This document shows positions 1 to 64,000 of a stretch of DNA of 64,000 nt, piece by piece. How positions within the stretch are numbered: the stretch's first letter is position 1; each line of letters opens with the position of its first letter. Below the pieces are notes generated by a model that saw only the letters and a program-made list of their open reading frames with translations, made no database searches and was not told the DNA's origin. The DNA lies in the NCBI RefSeq assembly GCF_000013385.1, contig NC_007760.1, forward strand, positions 3,756,001 to 3,820,000. Reading direction: 5' to 3'. This DNA is from Anaeromyxobacter dehalogenans 2CP-C. GTDB lineage: Bacteria; Myxococcota; Myxococcia; Myxococcales; Anaeromyxobacteraceae. The translations under genes and the position numbers were made by a program.

Positions 1-51
1 TCCGCGCAATGAATGGGACACCCGGTCAGAGGGCAGTGATATGCGGCTCAC

Positions 52-627
52 GTGCGCCCGCCTCCGAAGCCGCCCGCTCCTCACCTCGGGATCGACCTTA
101 CCGCAGATGAGCAAGCGCTCTTCGACAGCATCCGAGCCGAGAACGGCCGCGAGGGACCTTTCTCTGACGACTATGGGTCGCATGTAGCGGAGCTGCTTCG
201 GCGACTCGAAGATCGCGGAGCCATTCCCGCCATCAGGCTACGGTACTTCACCGACGCGGAGCTGAATCCCGGCATCCGCAAGTCGCGCCAGCAGGTCTTC
301 ATCGACAATGGGTGCGATACCCGCGAGAAGCTCCTCACGAGCGGGAACTTCTTCCGGCACCTCGACTACATCGTGCGTGGGCCACGCGTGCCTGCGCGCT
401 TGGTGGACAGGTTCAAGGAACACGCGGCAACACCGTTTTCTGAGTTCGAGACCCTGCGGCGCGCCGTCCGAGCCGAAGTACGGGCCCTGACGCAGGCGCC
501 TCCCGGCGTCTATCTCGAGGACGACATCTTCATGCTTGCCCTCGAGAGCGGCCTCGATCTCGGCGAGGCGCGGATCATCCGGACGGACGTGATGAGCGTG
601 ATGGCGAAATCGCGACGTTCGAGGTGA
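52..627 (+). CDS. Hypothetical protein, integrative-element cargo
   Basis: I do not recognise this 191-residue protein and assign no function. It opens at a GTG; the same frame is closed by stops just upstream (10-12 and 37-39), so the start cannot lie much earlier. There is no signal peptide or membrane span. The N-terminus is proline-rich, and the rest is a soluble, charged, mostly helical sequence ending in a basic tail (KSRRSR). Codon use is less extreme in GC than the chromosomal genes after position 4200, as expected for cargo of the element that ends at tRNA-Pro. It lies on the same strand as the following cargo genes and the integrase. Confidence 0.6.
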   Translation: MRPPPKPPAPHLGIDLTADEQALFDSIRAENGREGPFSDDYGSHVAELLRRLEDRGAIPAIRLRYFTDAELNPGIRKSRQQVFIDNGCDTREKLLTSGNFFRHLDYIVRGPRVPARLVDRFKEHAATPFSEFETLRRAVRAEVRALTQAPPGVYLEDDIFMLALESGLDLGEARIIRTDVMSVMAKSRRSR

Positions 628-880
628 CCACGCTCGGACGTCCCCAATTCAGCGGCTGACGCCTTACTTCCGGATGGGTGGCTTCCGCTTGGGTCAGTCG
701 CGGACGGTTCTTGCCGCAAGCGGCGGCAAAGGTTTCCCCCCTCGCGAATGTGACGCCGGCGCCGCCTTTCGCGACGTGGTGAGAGAGTGCTCAGCACGGC
801 AGGGGTTGTCGGACCGCTGCGTACACTCGTTCCTAGCGACGCGCTCGCGGCGGCTCCGCCGCGGCAGGAGTGAGCGAGAC

Positions 881-1264
881 ATGCCGCCGTACGATTGGGC
901 CGAGGAACTCATCGATGACGCTATCGAACTCGATGGCTCGTTCCGCGACATCGAGTTGCCGTGCATGCTGAGGTACAGAAGGGGCGCCCCGACTCCCGAC
1001 ACGAAGGACGTCCGTGAACATGTGATGCGCGCTGTCGACCGCGGGCGTCTCCTTGCGCGTGACGCAGAGTTGCGGCCCGCGCCGGACGATCACGTGGCTT
1101 GGTCGGGCCCTCGCGGAGACATCGAGACAGCCCGGAAGGCGGCGTTTTGTGGCCCATGCGGCGAGCGGGTCCCGCCGGAGCGTCTACTGCTCGTCGAGCG
1201 CTTCTCGATTCCGCGGCACGTCGTTGACGAGGTCCTCGCGTTCCGGCGCGCGGCGTCGCGGTGA
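881..1264 (+). CDS. Small hypothetical protein, element cargo
   Basis: A 127-residue acidic soluble protein of unknown function. The frame is open from 674, but the ATG at 881 is preceded by a GGAG about ten bases upstream, and the sequence before it looks like non-coding read-through rich in Arg and Ser. The C-terminal half has a CGPC pair (near residues 89-92) followed by a GERVPPERL stretch, which could be half of a metal knuckle, but no second cysteine pair is visible. The stretch 628-880 before it holds no gene I can support. It sits between two other unrecognised cargo genes on the same strand. Confidence 0.5.
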   Translation: MPPYDWAEELIDDAIELDGSFRDIELPCMLRYRRGAPTPDTKDVREHVMRAVDRGRLLARDAELRPAPDDHVAWSGPRGDIETARKAAFCGPCGERVPPERLLLVERFSIPRHVVDEVLAFRRAASR

Positions 1265-1373
1265 CGGTTCCCGCGTCGCGCGCGAGTTTCAGAGGACCGT
1301 CGTGGGCGTGGGCTTCGCGGTTCTCGCCGCGCTCGGAGCACCACCTCGACGATCGACTCAAGGAGTAGCGTCA

Positions 1374-2201
1374 GTGCGTGTCGCGATTCCTCCCGATCTT
1401 CACCCGCTTGTGCGGAAGGCGCTCCGGGCTCTCAAGCCGGACCCGCGCCTGTCGTACCGACCGGAGCTGGACGACAAACTCCTTCGCACACCGCGAGGCT
1501 TCCTCCAGATTGCGGTCGCCCGCGACCACACGGAACGCGCGGGCCGCCTCCTCGACACGTTCATCCGAAGGCTGGAAGGTCCCGACGTCCGCGGACGCGT
1601 GTTTTTCGTCGACGACAAGACGATGCTCGAAGTGGACGGGGAGAAGTTCCGTTTCCGATTTAAGGAAGAGAACGCGACCACTCCGCACCGCCCGACGGCG
1701 GATGAGCGACGACAGATCGCGGCTCATCCGCACTTTCACTCCGTCCCGAAGGTCGACCATCAGCCGACCAACCGCTTCGCGCTCGAGTTGTACGACCCGG
1801 ACTCCAGCTACCGCTACCGGGCACGGCTCGCCGACCGCAAACGCGCGACACTGGAGCAAGCGCTCGCCGAAGTCCCGGCGCTGCTTGGTCGTCTCGTTCA
1901 AGAGAATCGAGACGCCGAGGTCGAGCGTGCGAGGCGCAAGCGCGAGTGGGACGAGCAGCTGCGGCGCGAAACGGAGGAGCGCGAGCGACGCGAGCGCGAG
2001 AAAGCGAGACGCGCCGAGCTACTCGCCGATGCTCACGCGTGGCGCGAGGCATCGTTGCTGAGGGACTACGCTGCCGCAGTGCTTCGGGCACGCGGGCCAG
2101 AAGACGAAGCGCAACAGCGCTGGGCTGCGTGGGCGCGCTCCGTGGCTGACGACATGGACCCGCTCACCCGAGGCCACAGCGTGGAAGAGGGCGACTCCTA
2201 G
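1374..2201 (+). CDS. Hypothetical protein with C-terminal charged coiled coil, element cargo
   Basis: A 275-residue protein. I chose the GTG at 1374 because an AAGGAG lies at 1360-1365; the frame is open further upstream but that part reads as low-quality sequence overlapping the previous gene. The first ~150 residues form a mixed alpha/beta region (LVRKALRALK near the start, then VFFVDDKTMLEVDGEKFRF). Residues ~175-230 are a long Arg/Glu/Lys-rich coiled coil, followed by a helical tail with WREASLLRDYAAAV. I have the impression of a widespread uncharacterised family of accessory regions but cannot name it. No catalytic motif is evident; a role in element maintenance or defence is only a guess. 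Confidence 0.6.
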   Translation: MRVAIPPDLHPLVRKALRALKPDPRLSYRPELDDKLLRTPRGFLQIAVARDHTERAGRLLDTFIRRLEGPDVRGRVFFVDDKTMLEVDGEKFRFRFKEENATTPHRPTADERRQIAAHPHFHSVPKVDHQPTNRFALELYDPDSSYRYRARLADRKRATLEQALAEVPALLGRLVQENRDAEVERARRKREWDEQLRRETEERERREREKARRAELLADAHAWREASLLRDYAAAVLRARGPEDEAQQRWAAWARSVADDMDPLTRGHSVEEGDS

Positions 2202-2296
2202 CGAGACCGTGCTTCGATGTCGGCTCGAACGAGGCCCTCTTGGGTCATGCGGGTCGATGCGCCTCTTGACAGTCGTACGTTATACACTTGGATCAA

Positions 2297-2320
2297 GCAG
2301 CCCGCGCGGAAGCGGGCTGC
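2297..2320 (+). other. GC-rich hairpin before the excisionase gene
   Basis: Perfect 9-bp inverted repeat (GCAGCCCGC at 2297-2305, GCGGGCTGC at 2312-2320) around a 6-base loop, about 34 bases before the excisionase-like start. It could terminate transcription from the upstream cargo genes or act as a leader structure for the recombination genes. There is no T-run after it. A TTGACA at 2266-2271 and TATACA at 2281-2286 lie just upstream, but their 9-base spacing is wrong for a single sigma-70 promoter. Confidence 0.4.
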
Positions 2321-2353
2321 GGGTGGCATGGTCTCCACCGCAGGAGATGGGCC

Positions 2354-2566
2354 ATGACGTACGAAGAACTGCTCACGTTTACCGGACCGCAGCCGCTCTG
2401 GACGGTGTCGAAGCTCGCGGAGGCGCTCGACGTCTCGACGGACTTCATCTACCAGGCGGTCCAGCGAGACGAGATCCCACACATCCGGCTGGGGACGAAC
2501 ATCCGGTTCCACTACAAGGACATCCTGGTCTGGGTCGCGAAGCATCGCATCGTGCCGCGACGGTAG
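2354..2566 (+). CDS. Excisionase-like helix-turn-helix protein
   Basis: A 70-residue protein with an N-terminal winged-helix/MerR-like DNA-binding domain of the excisionase family. The recognition unit is TVSKLAEALDVSTDFIYQAV, followed by the typical strand pair IPHIRLGTNIRFHYKDILVWV. Size and architecture match HTH_17/excisionase proteins, which bend DNA and set the direction of tyrosine-integrase reactions. The ATG at 2354 has AGGAG eight bases upstream. The gene ends 12 bases before the integrase ATG, so the two are almost certainly co-transcribed. A role as a transcriptional regulator of the integrase instead of, or as well as, excisionase is possible. Confidence 0.85.
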   Translation: MTYEELLTFTGPQPLWTVSKLAEALDVSTDFIYQAVQRDEIPHIRLGTNIRFHYKDILVWVAKHRIVPRR

Positions 2567-2578
2567 GAGGAGCGCCGC

Positions 2579-3921
<1,343 letters not shown>

Positions 3922-3985
3922 ATGCTGCAGGACGCCGGTGCTTCACCAGGGCCTCGGGAGGGCCTCGGTCCGACGTAAGGCCGCG

Positions 3986-4014
3986 TATCTACTGGACGGC
4001 CGAGAGGGTGTCAA
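3986..4014 (-). promoter_or_regulatory. Sigma-70-type promoter for tRNA-Pro
   Basis: On the minus strand a perfect -35 TTGACA (4009-4014) is separated by 17 bases from TAGATA (3986-3991). The tRNA 5' end lies about 65 bases downstream. It is the best consensus promoter in the window and points at the tRNA gene. Confidence 0.75.
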
Positions 4015-4074
4015 GGGGCTTCTCCGCGGCGGGGACAGAAAAGCCTGGGGCTACTGAAACGGCTGGGCGGGAGG

Positions 4075-4094
4075 CGTTTCGGGCGCCCGAAACG
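4075..4094. repeat. 20-bp perfect palindrome
   Basis: CGTTTCGGGC followed directly by its reverse complement, 4075-4094. It lies between the tRNA-Pro promoter and the aminopeptidase gene, next to two REP-like hairpins. A half-arm (GAAACG) recurs at 4056-4061. It may be part of the transcription-termination zone of pepP or a protein-binding site. Confidence 0.5.
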
Positions 4095-4102
4095 GCGCCT
4101 CC

Positions 4103-4132
4103 GCTCACCCTTCGACGGGGCTCAGGGTGAGC
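4103..4132. repeat. REP-like hairpin, copy 1
   Basis: A 30-base element with 9-bp arms (GCTCACCCT / AGGGTGAGC) around a TCGACGG-containing loop. A second copy, one base different, starts 57 bases further on. It resembles the widespread TTCGAC...CTCAGGGTGAGC class of intergenic REP-like sequences; this family naming is from memory. It lies downstream of the pepP stop, where it may also stop transcription. Confidence 0.7.
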
Positions 4133-4159
4133 GGCGACGAACGGCCAGCACGCGGCTTC

Positions 4160-4189
4160 GCTCACCCTTCGACGGAGCTCAGGGTGAGC
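4160..4189. repeat. REP-like hairpin, copy 2
   Basis: Same 30-base hairpin as at 4103-4132 with a single G-to-A change in the loop (position 4176 versus 4119). It lies 28 bases past the pepP stop on the minus strand. The pair in direct orientation is the arrangement expected of a REP doublet. Confidence 0.7.
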
Positions 4190-4216
4190 GCGGGAAGCCC
4201 CGCGGGACGCCCTCCC

Positions 4217-5536
4217 CTACCTCACGCAGACCGCCTCCATCTCGGCGATCTCCTTGGGCACGGCCTCGGTGAGGTTCGCGTGGCCGTCGTCGGTGACGAG
4301 CACGTCGTCCTCGATGCGGATGCCGACGCCGCGGAGCGGGGCGGGGGCGTCCGGGTCGTCCTCGGCGACGTACAGGCCGGGCTCGATGGTCAGCACCATG
4401 CCGGGCACGAGGGGGCGCGCCTTGCCGTCCACGTAGTAGTCGCCGACGTCGTGCACGTCCATGCCGAGCCAGTGGCTGGTGCGGTGCATGTAGTACCGGC
4501 GGAACGACTTGTCGGCGATGCGCTCGTCCACGCTCCCCTTCAGCAGGCCGAGGCCGATGAGCCCGTCGGTCAGCTCGCGGACGGTCTGGTCGTGGATGGC
4601 GTCGAGCGTGGTGCCGGGGCGCACCGACGCGACCGCCCGCTTCTGCACGTCGAGGCAGAGCGAGTACAGCTCGGCCTGCGCGGGGGAGAACTCGCCGGAC
4701 ACGGGGAACGTGCGGGTCACGTCGGCGGTGTACCACTGGTACTCGCCGCCGGCGTCCACCAGGCACACGTCGCCGTCCTTCAGCACGGCGTCGCCGGCGC
4801 GGTAGTGGAGGATGGTCGAGTTCACGCCGGCGGCCACGATGGTCCCGTACCCGGGCCCGCTCCCGCCGCGGCGGCGGAACGCGTACTCGATCTCCGACTG
4901 CACCTGGTACTCGCGGCGGCCGGGCAGGCCGTCGCGCATGGCGGCCATGTGCGCCTCGGCGCTGATCTCGGCGGCGCGGCGGAGCTTCGCGATCTCGTCG
5001 GGCGTCTTCACGAGCCGCAGCTCGTGGACGATGCGGCCGGGATCGACCACCGCCTCGGGCGGCATCTTGCCGAGCCGGGCGGCGCCGCGCAGCTCGGTGA
5101 GGATCCGCGAGAGCCGCGCGTCCCACGCCGCGTCGAAGCCGATGCGGCACCAGAGCGTCCGCGCCCCCTCGACGAGCCGGGGCAGCTTCTCCTCCAGCTC
5201 GGAGACGACGTACGCCTCGTCGGCGCCGTACAGCTCCTTCGCGCCCTCCACCCCGGCGCGGCGACCGGTCCAGATCTCCTTCTCGCGATCGCGCGGCCGC
5301 ACGAACAGCACCAGCTTCCGCTCGCCGCCGCGCGCGAGCAGCACGGCGCAGCCGGTGGGCTCGTCGAGGCCGATCGCCCACGCGTAGTCGGAGTCCTGGC
5401 GGAACAGGTACTCGGAGTCGTGGTTGCGGACCTTCTCGTCGGCGGCGGGGAGCACCATCACGCCGCCGCCTCGCTTCTCCATCTCCTCGAAGACGCGGGC
5501 GCGGCGGGCGGCGTGGATGCTGAGGTCGTGGGCCAT
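4217..5536 (-). CDS. pepP: Xaa-Pro aminopeptidase (M24B family)
   Basis: A 439-residue cytoplasmic dimetal aminopeptidase that removes N-terminal residues preceding proline. An N-terminal creatinase-like domain (residues ~1-175) is followed by the pita-bread catalytic domain. The metal ligands are all visible: Asp261 (VDAGGEY), Asp272 (TADVTRTFP), His355 (HWLGMDVHD), Glu385 (TIEPGLY) and Glu409 (GIRIEDD), with the substrate-binding His244 in TILHYR. Length matches PepP. The ATG at 5536 has no Shine-Dalgarno, but a TATAAG (-10-like) ends 8 bases before it, so the mRNA may be leaderless. It stands alone between REP hairpins and the M61 peptidase on the same strand. Confidence 0.95.
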   Translation of the reverse strand: MAHDLSIHAARRARVFEEMEKRGGGVMVLPAADEKVRNHDSEYLFRQDSDYAWAIGLDEPTGCAVLLARGGERKLVLFVRPRDREKEIWTGRRAGVEGAKELYGADEAYVVSELEEKLPRLVEGARTLWCRIGFDAAWDARLSRILTELRGAARLGKMPPEAVVDPGRIVHELRLVKTPDEIAKLRRAAEISAEAHMAAMRDGLPGRREYQVQSEIEYAFRRRGGSGPGYGTIVAAGVNSTILHYRAGDAVLKDGDVCLVDAGGEYQWYTADVTRTFPVSGEFSPAQAELYSLCLDVQKRAVASVRPGTTLDAIHDQTVRELTDGLIGLGLLKGSVDERIADKSFRRYYMHRTSHWLGMDVHDVGDYYVDGKARPLVPGMVLTIEPGLYVAEDDPDAPAPLRGVGIRIEDDVLVTDDGHANLTEAVPKEIAEMEAVCVR

Positions 5537-5636
5537 GGCGGACCCTTATAACCCAGCCCCCGCAGGCAGGCTCGGGCCGTGATCAGGGCACGGCCGGCCG
5601 GGGCGCGGCGCCCCGGCGCGCGGCGTCACGGCGGGC

Positions 5637-7394
5637 TCACTTCGCCGGGAAGGGCGCGCCGGCCCAGGCCTCGAACGCGGCCTTCTGTGCGGGCGACGCC
5701 GCGGCGGCGGGCTCGAGCCAGACGGTGTCCTCGGGCGCCTTCCCGAGCGTCACCGGCACCTCGACCAGCTCGTCGCGGCGGAACACGGTGAGCCGCACCG
5801 TCCCGCCCTCCCCCACCTCGCAGAGCCGGTTCCACAGCGCGCCGGCGTCCACCCGGAACCCGTCCTCGGCGACGAGCTCGTCCTCGGGGTAGAGCCCGGC
5901 GCGCCAGGCGGGGCTGCCCTCGCGCACGCTCCGCACCGCGAGCTTGGGCGCCGTGGCGAGGTCGGCGCCGAGCCAGCCGGCGGGGGGGCGGCCGTCGTCG
6001 TGGTTGGTGGGCTTGGCGGGCGTGCCGCCCTTGTCCTCGAGGCCGGCGGCGGCGCGGCGCCGGAGCGCGAGGCCGACGAGCTCGAGGTCGGGCTCGAGCG
6101 GCGCGGTCCCGCGCACGTGGCGATCGAAGAACGCGCGCGCGGTCGCCTCGCCGAGCAGCTCGGCGGCGACCCGCTCCACGCCGTCCTCGGGCACCCCGCC
6201 GTCGGCGAAGCGCGCGTACAGCGTCCGCAGGAGCGCGTCGAGCGAGTGGTCGGCGCGGCGCAGCGCGAGGTCGAGCGCGAGCGCCACCAGCTCGCCCTTC
6301 AGGTAGTAGGAGATGGCGCTGTTGGGCGAGTTCTCGTCGGGCCGGTAGTGCTTCACCCAGGCGAGGAAGCTCGCCTCCTCCACGCTCATCTTCCCGGCGC
6401 CGGGCGTGCGCTCGAGGCTGGTGAGCGCCTGGCCCAGGTTCTCGAGCCACTTCCTCGGCGCAAGGATCCCGGCGCGCACGAGCGCGAGCTGCTCGTAGTA
6501 GCTGGTGGCGCCCTCGAACCACCACAGCAGCCGCGTGTACTGCTCCTGCCCGTAGTCGAACGGCACGAACGCGGCGGGGCGGAGCCGCTTCACGTTCCAC
6601 AGGTGGAAGTACTCGTGCGAGAAGAGCCCGAGCGTCTCGACGTAGGCGTCGCGCGGGAAGAAGCCGCCGCGCGCCACGTTCAGCGTCGTCGAGCGCGCGT
6701 GCTCGAGCCCGCCGCGCCGCTTGTCGGTGACGTGCACGATGAAGAGGTAGCGATCGTAGGGCAGCTCCCCGCCCATGAGCTTCCCGTGCGTCTCCACGAT
6801 GCGCCGCGCGTCGTCGGCGAGCCGCTCCGCGTCCACGTGGCCGCGCCCCCACAGCGCGATCTGGTGCGGCCTCCCGAGCGCCTCGAACCGGACCAGCCGG
6901 TGCGTGCCGATCTCCACCGGCGAGTCGGCCAGCTCGTCGTAGTCGCGCGCGGTGAACGTGGTGGGGCCGCCCTCGAGCGCGGTCGCGACCGACCAGCCGG
7001 CGGGCGGGACCACCTCGAGGACGTGCGGCTCGCGCTCGCGCCCGGGGACCCACGGGAACACCGCGGCGCCGTTCAGGTAGCCGTGCGTGCCGTCGAGGTG
7101 GCAGGTCCGCACGGTCAGCTCGTTCGCGTAGACGCGGTAGCGGAGCACGAGGTGCGTCGCCTCGCCGCAGGCGACGCGGACCCGGTGCTTGTCGAGCCGC
7201 TCGACGGCGAGCGCCCGCCCGCTGCCGTCCTCGGCGGCGAGCCCCTCCACGTGCCGCGCGTACTCGCGGACGAGGTAGCTGCCGGGCGTCCAGACCGGGA
7301 AGCGCAGCTCGGCGGTGGGGCCGGGGCGGTCGAGGTGCAGCTCGACGTGGAACAGGTGGCCGTGCGGCTCGGGCATCGAGAGTCGGTAGCGCAT
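5637..7394 (-). CDS. M61 family metallopeptidase with PDZ domain
   Basis: A 585-residue zinc aminopeptidase of the glycyl-aminopeptidase (M61) family. The N-terminal beta domain (~1-155) leads into the catalytic domain, with zinc motif HEYFH at residues 260-264, third ligand Glu294 in WFEGATSYY and the GGLEH substrate loop at 228-232. A C-terminal PDZ domain (~465-550; GWLGADLA, SPAWRAGLYPEDELVAEDG) is normal for the family. No signal peptide is seen, so it is probably cytoplasmic. It is transcribed away from the SARP-type regulator gene, sharing a 76-base intergenic region, which allows but does not prove control by that regulator. Confidence 0.93.
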   Translation of the reverse strand: MRYRLSMPEPHGHLFHVELHLDRPGPTAELRFPVWTPGSYLVREYARHVEGLAAEDGSGRALAVERLDKHRVRVACGEATHLVLRYRVYANELTVRTCHLDGTHGYLNGAAVFPWVPGREREPHVLEVVPPAGWSVATALEGGPTTFTARDYDELADSPVEIGTHRLVRFEALGRPHQIALWGRGHVDAERLADDARRIVETHGKLMGGELPYDRYLFIVHVTDKRRGGLEHARSTTLNVARGGFFPRDAYVETLGLFSHEYFHLWNVKRLRPAAFVPFDYGQEQYTRLLWWFEGATSYYEQLALVRAGILAPRKWLENLGQALTSLERTPGAGKMSVEEASFLAWVKHYRPDENSPNSAISYYLKGELVALALDLALRRADHSLDALLRTLYARFADGGVPEDGVERVAAELLGEATARAFFDRHVRGTAPLEPDLELVGLALRRRAAAGLEDKGGTPAKPTNHDDGRPPAGWLGADLATAPKLAVRSVREGSPAWRAGLYPEDELVAEDGFRVDAGALWNRLCEVGEGGTVRLTVFRRDELVEVPVTLGKAPEDTVWLEPAAAASPAQKAAFEAWAGAPFPAK

Positions 7395-7470
7395 GCGGCC
7401 GGCAAATGTAGCCCGGGATCAAGTCCGCCGCGGGGGCTTCTTGGTAGGTTGCCCCGGGGGAGACGCGGCG

Positions 7471-10400
7471 ATGGAAACCCAGGTCCACCGAGGCGGAGCC
7501 CGGCCCGGCGAGCCTGTGTCGCCGCTGCTGCGGCTCTACCTGCTCGGACGGTTCGAGGTGGTCCGGGAGGACGCGCCCATCCCGGCGCACGCCTGGCGGC
7601 GCCGGCGTCCGGCCGACCTCCTGCGGCTCGTCGCGCTCACCCCGGGCCGGGCGCTCGGCCGCGACCAGACGATCGACGCGCTCTGGCCCGACAAGGACCC
7701 GGCCAGCGGCGCGAACAACCTGCACCGCGCGCTCTACGACCTGCGCCAGATCCTGGGCGGACGGTGGGTGGACATCGAGCGCGGCCAGGTGCGGATGCGG
7801 CCGGACGTCTGGGTGGACGTGGACGCGTTCGAGCAGGCGATCGCCGACGGCGGCCGCGAGCGGCTCGCGGAGGCGGTCTCGCTCTACCGCGGCGACCTCT
7901 GCCCGGGCGAGCACGACGCGCCCTGGCTCTCGGCCCGGCGCGCGGTGCTGCGCGCGCGCTTCATCGAGGCCGCGTACCCGCTCGCCCGCGCGCACGCGGA
8001 GGCCGGCGCGCCCGCCCAGGCGATCCCGCTGCTGCGGCGGCTGCTCGAGGTGGACCCGGCCGCGGAGGACGCGCACCGCCAGCTCATGCGCCTGCTCGCG
8101 GAGACGGGCCGGCGCGCGGAGGCGCTGCGCCAGTACGACGCCTGCGAGGGGGCGCTCCGCACCGCGGGCGTGGCGGTGTCGGAGGACACGCGGCTGCTGC
8201 GCCAGGCGATCCAGCGCGGCGAGGTCGGCCACCCGCAGGCGCGCCCGGCGCTCGACGGCGTCCGGCGGGCGGCGCGGCGGCTGCTCGGCACGGTGGACCC
8301 GCCGCCGGTGCGCGGGCGCGGCGCGATCCTGCTGCTGTTCGAGTCGCTGGTGGAGCGGGGCAGCGGCACGCTCGTGCTGCTGGGCGAGCGCGGCGTGGGG
8401 AAGACCCGGCTCGCGGTGGAGGGCGCGCGCATCGCGCAGTCCCGTGGGGCGGTGGTGCTCTCGTGCGTCGCCGGCGCGCAGGGCGCGGGCGTGCCCTACG
8501 GCCTCTTCGCCGACCTGTTCCGCGAGGAGTGCCGGCTGGCCCCCGCCGTCCCCGACCCGTTCGCCGACGCGAACTTCGACGGCCGGGCCTCGGCGGAGGC
8601 GGTGCGGCTGCGGGTCTTCGACGCGGTGATTCGCGGCCTGGCCGCGCTGGGCGAGGGCCGGCCGGTCTACCTCCTGCTCGACGAGCTGCACGACGCGGAC
8701 GAGTCCTCGCTCAACCTGCTCCACCACCTCGCGCTCCGCGCCGCCGCCCAGCGCCTCATGATCGTCGGCACCTGCCGCGAGGACCGCATCCACGCGGGCA
8801 CGCCCATCCAGATGGCGCTCTCGCACCTCGACGGCGGCCGGCTGGCGCGCGGCATCCGCGTGCCGCGGCTCGGCCTGGTCGCGACGCGCGAGCAGGTGGC
8901 GGACCTGGTGGGCGGGATCCCGCCGGACGCGCTGGTCGAGCAGGTGTACCGGGTCACCGACGGCTGCCCGTTCCTGGTGGAGGAGGCGGTGCGGGCGCAG
9001 CGCGAGACCGGCCACCAGGTCCCCGCGGAGCCGCGGGCGGGCCTGCGGGCGCGCGTGGCGCGGCTCGGGCCGCGCGTGGAGGTGCTGCTCGCGGCCGCCG
9101 CGGTGGCGGGGCAGCGCTTCGACTTCGAGCTGGTGCGCCCGGTCACCGGCCTCACCGCGCACGAGGCGGTGGGCGCGCTGGAGGCGTGCCTCGAGCACGG
9201 CCTGCTCGACGAGGACGGCAGCGGGTACCACTTCCACCACGGGCTGGTGCGCGACGCGATCCTGGACGGGCTGGAGCCGGTGCGGCGCGCGGCGCTGCAC
9301 GGCGCGCTGGCCGACGCGCTGGAGGCGAGCGCCGGGCACGAGCCGCCCTCCGAGGCGCTGGCGCGCCACCGCCGCGAGGCCGGGCAGCCGGAGCGGGCGC
9401 TGCGCCACCTCGTCGCCGCCGGGCACCGGGCGGCCGCCCGGGCCGGCCTGCGCGAGGCGGTCGCGTTCTACGCGGAGGCGCTGGAGCTGCTGGCCGGGCA
9501 GGCGCGCCCGGACGCGGCGCAGCGGCTCGAGCTGCTCGAGGCCATGGGCCGGGTGCAGCTCGAGCTGGGCGAGGTGTCCGGCGCCGCGCGCAGCTTCGGC
9601 GACGCGGCCCTCCTCGCGGGCGGGGCCGGCCGGCCCGACGTGCGCGCGCGGACCCACCGGCTCGCCGCCATCGCGCACGCGGCCGCGGGGCGGCTCGACG
9701 CCGCGCTGGCGGAGGTGGCCGCGGGGCTGGAGCCGGCCGGCGACGAGCCGGCGCCGCTCCTCCACCTGCGCGCGCAGCTCGACTGGCACCGCGGGGCGTA
9801 CGCCGAGGCGCGCGAGTCGGCCCGCGCCTGCGCCGACGCGGCCGCGCGCTCCGGCGACGCGGACCTGCTCGCCCGCAGCCACGACCTGTCCGCGCTGGCG
9901 CGCGGCATGCTCGGGGAGGCGTCCACGCCCGAGGACGAGTCGGACGCGGTGGGCGTGGCCGAGCGGCGCGCGCAGGACGCCGCCCCGGAGCACCCGCTCG
10001 ACCTGCACCTCGTCCTCTGGGATCGCGACCTGCTCGGCGACCTGGGCTGCGCCGAGCTGGCGCGCGGCGCGGGGCTGCTCGTGGACCGCGCGCGGCTGCG
10101 CGACGCGCCCGAGGCGCAGGCGGCGGGCCGCCTCGGCGAGGGCACGTTCGCGCTCGCCGCCGGCCAGCTCGAGGCGGCCGAGCTCGCGATCCGCGCCGCG
10201 CTGGACGGGTTCCGCGCGGTGGGCTCGGCGCTGGGCGAGGCGCTCGCGCTCGAGCGGCTGGGCGTGCTGCTCACCGTCCTCGGGCACCTCGAGGAGGCGC
10301 GCGCGGTGCTGGGCGAGGCGGTGGTGGTGGCGGAGCGGTCCTCGCTGCGGCGCCACGCGCTCACCCGCATCCACGCCGCCGAGGTGCGCCACCGGCTCGC

Positions 10401-10821
10401 CTCCGGCCTCACCGCGGCCGCGGAGGACGCGCTCCTCGAGGCGAGCGAGACCGCGGCCCGCCACGGCGACTGCCTGGCCTGCGACGCGGCGTTCCGCCCG
10501 GAGGCGGTGCGGGTGGCGCTCGCGCGCGGCCGGATCCCCGACGCGGACCTGGAGGTGCTCTCGCTCGAGGAGATCGCCCGGCAGCGCGGAGGCCGTGGGC
10601 TCGCGGCGGTGGCGCGGCTGGCCCGCGCGCGGGTGCTCGCGGGGCAGGGGCGCACCGGCGACGCGCGGGCGGCGCTCGCGCAGGCGCGGTTCGCGTTCCT
10701 CGCCGGCGGGCAGCGCTACGACGCCGCGCGCTGCGCCCGGCTCGAGGCGCGGCTCGGCGGTCCGGTGCCGGACGAGCTGAAGGCGCTCGACGCGCTCGTG
10801 CGGGTGGACGCCGACGCGTAG
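7471..10821 (+). CDS. SARP/BTAD-type transcriptional regulator with AAA ATPase and TPR region
   Basis: A 1,116-residue regulator. Residues ~15-105 form an OmpR-like winged-helix domain (LYLLGRFEVV, RRPADLLRLVALTPGRALGRDQTIDALWP). It is followed by a bacterial transcriptional activation domain (~105-250), an AAA/STAND ATPase with Walker A GERGVGKT near residue 305 and Walker B LLLDELHDAD near residue 400, and a long TPR-like helical C-terminus (from ~620). This is the large SARP/MalT-like architecture, where ligand and ATP binding release the DNA-binding domain. I start at the ATG 7471, preceded by GGGGGAGA; the frame is open to 7393 without a plausible site. No biosynthetic cluster adjoins it, so its targets are unknown; the divergent M61 gene is the nearest candidate. 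Confidence 0.88.
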   Translation: METQVHRGGARPGEPVSPLLRLYLLGRFEVVREDAPIPAHAWRRRRPADLLRLVALTPGRALGRDQTIDALWPDKDPASGANNLHRALYDLRQILGGRWVDIERGQVRMRPDVWVDVDAFEQAIADGGRERLAEAVSLYRGDLCPGEHDAPWLSARRAVLRARFIEAAYPLARAHAEAGAPAQAIPLLRRLLEVDPAAEDAHRQLMRLLAETGRRAEALRQYDACEGALRTAGVAVSEDTRLLRQAIQRGEVGHPQARPALDGVRRAARRLLGTVDPPPVRGRGAILLLFESLVERGSGTLVLLGERGVGKTRLAVEGARIAQSRGAVVLSCVAGAQGAGVPYGLFADLFREECRLAPAVPDPFADANFDGRASAEAVRLRVFDAVIRGLAALGEGRPVYLLLDELHDADESSLNLLHHLALRAAAQRLMIVGTCREDRIHAGTPIQMALSHLDGGRLARGIRVPRLGLVATREQVADLVGGIPPDALVEQVYRVTDGCPFLVEEAVRAQRETGHQVPAEPRAGLRARVARLGPRVEVLLAAAAVAGQRFDFELVRPVTGLTAHEAVGALEACLEHGLLDEDGSGYHFHHGLVRDAILDGLEPVRRAALHGALADALEASAGHEPPSEALARHRREAGQPERALRHLVAAGHRAAARAGLREAVAFYAEALELLAGQARPDAAQRLELLEAMGRVQLELGEVSGAARSFGDAALLAGGAGRPDVRARTHRLAAIAHAAAGRLDAALAEVAAGLEPAGDEPAPLLHLRAQLDWHRGAYAEARESARACADAAARSGDADLLARSHDLSALARGMLGEASTPEDESDAVGVAERRAQDAAPEHPLDLHLVLWDRDLLGDLGCAELARGAGLLVDRARLRDAPEAQAAGRLGEGTFALAAGQLEAAELAIRAALDGFRAVGSALGEALALERLGVLLTVLGHLEEARAVLGEAVVVAERSSLRRHALTRIHAAEVRHRLASGLTAAAEDALLEASETAARHGDCLACDAAFRPEAVRVALARGRIPDADLEVLSLEEIARQRGGRGLAAVARLARARVLAGQGRTGDARAALAQARFAFLAGGQRYDAARCARLEARLGGPVPDELKALDALVRVDADA

Positions 10822-10889
10822 CGCTGGCGGGCGGTCGCGCCGCGCGCGCCCTTCCCCGGACGGCCGGAAACCGCTGCGTCCCAGCGAAA

Positions 10890-10903
10890 TTGATCTCGAT
10901 CAA
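10890..10903. promoter_or_regulatory. FNR/CRP-type binding site
   Basis: Perfect dyad TTGAT-CTCG-ATCAA, identical to the FNR consensus (TTGAT N4 ATCAA). It is centred about 56 bases upstream of the start point predicted from the adjacent -35/-10 pair, so an activator position is plausible. Oxygen-sensing control of feo by FNR is established in enterobacteria; here the regulator itself is not in the window. Confidence 0.7.
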
Positions 10904-10917
10904 TCGACGCGGGACCC

Positions 10918-10945
10918 TTGACGGCCGAAACCCGAACATGAGAAT
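10918..10945 (+). promoter_or_regulatory. Candidate feo operon promoter
   Basis: TTGACG (10918-10923) and GAGAAT (10940-10945) at 16-base spacing. The -10 overlaps the Fur-like palindrome, so a bound repressor would block RNA polymerase. The predicted start is near 10952, about 60 bases before the first operon gene. Confidence 0.5.
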
Positions 10946-10953
10946 GATTCTCA
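10939..10953. promoter_or_regulatory. Fur-type operator
   Basis: A 7-1-7 dyad, TGAGAAT-G-ATTCTCA, close to the Fur 7-1-7 consensus (TGATAAT-N-ATTATCA). It overlaps the -10 of the candidate feo promoter, the standard position for iron-dependent repression. Confidence 0.75.
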
Positions 10954-11013
10954 ACTTCATCGCTCACGGGCCAGCCGCCGTCCGCCAGCCCACCCCGAGC
11001 CCAGGTCCGCAGC

Positions 11014-11859
11014 ATGGCCGTCCCGCGCCTCGCCCTCGTGGTCGCAGCCCTCCTCCTCGCCCCCGCCGCCGGCTTCCCCCAGGACGAGCCCGACGGGCCG
11101 TCCGCCCCCGCGCCCGACCACGGCAAGGTGGCCACCGACGACGCGACGCCCGCCGGCGCGGGCACGCGCGAGCTGGAGCTGGCCTACCTCCCCTCCGTCA
11201 CGCACCACGGCGGCGGCCGCTTCGAGCAGGCGGCGCACGCGCACGTGAACGCGTTCGCGGTCACCGCGCTGTACGGCGTCACCGACGACCTCGACCTGAA
11301 GGTCACCGGCGGCTTCGCGCACGCGATGGACCGCTCGGATCCCTCGGCCGCGACGCGCGGCTCGGGCCTCACCGACCTGACCCTCGCCTCGCGCTGGCGC
11401 CTCCTCGCCTCGGCGCGCCGCGCGCTCGACGTGATGCTCACCACCGCCGTCGTCGCGCCGATCGGCCACGAGGAGGCGGCCGGCTCGCTGGGGCTCACGC
11501 AGGGGTTCTGGAGCGTCCGCAACGCGCTCGTCGCCTCGAAGGACTGGGGCCGGGTCACCGGCAACGCCGAGCTGGCCCTCACCGTGCCGGTGGGCGGCGG
11601 CGCCGGCGACTTCCGCGCGGCCACCTGCGCGAACCTCGCCGTCGGGTACGCGGTGCTGCCCTGGCTGCAGCCGCTCCTCGAGGCGAACTACGACGTCACC
11701 CGGGGCGCCGCCACCGCGCAGCGCATCGCGGTGACCGCGGGCGTGAACCTGGCGGGCAGCGGCGGCACGCGCCTCGTGGCCGGCGTCCAGCGCGCGGTGT
11801 GGGGCCGGAACGTCGTCGAGTCCACGAGCGGCCTGGTGGCGCTCAAGACCGGCTTCTAG
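11014..11859 (+). CDS. Outer-membrane beta-barrel protein of the feo operon
   Basis: A 281-residue exported protein with a signal peptide (MAVPRLALVVAALLLAPAAG), then a barrel-like sequence of alternating amphipathic strands ending in a terminal Phe (ALKTGF), the outer-membrane assembly signal. It resembles the transporter-like barrel family that includes the phenol-degradation 'MetA' proteins; that match is from memory of the pattern. It is the first gene after the FNR/Fur control region and lies 26 bases before feoA1, so it is probably expressed with the ferrous-iron importer and could be its outer-membrane pore. An N-terminal His/Asp-containing segment (PDHGKVATDD) is not specific enough to call metal binding. 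Confidence 0.75.
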   Translation: MAVPRLALVVAALLLAPAAGFPQDEPDGPSAPAPDHGKVATDDATPAGAGTRELELAYLPSVTHHGGGRFEQAAHAHVNAFAVTALYGVTDDLDLKVTGGFAHAMDRSDPSAATRGSGLTDLTLASRWRLLASARRALDVMLTTAVVAPIGHEEAAGSLGLTQGFWSVRNALVASKDWGRVTGNAELALTVPVGGGAGDFRAATCANLAVGYAVLPWLQPLLEANYDVTRGAATAQRIAVTAGVNLAGSGGTRLVAGVQRAVWGRNVVESTSGLVALKTGF

Positions 11860-11885
11860 CCGCGGGCGCCAGGGGAGCCACCACC

Positions 11886-12113
11886 ATGATGCCGCTCGGG
11901 CTGATGGGCGAGGGAGAGGTCGCCGAGATCGTCTCGGTGCAGGGCGCCGCGGGCGGGACCGCCGCGGCGAGGGTCGAGGACATGGGGCTGAGGCCCGGGA
12001 AGCGGGTCCGGATGCTGTCGAACGGCGCCGGCCCGGTGCTGGTGAAGGTGGACGAGTCGCGCCTCGCGATCGATCGCGGCGTGGCCATGCGCATCGAGGT
12101 GAGGACGGCATGA
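11886..12113 (+). CDS. feoA: FeoA-type SH3-like protein, first copy
   Basis: A 75-residue FeoA-family protein: small SH3-like beta barrel with GEVAEIVSVQG, the conserved VEDMGLRPGKRVRMLS turn and the final AIDRGVAMRIEVR strand. FeoA is a cytoplasmic accessory of the FeoB ferrous-iron permease. The ATG 11886 follows CAGGGGAG (a second ATG is at 11889). The stop overlaps the next start (ATGA, 12110-12113), so translation is coupled to the second feoA. Confidence 0.92.
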   Translation: MMPLGLMGEGEVAEIVSVQGAAGGTAAARVEDMGLRPGKRVRMLSNGAGPVLVKVDESRLAIDRGVAMRIEVRTA

Positions 12114-12343
12114 GGACGAACCTGGCGAGGCTCGCCCCGGGGCAGAGCGGGCGCATCACGTCGGTCGGCGCGGTGGGTGCGCTCCGGCGGCGGCTCATGG
12201 ACATGGGCATCCTGCCCGGCGAGGAGGTCCGCGTGGACAAGGTGGCGCCGCTCGGCGATCCCATCGAGGTGACGGTGAAGCGCTACCAGCTCTCGCTGCG
12301 CAAGGCGGAGGCGGAGGGCATCGCGGTGGAGGTGGCGCCGTGA
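12110..12343 (+). CDS. feoA: FeoA-type SH3-like protein, second copy
   Basis: A 77-residue FeoA paralogue with LAPGQSGRITSVG, the LMDMGILPGEEVRVDKVAPLGDPIEV core and YQLSLRKAEAEGIAVE. It is closer to the canonical FeoA pattern (DMGILPG, LGDPIEV, LSLRKAEA) than the first copy. It overlaps feoA1 by 4 bases and feoB by 4 bases (GTGA at 12340-12343), making one translationally coupled unit. Tandem feoA genes occur in other anaerobes; whether the two proteins pair with each other is not known from the sequence. Confidence 0.95.
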   Translation: MRTNLARLAPGQSGRITSVGAVGALRRRLMDMGILPGEEVRVDKVAPLGDPIEVTVKRYQLSLRKAEAEGIAVEVAP

Positions 12344-14565
12344 CCGCCGCGCGCCCGCTCCGAGCGGCGCCGCCGGCGGCGAACGTCCCCGCGCGCCCCG
12401 TGACCATCGCCATCGCCGGCAACCCGAACTCCGGCAAGTCCACCCTGGTGAACGGCCTCGCCGGCTCCCGCCTGCAGGTCGGGAACTGGCCCGGCGTGAC
12501 GGTGGAGCGGAAGGAGGCGTCGTTCGAGCACGGCGGCCGCCGCATCCGGCTGGTGGACCTCCCCGGCACCTACTCGCTCTCGCCCTGGTCGCAGGAGGAG
12601 CGCGTCGCGCGCGACTACCTCGTCGAGGAGCGGCCCGACGTCGTCGTGAACGTGGTGGACGCGACCAACCTCGAGCGCAACCTGTACCTCACCGTCCAGC
12701 TCCTCGAGCTGGGGTTGCCGGTGGTGATGGCGCTCAACATCTACGACGAGGCCCTCGCGAAGGGGCTGCGCATCGACGTGCGTGGCCTCGAGGAGCGGCT
12801 CGGGGTCCCGGTGATCCCCACCTCGGCGACGCGCAAGGAAGGTCTGCCGGCGCTGCTCGACGCGGTGCTCGCGACCGCGGACGCGACCGACCGCCCGCAC
12901 CGGGCCGGCGGCCGCCCGTCCTACGGCCCGGACCTCGAGGACGCCATCGCCGCGGTGGAGCGCGCCGTCGAGCAGGCCGACCCGGCGCTCTCCGCGAGCG
13001 TCCCCCGCCGCTGGCTCGCGGTGAAGCTCATCGAGGGGGACGCGCCGGTGGCGGCGGCGACCGGCCTCGACGCGCCGGCGCTGGTGGACGGGCCGCTCCG
13101 CCACCTGCGCGAGGCCCACGGCGGCGACACGGAGGCGCTGGTCGCCGAGGCCCGCTACGCCGTCGCGACCGGCCTCACCCGCGAGGTGCTGACGCGTCCG
13201 GCGCGGCCTCGCCGCGAGCTGACGGAGCGGATCGACCGGGTGGTGCTGAACCGGTTCCTCGGGATCCCGATCTTCCTCGCGGCGATGTGGCTGGTGTTCA
13301 AGCTCACGTTCGACCTCTCGGCGCCGTTCGGCGACTGGATCGACGCCGCCACGAACGGCCCGCTGAAGCGCTGGGCCGCCGCGCTGCTCGGCGCCGCGGG
13401 CGCGCCGGACTGGACCGTCTCGCTCGTGAACGACGGGATCGTCTCCGGCGTCGGGTTCGTGCTGGTGTTCGTGCCGGTCATCTTCGCGATGATGTTCTTC
13501 ATCACGCTGCTGGAGGCGTCCGGCTACATGGCGCGGGCCGCGTTCGTGATGGACAAGGCCATGCACGCCATCGGCCTGCACGGGAAGTCGTTCATCCCGA
13601 TGGTGCTCGGGTTCGGCTGCAACGTGCCGGCCGTCTACGCGACGCGCACGCTCGAGAGCCACCGCGACCGGGTGCTGACCGCGCTGCTCGTCCCGCTCAT
13701 GTCCTGCGGCGCGCGGCTGCCGGTGTACGTGCTGTTCGTGGGCGTGTTCTTCCCGGATCGGCCGGGCACCGTCATCTGGGGCCTGTACGTGCTCGGCATC
13801 GCGCTCGCCATCCTGGTGGGCATGGTGTTCAAGCGCACGCTCTTCCGCGGCGAGGCGCCCGCGTTCATCATGGAGCTGCCGCCGTACCGGATGCCCTCGC
13901 TGCGCAGCCTGTGCCTGCACACCTGGGAGAAGGGGAAGCACTTCCTCTACAAGGCGGGCACGTACATCCTCGCGGTCTCGGTCATCGTCTGGTTCCTGCT
14001 CAACCTGCCGTGGGGGGTCGCGAGCAAGAAGGACTCGTTCCTGGGCCAGGCGGGCCAGGCCGTGGCACCCGCGCTCGCGCCGCTCGGGTTCGGCACCTGG
14101 GAGGCCGCCTCCTCGCTCATCACCGGCATCATCGCGAAGGAGATCGTGGTCGGGACCATGGGCGAGATCTACGCGCCCGAGGCGCCCTCCGCGCCGGCCG
14201 GCCCCGCGCCGACGCTCGCCGAGGACGCGAAGGCGCTCGCGACGTCCTTCGTCGCCGCGGTGGGCTCGGCGGGCGCGAACGTGAGCTCCACGTTCGGCCT
14301 CACCTCGCTCCGCGCCGAGGACGACACCGCACCCGACACGCCGCTCAAGCAGGCCGTCCACCGTGCGTTCACCCCGCTCACCGCGCTCGGCTTCATGATC
14401 TTCGTGCTCCTCTACATGCCGTGCGTGGTGGTCGCGATCGCCATGCGGCAGGAGCTGGGCGGCTGGAGGTGGTTCGGCCTCGCGTTCGCGTACCAGACCG
14501 CGCTGGCCTGGGGGGTGGCGCTCCTCGTCCACCAGGTCGGCCGCGCGCTCGGGCTGGGGGCGTGA
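12340..14565 (+). CDS. feoB: Ferrous iron transport protein B
   Basis: A 741-residue inner-membrane ferrous-iron permease. The N-terminal GTPase domain has G1 GNPNSGKST (27-35), the G2/G3 region GVTVERKEA and DLPGTYSLSPWS, and G4 NIYD. A helical GDI-like linker is followed by the membrane domain with two Gate repeats. Conserved cysteine motifs are GFGCNVPA and LMSCGARLPVY, plus a final Cys in LYMPCVVV. The start is a GTG overlapping the feoA2 stop. Length and order are typical of deltaproteobacterial FeoB. The gene is under the FNR/Fur-type region at 10890-10953 and is followed by a Cys-rich small membrane protein. Confidence 0.97.
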   Translation: MTAARPLRAAPPAANVPARPVTIAIAGNPNSGKSTLVNGLAGSRLQVGNWPGVTVERKEASFEHGGRRIRLVDLPGTYSLSPWSQEERVARDYLVEERPDVVVNVVDATNLERNLYLTVQLLELGLPVVMALNIYDEALAKGLRIDVRGLEERLGVPVIPTSATRKEGLPALLDAVLATADATDRPHRAGGRPSYGPDLEDAIAAVERAVEQADPALSASVPRRWLAVKLIEGDAPVAAATGLDAPALVDGPLRHLREAHGGDTEALVAEARYAVATGLTREVLTRPARPRRELTERIDRVVLNRFLGIPIFLAAMWLVFKLTFDLSAPFGDWIDAATNGPLKRWAAALLGAAGAPDWTVSLVNDGIVSGVGFVLVFVPVIFAMMFFITLLEASGYMARAAFVMDKAMHAIGLHGKSFIPMVLGFGCNVPAVYATRTLESHRDRVLTALLVPLMSCGARLPVYVLFVGVFFPDRPGTVIWGLYVLGIALAILVGMVFKRTLFRGEAPAFIMELPPYRMPSLRSLCLHTWEKGKHFLYKAGTYILAVSVIVWFLLNLPWGVASKKDSFLGQAGQAVAPALAPLGFGTWEAASSLITGIIAKEIVVGTMGEIYAPEAPSAPAGPAPTLAEDAKALATSFVAAVGSAGANVSSTFGLTSLRAEDDTAPDTPLKQAVHRAFTPLTALGFMIFVLLYMPCVVVAIAMRQELGGWRWFGLAFAYQTALAWGVALLVHQVGRALGLGA

Positions 14566-14567
14566 CC

Positions 14568-14741
14568 ATGGGCCCGGGCGATCTCGCCGCGTCGGCGGTC
14601 ATCCTCGGCCTGGCGCTGTGGCTCCTCTGGCGCTCCGCGTTCCGGCGCGGCGGCGGCTGCCACGGCTGCTCCGGCGCGGGCTGCGGCCGCGCGCCCGGGC
14701 CCCGCGGCGCGCTGGTGAAGCTGGGGCGGCGCCGGGGCTGA
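14568..14741 (+). CDS. FeoB-associated Cys-rich membrane protein
   Basis: A 57-residue protein with one N-terminal membrane helix (AASAVILGLALWLLWRSAF), then a Gly/Cys cluster (GGGCHGCSGAGCG, three cysteines) and a basic tail. This matches the small FeoB-associated Cys-rich proteins that follow feoB in many bacteria; their function is unsettled but the cysteines suggest iron handling or redox sensing. The ATG is 2 bases after the feoB stop. The gene is too small for most gene callers. Confidence 0.85.
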   Translation: MGPGDLAASAVILGLALWLLWRSAFRRGGGCHGCSGAGCGRAPGPRGALVKLGRRRG

Positions 14742-14805
14742 GCGGCGGGCGGCGCTCCGTCGCGGGCCTCGACGCGTCGCGGGGCTGCCCTTAAGCTCCG
14801 CGGCC

Positions 14806-15828
14806 ATGGATCCCTACGGCCTCCGCCGCGTCGTCTCCCCCGCGGGCGTGCTCCCCCAGCGCGCCGACGTCCTCGACCCGGCGCTGCCGCTCGGCGAGGA
14901 CGAGCTGTCGATCGACGTCGAGGCGCTCAACGTGGACGCCGCCAGCTTCCGCCAGCTCGAGGGCGCGGTGGGCGGCGATCCCGGCCGCATCGGCGACGAG
15001 GTGCTCCGCATCGTCCGGGCGCGCGGGAAGATGCACAACCCGGTCACCGGCTCGGGCGGCATGCTCATCGGCCGCGTCCGCGCCGCCGGCCCGCGCCACC
15101 CGGCGGCGGCCGCGCTGCGCCCGGGAGACCGGATCGCCACGCTGGTCTCGCTCACCCTCACCCCGCTCCGCATCGACCGCGTCCGCGCGGTGCGGCCGGA
15201 GATCGACCGCGTCGAGTGCGACGGCGAGGCGATCCTGTTCGCGACCGGCCTGTGGGCGAGGCTGCCGGACGATCTCCCCGAGACGCTGGCGCTCGCCGCG
15301 CTCGACGTGTGCGGCGCGCCCGCGCTGGTGGCGCGGCACGTTCGCCCGGGCATGCGCGTGCTGGTGCTGGGCGCGGGGAAGTCCGGGGCGCTCGTCGCCG
15401 TGCAGGCGCGCGCCTCGATGGGCGACGACGGCGCGGTGGTGCTGGCGGACCGGTCCGAGCAGGCGCTCGACGCGCTCGGCGCGCTGGGCGTCGCCGACGC
15501 GCGGCTGCGGGTGGACGCCACCGATCCGCTGGCGGTGCTCGCCGCGGCCGAGGGCGCCGGCGGGCGCTTCGATCTCGTGGTGAACTGCGCCAGCGTCCCC
15601 GGCACCGAGATGGCCGCCATCCTCGCCGCGAAGGACGGCGGGACGGTGATCTTCTTCTCGATGGCGACGAGCTTCACCGCCGCGGCGCTCGGGGCGGAGG
15701 GCGTCGGCAAGGACGTCACCATGCTGGTCGGCAACGGCTACGCCCCCGGCCACGCCGACCTGACCCTCGAGCTCCTCCGCCGCCACCCGCGCCTGCGCGC
15801 CCTGTTCGAGCAGCGCTACGCGCGCTAG
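14806..15828 (+). CDS. kdd: L-erythro-3,5-diaminohexanoate dehydrogenase-like protein
   Basis: A 340-residue zinc-less medium-chain dehydrogenase resembling KDD of lysine fermentation (oxidation of 3,5-diaminohexanoate with NAD). Diagnostic segments are RARGKMHNPVTGSGGMLIGRV, LTLTPLRID and the Rossmann loop VLVLGAGKSGALVAVQ near residue 186, followed by FDLVVNCASVPGTEMAAI and IIFFSMATSFTAAALGAEGVGKDV-type sequence. The family call comes from these motifs; no other lysine-fermentation genes (kamA, kamDE, kce, kal) are in the window, so the pathway is not established. Its stop codon and that of the convergent lipoprotein gene share one CTAG palindrome (15825-15828). Confidence 0.8.
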   Translation: MDPYGLRRVVSPAGVLPQRADVLDPALPLGEDELSIDVEALNVDAASFRQLEGAVGGDPGRIGDEVLRIVRARGKMHNPVTGSGGMLIGRVRAAGPRHPAAAALRPGDRIATLVSLTLTPLRIDRVRAVRPEIDRVECDGEAILFATGLWARLPDDLPETLALAALDVCGAPALVARHVRPGMRVLVLGAGKSGALVAVQARASMGDDGAVVLADRSEQALDALGALGVADARLRVDATDPLAVLAAAEGAGGRFDLVVNCASVPGTEMAAILAAKDGGTVIFFSMATSFTAAALGAEGVGKDVTMLVGNGYAPGHADLTLELLRRHPRLRALFEQRYAR

Positions 15829-16724
15829 TGGAGGAAGTCCCAGACCGTCGGGACCGTCGCCTCCACCTCGCCGTCCGCGTCGTCGTCCACCGCCAGCGTC
15901 GCGGCGCCGCCGCTCGCCAGGTGCACGGCGACGCGGGTGCCGTCGGCCGCGGTGACCGTCAGGTCGCCCATCCCCGGCGGCTCCGGCTCGATCCAGGCGA
16001 TGCTCCCGGTGACCGCCACGGTGAGCGCGCCGTCGATCCCGGTGACGGTGAACGTCGCGCTGTCGCCGGCGGTGGTGAGCGTCGCGCCGCCGGCGGTCGT
16101 CGCCTCGGCGTGCACCGAGTACGCCGTCAGCCGCAGCTCGGCCGTGTCGGCGCCGTCGGACAGCGTCAGGACGAGCGGCGTGCCGGGCTCGGCCTCGGCG
16201 TGGTGCGAGACGATCCCGGCGGACGCCTGACGCTCGCAGCGGAGCGCGCCGGTGACGTGCGCGGTCACCGTCGTCTCGCTGATGGTGAAGTCGAGGCCCG
16301 AGGCGTGCAGGTCGAGCGTGTAGGCCCCGCCGGCCGGATCGCCGGTGACCCCGGCCACCGTGGCGGTCGCCGTGCCGCGGAACATGCCCTTCGCATCCGT
16401 GCAGTCGTCGAACGTGATGACGAACACGTGCCCGACCGCGACCGGGAGGGCCGGCGTGACCGTCACGGTGTAGCTGCCCGTCGTGCACAGCGTGGGGGTG
16501 TCGTTCGCGATCCGGCCGACCACCAGCTCGCCCAGCAGCGCGCCCAGGCTCGGCGCCGTGTCGAGGGCGTCCACCCCGAGGCCCGCGACGTCGATCGCGT
16601 TCTCGGCGTTGATGGTGTTCGCGACGACGTCGTGGTGGTCACCGCCTCCTCCCGAGCAGGCGGCGCCCGCCAGGCAGATGGCCGCGGCCGCACACCGCAT
16701 CATACGCATCGAGCGGAACGTCAT
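15825..16724 (-). CDS. Putative outer-membrane lipoprotein
   Basis: A 299-residue protein with a lipoprotein signal: basic start, hydrophobic core and lipobox LAGAAC with Cys at about residue 23, followed by a Ser/Gly/His-rich stretch (SGGGGDHHD). The rest is beta-rich, Thr/Val/Ala-rich repeats (TVTVTPALPVAVG, VTAHVTGALRC, FTVTGIDGALTVAVTGS), probably Ig-like or beta-solenoid. Three further cysteines could form disulfides. No enzymatic motif is seen and I cannot name a family. The ATG 16724 follows GAGGGGG. It is transcribed towards the kdd-like gene and upstream of it lies the tRNA-Leu region. Confidence 0.75.
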   Translation of the reverse strand: MTFRSMRMMRCAAAAICLAGAACSGGGGDHHDVVANTINAENAIDVAGLGVDALDTAPSLGALLGELVVGRIANDTPTLCTTGSYTVTVTPALPVAVGHVFVITFDDCTDAKGMFRGTATATVAGVTGDPAGGAYTLDLHASGLDFTISETTVTAHVTGALRCERQASAGIVSHHAEAEPGTPLVLTLSDGADTAELRLTAYSVHAEATTAGGATLTTAGDSATFTVTGIDGALTVAVTGSIAWIEPEPPGMGDLTVTAADGTRVAVHLASGGAATLAVDDDADGEVEATVPTVWDFLH

Positions 16725-16848
16725 GTGCGCCCCCTCGTCTCCCCCCTGCGGGATGAGCGTACGCCGCGCGAACGGGCCCGGCGCCCGGGCTGCCGTGTTC
16801 CCCCGCTCAGGGCCGCGGCCGGCGGTCGCCGCCCCTTGGACGGCTCCG

Positions 16849-16877
16849 CTGGCGCGCTAGCCCGCCCGCGGTATCAT
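16849..16877 (+). promoter_or_regulatory. Weak candidate promoter for tRNA-Leu
   Basis: TATCAT (16872-16877) lies 33 bases before the tRNA-Leu 5' end, with a poor -35 (CTGGCG, 16849-16854) at 17-base spacing. A better -35, TTGGAC at 16836, is 30 bases from the -10 and therefore not usable with it. Confidence 0.35.
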
Positions 16878-16909
16878 CCCGCCGCCGCGCGGCGCGCGGC
16901 CGTCGTCAC

Positions 16910-16997
16910 GGGGCCGTGGCGAAACTGGTAGACGCGGGGGACTTAAAATCCTCTGGAGCCGCCAGGCTCCATCTCGGTTCGAGTCCGAGCGGCCCTA
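16910..16997 (+). tRNA. tRNA-Leu (anticodon UAA)
   Basis: An 88-base class-II tRNA. The acceptor stem pairs GGGGCCG with CGGCCCT, the discriminator is A, and the D-arm is GCGAAACTGGTAGACGC. The anticodon loop CTTAAAA gives anticodon TAA, the long variable arm is TGGAGCCGCCAGGCTCCA, and the T-arm contains GGTTCGAGTCC. CCA is not encoded. The convergent ferredoxin-NADP reductase gene ends 12 bases beyond it. Confidence 0.97.
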
Positions 16998-17008
16998 CTT
17001 CGCGAGGC

Positions 17009-18349
17009 TCACTCCCCCTCGCCCAGGATCGCCAGCATCGCCGCGACGTCCACGAGCTTGTCGCGCGGCGCGCCCCGCCGGGCTCCGCGCGCGACCTCCA
17101 CCTCGTCGAGCCGCGCCCAGTCCACGAACGACACCGGCCGGACCCCTCGCGCGCGCAGCACGTCGTCGATGGCGTCGCGCGGGGGCAGCGGACGGGTCGC
17201 GAGCCCGGCGGCGTCGGCGACCATGTGCGCGACCACGTGGGCCGAGGCGCGCCGGTGCTCGCCGATGAGGCCCTGCGGCCCGCTGCGCGCCCACCCGACG
17301 ACGTACTCGCCGGGGAGTGGGCTGCGAAGGACGGGATCGACCACCCGCCCGTCCTCGTTGGCGATGACCCGCGCCTTCTCGTCGAAGGGCACGCCCGGGA
17401 TGCGGTCCGCGGCGTAGCCGACCGCCGGCAGCACCAGCCCGACCTCGAGCACCTCGGTCTCGCCGGTACCGCGAGCGACGACCGTGCCGTCCGGCCTGCG
17501 TTCCAGGCGATTCTTCTCCAGCCTCAGGCCCGCGACCGCGCCCGCTGCGTCCGCGAGCACCTCCGTCGGCGACACGAGGAAGCGCAGGTGAAGCCTCCTC
17601 GCGTCCGGGCGCGGCCGGCGCGCGGCGAAGGAGCGGAGGATCTCCAGGTTCCCGCCCGGCGCGGGATCGCTCAGGCCTGCGAGATCGGCGGGGTCCACGA
17701 CGGGATCCGCCGCCTCCAGCGTGCCGAGCTCCCGGAGCTCGGCCGGCGAGAACGCCGCCTGGGCAGGGCCCCTCCGCCCGAGCAGGTACACCTCGCGCAC
17801 CTGGCTCTCGCGCAGTGCCTCGAGCGCATGGGCCGCGATGTCGGTCCGCTCGAGCTCGGCCCGCGTGCGCAGCAGGATGCGGGCGACGTCCACCGCGACG
17901 TTGCCGTTGCCCACCACCGCCGCGCGACGGACCGACAGGTCGAACCTCGCGTGGCGATAGTCGGGGTGGCCGTTGTACCAGCCGACGAAGACCGTCGCCG
18001 GCGTGCAGCGCTCGATGCCTTCGCCCGGGATGCCGAGCCGCCGGTCGGACTCGCTGCCGGTCGCGTAGACGATCTGGTGGTAGTGCCGGCGCAAGTCGTC
18101 CACCGTGACGTCGCGACCGAGCCGGACGTTGCCGAGGAACCGGAACGTGGGGCGCGCCGCCGTGCTCGCGAAGACCCGGGTGACGGCCTTGATCCTCTGG
18201 TGGTCCGGCGCGACCCCGCCTCGCACCAGCCCGAAGGGCGTGGGGAGCCGGTCGAACATGTCCACGTCCACCGCGGTATCGGTCCGCTTCAGCAGCGCCT
18301 CGGCCGCGTAGAAGCCGGCAGGGCCGGAGCCGATGATCGCGACGCGCAT
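17009..18349 (-). CDS. Ferredoxin-NADP reductase, adrenodoxin-reductase/FprA type
   Basis: A 446-residue FAD/NADPH flavoprotein that passes electrons between NADPH and ferredoxins. The FAD-binding motif is VAIIGSGPAGFYAAEAL at the N-terminus, followed by the family signature RLPTPFGLVRGGVAPDHQRIK. The NADP-binding loop is VVGNGNVAVDVARIL, and the C-terminal FAD contact is GWARSGPQGLIGEHR. I use the ATG at 18349 because AAGGAG lies ten bases upstream and the FAD motif starts immediately; the frame is open to 18388. Length fits FprA. It is monocistronic as far as can be seen. Confidence 0.93.
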   Translation of the reverse strand: MRVAIIGSGPAGFYAAEALLKRTDTAVDVDMFDRLPTPFGLVRGGVAPDHQRIKAVTRVFASTAARPTFRFLGNVRLGRDVTVDDLRRHYHQIVYATGSESDRRLGIPGEGIERCTPATVFVGWYNGHPDYRHARFDLSVRRAAVVGNGNVAVDVARILLRTRAELERTDIAAHALEALRESQVREVYLLGRRGPAQAAFSPAELRELGTLEAADPVVDPADLAGLSDPAPGGNLEILRSFAARRPRPDARRLHLRFLVSPTEVLADAAGAVAGLRLEKNRLERRPDGTVVARGTGETEVLEVGLVLPAVGYAADRIPGVPFDEKARVIANEDGRVVDPVLRSPLPGEYVVGWARSGPQGLIGEHRRASAHVVAHMVADAAGLATRPLPPRDAIDDVLRARGVRPVSFVDWARLDEVEVARGARRGAPRDKLVDVAAMLAILGEGE

Positions 18350-18473
18350 GCGAAGGGCTCCTTCCCGTCCGGTGGGCCCGTGACGCATCTTACGGGACGC
18401 CGCGGAGAAGCACGTGCGACGCGGGGCCTCGCGGCGGATCGCCCGGCGGCGGGCGGTCGCGCCGCTGGCGGCT

Positions 18474-18842
18474 TCAGTCGATGGGGATGCTCCGGCCGTC
18501 GTGCGCGTGCACCGGCACGGTGGCCGGGTCCACGCCGTCGAGGCAGCGCACGTTCACCGCGACCATCGGCGTGCCGTCGGGCATGGCGCCGCGCGAGTAC
18601 GAGCGGACGCCGCAGTGGCGGCAGAACAGGTGGTGGATGCGCCGCTTGCCGAACTGGTAGTCGGTCACCGCGTCCTCGCCGCGCTCGAGCCGGAACACGG
18701 CGGCCGGCGCGAACGCGAGGAGCGTGCCCGTCTTCGAGCAGATGGAGCAGTTGCAGGAGATCGCGCGGTCGAGCTTCAGGTCCACCTGGTAGCGGACGGC
18801 GCCGCAGTGGCAGCCGCCGGCGTAGGTCTGGGTGTCTGGCAT
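18474..18842 (-). CDS. GFA family (CENP-V/GFA domain) protein
   Basis: A 122-residue zinc-binding protein of the glutathione-dependent formaldehyde-activating (GFA) fold. The cysteine set is complete: GGCHCGAVRY (residues ~9-18), CNCSICS (~35-41) and FCRHCGVRSY (~73-82), giving the structural and catalytic zinc sites. Most members of this family have no proven formaldehyde activity, so 'GFA-fold protein' is the safe name. No signal peptide. It lies alone between the ferredoxin reductase and the CBS-domain gene, all on the minus strand with gaps over 100 bases. Confidence 0.92.
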   Translation of the reverse strand: MPDTQTYAGGCHCGAVRYQVDLKLDRAISCNCSICSKTGTLLAFAPAAVFRLERGEDAVTDYQFGKRRIHHLFCRHCGVRSYSRGAMPDGTPMVAVNVRCLDGVDPATVPVHAHDGRSIPID

Positions 18843-18969
18843 GCGCGACCTGATACCACCCGGCCGCCCGGAGGCGCGCGCCGAATCGGGGGGCGCGACG
18901 CCGTTGATCGAGAAGCGGCGCGGCGGCCGCCCGAGGGCGCCTCCGCCGCGCCGCGCACCCGCGGTCCAC

Positions 18970-19395
18970 TCAGTGGATCGACGGCTGGTCGCTCTTCACC
19001 GCCTGCACCGTGTCGCCGATGGAGCGCTCGCTCTCGACCTCGGCGATGTCGGCCAGGCTGATCACGCCGCGGAGCCGGCCGTCGTCGTCGCACACCATCA
19101 CGCGCGAGAGCTGGCGCTGCCGCATGAGCTGCTCCGCGTCCCGCAGGTCGTCGCCCAGCCGGCAGGCCACCACCTCGCGCGTCATGCAGCTCGACACCTG
19201 CTCGTCCGCGGACCTGCCCTCCGCCAGCACGCGGATGGCGAGGTCGCGATCGGTGATCGCCCCCACCGGCTCGCCCGCGTCGTTGCAGACCGGCACGAAC
19301 CCGATCTCCTCGTCCCGCATCAATGCCGCGCAGTCGCGCACCGAGTCCCTCTCCCGGCACCCCGTCGCCCGGCTCATCGCCTGTTCGACTCGCAT
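18970..19395 (-). CDS. CBS-domain pair protein
   Basis: A 141-residue protein consisting of two CBS domains and nothing else. The first runs from AMSRATGCRERDSVRDCAALM to PVGAITDRDLAIRVLAEG, the second from VSSCMTREVVACRLGDD to LRGVISLADIAEVE. Such pairs bind adenosine nucleotides and act as energy sensors, often on partner proteins. I place the start at the ATG 19395, which follows GGAGGAG; the frame is open to 19506 but lacks a site there. A short acidic/polar tail follows the second CBS domain. No obvious partner gene is adjacent. Confidence 0.9.
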   Translation of the reverse strand: MRVEQAMSRATGCRERDSVRDCAALMRDEEIGFVPVCNDAGEPVGAITDRDLAIRVLAEGRSADEQVSSCMTREVVACRLGDDLRDAEQLMRQRQLSRVMVCDDDGRLRGVISLADIAEVESERSIGDTVQAVKSDQPSIH

Positions 19396-19780
19396 CGTCG
19401 CCTCCTCCCCTTGGATGAGGGTGCGGACGGTGACGCGGTCCGCAATGGACGGGCACTCGGCCGCCTGATGCCAACCTCCCAGCCCCATCAGGGCATTCTC
19501 ACGCACTAAAGGTTAATTAACCGTCGGGGATACGAGCCCTTGCGCGCCCTCCCGCCCCCCGGGCGGCCGAGTGCCATCGCACGACCCCTCTGCGACACCT
19601 GGTCTCCCCTCGGGTCTGTGAGCAGGTGTGCGGAATGGCTCGGCCGTTCACGGCCCGAGCGCGCGAGCGGGAGGATCGGCGGGGGCCGGTCGCGGAGGGG
19701 GAACCGAACCAGTCTCGCATGCATCGCCTCGCCACCCGGCGAGGCGAGCGGCCAAGCCACGTCCACGCAGGGGGGAAACC
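19396..19780. other. 385-base intergenic region with an AT-rich palindrome
   Basis: No gene is supported here. It separates the divergent CBS-domain gene and multicopper oxidase gene. It contains a perfect 12-bp palindrome, GGTTAATTAACC at 19511-19522, strikingly AT-rich for this sequence, which is a candidate operator or promoter element for either gene. Confidence 0.6.
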
Positions 19781-22177
19781 ATGGTCCGCATCCGCATCGT
19801 CCTGGCGCTGTCGCTGCTCGCGGTCTCGTCGGGCGCCTCGCCACCCGCCACCGCGCAGCCGCTGCCCGCCACCTACCTCACGCCGCAGACGCCGCTTCCG
19901 CCGAAGGCCATCCCGTCGTTCACGGACCGGCTGCCGGTGCTCTCGGCCAGCGCCGAGCCCCTGTGGTCGGCGTACCCGCGCATCGCGACCGTCGTGGACG
20001 ACGGCGAGACGCCGCTCGACGTGAACATGTGCGAGTTCCAGACGAACGTGCTCCCCACCGGCACGTTCGCGCCCGGGACGCGGCCCGCCACGTGGACGTG
20101 GGGCTACCGGCTCGACGGCTGCCCGGCGCCCGGCGCGCTCCCGCAGGACACGTACCTCGGCCCGGTGATCGTGGCGACGCGCGGCGCGCCCACCACGGTG
20201 CGGTACGTGAACGCGCTGCCCGCGTCACCGGATCCGATCTCGACGAACCCGCTGGGCACGCACGTGCTCGCCTACTCGGACAGCGTGGACCAGACGCTCC
20301 ACTGGGCGGACGCGAACATGCAGATGTGCATGTCCACGATGCCGCCCGCGCTCCGCGACGTCTGCACCTATCCGTACCGCGACGCGAACGGCGCCATGGG
20401 CATCCCCGCGGCCCCGCACCTGCACGGCGGCGAGATCCCCGCCGAGCTCGACGGCAGCCCGGACTCCTGGTTCACGAGCACCGGCATGATGACCGGGCCG
20501 GGCCGGTACGCGAGCCCGCGGTTCGCCCCGGCGGCGAACGAGGTCGTCTACCGCTACCCGAACACGCAGGAGGCCGGCCCGCTGTGGTTCCACGATCACA
20601 CGCTGGGCGCGACGCGCCTGAACGTGTACGCCGGCCTCGCCGGCGGGTACGTGCTCGTCGATCCCGAGCAGCCGCTCCCCGCCGGCCTGGAGGACGCGAC
20701 GAAGGTCGTCCCGCTCATCCTCCAGGACCGCATGTTCGACACGAACGGCGAGCTGTTCTTCACCGCGGGCACGAAGGGCGGCGTCCTCTGGGCGCTCAAC
20801 CCCGAGCACCCGTACTGGAACCCGGAGTTCGTGGGCGACACGCTGCTCGTGAACGGGGTGGTGTGGCCGTACCTGGAGGTCGAGCCGAAGCGCTACCGCT
20901 TCCTGCTCGTGAACGGCTCGAACGCCCGGACGTACGAGCTGTTCCTGACGAACCCGAAGACCAAGGTGAACGGCCCGGCGATGTGGATCATCGGGACCGA
21001 CGGCGGCTACGTGGACGTGGCGCAGAAGATCGACCCGACCGCCCTGAAGCCCGCGCCCCAGCGGCTCGTGATCATGCCCGGCGAGCGCTACGAGGTCGTC
21101 ATCGACTTCGGGGGCCAGCCGGTGGGCACGACGCTCCTGCTCAAGAACGTCGCCAAGACGCCCTATCCCGGCGGCGCGACGCCGACGGGCGGCCTCTCGC
21201 AGCTGATGCAGCTCCGCGTCGCCTGCCCGCCCGCGCCGGCGCAGTGCGGCGCCGGCGGCATCGCCTGGAACCCGGCCGTGAGCGCGACCGTCCGGAGCGG
21301 CGACGGCGCGGTGAAGCCGCTCGTGGCGTTCGGCGCCGGCACGCTCGGCGCCGGGGTGACCGCGCAGAAGACCCGCCTGCTCACGCTCAACGAGGTGATG
21401 GGCATGCCGGTGAGCGCGGTGAACCCGATCGACGGCGTCATGACCGCGTATCCGGGCGGCCCGCTCGAGATCCTCGTCAACAACACGAAGTGGAGCGGCG
21501 CCTCGGCACGGAACGACCCGACGTCGGGCGCCGCCTATCGCGGCGACTTCACCCAGCTCACCGCGGGCGGGCTCCACTACTCCGAGCTGCCGGCGGAGGG
21601 CGAGACGGAGCTCTGGGAGATCGCCAACCTCACCGCCGACTCGCACCCGATCCACCTGCACCTGGTGCAGTTCCAGCTCATGAACCGCCAGGCGCTCGAC
21701 GTGCCCAAGTACTCCGCGGCCTACGCGGCGGCGTTCCCGCAGGTGAACGATCCCGCCACCGGCCAGCCGCGCATGGTCGGCATGAACGTGTGCACCGCCG
21801 GCGCCTACTGCCCCGGCTACGGCCCGCCGCTCGACTACGGGAGCGGCACGCCCGGCAAGCTCGGCGGCAACCCCGACGTCGCCCGGTTCCTGAAGGGACT
21901 GCCGCAGCCCGCGGCGGCGCAGGAGCGCGGCTGGAAGGACACCGTGCAGGTGCCGCCCGGCACGGTGACGCGGTTCGTGGTCCGGTGGGCGCCGACCAGC
22001 GCGGACGTCGGCACGATCGCGGCGTTCCCGTTCGACCCGAGCGGCCAGGGCGGCGCGTACAACTACGTGTGGCACTGCCACATCATCGACCACGAGGACA
22101 ACGAGATGATGCGCCCGGACACCGTGCTCCCGATCCCGGGCGCGGTCCGGAGCTACGTGATGGGCACCGACTTCTGA
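19781..22177 (+). CDS. Multicopper oxidase
   Basis: A 798-residue exported copper oxidase of the CotA/bilirubin-oxidase/phenoxazinone-synthase group. The signal peptide (MVRIRIVLALSLLAVSSGA, cleavage near ATA-QP) is followed by cupredoxin domains. All four copper motifs are present: HLHGG (~211), WFHDH (~268), HPIHLH (~622) and WHCHIIDHEDNEMM (~764), giving one type-1 and one trinuclear type-2/3 centre. The axial ligand is Met (NEMM). Such enzymes oxidise phenols, metals (Cu(I), Mn(II)) or pigments in the periplasm; substrate cannot be told here. It is longer than typical CotA (~510), with extended inter-domain loops. The ATG 19781 follows GGGGGAAACC. A hairpin terminator follows. Confidence 0.93.
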   Translation: MVRIRIVLALSLLAVSSGASPPATAQPLPATYLTPQTPLPPKAIPSFTDRLPVLSASAEPLWSAYPRIATVVDDGETPLDVNMCEFQTNVLPTGTFAPGTRPATWTWGYRLDGCPAPGALPQDTYLGPVIVATRGAPTTVRYVNALPASPDPISTNPLGTHVLAYSDSVDQTLHWADANMQMCMSTMPPALRDVCTYPYRDANGAMGIPAAPHLHGGEIPAELDGSPDSWFTSTGMMTGPGRYASPRFAPAANEVVYRYPNTQEAGPLWFHDHTLGATRLNVYAGLAGGYVLVDPEQPLPAGLEDATKVVPLILQDRMFDTNGELFFTAGTKGGVLWALNPEHPYWNPEFVGDTLLVNGVVWPYLEVEPKRYRFLLVNGSNARTYELFLTNPKTKVNGPAMWIIGTDGGYVDVAQKIDPTALKPAPQRLVIMPGERYEVVIDFGGQPVGTTLLLKNVAKTPYPGGATPTGGLSQLMQLRVACPPAPAQCGAGGIAWNPAVSATVRSGDGAVKPLVAFGAGTLGAGVTAQKTRLLTLNEVMGMPVSAVNPIDGVMTAYPGGPLEILVNNTKWSGASARNDPTSGAAYRGDFTQLTAGGLHYSELPAEGETELWEIANLTADSHPIHLHLVQFQLMNRQALDVPKYSAAYAAAFPQVNDPATGQPRMVGMNVCTAGAYCPGYGPPLDYGSGTPGKLGGNPDVARFLKGLPQPAAAQERGWKDTVQVPPGTVTRFVVRWAPTSADVGTIAAFPFDPSGQGGAYNYVWHCHIIDHEDNEMMRPDTVLPIPGAVRSYVMGTDF

Positions 22178-22189
22178 CGCGCGCCGCCC

Positions 22190-22220
22190 GGGGCCGGCCC
22201 GCTCCGCCGGAGCCGGCCCC
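22190..22220. terminator. Bidirectional hairpin between convergent genes
   Basis: GGGGCCGGC (22190-22198) pairs with GCCGGCCCC (22212-22220) around a 13-base loop, between the convergent multicopper oxidase and NTF2-like genes. There is no T-run, but the position fits a shared termination structure. Confidence 0.45.
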
Positions 22221-22230
22221 GCGGCCGCGG

Positions 22231-22809
22231 TCACTTCCCGCCGGCGGGCGGCTCCTTGCCGGCCGCGCCGCCGCCCGCGGCGGAGTCCATGCCCGGCATG
22301 TCGCCCCAGCCGCTCTCCATCATCGCCGCGAAGCGCCAGCTCCCGTCCACGCGCACCAGCATGGCGGCGCTGCGCCCCGACATCTTCTTCTTGCCCATCG
22401 TCATCGACCAGGTGTCCCCCACCAGCGCGAGCGAGTCGCTCACCAGGAAGATGGTCGGGTTGTGCGCCATCTTCGCGTCGGACATCGGCTTCGCGTACAT
22501 CGGCTTCATCACCTCGAGCCACTGCTCGCGGGTCCACGCCTCGGCGCTCCCCTGCCCCTTCGCGTCGTCGGTCGCCATGAGCACCGGGAAGTGGACGAGC
22601 GTCGCCGCGGCCTCGAGGTCGCCGTTCACCCCGGCGGCGTCCATCGCCTTCATGAGCGCCAGGATCTCCTTCCGGTCGGCGGCCTCGCGCGCGACCTTGT
22701 GCGGCTTCCAGGCGCTCATGGGATCGGCGGCAGGTGGAGCCGCCTTCTCCTGGGCGGTGGCGGCGGCGGCGGTGAGTGCGACGGTCAGCACGAGCGCGAT
22801 CCGGGTCAT
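22231..22809 (-). CDS. Exported NTF2/SnoaL-like protein
   Basis: A 192-residue protein with a signal peptide (MTRIALVLTVALTAAAATAQ) and a cone-shaped NTF2-like domain (~35-170). The domain reads EILALMKAMDAAGVNGDLEAAATLVHFPV, then IFLVSDSLALVGDTWSMTMGKKKMSGRSAAMLVRV and GSWRFAAMMESGWGD. It is the DUF4440/SnoaL pattern of a small ligand-binding or steady-state domain without a visible catalytic set. The Gly/Ala-rich tail is low complexity. The start ATG follows GAGGAGGAACC, a very strong ribosome site. It converges with the multicopper oxidase; a functional link is not shown. Confidence 0.8.
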   Translation of the reverse strand: MTRIALVLTVALTAAAATAQEKAAPPAADPMSAWKPHKVAREAADRKEILALMKAMDAAGVNGDLEAAATLVHFPVLMATDDAKGQGSAEAWTREQWLEVMKPMYAKPMSDAKMAHNPTIFLVSDSLALVGDTWSMTMGKKKMSGRSAAMLVRVDGSWRFAAMMESGWGDMPGMDSAAGGGAAGKEPPAGGK

Positions 22810-23010
22810 GGTTCCTCCTCGGTGGTCCATCGCCGCGCGCGTGGGCGCGGCGACCGGGAAGCATCCGCCTCCCGCGTCGCGCTGCCTCGCGCCCGGGCGG
22901 GTCGGCCTCGCCAAGGTCGCCGTCCCGCCGGCGCACCGATCGCCCCGGGGCCGGATCGGCGTGCGCTCCCTCGCGGGCTCCCGCCTTGACAGGGGGTCCG
23001 CCGCGACGCC

Positions 23011-24405
23011 ATGAGCCGCTGCATGCCCTCCGCCCCGCCCCCCGCCGCCGGCACGCTCGAGCTCATCGGCGCGACGCCCATGGTCCGCGTGCGCCACCTC
23101 GACACCGGTCCCTGCGAGCTGTTCCTGAAGCTGGAGAGCGCGAACCCGGGCGGCTCGATCAAGGACCGCATCGGCCTGTCGATGATCGCGGCGGCCGAGC
23201 GCGACGGCAGCCTCGGCGGCGACCGCCGTCACCTGGTGGAGGCCACCGCGGGCAACACCGGGCTCGGCCTCGCGCTCGTCGCCGCGCAGCGCGGCTACCG
23301 CCTGACGCTCGTCATCCCCGACAAGATGAGCCGCGAGAAGATCCTCCACCTCAAGGCGCTCGGCGCCGAGGTGGTGATGACGCGCTCCGACGTGGGCAAG
23401 GGCCACCCGGAGTACTACCAGGACCTCGCCGAGCGCGTCGCGCGGGAGGAGGGCGCGTTCTACGTCAACCAGTTCGCGAACCCGGCGAACCCGGCGGCGC
23501 ACGAGACCGGCACCGGCCCGGAGATCGTCGCGCAGCTCGGCGGCCGGCTGGACGCGATGGTGTGCGGGGTCGGCTCGGGCGGCACGCTCACCGGCCTCTC
23601 GCGCCACCTGGCGACGGCCGTCCCCGGCTGCGAGCTGGTGCTGGCCGATCCCGAGGGCTCGGTGCTCGCCGGCTACGTCGAGACCGGCACCATCGGCCGG
23701 GCGGGGAGCTGGCTGGTGGAGGGGATCGGCGAGGACTTCCTGCCGCCGGTCGCCGACCTGTCGCGGGTCCGGCGGGCGTACCGGATCCCGGATCGCGAGA
23801 GCCTGGAGACGGCGCGGGCCCTGCTCCGCGCCGAGGGCCTCCTGGCCGGCTCGTCCACCGGCACCCTGCTCGCGGCGGCGCTGCGCCACTGCCGCGCCGC
23901 GGACCGGCCGCTCCGCGTCTGCACCCTCGTGTGCGACTCGGGCAACAAGTACCTGTCGAAGATGTTCGACGACCTCTGGATGCTGGAGCAGGGGCTCTCG
24001 GACCGGCCCACCGTGGGCGACCTCACGGACCTCGTCACCCGCCGCTTCGCCGATCGCGCCGTGGTGACCACCGGCCCGGGGGACCCGCTGCTCGTCGCGC
24101 TCAACCGCATGAAGGCGAACGACGTCTCGCAGCTGCCGGTGGTCGAGGGCGGGCGCGTGGTGGGCATCGTGGACGAGTCCGACCTGCTGCTCGCCGCGGT
24201 GGACGACGCGTCCCGCCTCTCGCTCCCGGTCCGCGACGTCATGGCCACGCGGCTCGAGACGGTGACGCCCGCGACCCCGCTGAAGGTCCTGCTGCCCATG
24301 TTCGCGGCGGGCCTCGTGCCCATCGTGATGGACGGCGACCGCTTCGTCGGCCTCGTCACGCGCATGGACGTGCTGGGCGCGCTGCGGCGCCGGCTCGCGC
24401 GCTGA
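23011..24405 (+). CDS. cbs: Cystathionine beta-synthase
   Basis: A 464-residue PLP enzyme condensing homocysteine and serine (transsulfuration). The fold-type II domain (~15-330) has the PLP lysine Lys51 in GGSIKDR, the substrate loop ATAGNTGLGLAL and the phosphate cup GVGSGGTLTG. Two CBS domains follow (~335-395 and ~405-460), in the arrangement that binds S-adenosylmethionine in animal enzymes. Without the CBS pair it would be indistinguishable from O-acetylserine sulfhydrylases, so the fusion decides the call. No partner cystathionine lyase gene is nearby. The ATG at 23011 opens the gene; a second ATG is four codons later. Confidence 0.9.
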   Translation: MSRCMPSAPPPAAGTLELIGATPMVRVRHLDTGPCELFLKLESANPGGSIKDRIGLSMIAAAERDGSLGGDRRHLVEATAGNTGLGLALVAAQRGYRLTLVIPDKMSREKILHLKALGAEVVMTRSDVGKGHPEYYQDLAERVAREEGAFYVNQFANPANPAAHETGTGPEIVAQLGGRLDAMVCGVGSGGTLTGLSRHLATAVPGCELVLADPEGSVLAGYVETGTIGRAGSWLVEGIGEDFLPPVADLSRVRRAYRIPDRESLETARALLRAEGLLAGSSTGTLLAAALRHCRAADRPLRVCTLVCDSGNKYLSKMFDDLWMLEQGLSDRPTVGDLTDLVTRRFADRAVVTTGPGDPLLVALNRMKANDVSQLPVVEGGRVVGIVDESDLLLAAVDDASRLSLPVRDVMATRLETVTPATPLKVLLPMFAAGLVPIVMDGDRFVGLVTRMDVLGALRRRLAR

Positions 24406-24468
24406 GCCGTCCGCCCCCCGCGCCGGCGCATGTTCGCGGGCCGCCCGGCCCCGTGGCACCATGCGGCC

Positions 24469-25215
24469 ATGGACCCGCGCGCCGAGCTGCTGGCACGCCG
24501 CGCCGCGCTGCGCACCCGCGTGCGCGCCGGCGACGGCCGCGCCGCGCTGTCGCTCGCCCGCTCGCTCGAGCGCGATCCGCCGCGCGACCACGCCGCGGCC
24601 CGGCGCGCCTACGAGGCCGCGGCGAAGGCAGGCCTCGCGGACGCGATGGCCGCGCTGGGCGAGCTGCTCCGCGACGGCCGCGGCGGCCCGCGGGACCTCG
24701 ACGGCGCGGTGCGCTGGTTCTCCGAGGCGGCGCGGCGCGGGAAGCCCGAGGCCATCGCGAACCTGGCCGGCGCGCTGCTGCACGGCGAGGGCGCGCCGCG
24801 GGATCGCGCCGCGGCGATCCGGCTGTTCCGCCGCGCGGCCTCGGCCGGCGTGGTGCAGGCGATGGTGGACCTCGCGGCCTGCCTGCGCCAGGGCGCCGCC
24901 GGCGTGCCGCGCGACGACGCGGCCGCGCTGCGCTGGCTCCGCCGCGCCGCCACGCACGGCCACGCCGGCGCGGCGCTGCTCGTCGGCCAGGCCTACTGGT
25001 TCGGCCGGATGGGCGCGCCGCGGGATCGCGCGCGGGCCGCGCCGTTCCTGCTCGCCGCCGCGCGCAAGGGCGAGCCGAAGGCCGCCGGCCTCGCCGCGGA
25101 GGCCCGGACCGTGCTCGGGGGCGCGGCGCCGCGGAGGGCGCCGGCGCGCGTCACCGCCCCCGCCGCGCGTCCCGCAGGATCTCGCGCGCCGCGCTCCGGC
25201 CGCACGCGCCCATGA
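24469..25215 (+). CDS. Sel1-like repeat protein
   Basis: A 248-residue soluble protein made of about five Sel1-like TPR repeats of 36 residues, e.g. ALGELLRDGRGGPRDLDGAVRWFSEAA and NLAGALLHGEGAPRDRAAAIRLFRRAA. Sel1 repeats form superhelical scaffolds for protein-protein contacts. No signal peptide is seen from the ATG 24469; an upstream ATG at 24430 adds 13 residues and is possible. Its last 65 bases overlap the convergent oxidoreductase gene, and the last ~25 residues (Arg/Pro/Ala-rich) are probably unstructured. Target unknown. Confidence 0.82.
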   Translation: MDPRAELLARRAALRTRVRAGDGRAALSLARSLERDPPRDHAAARRAYEAAAKAGLADAMAALGELLRDGRGGPRDLDGAVRWFSEAARRGKPEAIANLAGALLHGEGAPRDRAAAIRLFRRAASAGVVQAMVDLAACLRQGAAGVPRDDAAALRWLRRAATHGHAGAALLVGQAYWFGRMGAPRDRARAAPFLLAAARKGEPKAAGLAAEARTVLGGAAPRRAPARVTAPAARPAGSRAPRSGRTRP

Positions 25216-26749
25216 CCCCGCCGCCGGGGTGCGTGGCGGCGCCGCACAGGTACAGGCCGGGCACCGGCGTGCGGTAGCCGCCGCCGCCGGGGAACGGCCG
25301 GAGGAACAGCAGCTGCGCCGGCGTCATCGCGCCCTGGAAGATGTTCCCGCCGGTGAGCCCGAAGCGCCGCTCGAGATCCAGCGGCGAGAGCACCTCGCGG
25401 TGCAGCACCGAGGCGGCGAAGCCGGGCGCGTAGCGGTCGAGCAGCGCCACGCAGCGATCCGCGAACGGCTCCTTGAGCTCGTCCCAGGAGCCCTCGGCGA
25501 GCCGGTACGGCGCGTACTGCACGAACATCGACATGAGGTGACGCCCGGGCGGCGCGACGCCGGGATCCACCGCCGACGGGATCGTGCACTCCAGCACCGG
25601 CTCCGCCGAGGGCCGGCCCGCGGCGGCGTCGGCGAACGCGCGCTCGATGTGGTCGAGCGTCGGCGAGACGTGGATCGTGCCGCGGTGGTGCGGGCCGGGC
25701 GCCGCGCCCGCGTGCGGCGCCGCCGGGAAGCGCGGGAGCTCGGAGAGGGCCAGGTTGATCTTGAGCGAGGCGCTCGCGTAGTCGATCGCGCCGACGGCCT
25801 CGGCCACCTCCGGCGCGAGGTGCTCCGCGCCGACCATCCCGAGCAGCGTCCGCCGGGCGTCCACCGACGACGCGACGCGCCGCGCCGGGATCTCCGTCCC
25901 GTCCGCCAGCACCACGCCGTCGGCCCGGCCGCCGCGCACCCGCACCCGCGCCACCCGGGCGCCGGTGCGGAGCTCCGCCCCCGCCGCGCGCGCCGCGCCG
26001 GCCAGCGCCGCGGCGAGCGCGCCCATCCCGCCGCGCACGTACCCCCAGACGCCGCGCGCGCCGTTCACCTCGCCCATCACGTGGTGGAACAGCACGTAGG
26101 CGGTGCCCGGCGTGGAGGGTGACGCCATCGCGCCGATGATCGCGTCGGTGGCGAGCGTGGCGCGGAGCGGCTCCGACTCGAACCACCGCTCGAGGATGGG
26201 GCGGGCGGCGCCGAGCAGGAGCTCGAGCGCGCGCGGGCCGTCCTCGCCGAGGCGCAGCAGCCGCCAGCCGGTGCGCGCGAGCCGCCACAGGTCGCCGGGC
26301 CGACCGGAGAACGGATCCGGCGGCGGCTCGAGCAGCGTCGGCTCGATCGCGCGGGCGAGCCGGTCGAGCAGCGCCTCGTAGCGCGGGAAGCGCTCGGCGT
26401 CGCGCCGGGAGAACTTCGCGATCTCGCGCTGGTTCAGGGCCGGGTCCGGGCCGAGCAGCAGCGAGCGGCCGTCGGGGAGCGGCGTGAAGGAGGAGGGGTC
26501 GCGCGGCAGCACCGCGTAGCCGTGCCGGGCGAGGTCGAGCTCGCGGACGATCTCGGGCCGGAACAGGCTCACCACGTACGCCGCGGTGGAGACGCGGAAG
26601 CCGGGCCAGGGCTCGTCGCCCCCGCTCGCGCCGCCGAGGCGATCGAGCGCCTCCAGCACCAGCGTCCGCTGGCCGGCGCGCGCCGCGTAGGCGGCGGCCA
26701 CCAGCCCGTTGTGCCCGCCGCCCACGACCACCAGGTCGAACGGCTCCAT
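25151..26749 (-). CDS. FAD-dependent oxidoreductase, PYROXD2/phytoene-desaturase-like
   Basis: A 532-residue flavoprotein of the amine-oxidase/carotenoid-desaturase superfamily. The N-terminal dinucleotide motif is [20 protein letters not shown] with [14 protein letters not shown]. The C-terminal FAD motif is [28 protein letters not shown], which is the PYROXD2-like form. The middle carries [17 protein letters not shown]. True carotenoid desaturases share this fold, but no crtB/crtE genes adjoin, so the substrate is open. Cytoplasmic, no signal peptide. It ends inside the convergent Sel1-repeat gene. Confidence 0.88.
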   Translation of the reverse strand: [532 protein letters not shown]

Positions 26750-26857
26750 CCTGCGGTGGTAGGCGTCCGCGCCGCCGGGCGCAAGCGCGCCGGGCGCCGC
26801 GCCCCGGCGGAGCGGGACGGCGGCGCCCGGGCCGCGGCGCGCCCGGCCGGCTCCCTC

Positions 26858-26922
26858 GACAGGCTAGGGGGGCGCGGCGCCTCGGAGAACCGCTCGCGGT
26901 GAGCCTGTCGAACCGCGAGCGG
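26858..26922. repeat. REP-like double hairpin
   Basis: Two nested inverted repeats: CGACAGGCT (26858-26866) pairs with AGCCTGTCG (26902-26910), and an 11-bp stem CCGCTCGCGGT (26890-26900) pairs with ACCGCGAGCGG (26912-26922). The TCGACAGGCT core is related to the TCGACGG...CTCAGGG hairpins at 4103-4189, suggesting the same REP-like family. It lies between the oxidoreductase and a small exported protein gene. Confidence 0.6.
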
Positions 26923-26929
26923 ATGGCTG

Positions 26930-27133
26930 TCAGTTGGCGACCTTGGCCGGCTTCTCGGACTGCGCCTGCGCGGTCTTCGGCTGCGCCTTCTTCTCGGCCT
27001 TGGCGACCGCGGTGGTCTTCGCCTTCGCCTCGGTGGCGGTGGCCGTGGTGGTCTTCTTCTCGCCGCACGGGAACGCCGGGGACGCGAGGCCGACGAGCGC
27101 GAGCGCCGTGGCGGCGCGGAACAGCAGCTTCAT
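26930..27133 (-). CDS. Small exported Ala/Lys/Thr-rich protein
   Basis: A 67-residue protein with a clear signal peptide (MKLLFRAATALALVGLASPAFP) and a short mature part, CGEKKTTTATATEAKAKTT..., made almost only of Lys, Ala, Thr, Glu and Gln. The single Cys directly after the hydrophobic region is not in a classical lipobox (AFPC), so lipidation is uncertain. The low-complexity cationic tail suggests a disordered periplasmic peptide. The ATG at 27133 follows GGAAGGAG at good distance, which supports that it is a real gene despite its size. No family recognised. Confidence 0.6.
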   Translation of the reverse strand: MKLLFRAATALALVGLASPAFPCGEKKTTTATATEAKAKTTAVAKAEKKAQPKTAQAQSEKPAKVAN

Positions 27134-27437
27134 GGGAGGCTCCTTCCGCTCCTCGCCGCCCCGGGGATCGGGGCGGCCCGTGGCCCATGTCCGCCGCGCC
27201 TCGCCGTCGCAACCGCGGCCGCCGTGAACAACCGCTTGCGCCCCCACGGCGCGCCGCGCCAGGGGCCGGGCGCGCGCCGGCCGGGCGAGGTGCTCCGCGC
27301 GCCCACCTTTCGCTGCCAGCGCGCACCGCGGCGCCGAATTCGCAGGTGGCCCGTGCCGGAGCGCGGGGGTCTACTGCGCGACCGCGCGTGTCCCGCGTCC
27401 CGGCGACACGCCCTCCCCTCACGAAGGAGCATCCTCG
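27134..27437. other. 304-base intergenic region
   Basis: Upstream regions of two divergent genes (the small exported protein and the large lipoprotein). Apart from the two ribosome-binding sites at its edges I see no clear promoter, RNA or repeat. Confidence 0.5.
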
Positions 27438-28871
27438 ATGAAGCGCCTCCTCCTCCTCGCCGCGATCGCCACGGCCACCGGCTGCGGCGGCGGCTCCGAC
27501 AAGAAGGACCCGAACTGCAACCAGGCGGATCCCGCGGCCTGCGGCGACGGGCTCGTCTGCGAGGTGGTCCAGGGCGTCGGCACGCGCTGTGCCGCGCCGG
27601 TGGTGATCACCGGGGTGGTGTACGACCTGTCGCTCGGCCTGGACGCCGGGCCGATCGAGGGCGCGCGCGTGGTCCCGCTCGACGTGAACGGCGCGCCGGT
27701 CGGCTCCGCCGCCACCACCGACGCGGCCGGCGCCTACTCGGTGCAGGTGCCCGCCGAGCGCGACGCGAACCTCGCGCCGGTCTCCGGGCACGTGACGCTG
27801 CGCACCGACGCCGACGGGTTCGCCACGTTCCCGTCCGGCATCCGCTCGGCGGTGCCGGTCGATCTCTCCGCGGCGACGGAGGTGAACGCGGGCACCACGC
27901 AGTGGGTGGTGGCGTCCTCGCTCACCGACGTCGGCCTCGACCCGACCACGGGCGCGGGCACCGGGCGCATCCACGGAAACGCCGCGCAGGCCAACGCCGG
28001 CGCGCTGGTCGTGGCGGAGCGCGCCGACGGCACGGTCCGCACCGGCGTCGCGGACGCCACCGGCGACTACGTCATCTTCAACGTCCCGGCGGGCGACTGG
28101 ATGGTGCAGGGGTACGCGCAGGGCGTGAACTACCAGCCGGCGCCGGTGGCCGGCCTGGCCGACCTCGAGGACCGGCTGGTGAACCTGGTGGTGAAGAACC
28201 GCGCCGCCGCCACCGTGACCGGCAACATCCAGCCGACCGGCCAGAACCAGCCGGCCGCGCTCGACACCACCGTGGTGCTGGTGGTCCGCGCCACCTACGA
28301 CGTCGAGCTCGATCGCGGCGAGTCGCCCCCGGGCCTGGTCGCGCGGCTCACGAACGCCACCGGCACCACGTTCCACGTCGCCGGCGTGCCGGACGGCGAG
28401 TACACCGTGCTCGCGGCGTTCGGGACCGACGGCTACATCCGCGACGTCTCCGGCATCGGCGGCACCGCGCCGGTCGAGGTGCTGGTGGAGAACGGCGTGA
28501 TGACGAGCGCGCCGGGCGCCTTCAAGATCACCGGCGCGGTGAGCTTCGCCGACCCCGGGATCTCCCCGTCCTCCGGGACCGTGGGGGAGACGCTCGTCAC
28601 CGACTCCGCCACCCCGGCGTTCGCCTGGAACGCGTACCCGTCGGCGACCGGCGGCTTCGACCTGGTGGTGTTCGACTCGCTCGGCACGCCGGTGTGGGCG
28701 CCGGCGCGGTTCGCCGCGGCGACGCTCTCCGTGCCGTACGCCGGCGCCGCGCTCGAGGCCGGCCGCACCTACCAGGTGCGGGTCACCGCCTTCGACGTGA
28801 ACGGCAACGCGGTGTCGCGCACCGAGGACCTCCTCGGCGTGTTCACCTACGTCCCGCCTGCGGCCCCGTAG
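27438..28871 (+). CDS. Large lipoprotein with carboxypeptidase-regulatory-like domains
   Basis: A 477-residue lipoprotein. The signal MKRLLLLAAIATATGC has its lipobox Cys at residue 16, followed by GGGSDKKD and a small disulfide-like Cys cluster (C29, C35, C41, C51). The body holds tandem beta-sandwich modules of the carboxypeptidase-regulatory type (GVVYDLSLGLDAGPIEGARVVPLD, ATTDAAGAYSVQVPA; later ADATGDYVIFNVPAGDWMVQGYAQG). A fibronectin-type tail follows (AGRTYQVRVTAFDVNGNAVS). Such proteins are surface or periplasmic adhesive/structural lipoproteins of myxobacteria; a specific role cannot be read. The ATG follows GAAGGAG. Confidence 0.85.
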   Translation: MKRLLLLAAIATATGCGGGSDKKDPNCNQADPAACGDGLVCEVVQGVGTRCAAPVVITGVVYDLSLGLDAGPIEGARVVPLDVNGAPVGSAATTDAAGAYSVQVPAERDANLAPVSGHVTLRTDADGFATFPSGIRSAVPVDLSAATEVNAGTTQWVVASSLTDVGLDPTTGAGTGRIHGNAAQANAGALVVAERADGTVRTGVADATGDYVIFNVPAGDWMVQGYAQGVNYQPAPVAGLADLEDRLVNLVVKNRAAATVTGNIQPTGQNQPAALDTTVVLVVRATYDVELDRGESPPGLVARLTNATGTTFHVAGVPDGEYTVLAAFGTDGYIRDVSGIGGTAPVEVLVENGVMTSAPGAFKITGAVSFADPGISPSSGTVGETLVTDSATPAFAWNAYPSATGGFDLVVFDSLGTPVWAPARFAAATLSVPYAGAALEAGRTYQVRVTAFDVNGNAVSRTEDLLGVFTYVPPAAP

Positions 28872-29006
28872 CCCGGCGGCCGCCGCGCGCGCGGCACCGG
28901 GCCTCCCGGTCCCGGTGCCGCCGCGCGCGTCCCACCCCCTCCCACCCGGCGGCTGTGGCATCCTCCCGTTCGCGCGCGGTGCGTCCGCTGCGCCAGGAGG
29001 GGAACC

Positions 29007-29588
29007 ATGTCCGTGGTGCTCGTGCTGCTCGGGCTCGTGGTGCTGGCGGCGATCGCGGCCGTCGGCATCTACAACGGGCTCGTCACGCGGCGGAACGCGT
29101 ACAAGAACGCGTTCAGCCAGATCGACGTCCAGCTCAAGCGGCGGTACGACCTCATCCCGAACCTGGTCGAGACGGCCAAGGGCTACCTGAAGCACGAGCG
29201 CGAGACGCTCGAGGCGGTGGTCGCGGCCCGCAACGGCGCCGCCGCCGCCGCGCGCGCGGCCGCCGCGAACCCGGGCGACCCCGCGGCCATGGCCGCGCTG
29301 TCCGGCGCCGAGGGCGCGCTCGCCGGCGTGCTGACTCGCTTCCTGGCGGTGGCCGAGGCCTACCCGGACCTGAAGGCGAACCAGAACATGCTGGCGCTGC
29401 AGGAGGAGCTGACCTCCACCGAGAACCGGATCGCGTTCGCGCGCCAGGCCTACAACGACGCGGTGATGGCCTACAACAACGCCCGCGAGACGTTCCCCGG
29501 CGTGCTGCTCGCAGGCGGCTTCCCGCCCGCGACCGCGTTCGAGGTGCAGGTCGCCGCCGAGCGCGAGCCGGTGCGGGTGCAGTTCTAG
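29007..29588 (+). CDS. lemA: LemA family protein
   Basis: A 193-residue LemA protein: an N-terminal membrane anchor (VLVLLGLVVLAAIAAVGIYNGLV) followed by the conserved helical bundle with FSQIDVQLKRRYDLIPNLVET and the C-terminal ARQAYNDAVMAYNN and FPGVLLA segments. LemA proteins are inner-membrane helical proteins commonly encoded next to M48 peptidases (HtpX-like), as here: the M48 gene starts 3 bases after the stop. The strong AGGAGGGG site precedes the ATG. The molecular role is not established; linkage suggests it works with the peptidase in membrane protein quality control. Confidence 0.95.
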   Translation: MSVVLVLLGLVVLAAIAAVGIYNGLVTRRNAYKNAFSQIDVQLKRRYDLIPNLVETAKGYLKHERETLEAVVAARNGAAAAARAAAANPGDPAAMAALSGAEGALAGVLTRFLAVAEAYPDLKANQNMLALQEELTSTENRIAFARQAYNDAVMAYNNARETFPGVLLAGGFPPATAFEVQVAAEREPVRVQF

Positions 29589-29591
29589 CCG

Positions 29592-31583
29592 ATGGCCGCC
29601 CAGGCGCCGCCCGCCGGGCGGGCCACGCTGGACTTCTTCGCCGCCCAGCGGAACGCCCGCCGGCGCACCACCGTCCTCGTGATCGCGTTCGCGGTGGCGC
29701 TCGCCGCCGTGATCGCGGTGGTCTACCTCGCGCTGGCCGTGGCGCTCGGGCTGGGCGCCGGCGCGGGCCCCGGGGGGTGGGCGGTGGACGCGTCCGGCGC
29801 GGCGTACGGCCCGCCGCTCCTCCAGCCCGGCCTGCTCGCGCTCACCGCGCTCGGCGTCGGCGCGATCACCGGGGTGGGCGGCGCCTGGCACGCGGTGCGG
29901 CTCTCCTCGGGCGGCGGCGCCGCGGTGGCGGAGCTGCTGGGCGGCACGCCGGTGGACCGCGCCACGCAGGACGCCGCCGAGCGGCGCCTGGTCAACGTGA
30001 CCGAGGAGATGGCGCTCGCGGCCGGCATGCCGGTGCCGCGGCTCTACGTGCTCCGCGGCGAGCCGGGCATCAACGCGTTCGCGGCCGGCTACACGCCGGG
30101 TCACAGCGTGGTGGCGGTGACGCGGGGCGCGCTGGAGCGGCTCACCCGCGACGAGCTGCAGGGCGTCGTGGCCCACGAGCTGTCGCACGTGCTGAACGCC
30201 GACACGCGCATCGACCTCCGCCTGATGGCCGCGGTGGGCGGGCTCGGGTTCCTGACGCTGCTCGGGCGGCTGCTCCTCGACGCCGGCTCCGGTCCCCGGC
30301 GCTCCCGCGACCGCAACCGCGGCGCCATCGCGCTGGTCGGCCTGGGGCTGCTCCTCGCCGGCGCCATGGGCAGCCTGTGCGGGCGGCTGGTCCGCTTCGC
30401 GGTGGCCCGGCAGCGCGAGTGGCTGGCGGACGCGTCGGCGGTGCAGTTCACGCGCAACCCGGACGGCCTGGCCGGCGCGCTCCGCAAGATCGCGGCGGAG
30501 GGCTCGGCGGTGTCCGGGCCGCACGTGGCCGAGGCCGCGCACCTGTTCTTCGCGCGCGCCTCGGGCGGCCTCCTCGCCGGCCTTTTCTCGACCCACCCGC
30601 CCATCGAGGAGCGCATCCGCCGGATCGCGCCGCACCTCGCCGGCGCGCCGCTTCCCCGCGCGACCGCGGCCGGCGCCGGCGCGCCGCCCCGCCCGGCGCC
30701 GGACCGTCCCGGGGTGGCGGGGCTCGCCGGCGGTGCGGCGGAGCCCGCGACCGCGCTGCCGGCCTCCGCGCTCCGCGCCGAGCACCTCCCCCGCGCCGCC
30801 GGGCTGCTCTCGCGCCTGCCGCCGGCGCTCGCGGCGGCGGCGCGAGAGCCGTTCGGCGCCCGCGCCATCGCCTGCGCGCTGCTCGTGGACGCCGCGGCCC
30901 CGGCGCGGGCGGCGCAGCTCGCGTACTTCGAGCGGAACGACCGCCCGCTCCGCGCCGAGCTGGAGCGGCTCCTCCCGGCGCTGGCCGGGCTCGATCGCGC
31001 CACCCGGAACGCGCTCCTCGCGCTGGCCCTCCCGGCGCTCGACGCGCTCTCGCCGGCGCAGGGCACCGCGCTCGCCGCCGACCTGCGCGCCCTCGCGGCC
31101 GCGGACCGGGCCGTGTCGCCCTACGAGCTGGCGGTGCTCCGCACCGTGCTCCGGCGGCTCTCCCGCGGCGCCGGCGCGCCGCCCCGGGCGCTCCTGCGCA
31201 CGGTGGACGAGGCCGGGCCGGAGTGCCTGGAGGTGCTCTCCTGCCTGGCCTGGACCGGCGGGCGCGACGCGGCCGCGGCGCAGGCCGCGCTCGACGCCGG
31301 CGCCCGGGCGCTGGGCGCGCGCGCGCCGTGGCGGCTCCTCCCGCGCGAGCAGCTCGGGCTCGGGCGGCTCGAGACCGCGCTCGACCGGCTCGACGCGGCG
31401 TCACCTACCGTGAAGGCCGCGGCGCTGGAGGCGTGCTCGGCCGTGGCCCGGGCCGACGGGCGCGTCGGCGCGGACGAGGCCGAGCTGGTGCGGGCGGTCG
31501 CTGCCTCGCTCGGCCTACCCTTTCCGCCAGGGCTGGAACGCGCGGGCGCTCCCGGGGCCGGGGCGGCGGCGCCCCTCAGTTGA
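29592..31583 (+). CDS. M48 family membrane metallopeptidase with C-terminal extension
   Basis: A 663-residue membrane zinc peptidase. Two N-terminal membrane helices (~22-48 and ~72-92) lead to the catalytic domain with HELSH near residue 194 (VVAHELSHVLNAD) and the third ligand Glu in QREWLADASAVQF. Two more hydrophobic segments lie between them. From ~360 onward there is a ~300-residue Ala/Leu-rich helical extension ending in CSAVARADGRVGADEAELVRAVAASLGLPFPP, a TerB-like EF-hand-like motif. Typical HtpX is ~290 residues, so the C-terminal half is an added module. It follows lemA by 3 bases. Its stop overlaps the convergent DUF2203 gene by 8 bases. Confidence 0.93.
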   Translation: MAAQAPPAGRATLDFFAAQRNARRRTTVLVIAFAVALAAVIAVVYLALAVALGLGAGAGPGGWAVDASGAAYGPPLLQPGLLALTALGVGAITGVGGAWHAVRLSSGGGAAVAELLGGTPVDRATQDAAERRLVNVTEEMALAAGMPVPRLYVLRGEPGINAFAAGYTPGHSVVAVTRGALERLTRDELQGVVAHELSHVLNADTRIDLRLMAAVGGLGFLTLLGRLLLDAGSGPRRSRDRNRGAIALVGLGLLLAGAMGSLCGRLVRFAVARQREWLADASAVQFTRNPDGLAGALRKIAAEGSAVSGPHVAEAAHLFFARASGGLLAGLFSTHPPIEERIRRIAPHLAGAPLPRATAAGAGAPPRPAPDRPGVAGLAGGAAEPATALPASALRAEHLPRAAGLLSRLPPALAAAAREPFGARAIACALLVDAAAPARAAQLAYFERNDRPLRAELERLLPALAGLDRATRNALLALALPALDALSPAQGTALAADLRALAAADRAVSPYELAVLRTVLRRLSRGAGAPPRALLRTVDEAGPECLEVLSCLAWTGGRDAAAAQAALDAGARALGARAPWRLLPREQLGLGRLETALDRLDAASPTVKAAALEACSAVARADGRVGADEAELVRAVAASLGLPFPPGLERAGAPGAGAAAPLS

Positions 31584-32037
31584 GGAAGGCCGGCGGCCGG
31601 ACCGTCACGCCCTCGATCGGCTGCCGGGCGGCGAAGCCCGCGTCCACGGGATGCCAGTGCGAGACCGCCGGCTCCCCGTACTGCCAGCACAGGAACACCG
31701 GCTCGCCGTCCTGGAGCGAGTAGAAGTCCACCAGGCCGGCCTCGAGGTCCTTCACCAGGCACCCGAGGCCGTTGATGCGCTCGACCGCCGCGCCGAGCTG
31801 GTCCGCGAGCGCGCGCAGCCGCCGCGCGCCGTCCTGGTGCCCGGCCGGGCCCGGCTCGCCCCGCTGAAGGATGGCCATCGCGACCTCGGCGCCGCCCAGC
31901 GCCTCCACGCACGCGACCATGTCGGCGCGCACCTGGGCGACCCGCCCGAACTCGATCTCGAGGTCGGACACGAGATCGTTCGCCTCCTCGACGGTGAAGT
32001 ACCGGGGGCCCTCGTCCATGGGCGGAAACCTCGTCAT
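31576..32037 (-). CDS. DUF2203 family protein
   Basis: A small (153-residue) cytoplasmic protein of the DUF2203 family, function unknown. The N-terminal helix pair starts FTVEEANDLVSDLEIEF. The C-terminal signature is GLVDFYSLQDGEPVFLCWQYGEPAVSHWHPVDAGFAARQPI, which is diagnostic. I take the ATG at 32037 because a TATAAC ends six bases before it, which would give a leaderless mRNA; the in-frame ATG at 32019 is an alternative with a weak GAGG. It diverges from ffh across a symmetrical TTATAA. Confidence 0.88.
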   Translation of the reverse strand: MTRFPPMDEGPRYFTVEEANDLVSDLEIEFGRVAQVRADMVACVEALGGAEVAMAILQRGEPGPAGHQDGARRLRALADQLGAAVERINGLGCLVKDLEAGLVDFYSLQDGEPVFLCWQYGEPAVSHWHPVDAGFAARQPIEGVTVRPPAFLN

Positions 32038-32043
32038 CTCCGT

Positions 32044-32051
32044 GTTATAAG
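32044..32051. promoter_or_regulatory. Shared symmetrical -10 element (GTTATAAG)
   Basis: GTTATAAG contains the palindrome TTATAA, which reads TATAAG towards ffh and TATAAC towards the DUF2203 gene. Predicted start points fall 6-8 bases away on each side, at or near the start codons. No good -35 is visible for either direction. This looks like a bidirectional promoter of the symmetrical-10 type. Confidence 0.55.
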
Positions 32052-32092
32052 CGCGGCGCGTGGCCCGACCAGGGCCGAAAGGATCACGCCGA

Positions 32093-33745
<1,653 letters not shown>

Positions 33746-33862
33746 GCCGCCGATCATGGTCCCGACTGCGAGCGGAGCGAGCCGCCGGGGCGCCGCCGCG
33801 CTCGGGGCGAAGCCACCGGCGGCGGCGCACGGGCCCCGGCGAGCGGGGCGGGGCGCAGCCCC

Positions 33863-34768
33863 GTGACGACCGACGTCGGCGGCCAGCGCGCGCTCTCGAC
33901 GTACCGCGCGGCGCCGTTCCGGCCGCCCGCCTGCGCCGGCGCGGTCTACCCCGACGCCCCCGGCGCGCTCCGCCGCGCGCTCGACCGCTGGCTGGCGCTC
34001 CCCGCGGGCGCCCCGGCGGCGCCGCCCGCCCCGCGCGGCGTCGTGGTCGCGCCGCACATCGACTACGCGCGCGGCGCCGCGGGCTACGCGCACGCGTACC
34101 GGGCGCTCGAGGCGAGCCGCGCCGACCTGTTCGTGATCTTCGGCACCGCCCACGCCACCCCGCCGCGCCCGTTCACGCTCACGCGCCTCGACTACGGCAC
34201 GCCGCTCGGGCCGGTCCGCACCGACCGCGCGCTGGTGGACGCGCTCTGCGGGGCGCTCGGCGAGGACGCGCTGCTCGGGGACGAGCTCTGCCACCGCGAC
34301 GAGCACTCGATCGAGCTGCAGGCGGTGGTCCTGGCGCACCGGCTGCGCCGGCCCTTCACCGTGCTCCCGGTGCTCTGCTCCGCCATCGGCCACCTCGCCG
34401 ACCCGGCCGCCGCGACCGCGCCGTTCCTCGACGCGCTCGCGCGCGCGGTGGCGGGGCGCAGCGTGTGCTGGGTGGCCGGCGCCGACCTCGCCCACGTCGG
34501 ACCGCGGTACGGCGACGCCCGGCCGCCCGCGCCGGCCGAGCTGGCGGCGCTCGCCGCGGCCGACCGGCGGACGCTCCGCTACGTGGAGGCCGGGGACCCG
34601 GCGGGCTTCCACCGCGACGCCGTCCGCGACGGCGCGCGCCGGCGGCTCTGCGGGATCGCGCCGATCTACGCGGCGCTCCGCTCGGCCGGCGCGGGCGCGC
34701 GGCTGCTCCACTACCAGCAGTGGACCGACGGGGTGGACTCGGTGTCCTTCGCCGCGGCCGCGGGCTGA
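33863..34768 (+). CDS. MEMO1-like protein (AmmeMemoRadiSam protein B family)
   Basis: A 301-residue protein of the MEMO1 family, related to extradiol dioxygenases. Family features are AGAVYPDAPGALRRAL at the N-terminus, VVVAPHIDYARGAAGYAHAY, VIFGTAHATPPRPFTLT, the DELCHRDEHSIELQAVVL block and VAGADLAHVGPRYG. Metal-site histidines (PHID, GTAH, EHSIE, ADLAH) are present. In bacteria it is usually found beside AMMECR1 and a radical-SAM gene (AmmeMemoRadiSam); neither is here, so it is an orphan copy. The start is a GTG without a strong ribosome site. Exact biochemical role is unknown. Confidence 0.9.
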   Translation: MTTDVGGQRALSTYRAAPFRPPACAGAVYPDAPGALRRALDRWLALPAGAPAAPPAPRGVVVAPHIDYARGAAGYAHAYRALEASRADLFVIFGTAHATPPRPFTLTRLDYGTPLGPVRTDRALVDALCGALGEDALLGDELCHRDEHSIELQAVVLAHRLRRPFTVLPVLCSAIGHLADPAAATAPFLDALARAVAGRSVCWVAGADLAHVGPRYGDARPPAPAELAALAAADRRTLRYVEAGDPAGFHRDAVRDGARRRLCGIAPIYAALRSAGAGARLLHYQQWTDGVDSVSFAAAAG

Positions 34769-34771
34769 GCC

Positions 34772-34969
34772 CTAGATCTCGCCGCCCCCGTGCGCGTCCT
34801 CCTCGCCCGCCGCCTCGCCGTACTCGATGGCGCAGCGGGGGCAGAAGGCGTTCGGCGCGGACGCGCCGGGCACGGCGATGGTGTCCCCCTCGACGCCGCA
34901 CACCTGGCACACGCCGGCGATCACGACCTCGCCGCGGTCCTGCGGGCTGTTCTTGGTCGGCTCCCTCAT
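34772..34969 (-). CDS. Small zinc-ribbon protein coupled to the RelA/SpoT-like gene
   Basis: A 65-residue protein with two Cys pairs, C21-X2-C24 and C43-X2-C46, forming a probable zinc ribbon, then an acidic Glu/Gly/His tail (EEDAHGGGEI). No family recognised. Its ATG overlaps the stop of the upstream gene (ATGA, 34966-34969) and AGGTGG precedes it, so translation is coupled to the RelA/SpoT-like protein. That linkage suggests the two act together, e.g. as a regulator or RNA-binding partner; this is inference. It converges with the MEMO1-like gene, 3 bases apart. Confidence 0.7.
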   Translation of the reverse strand: MREPTKNSPQDRGEVVIAGVCQVCGVEGDTIAVPGASAPNAFCPRCAIEYGEAAGEEDAHGGGEI

Positions 34970-36078
34970 GATCCACCTCGCCGTCTGCGCTTCGGCACCA
35001 CCAGGCCACGCGAGAGGCGCCGGAGCACGCGCTTGAGCTGCCGGCGCTTGTACCGCTCGTGCGACGAGTCTCCCGCCTCGTTCGCCTCCGCGGTCGCGCG
35101 ATCCACCACCTGGAACTCCACCAGCGAGAACACGATCCGCCCCAGCTCGTCGGCCATGGGATCGAGCGGCGGCAGGAGGTCGTCGATGCGGACCGGCAGG
35201 TCCACCACGAAGTTCAGCACCCGGTAGCCGTGGCCGCTGAACTCGTTGCGCGGCTCGGAGGGATCGCGCCGCTCGAGGTCGGGCGGGAGCTGCAGCTGGC
35301 CGGACAGCTCGGCGCCGCGCGGGTGCCGCTTCAGGAGGTCCACGAAGCGGACCAGGCTGTTCTGCGTCTGGCCCGGGACCGTGTAGTTGAACGGGAACAG
35401 CGTCCGCGTGAGGTGCCACACCACCGGCGCGATCTGCTCCGGGGTCTCGGTGACGATGCGGTAGCGCACCCGGTCGAAGATCTGCGCCGCCACCGACTCC
35501 TTCTTGGCGATGAGCTTCGTGACCAGCGAGCCGCGCGCCTTCACGCTGCCGGCGAACTCGAGGATGGGCAGCCCGCCCGCCTGCATGCGGGCCCCCTCGG
35601 CCATGATGCGGCGATCCACCCGCTCCGAGAGGTCGCTCTCGCGGATGGGCGTGCGGAACAGCAGCTCGCGCGCCTCCAGGTGGTGGATCACGTGCATCAC
35701 CTTGAGCACGACGCAGGCGATGCGCCGGAACTTCCGCGGCTCGGCCGCGCCGGAGGCGAGCAGGAACAGGTCCCGCACGTCGTCCGGCATGGCCACCGGG
35801 TCGGCCACGCGGTAGCCGAACGCGTGGCGCAGGTACTCGACTGCCTGGCCCAGGATCGCGCGCAGCCGGCGCTCGTCCCGCGGATCCTCCAGGTCGAACA
35901 GGTTCAGGCCGAGGAACGCGTCCACCTCGGCGGCGGTGGTGACGTCGAGGCGGCGCCAGTCCACCACCGAGCCGCCGCGCAGCACCAGCCGGAGCGCCTC
36001 CAGCTCGGCCAGCCCCATCTCCTCGAGCGGGCGGTAGAGAGCGCCCGGGACGGACGGCTGCTTCAGCTCGAAGGGCAT
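34966..36078 (-). CDS. Diverged RelA/SpoT-synthetase-like protein
   Basis: A 370-residue soluble protein I believe belongs to an uncharacterised myxobacterial family (TIGR04552, from memory). Read closely, its C-terminal 200 residues follow the (p)ppGpp-synthetase pattern: K180-X3-S184 (SVKARGSLVTK, where the family has GRxKxxxS), D202 in IFDRVRYRIV, GY 284-285 (GHGYRVLNFVV), E321/Q323 in VEFQVVD, and H340/Y343/K344 in SSHERYK. The usual Arg of RxK is absent (Ser178) and there are insertions around 230-280 and 297-315. The N-terminal 170 residues lack the HD hydrolase motif. It may be a synthetase acting on another substrate or a binding-only relative. The ATG follows GAGGAG. Confidence 0.7.
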   Translation of the reverse strand: MPFELKQPSVPGALYRPLEEMGLAELEALRLVLRGGSVVDWRRLDVTTAAEVDAFLGLNLFDLEDPRDERRLRAILGQAVEYLRHAFGYRVADPVAMPDDVRDLFLLASGAAEPRKFRRIACVVLKVMHVIHHLEARELLFRTPIRESDLSERVDRRIMAEGARMQAGGLPILEFAGSVKARGSLVTKLIAKKESVAAQIFDRVRYRIVTETPEQIAPVVWHLTRTLFPFNYTVPGQTQNSLVRFVDLLKRHPRGAELSGQLQLPPDLERRDPSEPRNEFSGHGYRVLNFVVDLPVRIDDLLPPLDPMADELGRIVFSLVEFQVVDRATAEANEAGDSSHERYKRRQLKRVLRRLSRGLVVPKRRRRGGS

Positions 36079-36116
36079 CTCTCCTCGGAGGTCGCGGGGC
36101 GCGAGCGGCGAGGCTG

Positions 36117-36145
36117 AAGATGTCAGCGCGGGGTGACCGGGTCAA
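36117..36145 (-). promoter_or_regulatory. Candidate promoter for the RelA/SpoT-like operon
   Basis: On the minus strand TTGACC (36140-36145) and CATCTT (36117-36122) at 17-base spacing, about 40 bases before the start codon. The -35 is good, the -10 poor. Confidence 0.4.
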
Positions 36146-36272
36146 GGCGCCGATGGCCGCACGCGCGAGCGACCGCCTGCCGCCACGCGCAGCGCCCCGC
36201 CCCGCCGGCCCCATGCCCGGCCAAGGGCCGGCGGGATCCCGCCCCGCCTGTGCGTGAACGCGGATCCGGCGG

Positions 36273-38090
36273 CTAGAACTTGATCGGGAACGTCACGTCG
36301 GAGCGGCCGCTCTTCGACTTCGGGAACCTGGTGCCCCGGAGCACGCCCGACAGGCACTGGGCGAGCGGGCCGGAGGCGTACTCCGGCGTGGCGCACTTCG
36401 CGTTCTGCACCGACCCGTCGGGGCTGATGCTCCACCGCATCTTGAGCACGCCGGTGGCGGCAGGGTCCCGCGTCTTCTGCTCCTGCACGCACTGCTGCAG
36501 CGAGGAGACGCGCCCGAGGATGGTCTCGTTGACCTGCGAGTCGGAGACGCGATCCGGCAGCGCGCCCCCGCCGGGCGCCGGCGGCACGTACACCGAGCGT
36601 GCGCCCGGCTTCGTCCCGCCGAGCGCCGCGTCGAGCGCGGCGTCGTTGCTCTCGAAGTCGAGGACGGAATCGCGCTTCCGCGGCGCGGGCGCCGGCGCGG
36701 AGTCGGCCTTGGCGACGCGGGTGGGCTCGCGCACCGTCCGCTCCGGCGCCTCGCGCCGGGCCGGGCGGGCCGGTGCGGGCTCGCGCCGCGCGGGCGCCTC
36801 CGCGACCTTGCGCGCCGGCTCGGGGGCCGGCGCCGCCTTGGCGGGAGCGGGCGCGGGTGCAGCCGCCGCCGGCGCGGGCTCGGCGGCGGCCGGGGCCGCC
36901 TCCGCCTTCGCGACCACCGGCTCGGCCGCCTGGGCGGGGGCCGGCGCCGGCGCCTGGGTCGTCGCCGCCGCGGGCAGCGCGGCCGTGGGCTGCGGGGCCG
37001 CCGGCTCGGGCCGGGCCGGCGCGGTCGCGACCGGCGCGGAGGCGGCCGGGCTCGCCGGCGCGCGGCCGAGGAGCCAGTAGCCTGCGCCCGCCGCCGCGAC
37101 CACCGCCACCGTCGCCACGGCGCCGAACACCGCCGCGCGCGAGGCGGAGCGGCGGTTCCGCAGCTCCTCCGCGCCGCGCGCCACCGACGAGCGCCGCTCG
37201 ATCTTCTTCTCGCCGGTGGTCTCGAGCGCCTTGATGGGCAGCGGCACCGCGCCGGTGGGATCCACCCCGCCGCCGTCCGGCAGGTCCATCGAGTCCATGA
37301 GCGACTTCACGCTGCCGTTCGCCGGCCGCGCCGCGGCAGGCTCCGGCGCGCGAGCGGCGAGCTCGTCGCTGGCGAGCGCGGCGAGCGCCGACGCCCCCAC
37401 CGGCTTCCAGTCCACGTCCGCGCCGGGCGCGGGCGACGGGGCCGGCGTCGGCTCCGGGGCGGCCCGCGTGGAGGCGGACGCGGCGAACGGCGCCGGCGTG
37501 CGCGACGGGCGCGCGCCCCGCGGGATCGGCGACAGGTACGCGGCCAGGTCCGGGACCGCGGACACCGCCGCCCAGTCGCCCATGCCCGGGCGCCACACCA
37601 GCGAGTCGGGGCCGACGTCTCCGCCCTCCCACTTCTTCTTCACCTCGAGGAGCGGCAGCGGCCCGACCTGCGCCTGGCCGATGGCCACGTACCACTCGGT
37701 GGCGGGCAGCTCGGCCGCGGGCGCCGCGGACGCGGCGGCGATGCGCGCCTGCTCCTCCGGCGTGGTCTCCTGGGTCGCGTCGGGATCCGGCCCGGGCGCC
37801 GCCACGCCGGCCGGCGGCGTGTCGCCGAACGCGTGGTCGAACGCCTGGCCCAGCTCGGCGTCGAGCCCGCCCTCCGGGGCGGCGCCGGCGGGCGCCGGGG
37901 CCCCCGCGGCGCCGTCACCGGCCGCCGCCGTGGACGCGGGCGTCTCCGGCGCGACGGCGCCGTTCTCCGCGGCCCGCCGGACCCGGATGACGTTCCCGCA
38001 CTTCTTGCAGCGCACCTTGACGCCGTTCGGACCGACCTTGTCGTCCGAGATCATGTACTGAGCGTCACACCGCTCGCAGCCGAATTTCAT
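36273..38090 (-). CDS. gltJ: Adventurous gliding motility protein GltJ (AgmX)
   Basis: A 605-residue inner-membrane protein of the gliding machinery. Residues 1-39 are an MJ0042-type zinc ribbon (C5, C8, C28, C31), which in Myxococcus GltJ contacts the polarity GTPase MglA. Residues 131-190 are a GYF-like domain (TEWYVAIGQAQVGPLPLLEV). A single membrane helix (AVFGAVATVAVVAAAGAGYWLLG, ~315-340) is followed by a long Pro/Ala-rich periplasmic segment that can span the periplasm, and by a C-terminal AgmX/PglI TonB-like domain (VNETILGRVSSLQQCVQEQ to DVTFPIKF). The order is exactly that of GltJ. It lies 57 bases after gltI on the same strand and ends the cluster. Confidence 0.93.
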   Translation of the reverse strand: MKFGCERCDAQYMISDDKVGPNGVKVRCKKCGNVIRVRRAAENGAVAPETPASTAAAGDGAAGAPAPAGAAPEGGLDAELGQAFDHAFGDTPPAGVAAPGPDPDATQETTPEEQARIAAASAAPAAELPATEWYVAIGQAQVGPLPLLEVKKKWEGGDVGPDSLVWRPGMGDWAAVSAVPDLAAYLSPIPRGARPSRTPAPFAASASTRAAPEPTPAPSPAPGADVDWKPVGASALAALASDELAARAPEPAAARPANGSVKSLMDSMDLPDGGGVDPTGAVPLPIKALETTGEKKIERRSSVARGAEELRNRRSASRAAVFGAVATVAVVAAAGAGYWLLGRAPASPAASAPVATAPARPEPAAPQPTAALPAAATTQAPAPAPAQAAEPVVAKAEAAPAAAEPAPAAAAPAPAPAKAAPAPEPARKVAEAPARREPAPARPARREAPERTVREPTRVAKADSAPAPAPRKRDSVLDFESNDAALDAALGGTKPGARSVYVPPAPGGGALPDRVSDSQVNETILGRVSSLQQCVQEQKTRDPAATGVLKMRWSISPDGSVQNAKCATPEYASGPLAQCLSGVLRGTRFPKSKSGRSDVTFPIKF

Positions 38091-38147
38091 GTGCCAACCC
38101 GCCCAGATCCTAGGTTTGCCTGCTCCGCACCGTCAAGGACGCCCCGC

Positions 38148-41100
38148 TCACGCCGGCACGACGCAGGAGAGGCCGAGCTTCTCCCGGAGCGTCGCATACT
38201 CCTCCGAGACGCAGAACGTCGCCAGGTCGCGCAGGCGGGTCTCCTCCCGCAGCTTCGAGACCTGTGGCTTCTCCGCCCCCGCCGCCCGCCGCACCACCTC
38301 GAGGTCGCCGGCGAGCAGCGCGCCGGCGCGGTTCGAGGTCAACTCCGCGCCGTCCAGGTACGACCGCACGTCGCCCGGGTGCTGCACCTCGCAGTAGCTC
38401 CGGGCCAGCAGCTTGAGCGTGTTCTTGCGCACGCCCTCGGGCAGCGTGCGCTCCAGCTCTCGCTTCAGCTTCTCCACCAGGTGCGGATCGGCGGTCACCA
38501 CGAAGCGCGAGGTGCCCACCGAGCACGCCGCCTGGAACACCAGGTCGAGCTGGTCGTGCGGCATGAGCCGCGCGAGGTACAGCTCGGGGCGCGCGAACGC
38601 CATCGCCTTGCCGATCGCGAACCACAGCTCCTTTTTCGGCGCCTCCTCGAACAGCTCGTCGGAGGCGACGAGGCCCGCCGGGTCGGTGGGCACGATCGCG
38701 AGCTTGGCGGCGGCGCCGGACTTCCGGAACAGCCGGAGGCCCTTGAAGCCGAGCGTGCGCTCCACGTACTTGAACATGTTCGCGAAGAAGAGCATCGAGC
38801 CCTGCACGTCCAGCTCGTCCTTCTTCGGGTTCAGCCCGAGGTCCTTGTCGCGCTGCAGGAACAGCGGGCGCGCGTGGACCGCGAGCAGCGTCATGATGTC
38901 GGCGAGCGGGCCCTTCACGCGCTCGTGGAGCAGCAGCGCCCAGAGCGCGTCGTCGAGCGGGCGGCTCGCCTGCTCGCGCGCGAACTTGCGCAGGCGCGCC
39001 ACCACCTGCACCTCCTCGCCGTCGGTGGCGCCGAGCAGGTGCACGAGCACCTGCGCCGCCGAGTAGGCCTGGTCGTACTCGCGCCGGGAGGCGTGCAGCT
39101 TCACCAGCGCCGCGGCCGGCTTCTGCGTGCGGCTCCCGCCGCGCAGGAGCTGCCGGTACGCCGCCACCGCCTCGGCCTCCTCGCCCGGCTTGCGCGCGGC
39201 GAGGTCGGCGTACAGCTCCAGCGACACCGCGTCGTCGGGGTCGGCCTTCGCCACCACCTGGTAGGCGAGGCGCGCGCCGTCGTCGTTGCGGAGCACGCTG
39301 CGGTACAGCTCGCCGACGGTCTTCCACAGCGCCAGGCGGGCCTGGGCCACGTCCGGCGTCTTGGGCAGCCGCTGGATCATGCGCAGGTAGGCCTGCTCCA
39401 GCTCCTGCCAGCGCTTCCCGCGGGTGAGGGTGTCCTCGATGGCCGCGAACGCCTGCACCAGCCGCGGGTTGCGGTCGAGCGCGCGCTCCAGCTCGGCCAG
39501 CGCCGCGTTCTCGTCCTTGACCTCGTCGCGCAGCACCTCCGCGCGCGCCAGGTGGAGCCGGGCCGCGCGGACCGGGTCGGCCTGCACCTCGGGCCGCGCC
39601 ACCATCTGGCCGAGCACGTCGGCCGCCTTCTGGCCCTGGCGCGTCTCGCGGTAGAGGCCGAGCAGCGCCTCCGTCACCGGCAGGCTGGTGGGGTCGATGC
39701 GCGCCGCGCCCAGGAACGCGTCGATGGCCTGGTACGGGTCCTGGAGCTTGTCGCGGCAGGCCTCGCCGATGGCGACGAAGTCGTCGAACCGGGCCATTCC
39801 CTCGAGCAGCGGCAGCAGGCGCTGCCGCTGGTCCACCGCGCCCTCCCAGTCGCCCACCGCCTCGAGCACGCGCACCAGGCTGCGGCGCGACGGCTCGTGG
39901 TTCGTGTCGATCTCGAGCGCCTTGCGGAACGCGTTGGCGGCGCGGTCGAGCTGCCCCAGCTTCGCGGCGATCTCGCCGATCTGCCAGTGCGTCTCGACCA
40001 CCTCGAGGTCGGTGAGGCCGTCGCGGTGGTGGATGATCACCGCGGTGAAGATGCGCAGCGCCTCGTCCCACTCCTCCCGCCGGACGAGCAGGTTGCCCAG
40101 GCCCTCCAGCGCGGGCAGGTACGTCGCGTCGAGCTCGTACGCCCGGCGGTAGGACGCGAGCGCCTTGTCCAGGCGCCCGAGCTTCTCGGCCACGTAGCCC
40201 TGGCGGTAGCACTGGCGGCACAGCTCGCGCGCGTCGCCGGCCGAGTCCAGCACGCCCACGATCACGGCGAGCACGCGCTCCGCGTCGGCCCAGCGGGCCT
40301 GCGCCACGTAGATGTCCGACAGCGGGCGCGCCGCGTCCAGGTGGCCGGGGGTCCGCTTCAGCGCCTCCTCGTAGTAGCGGACCGCGCTCTCCCGGTCGTC
40401 GCGCTCCTCCTGGTAGACGCGCGCCGCCTCGGTGTAGAGCTCGGTCTTCTCCTGCACGTCGGTGGCGTAGCGGGCCTCGTCCACCAGCAGCTCGAGGTAG
40501 CGGTCGCGATCGCGCTCGCGCTCGGCGATGCCCTTCAGCGCGCGCAGCGCCGGGAGGTTGCCCGGGTCGAGCTGCAGGGCGCGGCCGTAGGCCTCCTTGG
40601 CCCCGGCCACGTCCATGAGCATGTCCTCGAAGATCGCGCCCATGCGGACCTGCAGGTCCACCGCGTCCCGCGAGCCGCCCGCCACCCGCGCCTCGCGGCG
40701 CAGCATGTCCAGCGCCAGGTTCCAGTTGCCGCTGTTCTCGTAGAGGCGCCCGAGCGCGCTCACCGCCTGGCGCGAGTCGGGGTCGAGCTGGAGCGCGTGG
40801 CTCAGCATGGCCTCGGCGCGGTCCACCCGCTGCAGCTCCTTCCACCAGATCTCGCCGATCGCCACCTCGAGCGCGACCTGCTCGCGCCGGTCCTGCACCA
40901 GCGAGACGTGGTGCTGCATGACGCTGATGAGCCGGTCCCAGAGCGCCTCGTCGCGGTAGAGCCGCTCGAGGTTCTTGATGGCCACGGCGTTGGCGCCGTC
41001 GATGCGCAGGACCGCCTCGTTCTTCTCGATGGCAGAGCGCGGATCGCGGAGCTTCTCGTCGTGGATCGCGGCGCTGCGCGACAGGACCCGCACCAGCTCG

Positions 41101-44100
41101 CGCGGGTCCTGGGTGAGCGCGATGAGCCGCTCGTAGACGCGGTTCAGCTCGGCGAAGCGGTCGAGCTTGGTGTACAGGCGCTCCAGCCCGGCCAGCGCCT
41201 CGGCGTTCCGGTCGTCCAGGCCGAGCACCGTCCGGTACCCCTCCACCGCGGCCTCGTCGTCGCCGATCTCGTTCTCGTGCAGCGAGGCGATCTGGAGCTG
41301 GTAGGCGATGCGCGCCTGGTCCGAGGCGGACAGGTCGCGCGCCCGGGCCAGCACGCCGGCCAGGTCGGCCCACCGCTGCTCGCGCCGCAGCAGCTCGGAG
41401 AGCGCCTCCAGCGCCGCCGGATCCGCGCCGTCCAGCTCCAGCACGCGCCGCAGCGCGCTCACCGCCTCCTCGACGTCGTGCAGCTCGCCGTCGTAGATGC
41501 GCGCCATCTCCAGCAGCGTGGCCTTCTTCTCCTCCAGCCCCGCCGCCGCCTCGAGCTTCTGCTCGAGCGTGATGACGAGGTCGCGCACCCGCCCGCGCCG
41601 CTTGAACAGCTGGGTGAGCGCGTCGAGCGCGTCCGGGCTGGCCGGGTCGGCCTCCAGCGCCTTGCGGTAGGCGGCCTCCGCCTCGTCCGCCACGTCGAGC
41701 CGCTCGTCGCGCACCTTCCCGAGGCGCAGCAGCAGCCGCGCCCGGACCATGCCCTTCGCGTCCTCGGCCACCTGCTCCAGCACCGCCGCGAGCTCGTCGA
41801 ACGCCTCGGTCTCGGCGGCCAGCCGCTCGGCCTCGGCGAGCGCCTCGGCGTCGCCCGGCCCCTCGGCCAGCGCGCGGCACCAGGCGAGGAAGCTCATCTC
41901 CTTCTGGCCGAGCCGCTTCTCGTGGACGCCGGCCACCTCCTTCAGCAGGGCGAGCTTCTCCGCCGGGTCCGGCAGGTGCGGCGCGAACAGGTCGCAGACC
42001 CGCGCCAGCGCGCGCCAGTTGCCGGCCGCCTCGTGCAGCGCCCGGAGCTGGTCGTAGGCGGTCCGGTTGGCCGGGTCGAGCTCCAGCACCTTGTCGAGCG
42101 CCGCCGCCGCGGCGTCGTTCCGCTTCTGCGCCCGCCACAGCTCGGCCACCGCCAGCCAGGCCGGCACCGCCTCGGCGGGGCCGCCCTCGGCGGCGAGCAG
42201 CGCGGCGCGGGCCTCGGCGGCGCGGACGCCGTCCTGGGCGGCGCCGCCCTGCCGGAAGATCTCCTCGACGCGGACGAGATCGTCCGCGGTGTGCGGCTCG
42301 ATGTCGAAGGCGAGCTTGGCCTGCTCCACCGCCTCGCGCTTCTGGCCGGCGCGCAGCAGCACGTCCGCGAGCTCGAGCCGCACGCGCTTCACGCCGGCCG
42401 CGTCCTCCTGGAGCGGGACCAGGCGCCGGTAGACGGAGACCAGCGCGTCCTGGTCGCCCTGGGCGGCGTGGATGTCCCGCAGCGCCTCGAGCGCGCGCCG
42501 GTTGCGCGGATCCGACTCCAGCACCGCCTTGTAGGACTGCACCGCCTGCGCGGCGTCGCCGAGCTTCGTGCCCAGCACGTTGCCCAGCTTGTCGTTCAGG
42601 CGCGCGATCTCGCGCCGGTCCACCGTGGCGGACACCCGCAGCCTGAGGTGCTGCGCCAGGTCCTGCCAGCGCTCCAGCCGCTCGTACAGGTCCTCCAGCG
42701 CGGCCAGCGCGGCCTCGTGGCGCGGGCGGATCCCGAGCAGCTCCTTCCACAGCGCCACCGCCTCGTCGAGGCGGCCCAGCTCGGCCGCCAGCGCGGCCAT
42801 GCGCGCCAGCACGCGCTCGCGGGCGGCCGGCTCCTGCGCGGCGGCGCGCTGCGCCGCCAGGTTCTGGAACAGGTCCTCGCGCCGGCCGGCGCCCTCGTAC
42901 AGCGCCTCGAGGGCCCGCAGCGACGGCACGTGGCGCGGGTCGGCCGCCACCGCCGCCTCGTAGGCCTCGGCGGCGCGGTCCGGCGCGGCGAGCCGCTCCT
43001 CGCAGAGCTGGCCCAGCCGGAACAGGAGCTGGACGCGCTCGGCGCCCTGGGCGGACGAGGCCAGCGACGACAGCGCGTCGGCGAGGTCCGGCCAGCTCTC
43101 CAGCTTCTGGTAGATGCGCTCCAGCGCGGGCAGCGCCGCCGGCGCGGCGGCCGGGTCGAGCGCCGCGGCGCGCCGCAGGAACTGGGCGGCGCGGGCCGGC
43201 TCGGCGAGGTGCTCCTCGTACAGGGCGCCGAGGCGCAGGGCCACCTGCGCGGTGTCGGCCGGCGCCAGCCGGTCCAGCTCGTCCTCGTAGATGGCGGCCA
43301 GCTCCTCCTCGTGGCCGCTCCGCGCCGCGAGCGCCTCCATGCGCGCGCGCACCGCCGCGTCGGCGGGGTCCTCGCGGAACGCCTTGCACAGCGCCAGGAA
43401 CGCGAGCGAGGGATCGCCGAGCCCCTTCTCGCGCAGCTCGGCCAGGGCCAGGTAGAGCGCCTTGCGCTCCTGCGGGTCGGGGCGCTCGCCGGCGCGCTGC
43501 TCCAGCACCGCCGCCTGGCGCAGCGGGTCGCCGGCCGCGGCGTAGGCCCGCTCCAGCGCCACCGCGGCGCGCGCGTTGCCCGGGTCCTTCTGCAGCATGG
43601 CCTCGAGCCGCGCCAGGGCCTCGGGGTGGTCCGGGCGGGCGCGCAGCACCTCCTCGTACAGCTCCAGCGCGCCCTCGCGGTCGAGGAGCCGGTGCTCCTT
43701 CAGCTCCGCCAGGCGCTGCCGCAGGACCCCGAGCACGTTCGCGTCGCCGGCCTCGGCCGCGGCGGCGATCTCGCGCGCGAGCACGTCGCCCAGGTCCACC
43801 CAGCGCTCCGCCTTCACGCACAGGCGATCCAGGCGGGCGAGCGCCTCGCGGTCGTCCGGCGACAGCTCCAGCAGCCGCTTCAGGCTCTGGATGGCGCCGG
43901 CCGCGTCGCCGAGCCGCTCGTCCTGCACCGCCGCCAGCCGCCGCAGCAGGTGGGCGCGGCCCTCCGGCAGCTCCTCCACCGCCAGGCCCCGCCGCAGCGC
44001 CTGCGCCAGCGCCTCGGGATCCGCGCCGGCCTCCAGCGCGTCGATGAGGCCGACCAGCGCCTCGCGGTCGTCCGGGGCGAGGTCGAGCACCTTCTGCCAG

Positions 44101-47100
44101 GCCGCGGCCGCGCGGGCCGGCTCGCCGTGCGCGAGCCGCGCGATGCGCCGCTGGTACTCGGCCCGGGCGACCGGCTCGCGGGCGCGGTCGGCGTGCTCCT
44201 CCAGCAGCGCGACCAGCTCGTCGCCCAGGCCCGCGGCCTGCGCGTGGCGCACCGCCAGCTCGAGCGACTCGGGCGCGTCCGGGTCCGCCGCGAGCGCGCG
44301 CGACGCGGCCAGGAACGCCATCTCGGCGTTGCGCAGCGGTCCGCCGTACACGTCGGCCACGCGCCGCAGCAGCGCCGCGCGCCGGGGCGGCTCGGTCTCG
44401 TTCGCGGCCCGCGCCTCCAGCGTCTCCACCACCTTGCCGTGCTCGCCCTCGGCCGCGTACACCGGCTCGAGCAGCAGCGCCGCCTCGAGCGCGGCCGGCC
44501 CGGTGCCGCGCGCCAGCTCCTCCAGCGCCGACAGCGCGGCCGGGTGGCGGGGCACGCGGTGCAGCACCTCGCGGTAGGCGACCAGCGCGCCCTCCGCGTC
44601 CGCCAGCCGCTGGTGGCGGATGCGGCCGAGCCGGAAGCGCAGCTCGGCGGCCTCGGCGACGAAGTTGGGCTGCCGGTCGGCCAGCGCCACCTCGCGGTCG
44701 AGGACCTGGACCAGCTCCTCCCAGCGCTCGGCCGCGCCGAGGAGCCGCCCGAGCAGCCGGAGCGCCTGCGGATCCTCCGGGTCCACCGACAGGATCTTCC
44801 GGTACGCGTCCACCGCGCCTTCGCGATCCGAGAGCTGCTCAGCCATGATCTTCGCCACCTCGAGCAGGAGTTCCTTGCGCGCCGCCGCCGCGGGGGCGAC
44901 CTCCGCGAGCCGCGTGAGCGTCCCGGCCAGCTCGCGGTGCGCGCCCATGCGGCGGTAGACGCGCGCCAGCGCGCCGAGCGTCTCGGGAGACGGCGCCGCC
45001 GCGGCCACCTCCTCGTACTGCCGGGCCGCCTCGGCGAGGTCGCCGAGCCGGTCGGCGCACACGGCCGCCAGCCGCCGCCGCGCCTCCAGCGCCGCCCGCG
45101 CCGGCAGGCCGGCCGCGAGCGCCACCCGCAGCGCCTCCGCCAGCTCGGCCCAGGCGCCGGTCGCCGCCGCGAGCCGCTCCAGGTCCGCCCGCGCCGCCGG
45201 CGCGTCGCGGCCCGCCCGCGCCGCGTCGGCCAGCTCGCGCACCCGCGCCTCGAACGCGCGGCGCCGGTCGCCCAGCCGCTCGTGCAGCGCGGCGATCTCG
45301 GCGAGCAGCGGCGCGCGCTCGGCCTCGTCGGCGCCCTCCAGCCGGACCTCGAGCAGCGCCGCGAGCCGGCCGGCGTCGCCCGCCGTGCGCAGGACGTCCT
45401 CCAGGAGCCGCGCCGCGCCCTCGCGCGCGTCCGGGCGCTTCAGCAGGCGCTCCAGGCCCGCCACCGCCTCCGGCTCGCGCGGGCGCTCGGCGAGCACCTC
45501 CGCGTAGCCCTCCACCGGCCGCCGCGGATCCGGGTCGGCCTCCAGGCAGGCCGCGCGCCGCAGCAGCGCCGCCACCCTGCGGTCCGGGTCGGCCCCGCTC
45601 GCCCGGGCGAGCGCCTCCAGCACCTGCAGCAGCTCCGCGGTCGCCGCCGCGGGCTCCGCGCCGGGCGCCCGCTCCAGCACGCGCGCGAGCCCCTCCAGCG
45701 CCTCCACCCGGTCCGGCGCCTCGCCGAGCACCGCGCGGTAGGCCTCGGCCGCGACCGACGCGTCGCCCAGCTGGTCCGCCACCACCGCCGCGTGCAGCAG
45801 GTGGCCGGCGCGCTCCTCGCCCTCCGCCAGCGCGGCGCGGCGGCGCGCGACCTCGAGGATCTCGCGCGCCGAGCGCGCCGCCTCGTGCAGCGCCGCGAGC
45901 GCCTCCAGCGCCTCGGCGTCGTCCGGCGCGAGCGCCAGCACCGCGTTCCACGCGTCCACCGCGCCCTGGCCGCCGGCGCGCGCCTCGCGCAGCCGCGCCG
46001 CCTGGCGGAGCAGGCCGAGCCGCTCCTCCGGGCCGGCCGCGGCCGCCGCCTGCTCGTAGACGTCGGGCAGCTCGTCCTCGGAGCCGGTCTCGCGCGCCAG
46101 GCGCGCCAGGTCCTCCTCGGCGCCGGCGCGGGACGGCCCGCCCTCGGCGAACGCGCGGCAGGCCGCCACCCAGGCCAGGCCCGGCTCGCCCAGGTCGCGC
46201 TCCAGGATCGCGCGCAGCTCCGCGTGCAGCCGGGCGCGCTCGCCCAGGTCCTCCACCGCCGCGAGCCGCGCCTCGCGCGCCGCCACCCGCCGGGCGTGCT
46301 CGCCGCCCTCGCGCAGCGCGGCGTCCGCGGCGTCGAGCGCCTCGCGCCCCACCGCGCCCGGGACCGCGGCCAGCTCGGCGAGCGCGTCGCGCACGTCCGC
46401 GCGCGACGGATCCCGCCGCAGCAGCTCGGCGTGCAGCGCCAGCGCGCCGGCCGGATCGCCCAGGCGGAAGCGCCGCAGCTCGGCCAGCCGGGCGGCCGCG
46501 TCCGCGTCGAACGCGCGGGCCAGCCGGCGCTCCAGCAGCGCGGCGAGCGCCTCGGGCCGGTCGAGGCGCTGGTAGAGCCGCTCCAGCGCCGCCGTCGCCT
46601 CGGCGTCCTCGGGCGCGAGCGCCGCCACCTCGGCCCAAGCCGCCGCCGCGCGCCCCGGGTCGCCGAGGCGCGACTCCGCCACCGCGGCCTCCTCGCGCAG
46701 CGCGTCCTCGCGCGCGGCCGGCGCGGCCTCGGGCATGGCGGCGAGCGCGGCGCAGACGTCGGCGAGCTCGCCCCAGCGCTCGCGGGCGCGGTGCAGGCGG
46801 CGCAGCGCGGCCAGCGCGTCGCGATCGCCCGGCGCCGCCGCGGCCACCTCGGCCCAGGCCGCCGCGGCGCGGTCGCGGTCCAGCCGGCGCTCGGCCAGCT
46901 CGGCGCGCTCGCGCAGGATCGCGAGGCGCCCGGACGCCGGCGCCGCGTCCACCAGCGCGTCGTGCACGCGGGCGCAGGCCTCCCACTCCTGGGCCTCGCC
47001 CGCCACGCGCCGCAGCTCGGCCCGCAGCTCCGCGTCCCCGGGCAGCTCCCGCGCGGCCGCCGCCAGGGCCGCGAACGCGAGCGACGCCTGCCCCAGCTCC

Positions 47101-50100
47101 TGCTCGGCCACGCGCGCGGCGGCGCGGTGCGCGGCGGCGCGGCCGCCCGGCTCCGGGTGCGCCCGGGCCTCGGCCTCCAGCGCCCGCAGCCGGCGCCGCG
47201 GATCCGCCTGCCCGGCCAGCGCGCGCGCGGCCATCACCACCGCCGCCGGATCCTCCGCCCCGAGCTGCTCCTCCAGCGCCGCGAGCGCGGCCGCGTCGCC
47301 CGGCGAGGCCCGCAGCGCGGCGGTCAGCCGCTCGACCGCGGCGCGCGCGTCGCCCATCCCGGCGCGGATGCGCGCGCTCTCCAGCGCGGCCCGGGACGCC
47401 TCGGCCGGCTCCGCCGCGGCCGCCGACAGCTCGCCGAGCGCGTCGGCCCGCCCGGCCTCGTCCCCGGCGGCGCCGAGCGCGCCGGCGAGCCGCGCCAGCA
47501 GGCGCGCGCGCTGCTCCGGGCCGCAGCGGGCCAGCGCCGCGCGGCAGACCTCGGCGGCCGCGGCGGGGTCGCCGAGCCGCTCCTCCAGCACCTCGGCACG
47601 CTGCGCGAGCAGCGCCACCTGCTCCGCGCCGGACGCCGCCTCGGCGCGCTGCGCCAGCAGGCGATCCGCGTCGGCCCAGCGCTCGGACGCGAGCGCGGCG
47701 CGGGTGAGCCCGGCCAGCACCGCCGGGTCGCCGGGCCGCAGCTCCAGCGCGCGCCGGAGCTGCGCGGCCGCGTCGTCGAACGCGCCCAGGTCCTCCTCCG
47801 CGGTGGCGGCGGCGCGGATCCGGAGCGCCGCCTCCTCCTCGGGCCGCCCGGCCAGCCGGCCCGCCACCTCGACCAGCAGCGCGAACAGCTCGCGGTGGGC
47901 GCCGACCTCGCGGGCCAGCGCCTCGCAGCGCGCGCGGGCCTCGGCGTGGTCGGGGCAGGCCCGCAGCGCCGCGGCCGCGGCGGAGAGCGCGCCGCGGCGG
48001 TCGCCCAGGCGCTCGGCCCGCGCGGCGGACGCGTCGAGCAGGTGGCGGGCGCGCTCGCGCGGGTCGGCGGTGGCGGGCAGCTCCTTCGCCACCCGCTCCA
48101 GCATGGCCGCCTGCCGCGCCGCGTCCCCGGCGGCGGCGTGCGCGCGCGCCAGGGCCTGCGCCACGCGCAGCGGCTCCGCGCCGCGCGCCAGCAGCCGCTC
48201 CAGGAGCGCGACCGCCTCGGCCCGCTGCGACGGGGAGAGGCCGCCGGCCTCGACCACGGCGAGCGCCACCCCGGCGGCGTCGGCGTGGCGCCCGAGCGGC
48301 TCGGCCAGCGCCTCGGCGCGCGCCAGCTCGATCGCGGCGCGCTCGGCGGGGCCCCGCGCGCGGGCCGCGAGCCGCGCCAGGATCGCGATCCGCTCCTCGG
48401 CCGCGCCCGCGCCGCCCTGCGCCTCGAGCGCGGCGTGCAGGCCCCACAGCGCCTCCTCGTCCTCGGGACCCTCGGCGAGCACCCCGCGCCACGCGGCCCC
48501 GGCGCGGTCCGGCTCGCCGGCCTCGGCCCACAGCCGCGCCAGCTTCGCCCCGAGCGCGCGCCGCTCGTCGCCGGCGGCGTGCTCGCGCCGCGCCTCGAGC
48601 TCGCGGGCCAGCTCCTGCTGCTGCCCCGCCCGCGCCAGGCACGACTCCAGCGCCGCGCGGGCGCCGCGATCCTCGGGGTCCACCTCGACCAGCGCGCGCC
48701 AGGCCCGGACCGCCTCCTCCGGCTGGCCCAGGTCGCGGTCCAGGATCTCGGCCACCCGCCGCAGCAGCGTCTTGCGCGCCTTGAGGTCGCCGTTCGCGGC
48801 GGCGGCGGCGGCGCGGTAGGCGCGCGCCAGCTCGGCGAACGCGTCCGCGCGGGCGGCGGCGCCCTCCATGGCCTTGCGGGTGGCGGCCCGGGACGGATCG
48901 AGCGCGAGCGCGCCCGCCAGCGTGCGCAGCGCGTCGCGCGGCCGCCCCACGTGCTCCTGCTGGATCTCGGCGAGCCGCTCGAGCAGCCGGACCCGCTCCC
49001 CCGGCGAGCGCTCGCGGCGCGCGGACAGCTCCAGCACGCGCGCGAGCGGCTGCCACTCGCCGGCCTCGGCGAGCAGCGGCGCCAGCGCGACGGCGGCGGC
49101 GGCGTGGCCCGGGTCGGCGCGCAGCGCCGCCTCGAGGTGGCGGCGGGCGCGGGCGGGGTCGCCCAGCTTCTCGCGCGCGAGGGCGGCGGCGCGCACGCGC
49201 AGCGGCGCGTGGGCGGGCTTCGCCGGCGCGGCGGCGAGGTGGCGCTCCAGCACCTCGAGCGCCTCCGCGAACCGGCCCGCGTCGAACTCGTGCTCGAAGG
49301 CCTGGAGGGCGGCGGTCTCGCAGGCCGGGTCGAGGTCCAGCGCGCGGCGCAGCGCCGCCAGCGCGGACTCCGCGTCCCCGAAGCGCACCAGGTCCACCCG
49401 CGCCATCTCGAGGTGGAGGGCCACCTGCGCGGCGCGGTCCCGCGTCTGGGCCGCGAGGCGGGCCAGCGCGTCGGCGTGGCCGCGGTGGTCGCCGCGCTCC
49501 GCCAGCACGCGCTCCAGCAGCTCCAGCGCCGCCGGAGCCCCCGGCGCGAGCGCCCAGGCCCGCTCGATCCGCTCCACCGCGCGGCCCGCGCCCTCCGGAT
49601 CGTAGGCGGCGTGGATCTGGGCGAGCCGGAGCTGGAGCGCCGCCGCGGTGCGCCGGTCGGACGCGCGCGTCGCCTCCGCCTCCACCCGGCCGGCCTCCTC
49701 GCGCCAGGCGCGCGGGAAGCCGCGCAGCCGCTCGCGCGCGGCGGCCGCGCCGGGCGCGGAGCGGTCGAGCGCGAGCGCGTCGATGAGCGCGTCGGTCGCG
49801 AGCGCGTGGTCGAGCGGCTCGTCCACCAGCGCGGTGCCCAGCCGCGCGTACTCGGCGGCGAGCGCGCGCGGCTCGGCGCCGGCGTCGCGCGCGCCGTCGA
49901 GCAGCCGCTTCGCCTGCGCGAAGCGGCGGAGCGCGCCGAAGCACTCCAGCGCGCGGGCGCGCGCCTCCTCCAGCGACGGGTCGAGCCGGTGCGCGCGCGC
50001 GTAGAGCAGCGCGGCCCGGTCCCGCCGTCCGAGCCGCTCCTCCTGGACCTTCGCAAGCCGGAGCGTCACGGCCGCGGCGGCGACCGGCTCAGCGGTGGCG

Positions 50101-50462
50101 GTGGCCTCGCGCTCCAGCGCGGCGGCGATCCCGGCCCAGTCGCCGCGCTCCTCGAGGAGCTCCACCAGCGCGCGAAGCGCGACGGGGTGCGCCGGCTCGA
50201 GCTGGAGGAGCTGGCGGTACAGGTCCTCCGCGCGGGCCACGTTGCGCAGCTTCCGGTGCGCGAGCGTGGCGGCCTCGGCGAGGAGCGGCCCCGGTCCGGG
50301 CGCGTGGCGCGCGCGCCCCTCGTACAGGGCGATCAGCTCCTCCCAGCGCGCGTCGCGCTCGTAAAGTCCCACGAGCGCGTGAAACGCCTCGTCGTCGCCG
50401 GGGGCCGCCTCGAGCGACTCGACGTGGGATCGGATCTGCTCGTCCAGGGAGGGTGCGCTCAA
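38148..50462 (-). CDS. gltI: Giant TPR-repeat gliding motility protein GltI (AgmK)
   Basis: A 4,104-residue protein made of roughly fifty TPR-like helical repeats, with recurring blocks such as ALxALExLYExxxRWxELAxVLxR and RLGDPAxAAxAYRxALxxDPxxxxA. The last ~380 residues (from about VHLLGATDGEEVQVVARLRKF) are non-repetitive and end SEEYATLREKLGLSCVVPA. Size, position directly before gltJ and repeat content match GltI/AgmK of Myxococcus (about 3,800 residues). There is no signal peptide, so it is probably cytoplasmic, a scaffold for the motility complex. The start is a TTG without a visible Shine-Dalgarno; a promoter at 50515-50544 lies 50 bases upstream. The antisense strand is also open for almost the whole length, a composition effect. 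Confidence 0.92.
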   Translation of the reverse strand: MSAPSLDEQIRSHVESLEAAPGDDEAFHALVGLYERDARWEELIALYEGRARHAPGPGPLLAEAATLAHRKLRNVARAEDLYRQLLQLEPAHPVALRALVELLEERGDWAGIAAALEREATATAEPVAAAAVTLRLAKVQEERLGRRDRAALLYARAHRLDPSLEEARARALECFGALRRFAQAKRLLDGARDAGAEPRALAAEYARLGTALVDEPLDHALATDALIDALALDRSAPGAAAARERLRGFPRAWREEAGRVEAEATRASDRRTAAALQLRLAQIHAAYDPEGAGRAVERIERAWALAPGAPAALELLERVLAERGDHRGHADALARLAAQTRDRAAQVALHLEMARVDLVRFGDAESALAALRRALDLDPACETAALQAFEHEFDAGRFAEALEVLERHLAAAPAKPAHAPLRVRAAALAREKLGDPARARRHLEAALRADPGHAAAAVALAPLLAEAGEWQPLARVLELSARRERSPGERVRLLERLAEIQQEHVGRPRDALRTLAGALALDPSRAATRKAMEGAAARADAFAELARAYRAAAAAANGDLKARKTLLRRVAEILDRDLGQPEEAVRAWRALVEVDPEDRGARAALESCLARAGQQQELARELEARREHAAGDERRALGAKLARLWAEAGEPDRAGAAWRGVLAEGPEDEEALWGLHAALEAQGGAGAAEERIAILARLAARARGPAERAAIELARAEALAEPLGRHADAAGVALAVVEAGGLSPSQRAEAVALLERLLARGAEPLRVAQALARAHAAAGDAARQAAMLERVAKELPATADPRERARHLLDASAARAERLGDRRGALSAAAAALRACPDHAEARARCEALAREVGAHRELFALLVEVAGRLAGRPEEEAALRIRAAATAEEDLGAFDDAAAQLRRALELRPGDPAVLAGLTRAALASERWADADRLLAQRAEAASGAEQVALLAQRAEVLEERLGDPAAAAEVCRAALARCGPEQRARLLARLAGALGAAGDEAGRADALGELSAAAAEPAEASRAALESARIRAGMGDARAAVERLTAALRASPGDAAALAALEEQLGAEDPAAVVMAARALAGQADPRRRLRALEAEARAHPEPGGRAAAHRAAARVAEQELGQASLAFAALAAAARELPGDAELRAELRRVAGEAQEWEACARVHDALVDAAPASGRLAILRERAELAERRLDRDRAAAAWAEVAAAAPGDRDALAALRRLHRARERWGELADVCAALAAMPEAAPAAREDALREEAAVAESRLGDPGRAAAAWAEVAALAPEDAEATAALERLYQRLDRPEALAALLERRLARAFDADAAARLAELRRFRLGDPAGALALHAELLRRDPSRADVRDALAELAAVPGAVGREALDAADAALREGGEHARRVAAREARLAAVEDLGERARLHAELRAILERDLGEPGLAWVAACRAFAEGGPSRAGAEEDLARLARETGSEDELPDVYEQAAAAAGPEERLGLLRQAARLREARAGGQGAVDAWNAVLALAPDDAEALEALAALHEAARSAREILEVARRRAALAEGEERAGHLLHAAVVADQLGDASVAAEAYRAVLGEAPDRVEALEGLARVLERAPGAEPAAATAELLQVLEALARASGADPDRRVAALLRRAACLEADPDPRRPVEGYAEVLAERPREPEAVAGLERLLKRPDAREGAARLLEDVLRTAGDAGRLAALLEVRLEGADEAERAPLLAEIAALHERLGDRRRAFEARVRELADAARAGRDAPAARADLERLAAATGAWAELAEALRVALAAGLPARAALEARRRLAAVCADRLGDLAEAARQYEEVAAAAPSPETLGALARVYRRMGAHRELAGTLTRLAEVAPAAAARKELLLEVAKIMAEQLSDREGAVDAYRKILSVDPEDPQALRLLGRLLGAAERWEELVQVLDREVALADRQPNFVAEAAELRFRLGRIRHQRLADAEGALVAYREVLHRVPRHPAALSALEELARGTGPAALEAALLLEPVYAAEGEHGKVVETLEARAANETEPPRRAALLRRVADVYGGPLRNAEMAFLAASRALAADPDAPESLELAVRHAQAAGLGDELVALLEEHADRAREPVARAEYQRRIARLAHGEPARAAAAWQKVLDLAPDDREALVGLIDALEAGADPEALAQALRRGLAVEELPEGRAHLLRRLAAVQDERLGDAAGAIQSLKRLLELSPDDREALARLDRLCVKAERWVDLGDVLAREIAAAAEAGDANVLGVLRQRLAELKEHRLLDREGALELYEEVLRARPDHPEALARLEAMLQKDPGNARAAVALERAYAAAGDPLRQAAVLEQRAGERPDPQERKALYLALAELREKGLGDPSLAFLALCKAFREDPADAAVRARMEALAARSGHEEELAAIYEDELDRLAPADTAQVALRLGALYEEHLAEPARAAQFLRRAAALDPAAAPAALPALERIYQKLESWPDLADALSSLASSAQGAERVQLLFRLGQLCEERLAAPDRAAEAYEAAVAADPRHVPSLRALEALYEGAGRREDLFQNLAAQRAAAQEPAARERVLARMAALAAELGRLDEAVALWKELLGIRPRHEAALAALEDLYERLERWQDLAQHLRLRVSATVDRREIARLNDKLGNVLGTKLGDAAQAVQSYKAVLESDPRNRRALEALRDIHAAQGDQDALVSVYRRLVPLQEDAAGVKRVRLELADVLLRAGQKREAVEQAKLAFDIEPHTADDLVRVEEIFRQGGAAQDGVRAAEARAALLAAEGGPAEAVPAWLAVAELWRAQKRNDAAAAALDKVLELDPANRTAYDQLRALHEAAGNWRALARVCDLFAPHLPDPAEKLALLKEVAGVHEKRLGQKEMSFLAWCRALAEGPGDAEALAEAERLAAETEAFDELAAVLEQVAEDAKGMVRARLLLRLGKVRDERLDVADEAEAAYRKALEADPASPDALDALTQLFKRRGRVRDLVITLEQKLEAAAGLEEKKATLLEMARIYDGELHDVEEAVSALRRVLELDGADPAALEALSELLRREQRWADLAGVLARARDLSASDQARIAYQLQIASLHENEIGDDEAAVEGYRTVLGLDDRNAEALAGLERLYTKLDRFAELNRVYERLIALTQDPRELVRVLSRSAAIHDEKLRDPRSAIEKNEAVLRIDGANAVAIKNLERLYRDEALWDRLISVMQHHVSLVQDRREQVALEVAIGEIWWKELQRVDRAEAMLSHALQLDPDSRQAVSALGRLYENSGNWNLALDMLRREARVAGGSRDAVDLQVRMGAIFEDMLMDVAGAKEAYGRALQLDPGNLPALRALKGIAERERDRDRYLELLVDEARYATDVQEKTELYTEAARVYQEERDDRESAVRYYEEALKRTPGHLDAARPLSDIYVAQARWADAERVLAVIVGVLDSAGDARELCRQCYRQGYVAEKLGRLDKALASYRRAYELDATYLPALEGLGNLLVRREEWDEALRIFTAVIIHHRDGLTDLEVVETHWQIGEIAAKLGQLDRAANAFRKALEIDTNHEPSRRSLVRVLEAVGDWEGAVDQRQRLLPLLEGMARFDDFVAIGEACRDKLQDPYQAIDAFLGAARIDPTSLPVTEALLGLYRETRQGQKAADVLGQMVARPEVQADPVRAARLHLARAEVLRDEVKDENAALAELERALDRNPRLVQAFAAIEDTLTRGKRWQELEQAYLRMIQRLPKTPDVAQARLALWKTVGELYRSVLRNDDGARLAYQVVAKADPDDAVSLELYADLAARKPGEEAEAVAAYRQLLRGGSRTQKPAAALVKLHASRREYDQAYSAAQVLVHLLGATDGEEVQVVARLRKFAREQASRPLDDALWALLLHERVKGPLADIMTLLAVHARPLFLQRDKDLGLNPKKDELDVQGSMLFFANMFKYVERTLGFKGLRLFRKSGAAAKLAIVPTDPAGLVASDELFEEAPKKELWFAIGKAMAFARPELYLARLMPHDQLDLVFQAACSVGTSRFVVTADPHLVEKLKRELERTLPEGVRKNTLKLLARSYCEVQHPGDVRSYLDGAELTSNRAGALLAGDLEVVRRAAGAEKPQVSKLREETRLRDLATFCVSEEYATLREKLGLSCVVPA

Positions 50463-50826
50463 GGTGGCTTCGCGGGGGAGTGAGGAACCGGAAAAAAGCG
50501 CCTGACGACGCGGAAGTATAGGGCGCTGTTCGCAGGAGGGTCAACGTTGTCCCGGCCGGATTCCCTTGCCCTTACGGGCATTTGACTACATTGCCCCCGG
50601 TCGCGGGCGGGGTGGCAGGAACCCGGGTGACCCAGGGCGAGGGGTCGTGGTGACCGTCCCTCGGCGGGACGGCTTTCGGGGCGCCGCGGCGCGTTTCCCG
50701 GCCAGATCGCGCGCTCGGCGGTGGCCGGCGCGACCGCGCAGGAGCGGCGATCGCGGGCGGCCGGCGCGCGTCTCGGGGCCGCGCGCGCGCGGCGCGGATA
50801 GCGCCCGATAGCAGCCCGCGATCGCC
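50463..50826. other. 364-base intergenic region before gltI
   Basis: Holds the gltI promoter in its left part. The remainder, 50545-50826, separates gltI from the end of the polyphosphate-type operon. I see no gene, tRNA or hairpin terminator there beyond generally GC-rich sequence. Confidence 0.55.
50515..50544 (-). promoter_or_regulatory. Sigma-70-type promoter for gltI-gltJ
   Basis: On the minus strand TTGACC (50539-50544) and TATACT (50515-50520) at 18-base spacing. The predicted start near 50508 gives a ~46-base leader before the TTG start of gltI. It makes gltI-gltJ a transcription unit of its own, separate from gltD-H. Confidence 0.7.
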
Positions 50827-51357
50827 TCACGGCGACTTCCGCGACGCGTCGGCGAGCCGCGGCGGCGCCACCTCCGCGGCCGGCGCGCCGGCGGCGCGCG
50901 CGGCGGCGGCCGCGGGCGCGTCCGCGTCCGGCGCCTCGCCGGCCGGGAGCAGGTCGAGCGCGGCCAGCACCGCCGACGCCGCGAGCCCGGCGGTGAGCGC
51001 GAGCCCCAGCGTCCCGTGACCGCACGCCATGCCCAGGCCGATGGTGAGGAACAGCACCGCCGCGTCGCGCGGGTCCTTCAGCCCGGAGCGGAACCGGACG
51101 AAGCTGCCCAGGCCCACCAGGCCGAACGCCTTCGCCACGCTGTCGCCGATCACCATGGTGATGATCGCCGCCGCGGCGCACAGCAGGATCTGCGCCTGCG
51201 CCATCTCCGGCCTCGGCAGCCGCCGGCCCATGAGCAGCCGCCAGGGGCGGAACCCGAGCGCCACGCCCACCACCAGCGCCGCCCCGATGCGCGGGAGCAC
51301 CGTGCCGAGCGGCAGCGTGTGCAGGTCGATCCCGGGGGGGAACGTCACGGGGTGCAT
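50827..51357 (-). CDS. DUF4956 family membrane protein
   Basis: A 176-residue inner-membrane protein with four predicted helices (IGAALVVGVALGFRPW, AQILLCAAAAIITMVIGD, AAVLFLTIGLGMACG, GLALTAGLAASAVLAALDLL) and the family signature GLVGLGSFVRFRSGLKDPRDAAVLF between the second and third. The Ala-rich C-terminus is cytoplasmic-looking and disordered. DUF4956 proteins are recurrent neighbours of VTC-domain polyphosphate polymerases and CotH kinases, as here; a transport or assembly role in polyphosphate metabolism is inferred from that. The ATG at 51357 follows GGAGG and overlaps the upstream kinase gene by 13 bases, so it is the last gene of a coupled operon. Confidence 0.88.
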   Translation of the reverse strand: MHPVTFPPGIDLHTLPLGTVLPRIGAALVVGVALGFRPWRLLMGRRLPRPEMAQAQILLCAAAAIITMVIGDSVAKAFGLVGLGSFVRFRSGLKDPRDAAVLFLTIGLGMACGHGTLGLALTAGLAASAVLAALDLLPAGEAPDADAPAAAAARAAGAPAAEVAPPRLADASRKSP

Positions 51358-53030
51358 GACTCCTCCACCGCGGCGGGCAGGCCCGGCGCGGGCGCGGCCA
51401 GCGCGAGCACCGCGTGCGCGTTCCGCAGCACGGGCAGGCTCGCCGGGGCGGCCCGGAGCGCGGCCGCGACGATCTCCCGGCCGGGCGCGGTCGCGGCGAG
51501 GTGCCGGAGCGACGAGACGGCGGCGGCGGGCCAGCGGGCGACGCCCTCGGCCCGCAGCGCCCAGGCCCGCGGGTGGTCCATCCCGTCCACCGCGTCGAGC
51601 GCCTCCTTGGTGAAGGCGAGCGCGCGCTCGCGCAGGGCCCAGGTCCACGGCGCGGCGTTGCCCGCCAGCGTGCGGAGCACGCGCTTCGGCGCGAGCGGGA
51701 ACAGCCGCTCGCGCAGCGCGCGCGCCGGGCCGCTCTCCACCCCGGCCGTCCCGCGCAGCGCCGCGAGGCGATCGTGCGCGGCGAGCGCGCTCCGCATCGC
51801 GTCGGCGCGCGCGCCGTCCACGCCGGCCAGGCTGCGCCCCACCGCCTCCCACAGGCCGCGCCCGATCCCGTCCGCCCGCAGCGCCCAGGCGCGCTCGGTG
51901 CCGAGCCCGGCCAGCCCGCGCAGCACGCCCTCCAGCTCGCCGCGCTCCAGCGCCTCGGCGCGGAGCGCCCACGCGTCCGCCCCGTCCGCCGCCACCAGCC
52001 CGGCCACCGCCGGCCCCGGCGCGCGCGCCAGCAGCGCGGCCCGGAGCCGCATCGCCTCCGGCGACGCGTCCGCGCCCAGGCCCGCGGCCACGTCGGCCGG
52101 GGCCCGGCCCGCCAGCGCCCACCGGAGCGCGTGCGACTCCGGGTCCGACAGGCCCTCGAGCGCGCGCGCCACCACCGCCGGGCACCGCCCGGCGAGCGCC
52201 GTCCGCCGCGCGTGGGCAGCGCGGCCGGGGATGCCGGCCAGCAGGTGCGCCGCGAGCGCGGGCTCCCGCGCCGCCAGCGCGTCCACCGCCGCCTCGAACC
52301 GCGCGGCGATCCCGGCGGGCCCGGCCGGCGCGGGCGGGCGCGCGGACCGCGGCGCGGGCGCGGGGGGCCGGCGCGGGGCGCGGCCTCCGGCGGCGCGGGC
52401 CGCGATCGCGTCCGCGACCTCGTCCGCGAGCGCCTCGAGCGCCCTCCCCTCGTTCGCGACCCGGAGCCACGAGGCGGGCGCGGCGGCGGCCTCGGCGGCG
52501 AGGTGCTCGCGGACGCGCACCTGGAGGCCGTGCCCGGCGAGCCCCTTGCGCGAGCCCGGCTCGTCGGCGCGGCCCTCCAGGATCTTCCCCACCCGCTTGC
52601 GCAGCCGCGCCAGGTCGGGGTCCACGTCCACCAGCACGGCGAGATCCGGCCAGGTGCCGCCCGAGGCGGCGCGCACCGCCGCCTCGACCTCGGCGCGCGG
52701 CAGGCCGCGGCCGGCCACGGCCAGGGCCAGGATCGAGTGCAGGCTCCGGTCGGCCACGCACAGCGCGCCGCGCGCCAGCGCGGGCCGCACCACCTCCTCG
52801 AGCTGCTGCGCCTCGCGGGCGAGGTTCAGGCACAGCTCGGCGCGCGGGGAGAGCTCGAGCAGGCGCGGGTCGCGCGTCAGCTCGCGGACGCGGCGGGCCG
52901 CGGCGGTGGCGAGGACCCCGCGCTCGCGCGCGTGGACCACCTCGCGCCCGCCGCGCCGCAGGCGCTCGCACACCAGGTTGGAGAGCGCGGTCTTGCCGCT
53001 GCCGTCGATGCCTTCGAAGGAGACGAGCAT
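51345..53030 (-). CDS. Thymidylate-kinase-like protein fused to C-terminal helical repeats
   Basis: A 561-residue fusion. Residues 1-~200 are a P-loop nucleotide kinase of the thymidylate-kinase family: Walker A GIDGSGKT (7-14), the Arg-containing ARERG loop, CVADRSLHSILALAV (where dTMP kinases have DRYxxS) and VLVDVDPDLARLRKR. A Pro/Ala linker leads to ~300 residues of repeats of about 32-36 residues with an ALR(A/W)-A-A pattern (e.g. AWALRAEALERGELEGVLRGLAG, AWALRADGIGRGLWEAVGRSLAG, AWALRAEGVARWPAAAVSSLRHL), an alpha-solenoid. Ordinary dTMP kinase is ~210 residues and unfused. It lies between VTC and DUF4956 genes with 4-base and overlapping junctions. PPK2 polyphosphate kinases share this P-loop superfamily, but PPK2 motifs are not seen. 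Confidence 0.85.
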   Translation of the reverse strand: MLVSFEGIDGSGKTALSNLVCERLRRGGREVVHARERGVLATAAARRVRELTRDPRLLELSPRAELCLNLAREAQQLEEVVRPALARGALCVADRSLHSILALAVAGRGLPRAEVEAAVRAASGGTWPDLAVLVDVDPDLARLRKRVGKILEGRADEPGSRKGLAGHGLQVRVREHLAAEAAAAPASWLRVANEGRALEALADEVADAIAARAAGGRAPRRPPAPAPRSARPPAPAGPAGIAARFEAAVDALAAREPALAAHLLAGIPGRAAHARRTALAGRCPAVVARALEGLSDPESHALRWALAGRAPADVAAGLGADASPEAMRLRAALLARAPGPAVAGLVAADGADAWALRAEALERGELEGVLRGLAGLGTERAWALRADGIGRGLWEAVGRSLAGVDGARADAMRSALAAHDRLAALRGTAGVESGPARALRERLFPLAPKRVLRTLAGNAAPWTWALRERALAFTKEALDAVDGMDHPRAWALRAEGVARWPAAAVSSLRHLAATAPGREIVAAALRAAPASLPVLRNAHAVLALAAPAPGLPAAVEESCTP

Positions 53031-53034
53031 GGGG

Positions 53035-53706
53035 TCAGGCCCTGCGCGTGCGCGCCGGCGCGGCGCGCGCGAACGCCTCGGCGAGCTTGCTGTACGGCTG
53101 CGCCCGCTCGGTCACGAGCGCGACCAGCCAGCGCGGCGGCGCGCCCGCCCCGAGCTTCAGCTCGAGGACGGAGCGCGGCTCGGCGCCGAGCGGCGGGGGC
53201 AGCCGGTCCGGCCACGGCGGCGCGTCCGGGTCGAGCAGCCGCCAGCCGGCCGGGTGGAACCGCAGGCCGTCGTCGAGCGTGACGCGCCATCCGTCGCACG
53301 GCTGCCACACCCGGCGCCGGTACGAGGTCGCGACGAGCGGCGCGAGCGGGCCCGGCACCGGCAGCCGCGCCAGCGCGCCCGCCAGCGCCGTGCGCGGGAC
53401 CCAGGTGCGGTCCTTGGTGGTGACCCCTCCCCGCTCGCGCTTCAGCTCCAGCACCACGCGCCCGGGCCGGCCCGAGCGGTCCGGCCGGTAGGCCTTGGCC
53501 CGCACCTTGACGCAGTCGCCGGGCGCCTCGAGCGCTCGCAGCGCCAGCGGCGCGCCGGGCGCGTCGAAGTAGACCGTGGCCACCCGGGTCGTGGGCGCTC
53601 CCCCGGCGCCGAGCCGCGCCGCGACGTCCCGCGCCTCGTCCGGCGCGAGCAGCACCTTGTGCTCGCGCCGCAGCAGCGTCACCGGCCCCTCCGCGTAGGG
53701 CACCAC
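53035..53706 (-). CDS. VTC-domain (polyphosphate polymerase-like) protein
   Basis: A 223-residue single-domain protein of the VTC/CYTH-like tunnel fold. The basic and acidic tunnel motifs are in order: RREHKVLL, TVYFDAPG, CVKVRAKAYRP, VVLELKRERGGVTTKDR, SYRRRVW, WRVTLDDGLRF, VLELKLG and the terminal PYSKLAEAF. In yeast Vtc4 such residues bind ATP, metal and the growing polyphosphate chain; the bacterial single-domain members are less studied. There is no membrane span, so it probably works with the DUF4956 membrane protein downstream. The start is the first of two tandem GTG codons, one base after the porin gene stop, with no room for other starts. Confidence 0.9.
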   Translation of the reverse strand: MVPYAEGPVTLLRREHKVLLAPDEARDVAARLGAGGAPTTRVATVYFDAPGAPLALRALEAPGDCVKVRAKAYRPDRSGRPGRVVLELKRERGGVTTKDRTWVPRTALAGALARLPVPGPLAPLVATSYRRRVWQPCDGWRVTLDDGLRFHPAGWRLLDPDAPPWPDRLPPPLGAEPRSVLELKLGAGAPPRWLVALVTERAQPYSKLAEAFARAAPARTRRA

Positions 53707-53707
53707 G

Positions 53708-54910
53708 CTAGAACCTCGTCGCGAGCTGGACGGCGATCGCGTTGGCCGGCGCCTTCTCCCCCGGGCGGCGCGCCCGCTCTCCCTGCACCTTCAGCTTGAG
53801 CCCTTCCCCGAAGCCGAGCACCGCCCCGGCCACGGCGGACGAGCCCGTCCCCTGCACGGGCGCGCGGAGGCGCAGCGCCTCCACCCCCGCCATCGGCGTC
53901 ACGCGGAGCCGCTTCCCCACCGGGATGGTGTACTCGACCAGGCCGAGACCGGCGGTGAACGTCCCCTGCTCGATGTGGCCCGCGAGCGCCTCCAGGCTCA
54001 CCGCCAGGGGCCCCGCGTCGAGCGCGGCGAACGCGGAGCCCGCCTCGCGCCGGGGCGCGTCCGGGGCGGAGCGCCCGGCGCGGTAGCCGGCGGCGCCGAG
54101 CTCGATGGCCCCGGCGAGCCGGACCGCGGCGCGGGCCACGTAGTCCTGCGGCGGCTTCTCGTCGCCGTTGGGCGTGCCCTGGAACACGCCGGCGGACACC
54201 TCCAGCGCGCCGTCCCACGGGCGGACCGCGCCCATCGCGCCGACGCGCCGCCCGCCCAGCTCGTTCCGGTCCACGAGGTAGTCGTTCACCACGCCGCGGC
54301 CGATGCGCGGCAGCTTCCACGCGGAGGCGGTCTCGCGCTCGAGGAACGGCGGCTTGAACCGGCCGGCGGTGAGCCGCGTCGAGGAGGGTCCGTCGAGGCG
54401 CACGAAGGCGTCCTTGAGCGGCTTCGTGTCCGCGACGTCCGCCTCGATGACCGTGAGCAGTCCCGGCATGCTCCCGCGCACCTCGATGCGGGCGCGGTCG
54501 AGCGCCACGTCGCGCTTCCAGTCGTCGCGCGCGTCCGCGGCGCCGCCGACGAACACCTGCCCGCCCACCTCGATCTGCAGCCCCTCGCGGCGGGCGCGGA
54601 TCGGCTCCGCCACCGGGCTCGGCGGCGGCGCGATCGGCGCCGGCGGCGCGGACCTCGGCGCGGGCGCCGGCGCGGCAGGCAGCGGCGCGGCGCGCACCAC
54701 CTCGACGCGGGCCGTCCGCGCCGCCGCGTCGGCGGCCGGCGCGGCGAGCGCCTTCCCGTCCGCCTGGACCACGGCCGGTACGGCGTCCGCCTTCCCCCCC
54801 GCCTGCGCCGCGGCCGGCGCGGCGTCCGCCTCCGCCGCGAGCGCGGCGCCAGGGGTGGTGAGCAGGAGCAGCAACGGGAGCGCACGGCGCGAGGGTCGGT
54901 CTGCGAGCAC
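53708..54910 (-). CDS. Phosphate-selective porin (OprO/OprP-like) barrel
   Basis: A 400-residue outer-membrane porin. From the GTG at 54910 it has a signal peptide (RRALPLLLLLTTPGAALAAEA), then an Ala/Pro-rich periplasmic stretch of ~85 residues. A barrel follows, starting GLQIEVGGQVFVGGAADARDDW and including TAGRFKPPFLERETASAW and RRVGAMGAVRPWDGALEVSAGVFQG, which are typical of the porin O/P family, and ending in Phe (IAVQLATRF). Frames open to 55060 would place the hydrophobic signal internally, so I reject that longer start. Its place at the head of an operon with a VTC protein suggests phosphate or polyphosphate traffic across the outer membrane. Confidence 0.85.
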   Translation of the reverse strand: MLADRPSRRALPLLLLLTTPGAALAAEADAAPAAAQAGGKADAVPAVVQADGKALAAPAADAAARTARVEVVRAAPLPAAPAPAPRSAPPAPIAPPPSPVAEPIRARREGLQIEVGGQVFVGGAADARDDWKRDVALDRARIEVRGSMPGLLTVIEADVADTKPLKDAFVRLDGPSSTRLTAGRFKPPFLERETASAWKLPRIGRGVVNDYLVDRNELGGRRVGAMGAVRPWDGALEVSAGVFQGTPNGDEKPPQDYVARAAVRLAGAIELGAAGYRAGRSAPDAPRREAGSAFAALDAGPLAVSLEALAGHIEQGTFTAGLGLVEYTIPVGKRLRVTPMAGVEALRLRAPVQGTGSSAVAGAVLGFGEGLKLKVQGERARRPGEKAPANAIAVQLATRF

Positions 54911-55159
54911 GCCGGGCCGCGGTGCAACGGCGGTGCCCGCACATCCGCGCCCACGCTCCCCCGCCCCCAGGGCGCTCGCGCGTCGCGCACCGTGGAAGCG
55001 CGCTTCCCACTCGCGCCGCCGGATCGCCACGCGCTCGGCACGAGATCGCCGCGCGCGCACCCGCAGCGGGATGGCGCGGCGTCCCGCGCGTGTTCAGACG
55101 GGCTGACCCCCTCGATCGCCGTCCTGCGGCGCGCGCCCCCGGGCGCACGGAGACGCCAC

Positions 55160-56497
55160 ATGCGCTCACTCACCCGCCTGCTCCTCGCGCTCGCCGCGCT
55201 GCCCTTCGCGGCGTCCGCCGCGACCGTGACCCGCGGCCCCTTCCTCCAGCAGACCGGTCCGACGTCCGCGCTCGTGGTGGTGGACACCGACGCCGCCGCG
55301 ACGGTGGAGGCCATCGCGGACCTCCCCGGCGGCGGCACGGCGCGGGCCGGGAGCGACGGCACGCACCACCTGCTCCGCCTCGAGGGGCTGCCCGCGGCGA
55401 GCGCGGTCCCGTACCGGCTCACCGTGGACGGCGCCGAGCGGCCGGGCGGCACGCTCCACACGCCGGGCCGGCCGGACACCGCCGCGGGCCGCGCCGCGAT
55501 CCTCGCGGTCATCGGCGACTACGGCACCGGCGATCCCGCCGAGATGAACCACATCGCGCGCATCCGGGAGGAGGGCGCGCAGGCGATCCTGACGGTGGGC
55601 GACAACGCCTACCCGGACGCCACCGCCGCCGACTTCCTCACCAAGCTGTTCCGCCCGATGGCGGCGCTCCTCGCGGACGTGACCATGTGGCCGGCGCTCG
55701 GCGACCACGAGTACCGGCAGGCGTGGGCGCAGCCGTACCTCGACGCGTTCGAGCTGCCCGAGGGACCCCAGGGCGAGCGCTACTACGCGTTCGACTGGGG
55801 CGACGTGCACGTCGTCGCGCTGGACTCGAACTGCATCGTGCCGATGGACGCGGCCACCGCCGGCTGCGACGCGAAGACCATGGTGGGCTGGCTCACGGCC
55901 GACCTCGCGGCCACCCGCGCCCCGTGGAAGATCGTCCTCATCCACCGGCCGGTGGTCGCGACCGGCAAGTACGGCGTGTACCCGCAGATCCCCGCGGCGC
56001 TGCTCGGCGTGCTCGAGGGGGCCGGGGTGGACCTGGTGCTGCAGGGCCACAACCACCTCTACGAGCGGAGCTGGCCGACGCGGCAGGGGCAGCCGGTGCA
56101 GAAGGACTACGACCACCCCGCCGCGCCGGTGTACGTGACGAGCGGCGGCGCGGGCGGCTGGCTGTACGACTTCGCGCTCCCGGCCGAGCCGTGGACCGCC
56201 TACCGCGAGAAGATCGACCAGCACCTCCGGCTCACGCTCGAGGGCGGCACGCTGAAGGTGGACTCGATCCGCGGCGACGGGGTGATCCACGACACCTTCA
56301 CGATCGTGAAGGACGTCCCGCCGCTGCCCGCCCAGCCGCCCGGCGGAGGCGACGGCGGCACGGGCGGCGCCCCGGAGGCGCCGCCGCCGAACGGCGCGGT
56401 GGCGGTCGGTTGCCAGGCCGGCGCCGGCTCGGGCTGGGCGCTGCTCGCGCCGCTCGCCGTCGTCGCCGCGGCGGTGCTCCGCCGGCGTCGCCGCTAG
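55160..56497 (+). CDS. Purple-acid-phosphatase-like metallophosphoesterase with MYXO-CTERM-like tail
   Basis: A 445-residue exported enzyme. A signal peptide (MRSLTRLLLALAALPFAASA) is followed by a Fn3-like purple-acid-phosphatase N-domain (VTRGPFLQQTGPTSALVVVDT). The metallophosphatase domain has the full motif series GDYGTGD, GDNAYPD, GDHEY, HRP and GHNHLYER. A Pro/Gly linker leads to a C-terminal GCQAGAGSGWALLAPLAVVAAAVLRRRRR: one Cys, a membrane span and an Arg cluster, the MYXO-CTERM sorting pattern that anchors proteins at the myxobacterial surface. It diverges from the phosphate porin, 249 bases away, supporting a role in releasing phosphate from organic phosphates outside the cell. 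Confidence 0.9.
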   Translation: MRSLTRLLLALAALPFAASAATVTRGPFLQQTGPTSALVVVDTDAAATVEAIADLPGGGTARAGSDGTHHLLRLEGLPAASAVPYRLTVDGAERPGGTLHTPGRPDTAAGRAAILAVIGDYGTGDPAEMNHIARIREEGAQAILTVGDNAYPDATAADFLTKLFRPMAALLADVTMWPALGDHEYRQAWAQPYLDAFELPEGPQGERYYAFDWGDVHVVALDSNCIVPMDAATAGCDAKTMVGWLTADLAATRAPWKIVLIHRPVVATGKYGVYPQIPAALLGVLEGAGVDLVLQGHNHLYERSWPTRQGQPVQKDYDHPAAPVYVTSGGAGGWLYDFALPAEPWTAYREKIDQHLRLTLEGGTLKVDSIRGDGVIHDTFTIVKDVPPLPAQPPGGGDGGTGGAPEAPPPNGAVAVGCQAGAGSGWALLAPLAVVAAAVLRRRRR

Positions 56498-56610
56498 CCC
56501 GCCCGCACCTCCGCCGCCTGCCCGCGCGCCCGGTGACGCCGGGCAGGCACGGTGGGTGACCCCCCGCGCGCCCGCTTCCCGGCGCGCGGGTCGCTGCGCT
56601 GCATGTGGTC

Positions 56611-58284
56611 ATGCGACGCACGTGCGCGGCCGCCCGCCTGCTGATCCCCGTCCTCCTGCTCGCCTGCACCGGGGGCGCACCGCTCCCCGACGGCTCCCTC
56701 GGCGGCCAGCCGGGCGGTGGGGGGGGCGGCGGCGGGGGAGGAGGCGGCGGCGGTGGCCCCGGCGGCGTGGTGAACCCGGACGCCCCGCTCGCCGCGCCCG
56801 CCTGGCCTCCGCTGCAGACGAGCGTCGAGCCGTACGCGCTCGCGTTCGACGACGCGACCGCGGCGATCGTCTACACGATGTGGAGCAAGGAGTACGCGCC
56901 CGGCCGGTTCCACTACCACGGCGCCTGGTGGGACGTGACGCTCCGGCAGCGCGGCGACGGCTCGCGCGAGCACCCCAAGCACAGCTGGAAGGTGCGCCGC
57001 CCCAAGGACGCGCCGCTCGACGGCGAGCGCACGCGGAACCTGCTCGCCGAGTGGCCCGACGGCGGGTACCTGTCCGATCCGTTCTCCTACGGGCTCATGA
57101 AGGGCGCCGGCGTGCCCACGCCGCGGGCGCAGTTCGTGACGCTCGACGTGAACGGCGAGCACCAGGGCGTGTACGTCGAGCTCGAGGAGCCCGACGAGAA
57201 GCACTTCCTCCTGGAGAACGGGATCGACTCGAACGCGAACGTCTACCGCTGCGGGCTGCGCGACTGCGAGCTGAAGCTCACCCCGCCCGCCCACTACCAG
57301 GGGCCGTGGGAGAAGAAGACGAACTCGAGCGAGCCCTCCGACGACCTCGACGCGTTCCTGCTCGGCCTGAACCGGACGCCCGAGGGCGAGATCGAGGCGT
57401 GGCTGGAGCGGAACGTGGACCTGCCGCGCTTCTTCCGCTTCTACGCGGTGGGGATCCTCATCAGCCTCTCGGGCATCGACGACTCCGGCAGCTACCTGGT
57501 GCACGACCGCGTGCGCGACAAGTGGCTGTGGGTGCCGTGGGACCTCAACAACGCGAAGCTGGTGTTCTGGCGGGACAACGCGGTGGAGTGGGGCGTGCCG
57601 TTCCGCTACGCCATCCCGTTCTACACGCTGTACGACGCGGGGACGCTCGGCGTCGCCGCCGGCAAGGAGGCGCGCTACGGCGGCGCGCACCCGCCGTTCG
57701 TGGTCCTGTTCCAGCGCATCTGGGACCGGCCGGCGCTGCGGAACGCCATCCTCGACGAGGTGGAGGCGATGCTCGACGGCCCGTTCGCCGAGGCCGAGAC
57801 GTCGCCCCGCATCGACGGGCTGCACGCGCTCATCGCCGGGCTGCTCCCGGCGGACCCCTGGGTGGACCCGGCGCACGCGGACGCGTCGGTGCAGGTGCTG
57901 AAGGACTACGTCCGGCGCCGGACCGGGTTCCTGCGCGAGCAGATCGCGCTCGAGCGCCACCGCGGCGAGGGCGGCCTGGTCGTGAACGCCGTCGCGCCGG
58001 ACGCGATCGAGCTCTACAACCGCGAGGACGCGCCGCGCGACCTGGGGGGCCTCGCCCTCACCGGAGACCTCCGCCAGCGGCTCGCGACGCCGCTGCCCGC
58101 CGGCACGGTGGTGCCGCCGCACGGGACGCTGCGGCTCCCGTTCCCGGTGGCGGCCGAGGGCGGCGAGGTGGGCATCTTCGACGTCGCCACGCAGCTGCCG
58201 GTGGACGCGGTCTACTACGGGCCGCCCGGCGGGCGGACCTACGCGCGCACGCCGGACGGCGCGGAGACCTGGGCCTGGCGGTGA
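56611..58284 (+). CDS. CotH kinase family lipoprotein
   Basis: A 557-residue lipoprotein. The signal ends with lipobox LLLAC (Cys near residue 18), followed by a ~15-residue polyglycine linker and the CotH kinase domain. The domain shows FHYHGAWWDVTLRQRG, KHSWKVRR, NLLAEWPDGGYLSDPFSYGLMK, VNGEHQGVYVELEEPDEKHFLLEN and VPWDLNNAKLVFW, matching the spore-coat CotH protein-kinase fold. A C-terminal lamin-tail-like beta domain (AIELYNREDAPRDLGGLALTGD) ends the protein. CotH genes commonly accompany VTC and DUF4956 genes, as here. Start is ATG 56611 (GTG 56605 is in frame two codons earlier); no clear ribosome site. The polyglycine region contains a G8 tract at 56719-56726. Confidence 0.9.
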   Translation: MRRTCAAARLLIPVLLLACTGGAPLPDGSLGGQPGGGGGGGGGGGGGGGPGGVVNPDAPLAAPAWPPLQTSVEPYALAFDDATAAIVYTMWSKEYAPGRFHYHGAWWDVTLRQRGDGSREHPKHSWKVRRPKDAPLDGERTRNLLAEWPDGGYLSDPFSYGLMKGAGVPTPRAQFVTLDVNGEHQGVYVELEEPDEKHFLLENGIDSNANVYRCGLRDCELKLTPPAHYQGPWEKKTNSSEPSDDLDAFLLGLNRTPEGEIEAWLERNVDLPRFFRFYAVGILISLSGIDDSGSYLVHDRVRDKWLWVPWDLNNAKLVFWRDNAVEWGVPFRYAIPFYTLYDAGTLGVAAGKEARYGGAHPPFVVLFQRIWDRPALRNAILDEVEAMLDGPFAEAETSPRIDGLHALIAGLLPADPWVDPAHADASVQVLKDYVRRRTGFLREQIALERHRGEGGLVVNAVAPDAIELYNREDAPRDLGGLALTGDLRQRLATPLPAGTVVPPHGTLRLPFPVAAEGGEVGIFDVATQLPVDAVYYGPPGGRTYARTPDGAETWAWR

Positions 58285-58295
58285 GTGTGGGGGAG

Positions 58296-58339
58296 CCGGG
58301 GCGGGCGCGCGGCGAGGACCGCGCGCGCCCGCCGCCCGG
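58296..58339. terminator. GC hairpin between convergent cotH and gltH
   Basis: A long inverted repeat, GGGCGGGCGCGCGG with CCGCGCGCGCCCGCC, in the 57-base gap between the convergent CotH-family gene and gltH. There is no T-run. Probably a shared bidirectional termination structure. Confidence 0.45.
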
Positions 58340-58341
58340 GA

Positions 58342-58959
58342 TCAGAACGTGTAGCGGACCGTCGGGTAGATCGCGTACCCGCTCGCCTTCGCCTTCGTCG
58401 CGTAGACGTAGTCGGCGGCGAGGCCCACCGAGAAGTGGCGCAGGCGCGTGAAGTACTCGATGCCGGGGCCGCCCTGCACCACCACGTCGGTGGTGCTGAA
58501 CAGGCCCTCGGGCCAGCTCTTCGCGTACCCGCCGCGGCCGTGCACGTAGAAGAAGAAGCGCTCCCAGTCGTTGCGGTCGGTCCAGCCGAACAGCGCGACG
58601 CGCGCGTCGAGGCCGCCGGCGAACAGGCTGAAGGCGCCGTAGTTCGAGCTGCCCTTCTGGTTGCCGCCCTGCCCGTAGACGGCGAGCGACAGGCGGTTGC
58701 CGAAGTCCATGCCGAGCGTGAGCCCGACCATCAGGCCGCCGGCCGATCCGCCCGCCTTGCCGGCGTACGGGAACTTCGCCGGGTCCTCGGTGGGCGTGTC
58801 GGTGAAGGCCATGTAGCCGGCCTCCATGCCGACGAACAGGCCGCGCTCGACGTCGCGGAAGCGGGCGGCGCGCGGGTCCTCCTGGAGCCGGGGCGCGGAC
58901 TCCTGGGCGCCGGCGAGGAGCGGCGCGATGAGCGCCAGGATGGCGAGGATGTTCTTCAC
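58342..58959 (-). CDS. gltH: Outer-membrane beta-barrel gliding protein (GltH position; CglE-like)
   Basis: A 205-residue outer-membrane barrel with a signal peptide (MKNILAILALIAPLLAGAQ) and about eight amphipathic strands (GLFVGMEAGYMAF, GGLMVGLTLGMDFGNRLSLAVYGQGG, FFFYVHGRGGYA, FSVGLAADYVYATK) ending YPTVRYTF with the terminal Phe needed for insertion by Bam. Its place right after gltG (13 bases) corresponds to gltH of Myxococcus; the family is also labelled CglE in some annotations, which I cannot verify here. Last gene of the gltD-H block. It converges with the CotH gene. Confidence 0.78.
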   Translation of the reverse strand: MKNILAILALIAPLLAGAQESAPRLQEDPRAARFRDVERGLFVGMEAGYMAFTDTPTEDPAKFPYAGKAGGSAGGLMVGLTLGMDFGNRLSLAVYGQGGNQKGSSNYGAFSLFAGGLDARVALFGWTDRNDWERFFFYVHGRGGYAKSWPEGLFSTTDVVVQGGPGIEYFTRLRHFSVGLAADYVYATKAKASGYAIYPTVRYTF

Positions 58960-58972
58960 GGAGATGTCCCTC

Positions 58973-60994
58973 CTATTCGCCGCCGGCGGACCGGAGGATC
59001 CAGGGATAGGTGATGACGGCGATGCCGCCGCCCTTGGGCTTGGGGAACTGCCAGCTGGTGATGCGGCTCATCATGCAGTCGTGGACCTTGGCGTCCTCGA
59101 GCGTGGTCGCGCCGGAGTCCACCTGCGGGCTGGTGGCGCTGCCGTCGGCCTGGATGACCCACTTGATCGACACCTTGCCCGCGAGGCGCGGGTTGATGGC
59201 GAGCTGCTGCTCGTAGCAGTAGCGGATCTGCGCGGCGTGGTCCTGGATGACCTTGCGGACCAGCTCCTTGTCGATCGAGCCCATCACCTGCGCGGCGCCG
59301 GTGCCGATGCTGATGTCGCGATCGCCCTTCTTGCCGAGGCCGCCGACGCCGGTGCCGTAGGTGCCGAGCCCGCCGCCGCGGCCCTTGGTGCCGACCGCGC
59401 CGATGCCGATGGTCTCGCCGGAGCCGCCGCCGCCCGAGCCGGAGCCGCGGATGCCCAGGCCGCCCAGGCCCTGCGCGTCGCCGACCACCGGGCCGAACAT
59501 GTTGCCGACCGCGCCCTTCAGGTCGCCGCCCAGGCCGCCCGAGCCGAACACGGTGGAGAGCCCGCCGCCGCCGCGCCCGAGCGCGCCGAGCAGGCCGGTG
59601 CTCTTCACCACGTCCTTGGCGTTCGGGTCGATGGCGCGCGGCGCGGACCGGGCGTTCGACTTGGGCGCGTCCCGCTTGCCCATCTTGCCCTCGTCGCCCT
59701 TGTGCTTCTCGGCCATCTCGCCCGGATCGTCCTTCTGCGTGCCGCCGGCGAGCTTCTCCGGCTTCTTCGGCTTCGCCTCGGGCGGCTTGATGATGAACTT
59801 CGCCATCCGCGACGGGTTCTTGAACAGGTCGTCCGCGAGGACGTCGGTGTCGTACGGGAAGTTGTTCGCCGCGACGATGAACCCGGACTGGATGAAGAAC
59901 AGCACCAGGAACAGGTTCAGCAGCCGGTAGTTGATGCGGTCCCAGAACGGCACCGGCTTCACCGGCTCCGGCTTCTTCGGGCGCGCCTCGATGGCGAGGC
60001 GGCTGCCGACCTCGGCGCGGACCGCGCCGGCGCGCGGCACCGGGATCCAGTAGGCGCCCTTCACCTTCTCGTCGCTGGCGGCCTTGCGCGACTTCACCAG
60101 CTCGCCGAACGCGGTGCGCTGCCCGCGCTCGTCCACCACCCCGGTCATCCCGGAGCCGAACGCGAACTTGTAGTCGCCGTCCTCGAAGCGGAGCATCGGG
60201 AACTCGGCGAGCGGCAGCCCCTCGACGCGCAGGCTGCACTTCTCGCCGTCGCCCACCAGCACCGGCTGCTTGGGCCGCACGAACGTGGCGGCGTCGAGCA
60301 GCGTGTCGCCCCAGAGCACGCGCAGCTCGACCCCGAGGTCGGCGACCGCCGAGAGGTCCTCGGCCGCGGCGGCCTCGGCGGGACGGAGCGCGGCGCGGCG
60401 GCGCGGCTCGGCGGACCGGCGCGGCGCCGGGGCGGCGGCGGGCGCGGGCTCCGGCTGCGGGGCCGGCGCGACGGCGACCGCAGCGGCGCCGGCGGCGGCG
60501 ACGAGCGGGGCGGCCGCGAGCGGTGCCGACGCGGCCGGCGCGGCGGGCGCGGGCAGCTCGGCGTGCGCGTGCCCGTGGCCGTTCACGCCGTTGCCGTTCA
60601 CCTTGGCCGGGCGGGCCGCCGCGGGCGCGGCGACGACGTGGTTCACCGCCTCGACCGCGGGCACGGCCGCGAGCACCGGCGCCGGCGCCTCGGCCGCGGC
60701 GCCCTCCACCACGATGAGCAGGCCGCCGAGCGTGATCTGATCGCCCGCGCGCAGCGCGCCGCGGCTGACCTTCTTGCCGTTGACGAAGGTCCCCTCGGCG
60801 CTCCCCATGTCGATGATCGAGATGGCGCCGTCGGGCGAGACCTCGATCACCGAGTGGATGCGCGAGACCTTCTCGTCGTCGAGCACGAGGTGCGCCGACG
60901 CGAGCCGTCCGATCTTGATGATCTCGCGGCTGAACTGCTCGCTTCGCACGAGCTCGTTGCCGCGGAACACCTTGAGGGTGATGGGGGTGGCCAT
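58973..60994 (-). CDS. gltG: Gliding motility protein GltG (FHA domain, AgmX/PglI C-terminus)
   Basis: A 673-residue inner-membrane protein. Residues ~5-95 are an FHA phosphothreonine-binding domain with the core residues R30 (IGR), S44 and H47 (SRIHS) and N72 (FVNGKKV). An Ala/Pro-rich linker and a second beta domain (ELRVLWGDTLLDAATFVRPKQ, ~210-330) precede one membrane helix (LLNLFLVLFFIQSGFIVAA). A Gly/Lys-rich periplasmic stretch and an AgmX/PglI TonB-like domain (VRKVIQDHAAQIRYCYEQQL to AVITYPWIL) follow. This is the GltG architecture; with GltJ it links the cytoplasmic motor side to the outer membrane. It lies 30 bases after gltF. A cytoplasmic Thr kinase would be the expected FHA partner. 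Confidence 0.93.
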   Translation of the reverse strand: MATPITLKVFRGNELVRSEQFSREIIKIGRLASAHLVLDDEKVSRIHSVIEVSPDGAISIIDMGSAEGTFVNGKKVSRGALRAGDQITLGGLLIVVEGAAAEAPAPVLAAVPAVEAVNHVVAAPAAARPAKVNGNGVNGHGHAHAELPAPAAPAASAPLAAAPLVAAAGAAAVAVAPAPQPEPAPAAAPAPRRSAEPRRRAALRPAEAAAAEDLSAVADLGVELRVLWGDTLLDAATFVRPKQPVLVGDGEKCSLRVEGLPLAEFPMLRFEDGDYKFAFGSGMTGVVDERGQRTAFGELVKSRKAASDEKVKGAYWIPVPRAGAVRAEVGSRLAIEARPKKPEPVKPVPFWDRINYRLLNLFLVLFFIQSGFIVAANNFPYDTDVLADDLFKNPSRMAKFIIKPPEAKPKKPEKLAGGTQKDDPGEMAEKHKGDEGKMGKRDAPKSNARSAPRAIDPNAKDVVKSTGLLGALGRGGGGLSTVFGSGGLGGDLKGAVGNMFGPVVGDAQGLGGLGIRGSGSGGGGSGETIGIGAVGTKGRGGGLGTYGTGVGGLGKKGDRDISIGTGAAQVMGSIDKELVRKVIQDHAAQIRYCYEQQLAINPRLAGKVSIKWVIQADGSATSPQVDSGATTLEDAKVHDCMMSRITSWQFPKPKGGGIAVITYPWILRSAGGE

Positions 60995-61024
60995 GGTCTC
61001 CCGGGTGGTCGCCTTGGGTGCCGG

Positions 61025-61294
61025 CTACAGGTCGCCGGATGCCTGCATCACCTTGTCGCGCCAGTCCTCGCGGATCTTGATGAGGTTGGAGTGGTCCACC
61101 TTCTGGCGCGACTCCACGTACTCGCCGTCGGGCCGCTTCAGGTCGCCCTCGATGGTGTCGTCCTCGAAGTTGATCACCGTCTTCTTCTCGTACTCGACCT
61201 TGCCCTGAGGCTGCTGGGCCGTCCCCTGGCCCTTCGACTGGGCGGATGCCGCGAGCGGAAGGCCGAGCACCAGCGTGAGCAGAAGCATTCGCAT
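61025..61294 (-). CDS. gltF: Small periplasmic protein of the gliding cluster (GltF position)
   Basis: An 89-residue exported protein: signal peptide MRMLLLTLVLGLPLAASA, then a short hydrophilic domain with the conserved-looking core VINFEDDTIEGDLKRPDGEYVESRQK and an ending HSNLIKIREDWRDKVMQ. By position between gltE and gltG it corresponds to GltF, the periplasmic component; I have no independent sequence signature for that. An internal promoter is possible on the minus strand (TTGCAC about 40 bases upstream). The ATG at 61294 opens directly with the signal. Confidence 0.7.
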   Translation of the reverse strand: MRMLLLTLVLGLPLAASAQSKGQGTAQQPQGKVEYEKKTVINFEDDTIEGDLKRPDGEYVESRQKVDHSNLIKIREDWRDKVMQASGDL

Positions 61295-61383
61295 CTTCGA
61301 ACCCCGATTCTCGTTGGCCGAGGCTAACACCGCGGCCGGTGGTGCAAGTAGCAACGGCTGTGCTCCGGAACCGACCTCCACGC

Positions 61384-62745
61384 TCACCGTGACGGGTTCG
61401 GGGGCGATGTGGGAGCGGCACCTCCGCCCGCACCGGTACCCGGCTCCCCGGGCTCGCCCTTCCCCGCCCCCGCCCCTGCCCCGGCGGCGGCAGGCGCGAC
61501 CGCGGGCGCGGCCGCCGCGGCCTTGCGCGCGGCGGCCTCCGCCGCTTTGCGCTCCGCGTCCCGTTGCATCTCCTTCGCGGCCTCCTGCGCCCGCCGGTTC
61601 TCGGCCACGATCTGCTCGCACTCGCGCTGGAGCTTGAGCGCCGGCGAGTCGGCGGCCGCCACCGGCCCCACCATCCGGCCGTAGGCGCGGAGCTCCTCCA
61701 GGGCCGGCTCGCACTCGTTCTTCACCCGCATGAACAGCACGCCGCGGGCGAGGTGCACCTCGGGCAGCGCGTCGCCCGACGCCTCCTGCGCCTTCGCGTA
61801 CGCCGCCAGCGCCTCGTCCGGCTTGTCGAGGTGGCGCTTCGCGACGCCCAGGGCGAGCCAGGCCGGCGCGTTCTTGGCGTCCGCGCGCACCATGGCCTGG
61901 GCGTGCTCCGCCACCACCGGCCAGCGGCGCCCCTTCACGGCCGCGTCGAGCAGCGCGCGGCGTGCCGGCAGGTAGCCGTCGTCGAGGGCGAGCGCCTTGC
62001 GCCACTGCGCCGCCGCGGCCTCGGGCTCGCCCTGCTTCGCCAGCACCTCGCCGGCGAGGAACGGCAGCTCCGGGTCGGAGGGCGCGAGCTTCTGCGCGCG
62101 CAGCAGGATGAGCTGCGCGACGTCCAGGTTGCCGCGCTGCAGGGAGACCCGCGCCATCACCACGTACGCGCCCACCGAGCGCGGGTCGCGCAGCAGCGCC
62201 TCGCGGGCCAGCCGCCACGCCTCGTCGAGCTGCCCGGCGTTCCGGTACATGGCCGCGAGCCGCTCGCGCGCGCGGGCGTCCTCGGGGAAGTCGCGCACCA
62301 CCGCCGCGTAGATCGACTGCGCGCCGGCCAGGTCGCCCTGCTTCTCGAGCAGCACGCCCAGGTTGACGGCCGCCTGGCGCAGGCCCGGCTTCGCGGCGAG
62401 CGCCTTCTGGTACTCGGCGCGCGCCTCGTCCACGCGCCCCTGCGCCTCGAGCGCGACGCCCAGGTTGTGCCGCGCCTCGGCGACCTCGCCCGCGTCGAGG
62501 ACCGCGCGCCACTTGCGCTCGAGGACCGCCCAGTCGGTGGGCACCTTGAGCCGGCGCTGGTCCTCCTGGGCCTGGACGGCCTCGGAGTAGAGCCGCTGCG
62601 CGCGGGCCGAGAGCGCCTCGGCCGCGTCGGCCGGGAGCCCCGCGGGGCGGGCGCCGGACGCCGGCGCCGGGGAGCTCGCGCGCGAGCCGGCGCAGCCGGC
62701 GGCGGCGAGCAGGAGCAGCAGGGAGGCGGTGCGCGCGGTGGTCAC
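61384..62745 (-). CDS. gltE: TPR-repeat lipoprotein GltE
   Basis: A 453-residue outer-membrane lipoprotein of the gliding complex. The signal peptide ends LLLLLAAAGC with Cys18, followed by Ala-Gly-Ser rather than Asp, which favours the outer membrane. About eight TPRs follow (ARHNLGVALEAQGRVDEARAEYQKAL, QAAVNLGVLLEKQGDLAGAQSIYAAVV, WLALGVAKRHLDKPDEALAAYAKA). A C-terminal Ala/Lys/Glu coiled coil and a Gly/Ala/Pro tail end the protein. The GTG start overlaps the gltD stop (GTGA, 62742-62745), so the two are translationally coupled, as in the Myxococcus order gltD-gltE. Confidence 0.9.
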   Translation of the reverse strand: MTTARTASLLLLLAAAGCAGSRASSPAPASGARPAGLPADAAEALSARAQRLYSEAVQAQEDQRRLKVPTDWAVLERKWRAVLDAGEVAEARHNLGVALEAQGRVDEARAEYQKALAAKPGLRQAAVNLGVLLEKQGDLAGAQSIYAAVVRDFPEDARARERLAAMYRNAGQLDEAWRLAREALLRDPRSVGAYVVMARVSLQRGNLDVAQLILLRAQKLAPSDPELPFLAGEVLAKQGEPEAAAAQWRKALALDDGYLPARRALLDAAVKGRRWPVVAEHAQAMVRADAKNAPAWLALGVAKRHLDKPDEALAAYAKAQEASGDALPEVHLARGVLFMRVKNECEPALEELRAYGRMVGPVAAADSPALKLQRECEQIVAENRRAQEAAKEMQRDAERKAAEAAARKAAAAAPAVAPAAAGAGAGAGKGEPGEPGTGAGGGAAPTSPPNPSR

Positions 62746-64000
62746 GGCAGGAGGTCCTCGTCCTCGTCGCCGCCCTTCTTGCGGCGGGGGAGCTGCGGCT
62801 CGACGTCGGCGCGGCCGGAGCGGGCGTCGGCGGGCTCGGCGGCGCCGCGCCCGGAGCGCGGATCGGCGGGCTCCGCGGCGGCGCTGCGCGCGCCCACCGG
62901 CTGCAGGCGGAGCGCGGGCAGCGGCGCCTCGGCGGCGCGCGGCGTGCCGGCCGCGGGGCGCGCCTGCACGGGCTGGATCTCGGCCAGGATGCCGTAGCCC
63001 TTCGGCGCCTCGGCGACCGGGGGCGCCGGGACCGGCGGGACGACCTCGGCCGCCGCGGCGCCGGCGGCCTGGTCCGGCTTCGCCTTCGCGAGCTGGGCCG
63101 ACGCGTCGCGGGCGCACGCGTTCACCACGCCGTAGTCGCGCGAGGCGTTCGCGGCGAGCTCGAAGCCCTCCACCGCCTTGCGCTCCAGCGGCTCGGACGC
63201 CTGCGCGAGCTGGGCCCGGTACTCCTCCACGAACGCCTTGTTGCCGCGGATCTCGCGCGGGATGGGCGCGGCGTGCAGGGCGCGGGCGAAGCGCTCGTAG
63301 CCGAGGCCGATCTTGTAGAGCGCGCAGATGGCGGGCCCGGCCTGCTTCAGCTTCACGACCTCGCCGTAGGCGTCCTCGAGCTGCTTCAGCTTGCGCCCCT
63401 TCACCTGCAGCTGCGCCTTCAGGTAGTTCGGCGCCACGTCGAGCGTGATCTTGTCGTACTTCGTGAAGTCGTCCTCGAGCTCGAGGTACATCGCCTGCGC
63501 CACCAGGCCGAGCCCGCGCTCCTTCACCTTGTCCCGGTTCCGCCGCCAGTAGGCGTAGCCCGCCTGGTAGGTGCGCTGCGCGGCCGCGCCGTTGCCGGAC
63601 TTCTCCTGGATGGCGGCGATGCGCTGCTGCGCGTCCATCCAGTCCTCCGGGTCGCGGGCGTACTTCAGCTGGAACTCCTCGAGCTGGCGCAGCTCGCGGC
63701 TGGCCTGGCCCTGCTTGCCGTACAGGTCGGCGAGCGAGCGGAACATGCGCCGCGCGTCGGGCCCGTTCGGCCAGGTGTCGAGGTAGGCGCGGGTGGCGGC
63801 CTCGGCCTTCGCCCACTCGCGAAGGCCGGCGCGGAACACCGCCGCGTTCACGATGGCGTCGTTCGCCTTCTTCTCCTCGTACACCGCGGGCGGCCCGGCC
63901 GGCGCCTCGGCCACGGCGGCGGCGGCCTTGCCGCGCGCCTTGCCCTTGCCCTTCGCGGCGGGCGGCGGCTCGCGCCGGCTGGCGGCGCGCCAGGCGTGGA
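62742..64000 (-). CDS. gltD: Gliding motility TPR protein GltD (AgmU), C-terminal part
   Basis: The C-terminal 418 codons of a larger protein; the frame stays open to the window end and the true start lies beyond 64000. A GTG at 63914 is in frame, but the upstream residues (Lys/Gly/Ala-rich linker GKGKARGKAAAA) continue without break. Visible are TPR-like helical pairs (WAKAEAATRAYLDTWPNGPDARRMF, RELRQLEEFQLKYARDPEDWMDAQQRI) and a charged, Pro/Ala-rich tail (PRRKKGGDEDEDLLP). Place directly before gltE, with a 4-base overlap, and TPR content identify it as GltD/AgmU, a large periplasmic/cytoplasmic scaffold of the motility complex in Myxococcus. Confidence 0.85.
   Translation of the reverse strand, partial: HAWRAASRREPPPAAKGKGKARGKAAAAVAEAPAGPPAVYEEKKANDAIVNAAVFRAGLREWAKAEAATRAYLDTWPNGPDARRMFRSLADLYGKQGQASRELRQLEEFQLKYARDPEDWMDAQQRIAAIQEKSGNGAAAQRTYQAGYAYWRRNRDKVKERGLGLVAQAMYLELEDDFTKYDKITLDVAPNYLKAQLQVKGRKLKQLEDAYGEVVKLKQAGPAICALYKIGLGYERFARALHAAPIPREIRGNKAFVEEYRAQLAQASEPLERKAVEGFELAANASRDYGVVNACARDASAQLAKAKPDQAAGAAAAEVVPPVPAPPVAEAPKGYGILAEIQPVQARPAAGTPRAAEAPLPALRLQPVGARSAAAEPADPRSGRGAAEPADARSGRADVEPQLPRRKKGGDEDEDLLP

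Follow-up and report, generated by a model that had tools for sequence, protein, structure and literature searches.

A diverged RelA/SpoT-type synthetase of the TIGR04552 family beside gltJ in Anaeromyxobacter dehalogenans, with a zinc-ribbon companion in some lineages

The 64,000-nucleotide stretch of the Anaeromyxobacter dehalogenans 2CP-C genome analyzed here (the window) raises the question of what is done by a 370-aa protein encoded beside gltJ, and whether the small zinc ribbon encoded behind it is its partner. A sequence-only reading proposed a diverged RelA/SpoT-like synthetase coupled to the ribbon, being either a nucleotide synthetase with a different substrate or a toxin- or binding-type relative. 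The gene order is as that reading had it, with gltJ directly upstream on the same strand and the ribbon open reading frame (ORF) overlapping the synthetase stop by 4 bases (34966-34969):

34966..36078, minus strand: TIGR04552-family protein, 370 aa with an ATG start (ORF; 378.9 bits; AlphaFold model and PDB matches)
35644..36033, minus strand: N-terminal helical domain of that protein, codons 16-145 (AlphaFold model of residues 16-150, pLDDT 84; best Foldseek E value 3.2)
34772..34969, minus strand: 65-aa zinc-ribbon protein with C21-X2-C24 and C43-X2-C46 (ORF; alignment of 11 homologues; found in 16 of 195 genomes)
36273..38090, minus strand: gltJ, the upstream neighbor (NF033761, 553 bits)

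The 370-aa protein is organized as an N-terminal helical domain and a diverged RelA/SpoT-type synthetase domain. It matches the NCBIfam model TIGR04552 well above the cut-off of 125 bits, spanning positions 3 to 352 of 352, and the sister model TIGR04562 with 358.4 bits, also above cut-off; the descriptions of both families name neither a function nor any connection with RelA/SpoT synthetases. The TIGR04552 score, together with near-invariant motif residues in 66 aligned members, shows that the reading frame is not a product of chance. Pfam RelA_SpoT (PF04607) scores 13.8 bits, below its gathering score of 27, and matches 55 of the 66 family members at an E value of ≤1, weakly (the best is 6.9e-6), which may be why the relationship has been left unannotated; the missed gathering score is a limit of detection, to be weighed against the evidence of fold and motifs. 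A Pfam scan finds no HD, TGS, ACT, or any other domain above threshold in the protein, agreeing with the earlier statement that an HD domain is lacking, and finds no secretion domain. As far as these searches show, the family is a variant within the RSH synthetase superfamily whose relationship to RelA/SpoT has so far not been recognized: in the literature outside subscription papers, TIGR04552 is named in PMC9888234 alone, TIGR04562 and MXAN_4861 are not found, and no paper with both ppApp and Myxococcus is on this subject by its title. Myxococcus, Anaeromyxobacter, and Bdellovibrio go unmentioned in the main text of the 2011 RSH census (PMC3153485).

The predicted fold is that of the RelA/SpoT synthetases, as the sequence-only reading had anticipated. 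An AlphaFold model built from the 66-member alignment has a mean pLDDT of 88.1 and a pTM of 0.86, and all 40 of its Foldseek matches in the PDB at an E value of ≤0.001 are SAS, Rel, or RelA structures (the best E value is 2.2e-5); the TM-scores of these matches are low (0.24 to 0.30 on the query), which the insertions and the extra domain would explain. With VIA-align, SAS1 with pppGpp superposes at a Z-score of 14.2 over 144 residues (2.6 Å), and RelQ/SAS1 and RelP/SAS2 (5ded, 5dec, and 6ewz) share the fold at Z-scores of 12 to 14, followed by SaEAS (8vx3) at 8.8, CapRel at 8.4, and Tas1 (6ox6) at 7.8, with DNA polymerases at about 8. Among the sequence comparisons, a phmmer search of PDB sequences with the single protein gives only chance matches to cytochrome b562 (E values of 0.21 and worse) and was set aside, the family profile finds YwaC at an E value of 0.018, and hhalign against 13 synthetase domains from RSH proteins of the same phylum gives an E value of 0.0021, yet a probability of 13%. 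The profile alignment to these domains pairs the K-S-K residues, D202, R207, Y285, E321/Q323, E334/G336, and H340/Y343/K344. That the TIGR04552 protein is homologous to RelA/SpoT synthetases is firmly supported. When residues 16 to 150 are modelled by themselves, the N-terminal domain has no Foldseek match in the PDB better than the E value listed above; PDB sequence matches to it reach at best an E value of 0.44, and it is described here only as predicted to be helical.

The active site illustrates both what is retained and what is unusual in this family. Conservation was assessed in an alignment of 66 members (116 matching ORFs, less 4 short ones, thinned at <88% identity; the others are 35 to 80% identical to the window protein) and in a wider set of 127 members (160 matching ORFs reduced to unique sequences of at least 250 aa, the window row being represented by the identical copy L001). 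Residue roles are those given in the texts on RelP (PMC5794853) and FaRel2 (PMC11782079), and H340 is paired with RelP His190 by motif order rather than by superposed coordinates. The features are as follows, with counts from the 66-member alignment:

35515..35541, minus strand: K-X3-S-X3-K, ATP triphosphate-binding motif, codons 180-188 (K180 66/66, S184 64/66, K188 66/66)
35458..35475, minus strand: D-R-V-R-Y-R, Mg-binding Asp and unusual Arg at D+3, codons 202-207 (D202 65/66, R205 66/66, R207 63/66)
35248..35358, minus strand: insertion of about 37 residues before the acceptor (G-) loop, codons 241-277 (gap versus the RSH synthetase domain in the profile alignment)
35212..35247, minus strand: acceptor loop N-x-F-S-x3-Y-R-V-L-N, codons 278-289 (N278 66/66, S281 66/66, N289 59/66)
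35131..35187, minus strand: second insertion, codons 298-316 (gap in the profile alignment)
35101..35118, minus strand: E-F-Q-V-V-D, catalytic Glu/Gln, codons 321-326 (E321, Q323, and D326 each 66/66)
35047..35061, minus strand: H-x2-Y-K, matching H-W-x-Y-K of RSH, codons 340-344 (H340 66/66, Y343 66/66, K344 64/66)

The motifs occur in the order first read from the letters (K180-X3-S184-X3-K188, IFDRVRYRIV at 200-209, GYR at 284-286, VEFQ at 320-323, and SSHERYK at 338-344) and are conserved in orthologues, with the ATP and Mg residues kept in 64 to 66 of the 66 members; in the wider set K180 is present in 125, D202 in 124, and E321 in 126 of the 127. At residue 285, the base-stacking position of the acceptor loop, 58 of the 66 members have Tyr and 8 have Phe, and all 127 have one or the other. 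These near-invariant ATP and metal residues make catalysis likely. The two insertions and the replaced catalytic Arg of the sequence-only reading are also borne out: the insertions appear as gaps at about residues 241-277 and 298-316 relative to the RSH synthetase domain, and the Arg of the GR-x-K motif of RSH enzymes is S178 in the window protein.

The donor side departs from the canonical arrangement in a consistent manner. The first adenine-stacking Arg (R78 of RelP) is absent from all 66 aligned members, in which it is replaced by Ser (39), Asn (15), or Gly (12), and is also missing from all 127; the window protein is therefore classed as a divergent superfamily member and not as a RelP/RelQ-type SAS. 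The second (R112 of RelP) corresponds to R207. Loss of the first goes together with the invariant Arg at D202+3, a position that is Ala or Gly in RSH enzymes and a pocket-lining Gly in FaRel2, and across the 127 members this position is Arg in 118, Gly in 7, and Ser in 2. On the acceptor side, N289 sits where RSH has His (Asn in 103, His in 12, and Gln in 6 of the 127), so that the window protein has V-L-N in place of the S-x-H acceptor motif of the (p)ppGpp-type RelP and RelQ; the PK motif of the acceptor loop is missing in its branch, and D326 is invariant within the stretch where RSH has QIRT, the R-T being replaced. Seven of the 127 members form a canonical clade (support of 1.0) with Gly at D+3 (Gly-x-Arg) and a Ser-x-His/Gln acceptor motif, but the family root next to RSH has support of 0.6 or less, and either type of active site may be ancestral. 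A few copies have diverged further. Two from the related genomes G167 and G166 (L180 and L181) have lost most catalytic residues, with Glu for both K180 and D202 for example, and by these substitutions are probable pseudoenzymes, so the protein can evidently persist without catalysis; genomes G068 and G066 hold extra diverged copies (L067, L187, L189, and L190) with Ala for S184, and an extra copy in G068 has a stop codon in its last third.

The best reading of these features is that the protein is probably a working 3'-pyrophosphokinase whose acceptor is non-standard and which, in genomes that have the zinc ribbon, is regulated by it. It is a chromosome-encoded member of the RelA/SpoT synthetase superfamily and most likely transfers pyrophosphate from ATP onto the 3'-OH of its acceptor. 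The donor pocket is rebuilt, with a near-invariant Arg at Asp+3 and without the usual first Arg, and the acceptor loop is altered by Asn for His in most members, a missing PK motif, and the two insertions. With both of these changed, the acceptor is probably not simply GDP or GTP. The altered acceptor and adenine residues are compatible with a changed substrate, and an unusual acceptor is plausible, although the case is weakened by the members with His at 289 and those with the canonical Gly at D+3. The leading guess is that the acceptor would be an adenosine-type nucleotide or a larger adenosine-ended molecule such as RNA. Sensing or recruitment of some kind is presumably the task of the N-terminal helical domain; the co-encoded ribbon would act as a dedicated regulator in some lineages, perhaps by covering the active site as pseudo-zinc-finger antitoxins do on toxSAS enzymes, and in lineages without a ribbon the enzyme would work alone.

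Some active-site features recall the Apk/Tas1 (p)ppApp synthetases and exported alarmone synthetases. The text of PMC12226406 gives RYT and GxN in Apk2 for the AVR and SxH of RSH, and that of PMC12691689 lists R124/R330 and N169/N370 among the ATP-binding residues of SaEAS/Apk1, with D121 as the inactivating site, which places R124 at Asp+3. The Arg at Asp+3 and the Asn of the acceptor motif are thus common to these enzymes and to the window family (R205 66/66 and N289 59/66), this (p)ppApp-type signature being taken from the published text of the two papers and not from aligned sequences. There are also differences: Apk2 has Thr at Asp+5, where the window family keeps Arg; the Apk, Tas1, and exported enzymes are injected, phage borne, or secreted, whereas the window family is a phylum-wide chromosomal gene; and both SaEAS and Tas1 score below SAS1 structurally. 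Nor does the signature settle the acceptor, because the same texts (PMC12226406 and PMC12691689) report (p)ppGpp as a further product of SaEAS and as the specific product of VpEAS and AaEAS, and swaps in the syn motifs of Apk2 left its product unchanged (PMC12226406).

A simpler possibility is that the protein is an ordinary small alarmone synthetase, making (p)ppGpp from ATP and GDP or GTP alongside the bifunctional RSH of the same genome. The closest folds are SAS1/RelQ; RelQ/SAS1 and RelP/SAS2 share with it the K-x3-S-x3-K motif, the Mg-binding Asp/Glu, the acceptor-loop Tyr, and the ribose His; and the base-stacking aromatic residue and the clade retaining Gly-x-Arg and Ser-x-His/Gln motifs fit the same scheme. 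However, the window protein is 370 aa long versus about 190 to 200 in the matched RelQ/RelP chains, carries an extra N-terminal helical domain of about 130 residues, lacks the GR-x-K Arg, and has Asn for the acceptor-loop His and two insertions, including the one of about 37 residues ahead of the acceptor loop; with both S-x-H and PK replaced in its branch and the first adenine-stacking Arg missing, this possibility is somewhat unlikely. The long RSH (Rel) of the same genome has homologous synthetase motifs, but it is a separate gene (at G000:C1:2880257), and the window protein has no HD domain. PF04607 matches are found in 40 of 41 close relatives, nearly all of them the long Rel, and an HD_4 domain is present at the Rel gene in 21 of the 21 relatives searched. 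A dedicated hydrolase partner for the synthetase was considered and rejected for want of systematic pairing, because a second, separate HD_4 protein (PF13328) is above cut-off in only 6 of the 21 genomes, the own genome included. That genome's second HD_4 protein, which is small alarmone hydrolase-like, is at G000:C1:4466106-4466519 (plus strand), and its occurrence in relatives is patchy.

The TIGR04552 gene is present in 157 of 195 genomes of the phylum of the window at an E value of ≤0.001 (153 above the family cut-off), and is usually single copy, with one copy in the own genome by profile search. A draw of 37 genomes around genome G198, taken as representing its phylum, has the family gene in 24. 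There is no match to the family among 72,556 plasmid records and no match in PADLOC; no relative was confirmed on viral contigs, PHROGs gave chance matches only, and a fold search of a viral library gave only weak RelA/SpoT-like matches (the best E value is 8e-4). A single match among 50,697 phage records, MW495066.1 (L157, MW495066.1:119573-128265, "Microcystis phage MaAM05"), was rejected as a phage-borne relative, as glyS, gatD, secF, and secDF flank its TIGR04562-type gene and it looks like bacterial chromosome. This distribution, with no plasmid match, speaks for a core gene rather than a mobile toxin.

Linkage to gltJ brings in a further explanation, that the protein is a non-catalyzing regulator that binds ATP and/or an alarmone and signals to a partner, perhaps the adjoining gliding machinery. 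In Myxococcus xanthus, cluster G1 of the gliding machinery includes GltI and GltJ, according to the text of PMC3169522. The synteny counts cover 69 loci, three of them from genome G068 and some at contig ends. Of these, 41 have GltJ upstream in the same orientation, several in genomes outside the class of the window, and 33 have the C-terminal part of a GltI-like TPR protein upstream; all 66 genomes with GltJ above cut-off (146 searched) also hold the family gene. The adenine-stacking Arg missing from every member and the copies in G166 and G167 without catalytic residues would also suit a binding role. On the other hand, the co-presence could reflect shared ancestry alone, gltJ is not found upstream in 28 of the 69 loci (some of which run off contig ends), and Bdellovibrio sp. 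NC01 has an annotated TIGR04552 gene (Table 1 of PMC9888234) though gltJ is reported missing from the Bdellovibrio cluster (PMC3169522, text). The Mg- and phosphate-binding residues K180, D202, and E321 are moreover each kept in at least 124 of the 127 members, and a purely binding function is unlikely. The gltJ linkage was likewise rejected as proof of a motility function and as the lead explanation, given the loci without gltJ and the confounding by kinship.

The zinc ribbon is well conserved where it occurs, with its four Cys residues, G25, G28, P39, and E49 invariant in 11 aligned homologues. It is found in 16 of the 195 genomes, once in each, the same 16 being recovered with the single protein and with an 11-row profile, and in all 16 it is encoded on the same strand directly behind the synthetase gene, 38 to 187 bases past the end of the synthetase profile match. 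The proposal of a dedicated partner thus holds where the ribbon exists, by virtue of this strict adjacency, but does not extend to the family, as neither search detects a ribbon in 141 of the 157 synthetase-bearing genomes. The arrangement resembles toxSAS modules such as FaRel2-ATfaRel2 and CapRel, in which a synthetase domain has a small zinc-finger-type companion, and as described in the text of PMC11782079 some toxSAS enzymes are neutralized, in cis or in trans, by a pseudo-zinc-finger acting through a YXXY motif. The ribbon of this family carries C-X2-C pairs but no YXXY motif, and by analogy with those antitoxins it may perhaps regulate the synthetase through a comparable covering mechanism. 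A toxin-antitoxin pair, with a toxSAS that pyrophosphorylates tRNA or ATP and the ribbon as antitoxin, would account for the 4-base overlap with a small zinc-finger-type protein, for the precedent of pseudo-zinc-finger neutralizers (PMC11782079, text), and for the Asp+3 Arg and syn3 Asn found in Apk toxins, but is very unlikely for a phylum-wide, usually single-copy gene with no plasmid or PADLOC match whose companion lacks YXXY and is undetected in most genomes, and the toxin alternative of the sequence-only reading is not sustained. The toxSAS hallmark of an obligate co-encoded neutralizer is accordingly absent, with ribbons in 16 and synthetases in 157 of the 195 genomes, though a different or unlinked neutralizer may exist.

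Returning to the pyrophosphokinase reading, the phylum-wide and usually single-copy distribution argues for a physiological role and not a toxic one. In the text of PMC11782079 and PMC12691689, it is chiefly toxins that are credited with making (p)ppApp and pyrophosphorylating tRNA. A tentative, more specific version, which the evidence favors less, is that the family might be a housekeeping signaling enzyme, core and non-toxic, whose 3'-pyrophosphokinase activity yields (p)ppApp or 3'-pyrophosphorylated RNA; the ribbon would be a switch in some lineages, and the genomic link with the gliding cluster would be of long standing. If so, these molecules would acquire a testable physiological role through a conserved chromosomal enzyme, usually single copy and with an active site related to that of the toxins, and NCBIfam families without a function would gain one. 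Myxobacteria are known for starvation-driven development and gliding. In Bdellovibrio, a single-base deletion in the TIGR04552 gene rose to high frequency in one evolved line out of six (PMC9888234), suggesting that it is probably dispensable in that strain; all six lines survived starvation better, and the text of that paper does not tie the gene to survival.

The surroundings of the locus have some further features. In the window, ffh and a Memo-like gene are downstream of the synthetase on the other strand; ffh is downstream in 34 of the 69 loci, on the opposite strand in 30 and on the same strand in 4, and the Memo/AmmeMemoRadiSam system protein B-like gene (33863-34768, plus strand), which is convergent to the zinc ribbon, is downstream on the opposite strand in 5. 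In a Myxococcus-like locus (L078, 4159-5821), gltJ and the family gene are separated by two small genes, coding for a 327-aa Cys-rich lipoprotein-like protein and a 160-aa protein with MORN-like repeats, as judged by eye. Upstream of gltJ in the window, in place of gltI, is a very long GltI-like ORF (38148-50462, minus strand; 4,104 aa), and antisense to it is a 4,216-aa open frame (37833-50483, plus strand) that is probably a by-product of high GC content.

Follow-up and report, generated by a model that had tools for sequence, protein, structure and literature searches.

Organization of the locus

We analyzed a window of 64,000 nucleotides from Anaeromyxobacter dehalogenans 2CP-C, whose genome (G000) is a single contig of 5,013,479 bases in which the window spans G000:C1:3756001-3820000. 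Toward one end of the window lie four closely packed genes on the minus strand, with a giant TPR gene downstream of them, and two divergent genes on the plus strand. The features, in window positions, are:

50515..50544, minus strand: sigma-70-like promoter upstream of the giant TPR gene (10 of 12 matches; 0.0 expected)
50827..51357, minus strand: DUF4956 membrane protein, 176 aa (Pfam DUF4956, 3e-9)
51345..53030, minus strand: thymidylate-kinase-like/solenoid fusion, 561 aa (Pfam Thymidylate_kin, AlphaFold2)
51393..52310, minus strand: alpha-solenoid of the fusion, residues 241-546, ~11 two-helix repeats of 27 residues
52386..53030, minus strand: P-loop kinase domain of the fusion, residues 1-215 (TMK fold, thymine-recognition motifs altered)
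53035..53706, minus strand: VTC domain protein, 223 aa (Pfam VTC; polymerase-type triphosphate-tunnel residues conserved)
53708..54910, minus strand: secreted outer-membrane beta-barrel, distant Porin_O_P relative, C-terminal Phe
55160..56497, plus strand: purple-acid-phosphatase-like metallophosphoesterase with a MYXO-CTERM-like tail (metal-ligand motifs present)
56605..58284, plus strand: CotH kinase-family lipoprotein with a lamin-tail-like C-terminal stretch (Pfam CotH)

A model's earlier annotation of this DNA from its letters alone (the sequence-only reading) had described a minus-strand operon of barrel, VTC, kinase/repeat fusion and DUF4956 genes with the phosphatase-like and CotH genes diverging from it. 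Our gene calls agree with it in the coordinates of the operon, in the positions of the two divergent genes and exactly in the spacing (1 and 4 bases between genes, then 13 bases of overlap). The start of the barrel gene is uncertain and may be the GTG at 54910 or that at 55060. All six genes have a coding-type GC3 of 0.97-0.99, and omega values of 0.12-0.35, obtained by comparing close relatives, indicate purifying selection on all of them.

Since the giant TPR gene has a 10/12 promoter match of its own upstream, we consider this gene separate from the operon, and the promoter marks the downstream boundary of the latter. The TPR-like gene (38148-50462, minus strand) encodes ~4,100 residues and neighbors the block in all the Anaeromyxobacter loci that reach that far. 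An antisense open frame (37833-50483, plus strand) spans its full length and is probably an artefact of GC-rich codon bias.

Conservation of the gene set among myxobacteria

VTC was found in five of the nine sampled Anaeromyxobacter genomes and in none of the 15 other genomes of the family. The DUF4956, kinase-repeat, VTC and barrel block and the divergent phosphatase and CotH genes are syntenic in all five, with the sole exception of the phosphatase of A. terrae (G008). The order barrel-VTC-kinase-DUF4956 and the strand are kept in every complete main-type locus examined, which comprised those of the five genomes and of ~20 other named myxobacteria, M. xanthus included. The same order was intact in every locus whose contig reaches all four genes in a scan of 84,980 species; all 25 loci recovered look myxobacterial, the scan being a single peptide pattern that does not by itself prove absence outside the myxobacteria. 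A single-protein scan of genome contigs with VTC returned no relatives, probably because the protein is too divergent for back-translated patterns, and its relatives were obtained instead through alignments built from whole genomes. Searches of plasmids gave ordinary tmk matches or none.

The solenoid profile of the fusion matched 75 of 195 Myxococcota genomes, among them most of the sampled Myxococcaceae-type genomes, usually within a reading frame of ~570 residues, and about 22 genomes contain a second, more distant solenoid copy. Four Myxococcaceae loci (L084, L085, L086 and L089) carry a paralogous operon rearranged to CotH-VTC-barrel-kinase/solenoid-DUF4956, in which the VTC protein is divergent (59.5 bits to the Pfam model in L084), and one distant copy (L083) stands without partner genes. 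The sequence-only reading had called for a survey of co-occurrence and named scattering of the genes among relatives as the result that would speak against it; the four genes instead occur together far beyond chance. By genome comparison, we take them to be a real, conserved and co-inherited set that is predicted to function together.

We also made two observations on individual assemblies. The sequence BNCN01000003.1 (L104), titled Comamonas sp. KCTC 72670, equals contig 3 of the myxobacterial genome G125 in length, carries the full myxobacterial operon and probably belongs to a mislabelled or mixed assembly. In the G006 draft, the contig with the phosphatase gene and a 97%-identical CotH (L031, G006:C99) stops short of the operon, and neither VTC nor the fusion was found elsewhere in this draft, owing to either an assembly gap or a deletion.

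In A. soli, A. terrae, a third Anaeromyxobacter species and nearly all the Myxococcaceae loci, the gene directly after DUF4956 encodes a lipoprotein-like product of ~170-270 residues (for example at L010:5417-6091 on the minus strand, L009:10922-11590 and L080:10447-11184). It is absent from the window, where no significant remnant was detected, and it was not found in G001; its product had no Pfam match (L080) and no NCBIfam match. We regard it as an ancestral fifth member of the set that is missing in the window. At one locus (L071:13527-17031), the place beyond the lipoprotein gene that holds the phosphatase in relatives is taken by transposase-like genes, which by eye are of IS66 and IstA/IstB type.

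The association of CotH and the phosphatase with the set, as the sequence-only reading had it, extends past the window, and both recur beside the set in other lineages. CotH adjoins the main locus in Anaeromyxobacter and in a deltaproteobacterial MAG (L081/L114) and is a member of the paralogous operon; in most Myxococcaceae the surroundings of the main locus contain no CotH. The phosphatase gene lies on the operon strand, after the lipoprotein gene, in most Myxococcaceae loci, which means that the divergent layout is not the only form in which it is linked to the module. In A. terrae it is a remnant (L008:8391-8900) which keeps only the N-terminal domain, the catalytic domain having been deleted, and CotH and the operon are intact despite this decay; the phosphatase is therefore dispensable in that species.

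The block had also been placed inside a gliding cluster. This is true of the window, where CglE is next door, but it does not hold as a conserved linkage. CglE is the neighbor of CotH in G000, G001 and G006 alone; other genes (an ABC-type ATPase and an MTA-phosphorylase-like gene, by eye) take its place in A. soli, A. terrae and the third species, and the Myxococcaceae loci adjoin Ser/Thr kinase and M61 peptidase genes. Because the neighborhood is not conserved, the gliding link is positional and not functional as far as tested, and we rejected the block as part of the gliding machine.

Properties of the encoded proteins

The VTC protein matched its Pfam family (PF09359) at 4e-12, with 46.5 bits against a cut-off of 23, and a profile of 18 VTC sequences matched yeast Vtc4 (3g3q) at 5.8e-11; a five-sequence profile missed yeast Vtc4. 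Window residues K67/R69, K89, K98, R131, R141, E182, K184 and K207 align with R264/R266, K281, K294, R361, R373, E426, K428 and K458 of Vtc4, the yeast residues being numbered by what we take to be the Vtc4 numbering. Across two paralogous operons, all 18 homologues keep the identical or an equivalent basic or acidic residue at these aligned tunnel positions. They have either Lys or Arg where Vtc4 has R264, and invariantly the Lys that corresponds to the catalytic K458 (window K207). K200 of Vtc4 falls outside the HMM alignment and R253 has no clear match in the window protein.

Enzymes of the tunnel fold vary in activity, and four positions that are basic in Vtc4 are glutamates in the hydrolases and cyclases of this fold (PMC4641920). 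Two of these four acidic-patch positions could be aligned, K98 and K184, and both are Lys in all 18 homologues, as in the polymerase, for which reason we favor a polymerase over a hydrolase. The first strand, which lies outside the HMM alignment to Vtc4, keeps a Glu (E15). Assignment of the window protein as a Vtc4-type polymerase tunnel protein, predicted to be cytosolic, is well supported by these alignments. VTC is the only Pfam domain in its 223 aa; an SPX domain and Vtc1-type membrane helices are absent, and therefore this is not a eukaryotic-type VTC complex. The gene is single-copy in its own genome.

The kinase-repeat fusion proposed by the sequence-only reading proved to be real. The Thymidylate_kin Pfam match (2e-17) covers residues 5-149 of 561, a 27-residue periodicity stands out against shuffled sequences (z=6.9), and the AlphaFold2 model (pLDDT 88, pTM 0.86) consists of a TMK domain and a regular two-helix solenoid. 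The TMK domain aligns with solved TMKs at a TM-score of 0.8-0.87 by target length. In canonical TMKs the REP, ADR and AYQ motifs read thymine and hold dTMP. In the fusion the P-loop EGIDGSGKT and the DR motif are intact and conserved, as in bacterial dTMP kinases (TIGR00041/PF02223), with which it also shares the fold; it differs from them in the extra solenoid and in its thymidylate-binding motifs, where REP is RE without Pro, ADR is ARE/ARD and AYQ is ALA/ALS. The window fusion scores 69.5 bits to the TIGR00041 dTMP-kinase equivalog, below the cut-off of 83.25. The genome has a canonical tmk at another site, G000:C1:1973896, with 138 bits versus 67 for the fusion, and we rejected the fusion as the main dTMP kinase of the cell. 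A PPK2 identity was likewise rejected; the fusion matches Thymidylate_kin and TMK structures.

The DUF4956 protein has 4-5 predicted membrane helices and the conserved motif FGLVGLG[SG]FVRFRSGLKDPRDAA, and the window copy is without the C-terminal soluble domain of its Myxococcaceae homologues. Profile and fold searches gave nothing significant and matched no solved structure (model pLDDT 68); a hit to a 7ytj chain, at E=4, was dismissed as noise.

The barrel had been called a phosphate-selective porin. Its outer-membrane barrel nature stands, and 12 of 13 homologues end in Phe, the remaining one having Phe one residue before the end. The family label does not, since the window protein reaches 15.1 bits to Porin_O_P (PF07396), below the Pfam cut-off of 20.9, though one barrel from a paralogous operon passes at 37.6 bits. 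Distant profile similarity to Porin_O_P in 7 of the 13 homologues is the likeness to the phosphate and polyphosphate porins OprO and OprP of Pseudomonas, from which the window barrel differs in falling under the cut-off and in giving no match to the solved OprP/OprO structures.

The phosphatase matched Metallophos (7e-8) and Metallophos_C, and its GDxx, GDN, G(N/D)HE and GHxH motifs are all present. The CotH protein matched its family at 2.5e-79 with 267.5 bits over positions 1-322 of the 322-position profile.

A candidate polyphosphate module of the envelope

We searched for other polyphosphate kinases in the complete genome of A. dehalogenans 2CP-C. With positive controls that worked, PPK1 was absent by two models (PF02503 and PF13090) and PPK2 by one (PF03976); PF13090 and PF03976 matches were absent also from G001, a single contig, and from the G006 draft. 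As both kinases are absent, VTC is the only recognized candidate for a polyphosphate polymerase in this genome. Six Anaeromyxobacter congeners have PPK1, and since A. soli, A. terrae and most Myxococcaceae contain PPK1 together with the operon, the operon does not simply stand in for PPK1. Our literature search found no report of polyphosphate in A. dehalogenans.

Sequence comparison establishes a co-inherited set whose members are predicted to be cytosolic, inner-membrane and outer-membrane proteins around a Vtc4-type tunnel domain. With moderate confidence, we propose that it is an envelope-spanning module of myxobacteria for polyphosphate-type synthesis, with possible export. Yeast VTC uses ATP of the cytosol for polyphosphate synthesis and translocates the product through a membrane (PMC4641920). 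By analogy, the bacterial VTC protein would make polyphosphate from ATP, and DUF4956 would take the role of the yeast Vtc1-type helices, holding the polymerase at the membrane and letting the chain leave the cytosol, after which the lipoprotein and the barrel could bring the polymer as far as the outer membrane or through it. The kinase-solenoid may be a cytosolic scaffold as well as a kinase for nucleotides or other phosphoryl acceptors that supports or regulates the polymerase, and the phosphatase and CotH would be accessory enzymes acting outside the cell. Export across the envelope, suggested by the predicted cell locations and the analogy with yeast VTC, is possible and is the weakest step.

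The sequence-only reading had proposed another route, in which the surface phosphatase frees phosphate that enters through a phosphate-selective porin and is polymerized by VTC; as we weighed it, the polymer would be a cytosolic store made when phosphate is scarce. Its further suggestion that the polymer might serve to modify surface proteins is conjecture. The phosphatase-like gene beside the operon in most Myxococcaceae and in Anaeromyxobacter, and a barrel of distant Porin_O_P likeness whose paralogous-operon relative scores above the cut-off, agree with such a route; however, the operon persists in A. terrae after deletion of the phosphatase catalytic domain, it encodes no inner-membrane phosphate transporter, a Pho-box search found no match, and the window barrel, at most a putative phosphate porin, neither reaches the Porin_O_P cut-off nor matches solved OprP/OprO. 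With the gliding context also unconserved, we did not retain this route and regard it as unlikely. Even less probable is that VTC is a triphosphatase or another tunnel enzyme in signalling or housekeeping, in a regulatory operon where the kinase fold is a pseudo-enzyme scaffold. The diversity of activities among tunnel enzymes (PMC4641920), E15 in a strand that does not align to Vtc4 and the altered thymine-recognition motifs of the kinase would fit, but the Lys at both alignable acidic-patch positions and the invariant K458 equivalent argue against a triphosphatase, as the intact P-loop and DR motif of the kinase do against a scaffold.

A third alternative, which we hold to be possible though doubtful, is that phosphoryl or nucleotidyl groups provided by VTC, the kinase and CotH are used to build or modify a surface polymer (an exopolysaccharide or coat) or surface proteins, and that phosphate storage is not involved. 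Known neighborhoods of VTC, DUF4956 and CotH, to which the sequence-only reading had rightly pointed, lend it some weight: in one report these families, with VTC as polyphosphate polymerase, are accessory genes beside the pel genes of Gram-positive bacteria, namely streptococci, clostridia and bifidobacteria (PMC7112168), and VTC/CotH loci are described for C. perfringens in another (PMC2879425). That CotH is a neighbor of the module in Anaeromyxobacter, at L081/L114 and within the paralogous operon points the same way; on the other hand, no glycosyltransferase was seen among the operon genes, and most Myxococcaceae have no CotH close to the main locus.

Returning to the polyphosphate module, its broadest form would be that A. 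dehalogenans has lost both PPK1 and PPK2 and relies on the VTC-type polymerase alone for polyphosphate, and that DUF4956 and the barrel, together with the lipoprotein in relatives, export the polymer to the surface, as a trans-envelope secretion system widespread in myxobacteria with the TMK-derived solenoid kinase as a dedicated part. We put this forward tentatively, as a minority expectation. Like the yeast Vtc4/VTC complex (PDB 3g3q, 7ytj and 8i6v), the module has a VTC tunnel domain in which catalytic residues and basic residues of the polymerase type are conserved, and a membrane partner encoded next to it; it differs in having no SPX domain or Vtc1-type (DUF202) helices, in its DUF4956 partner and in the outer-membrane parts and kinase of a bacterial operon. 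The Gram-positive Pel-locus and C. perfringens genes (PMC7112168, PMC2879425) bring together the same families, whereas the TMK-solenoid, the outer-membrane barrel and the lipoprotein of the relatives are joined to them here and are not described in the available portions of those sources. A limited literature search found neither the four-gene set with the TMK-solenoid nor the lipoprotein, the paralogous operon or the PPK-free background, and, while bacterial VTC is annotated as polyphosphate polymerase, it found no test of one.

A species with a complete genome that has VTC and lacks PPK1 and PPK2 offers a natural clean background, in which VTC would be the prime suspect if polyphosphate is present. 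The conserved module also names the joint partners, DUF4956, the barrel, the lipoprotein and the TMK-solenoid, in M. xanthus too. Finally, database names will mislead, because some fusion homologues pass the NCBI curated cut-off for dTMP kinase, as one from Myxococcaceae does in TIGR00041 at 97.9 bits, and the canonical dTMP kinase is another gene, at least in the genome studied here.
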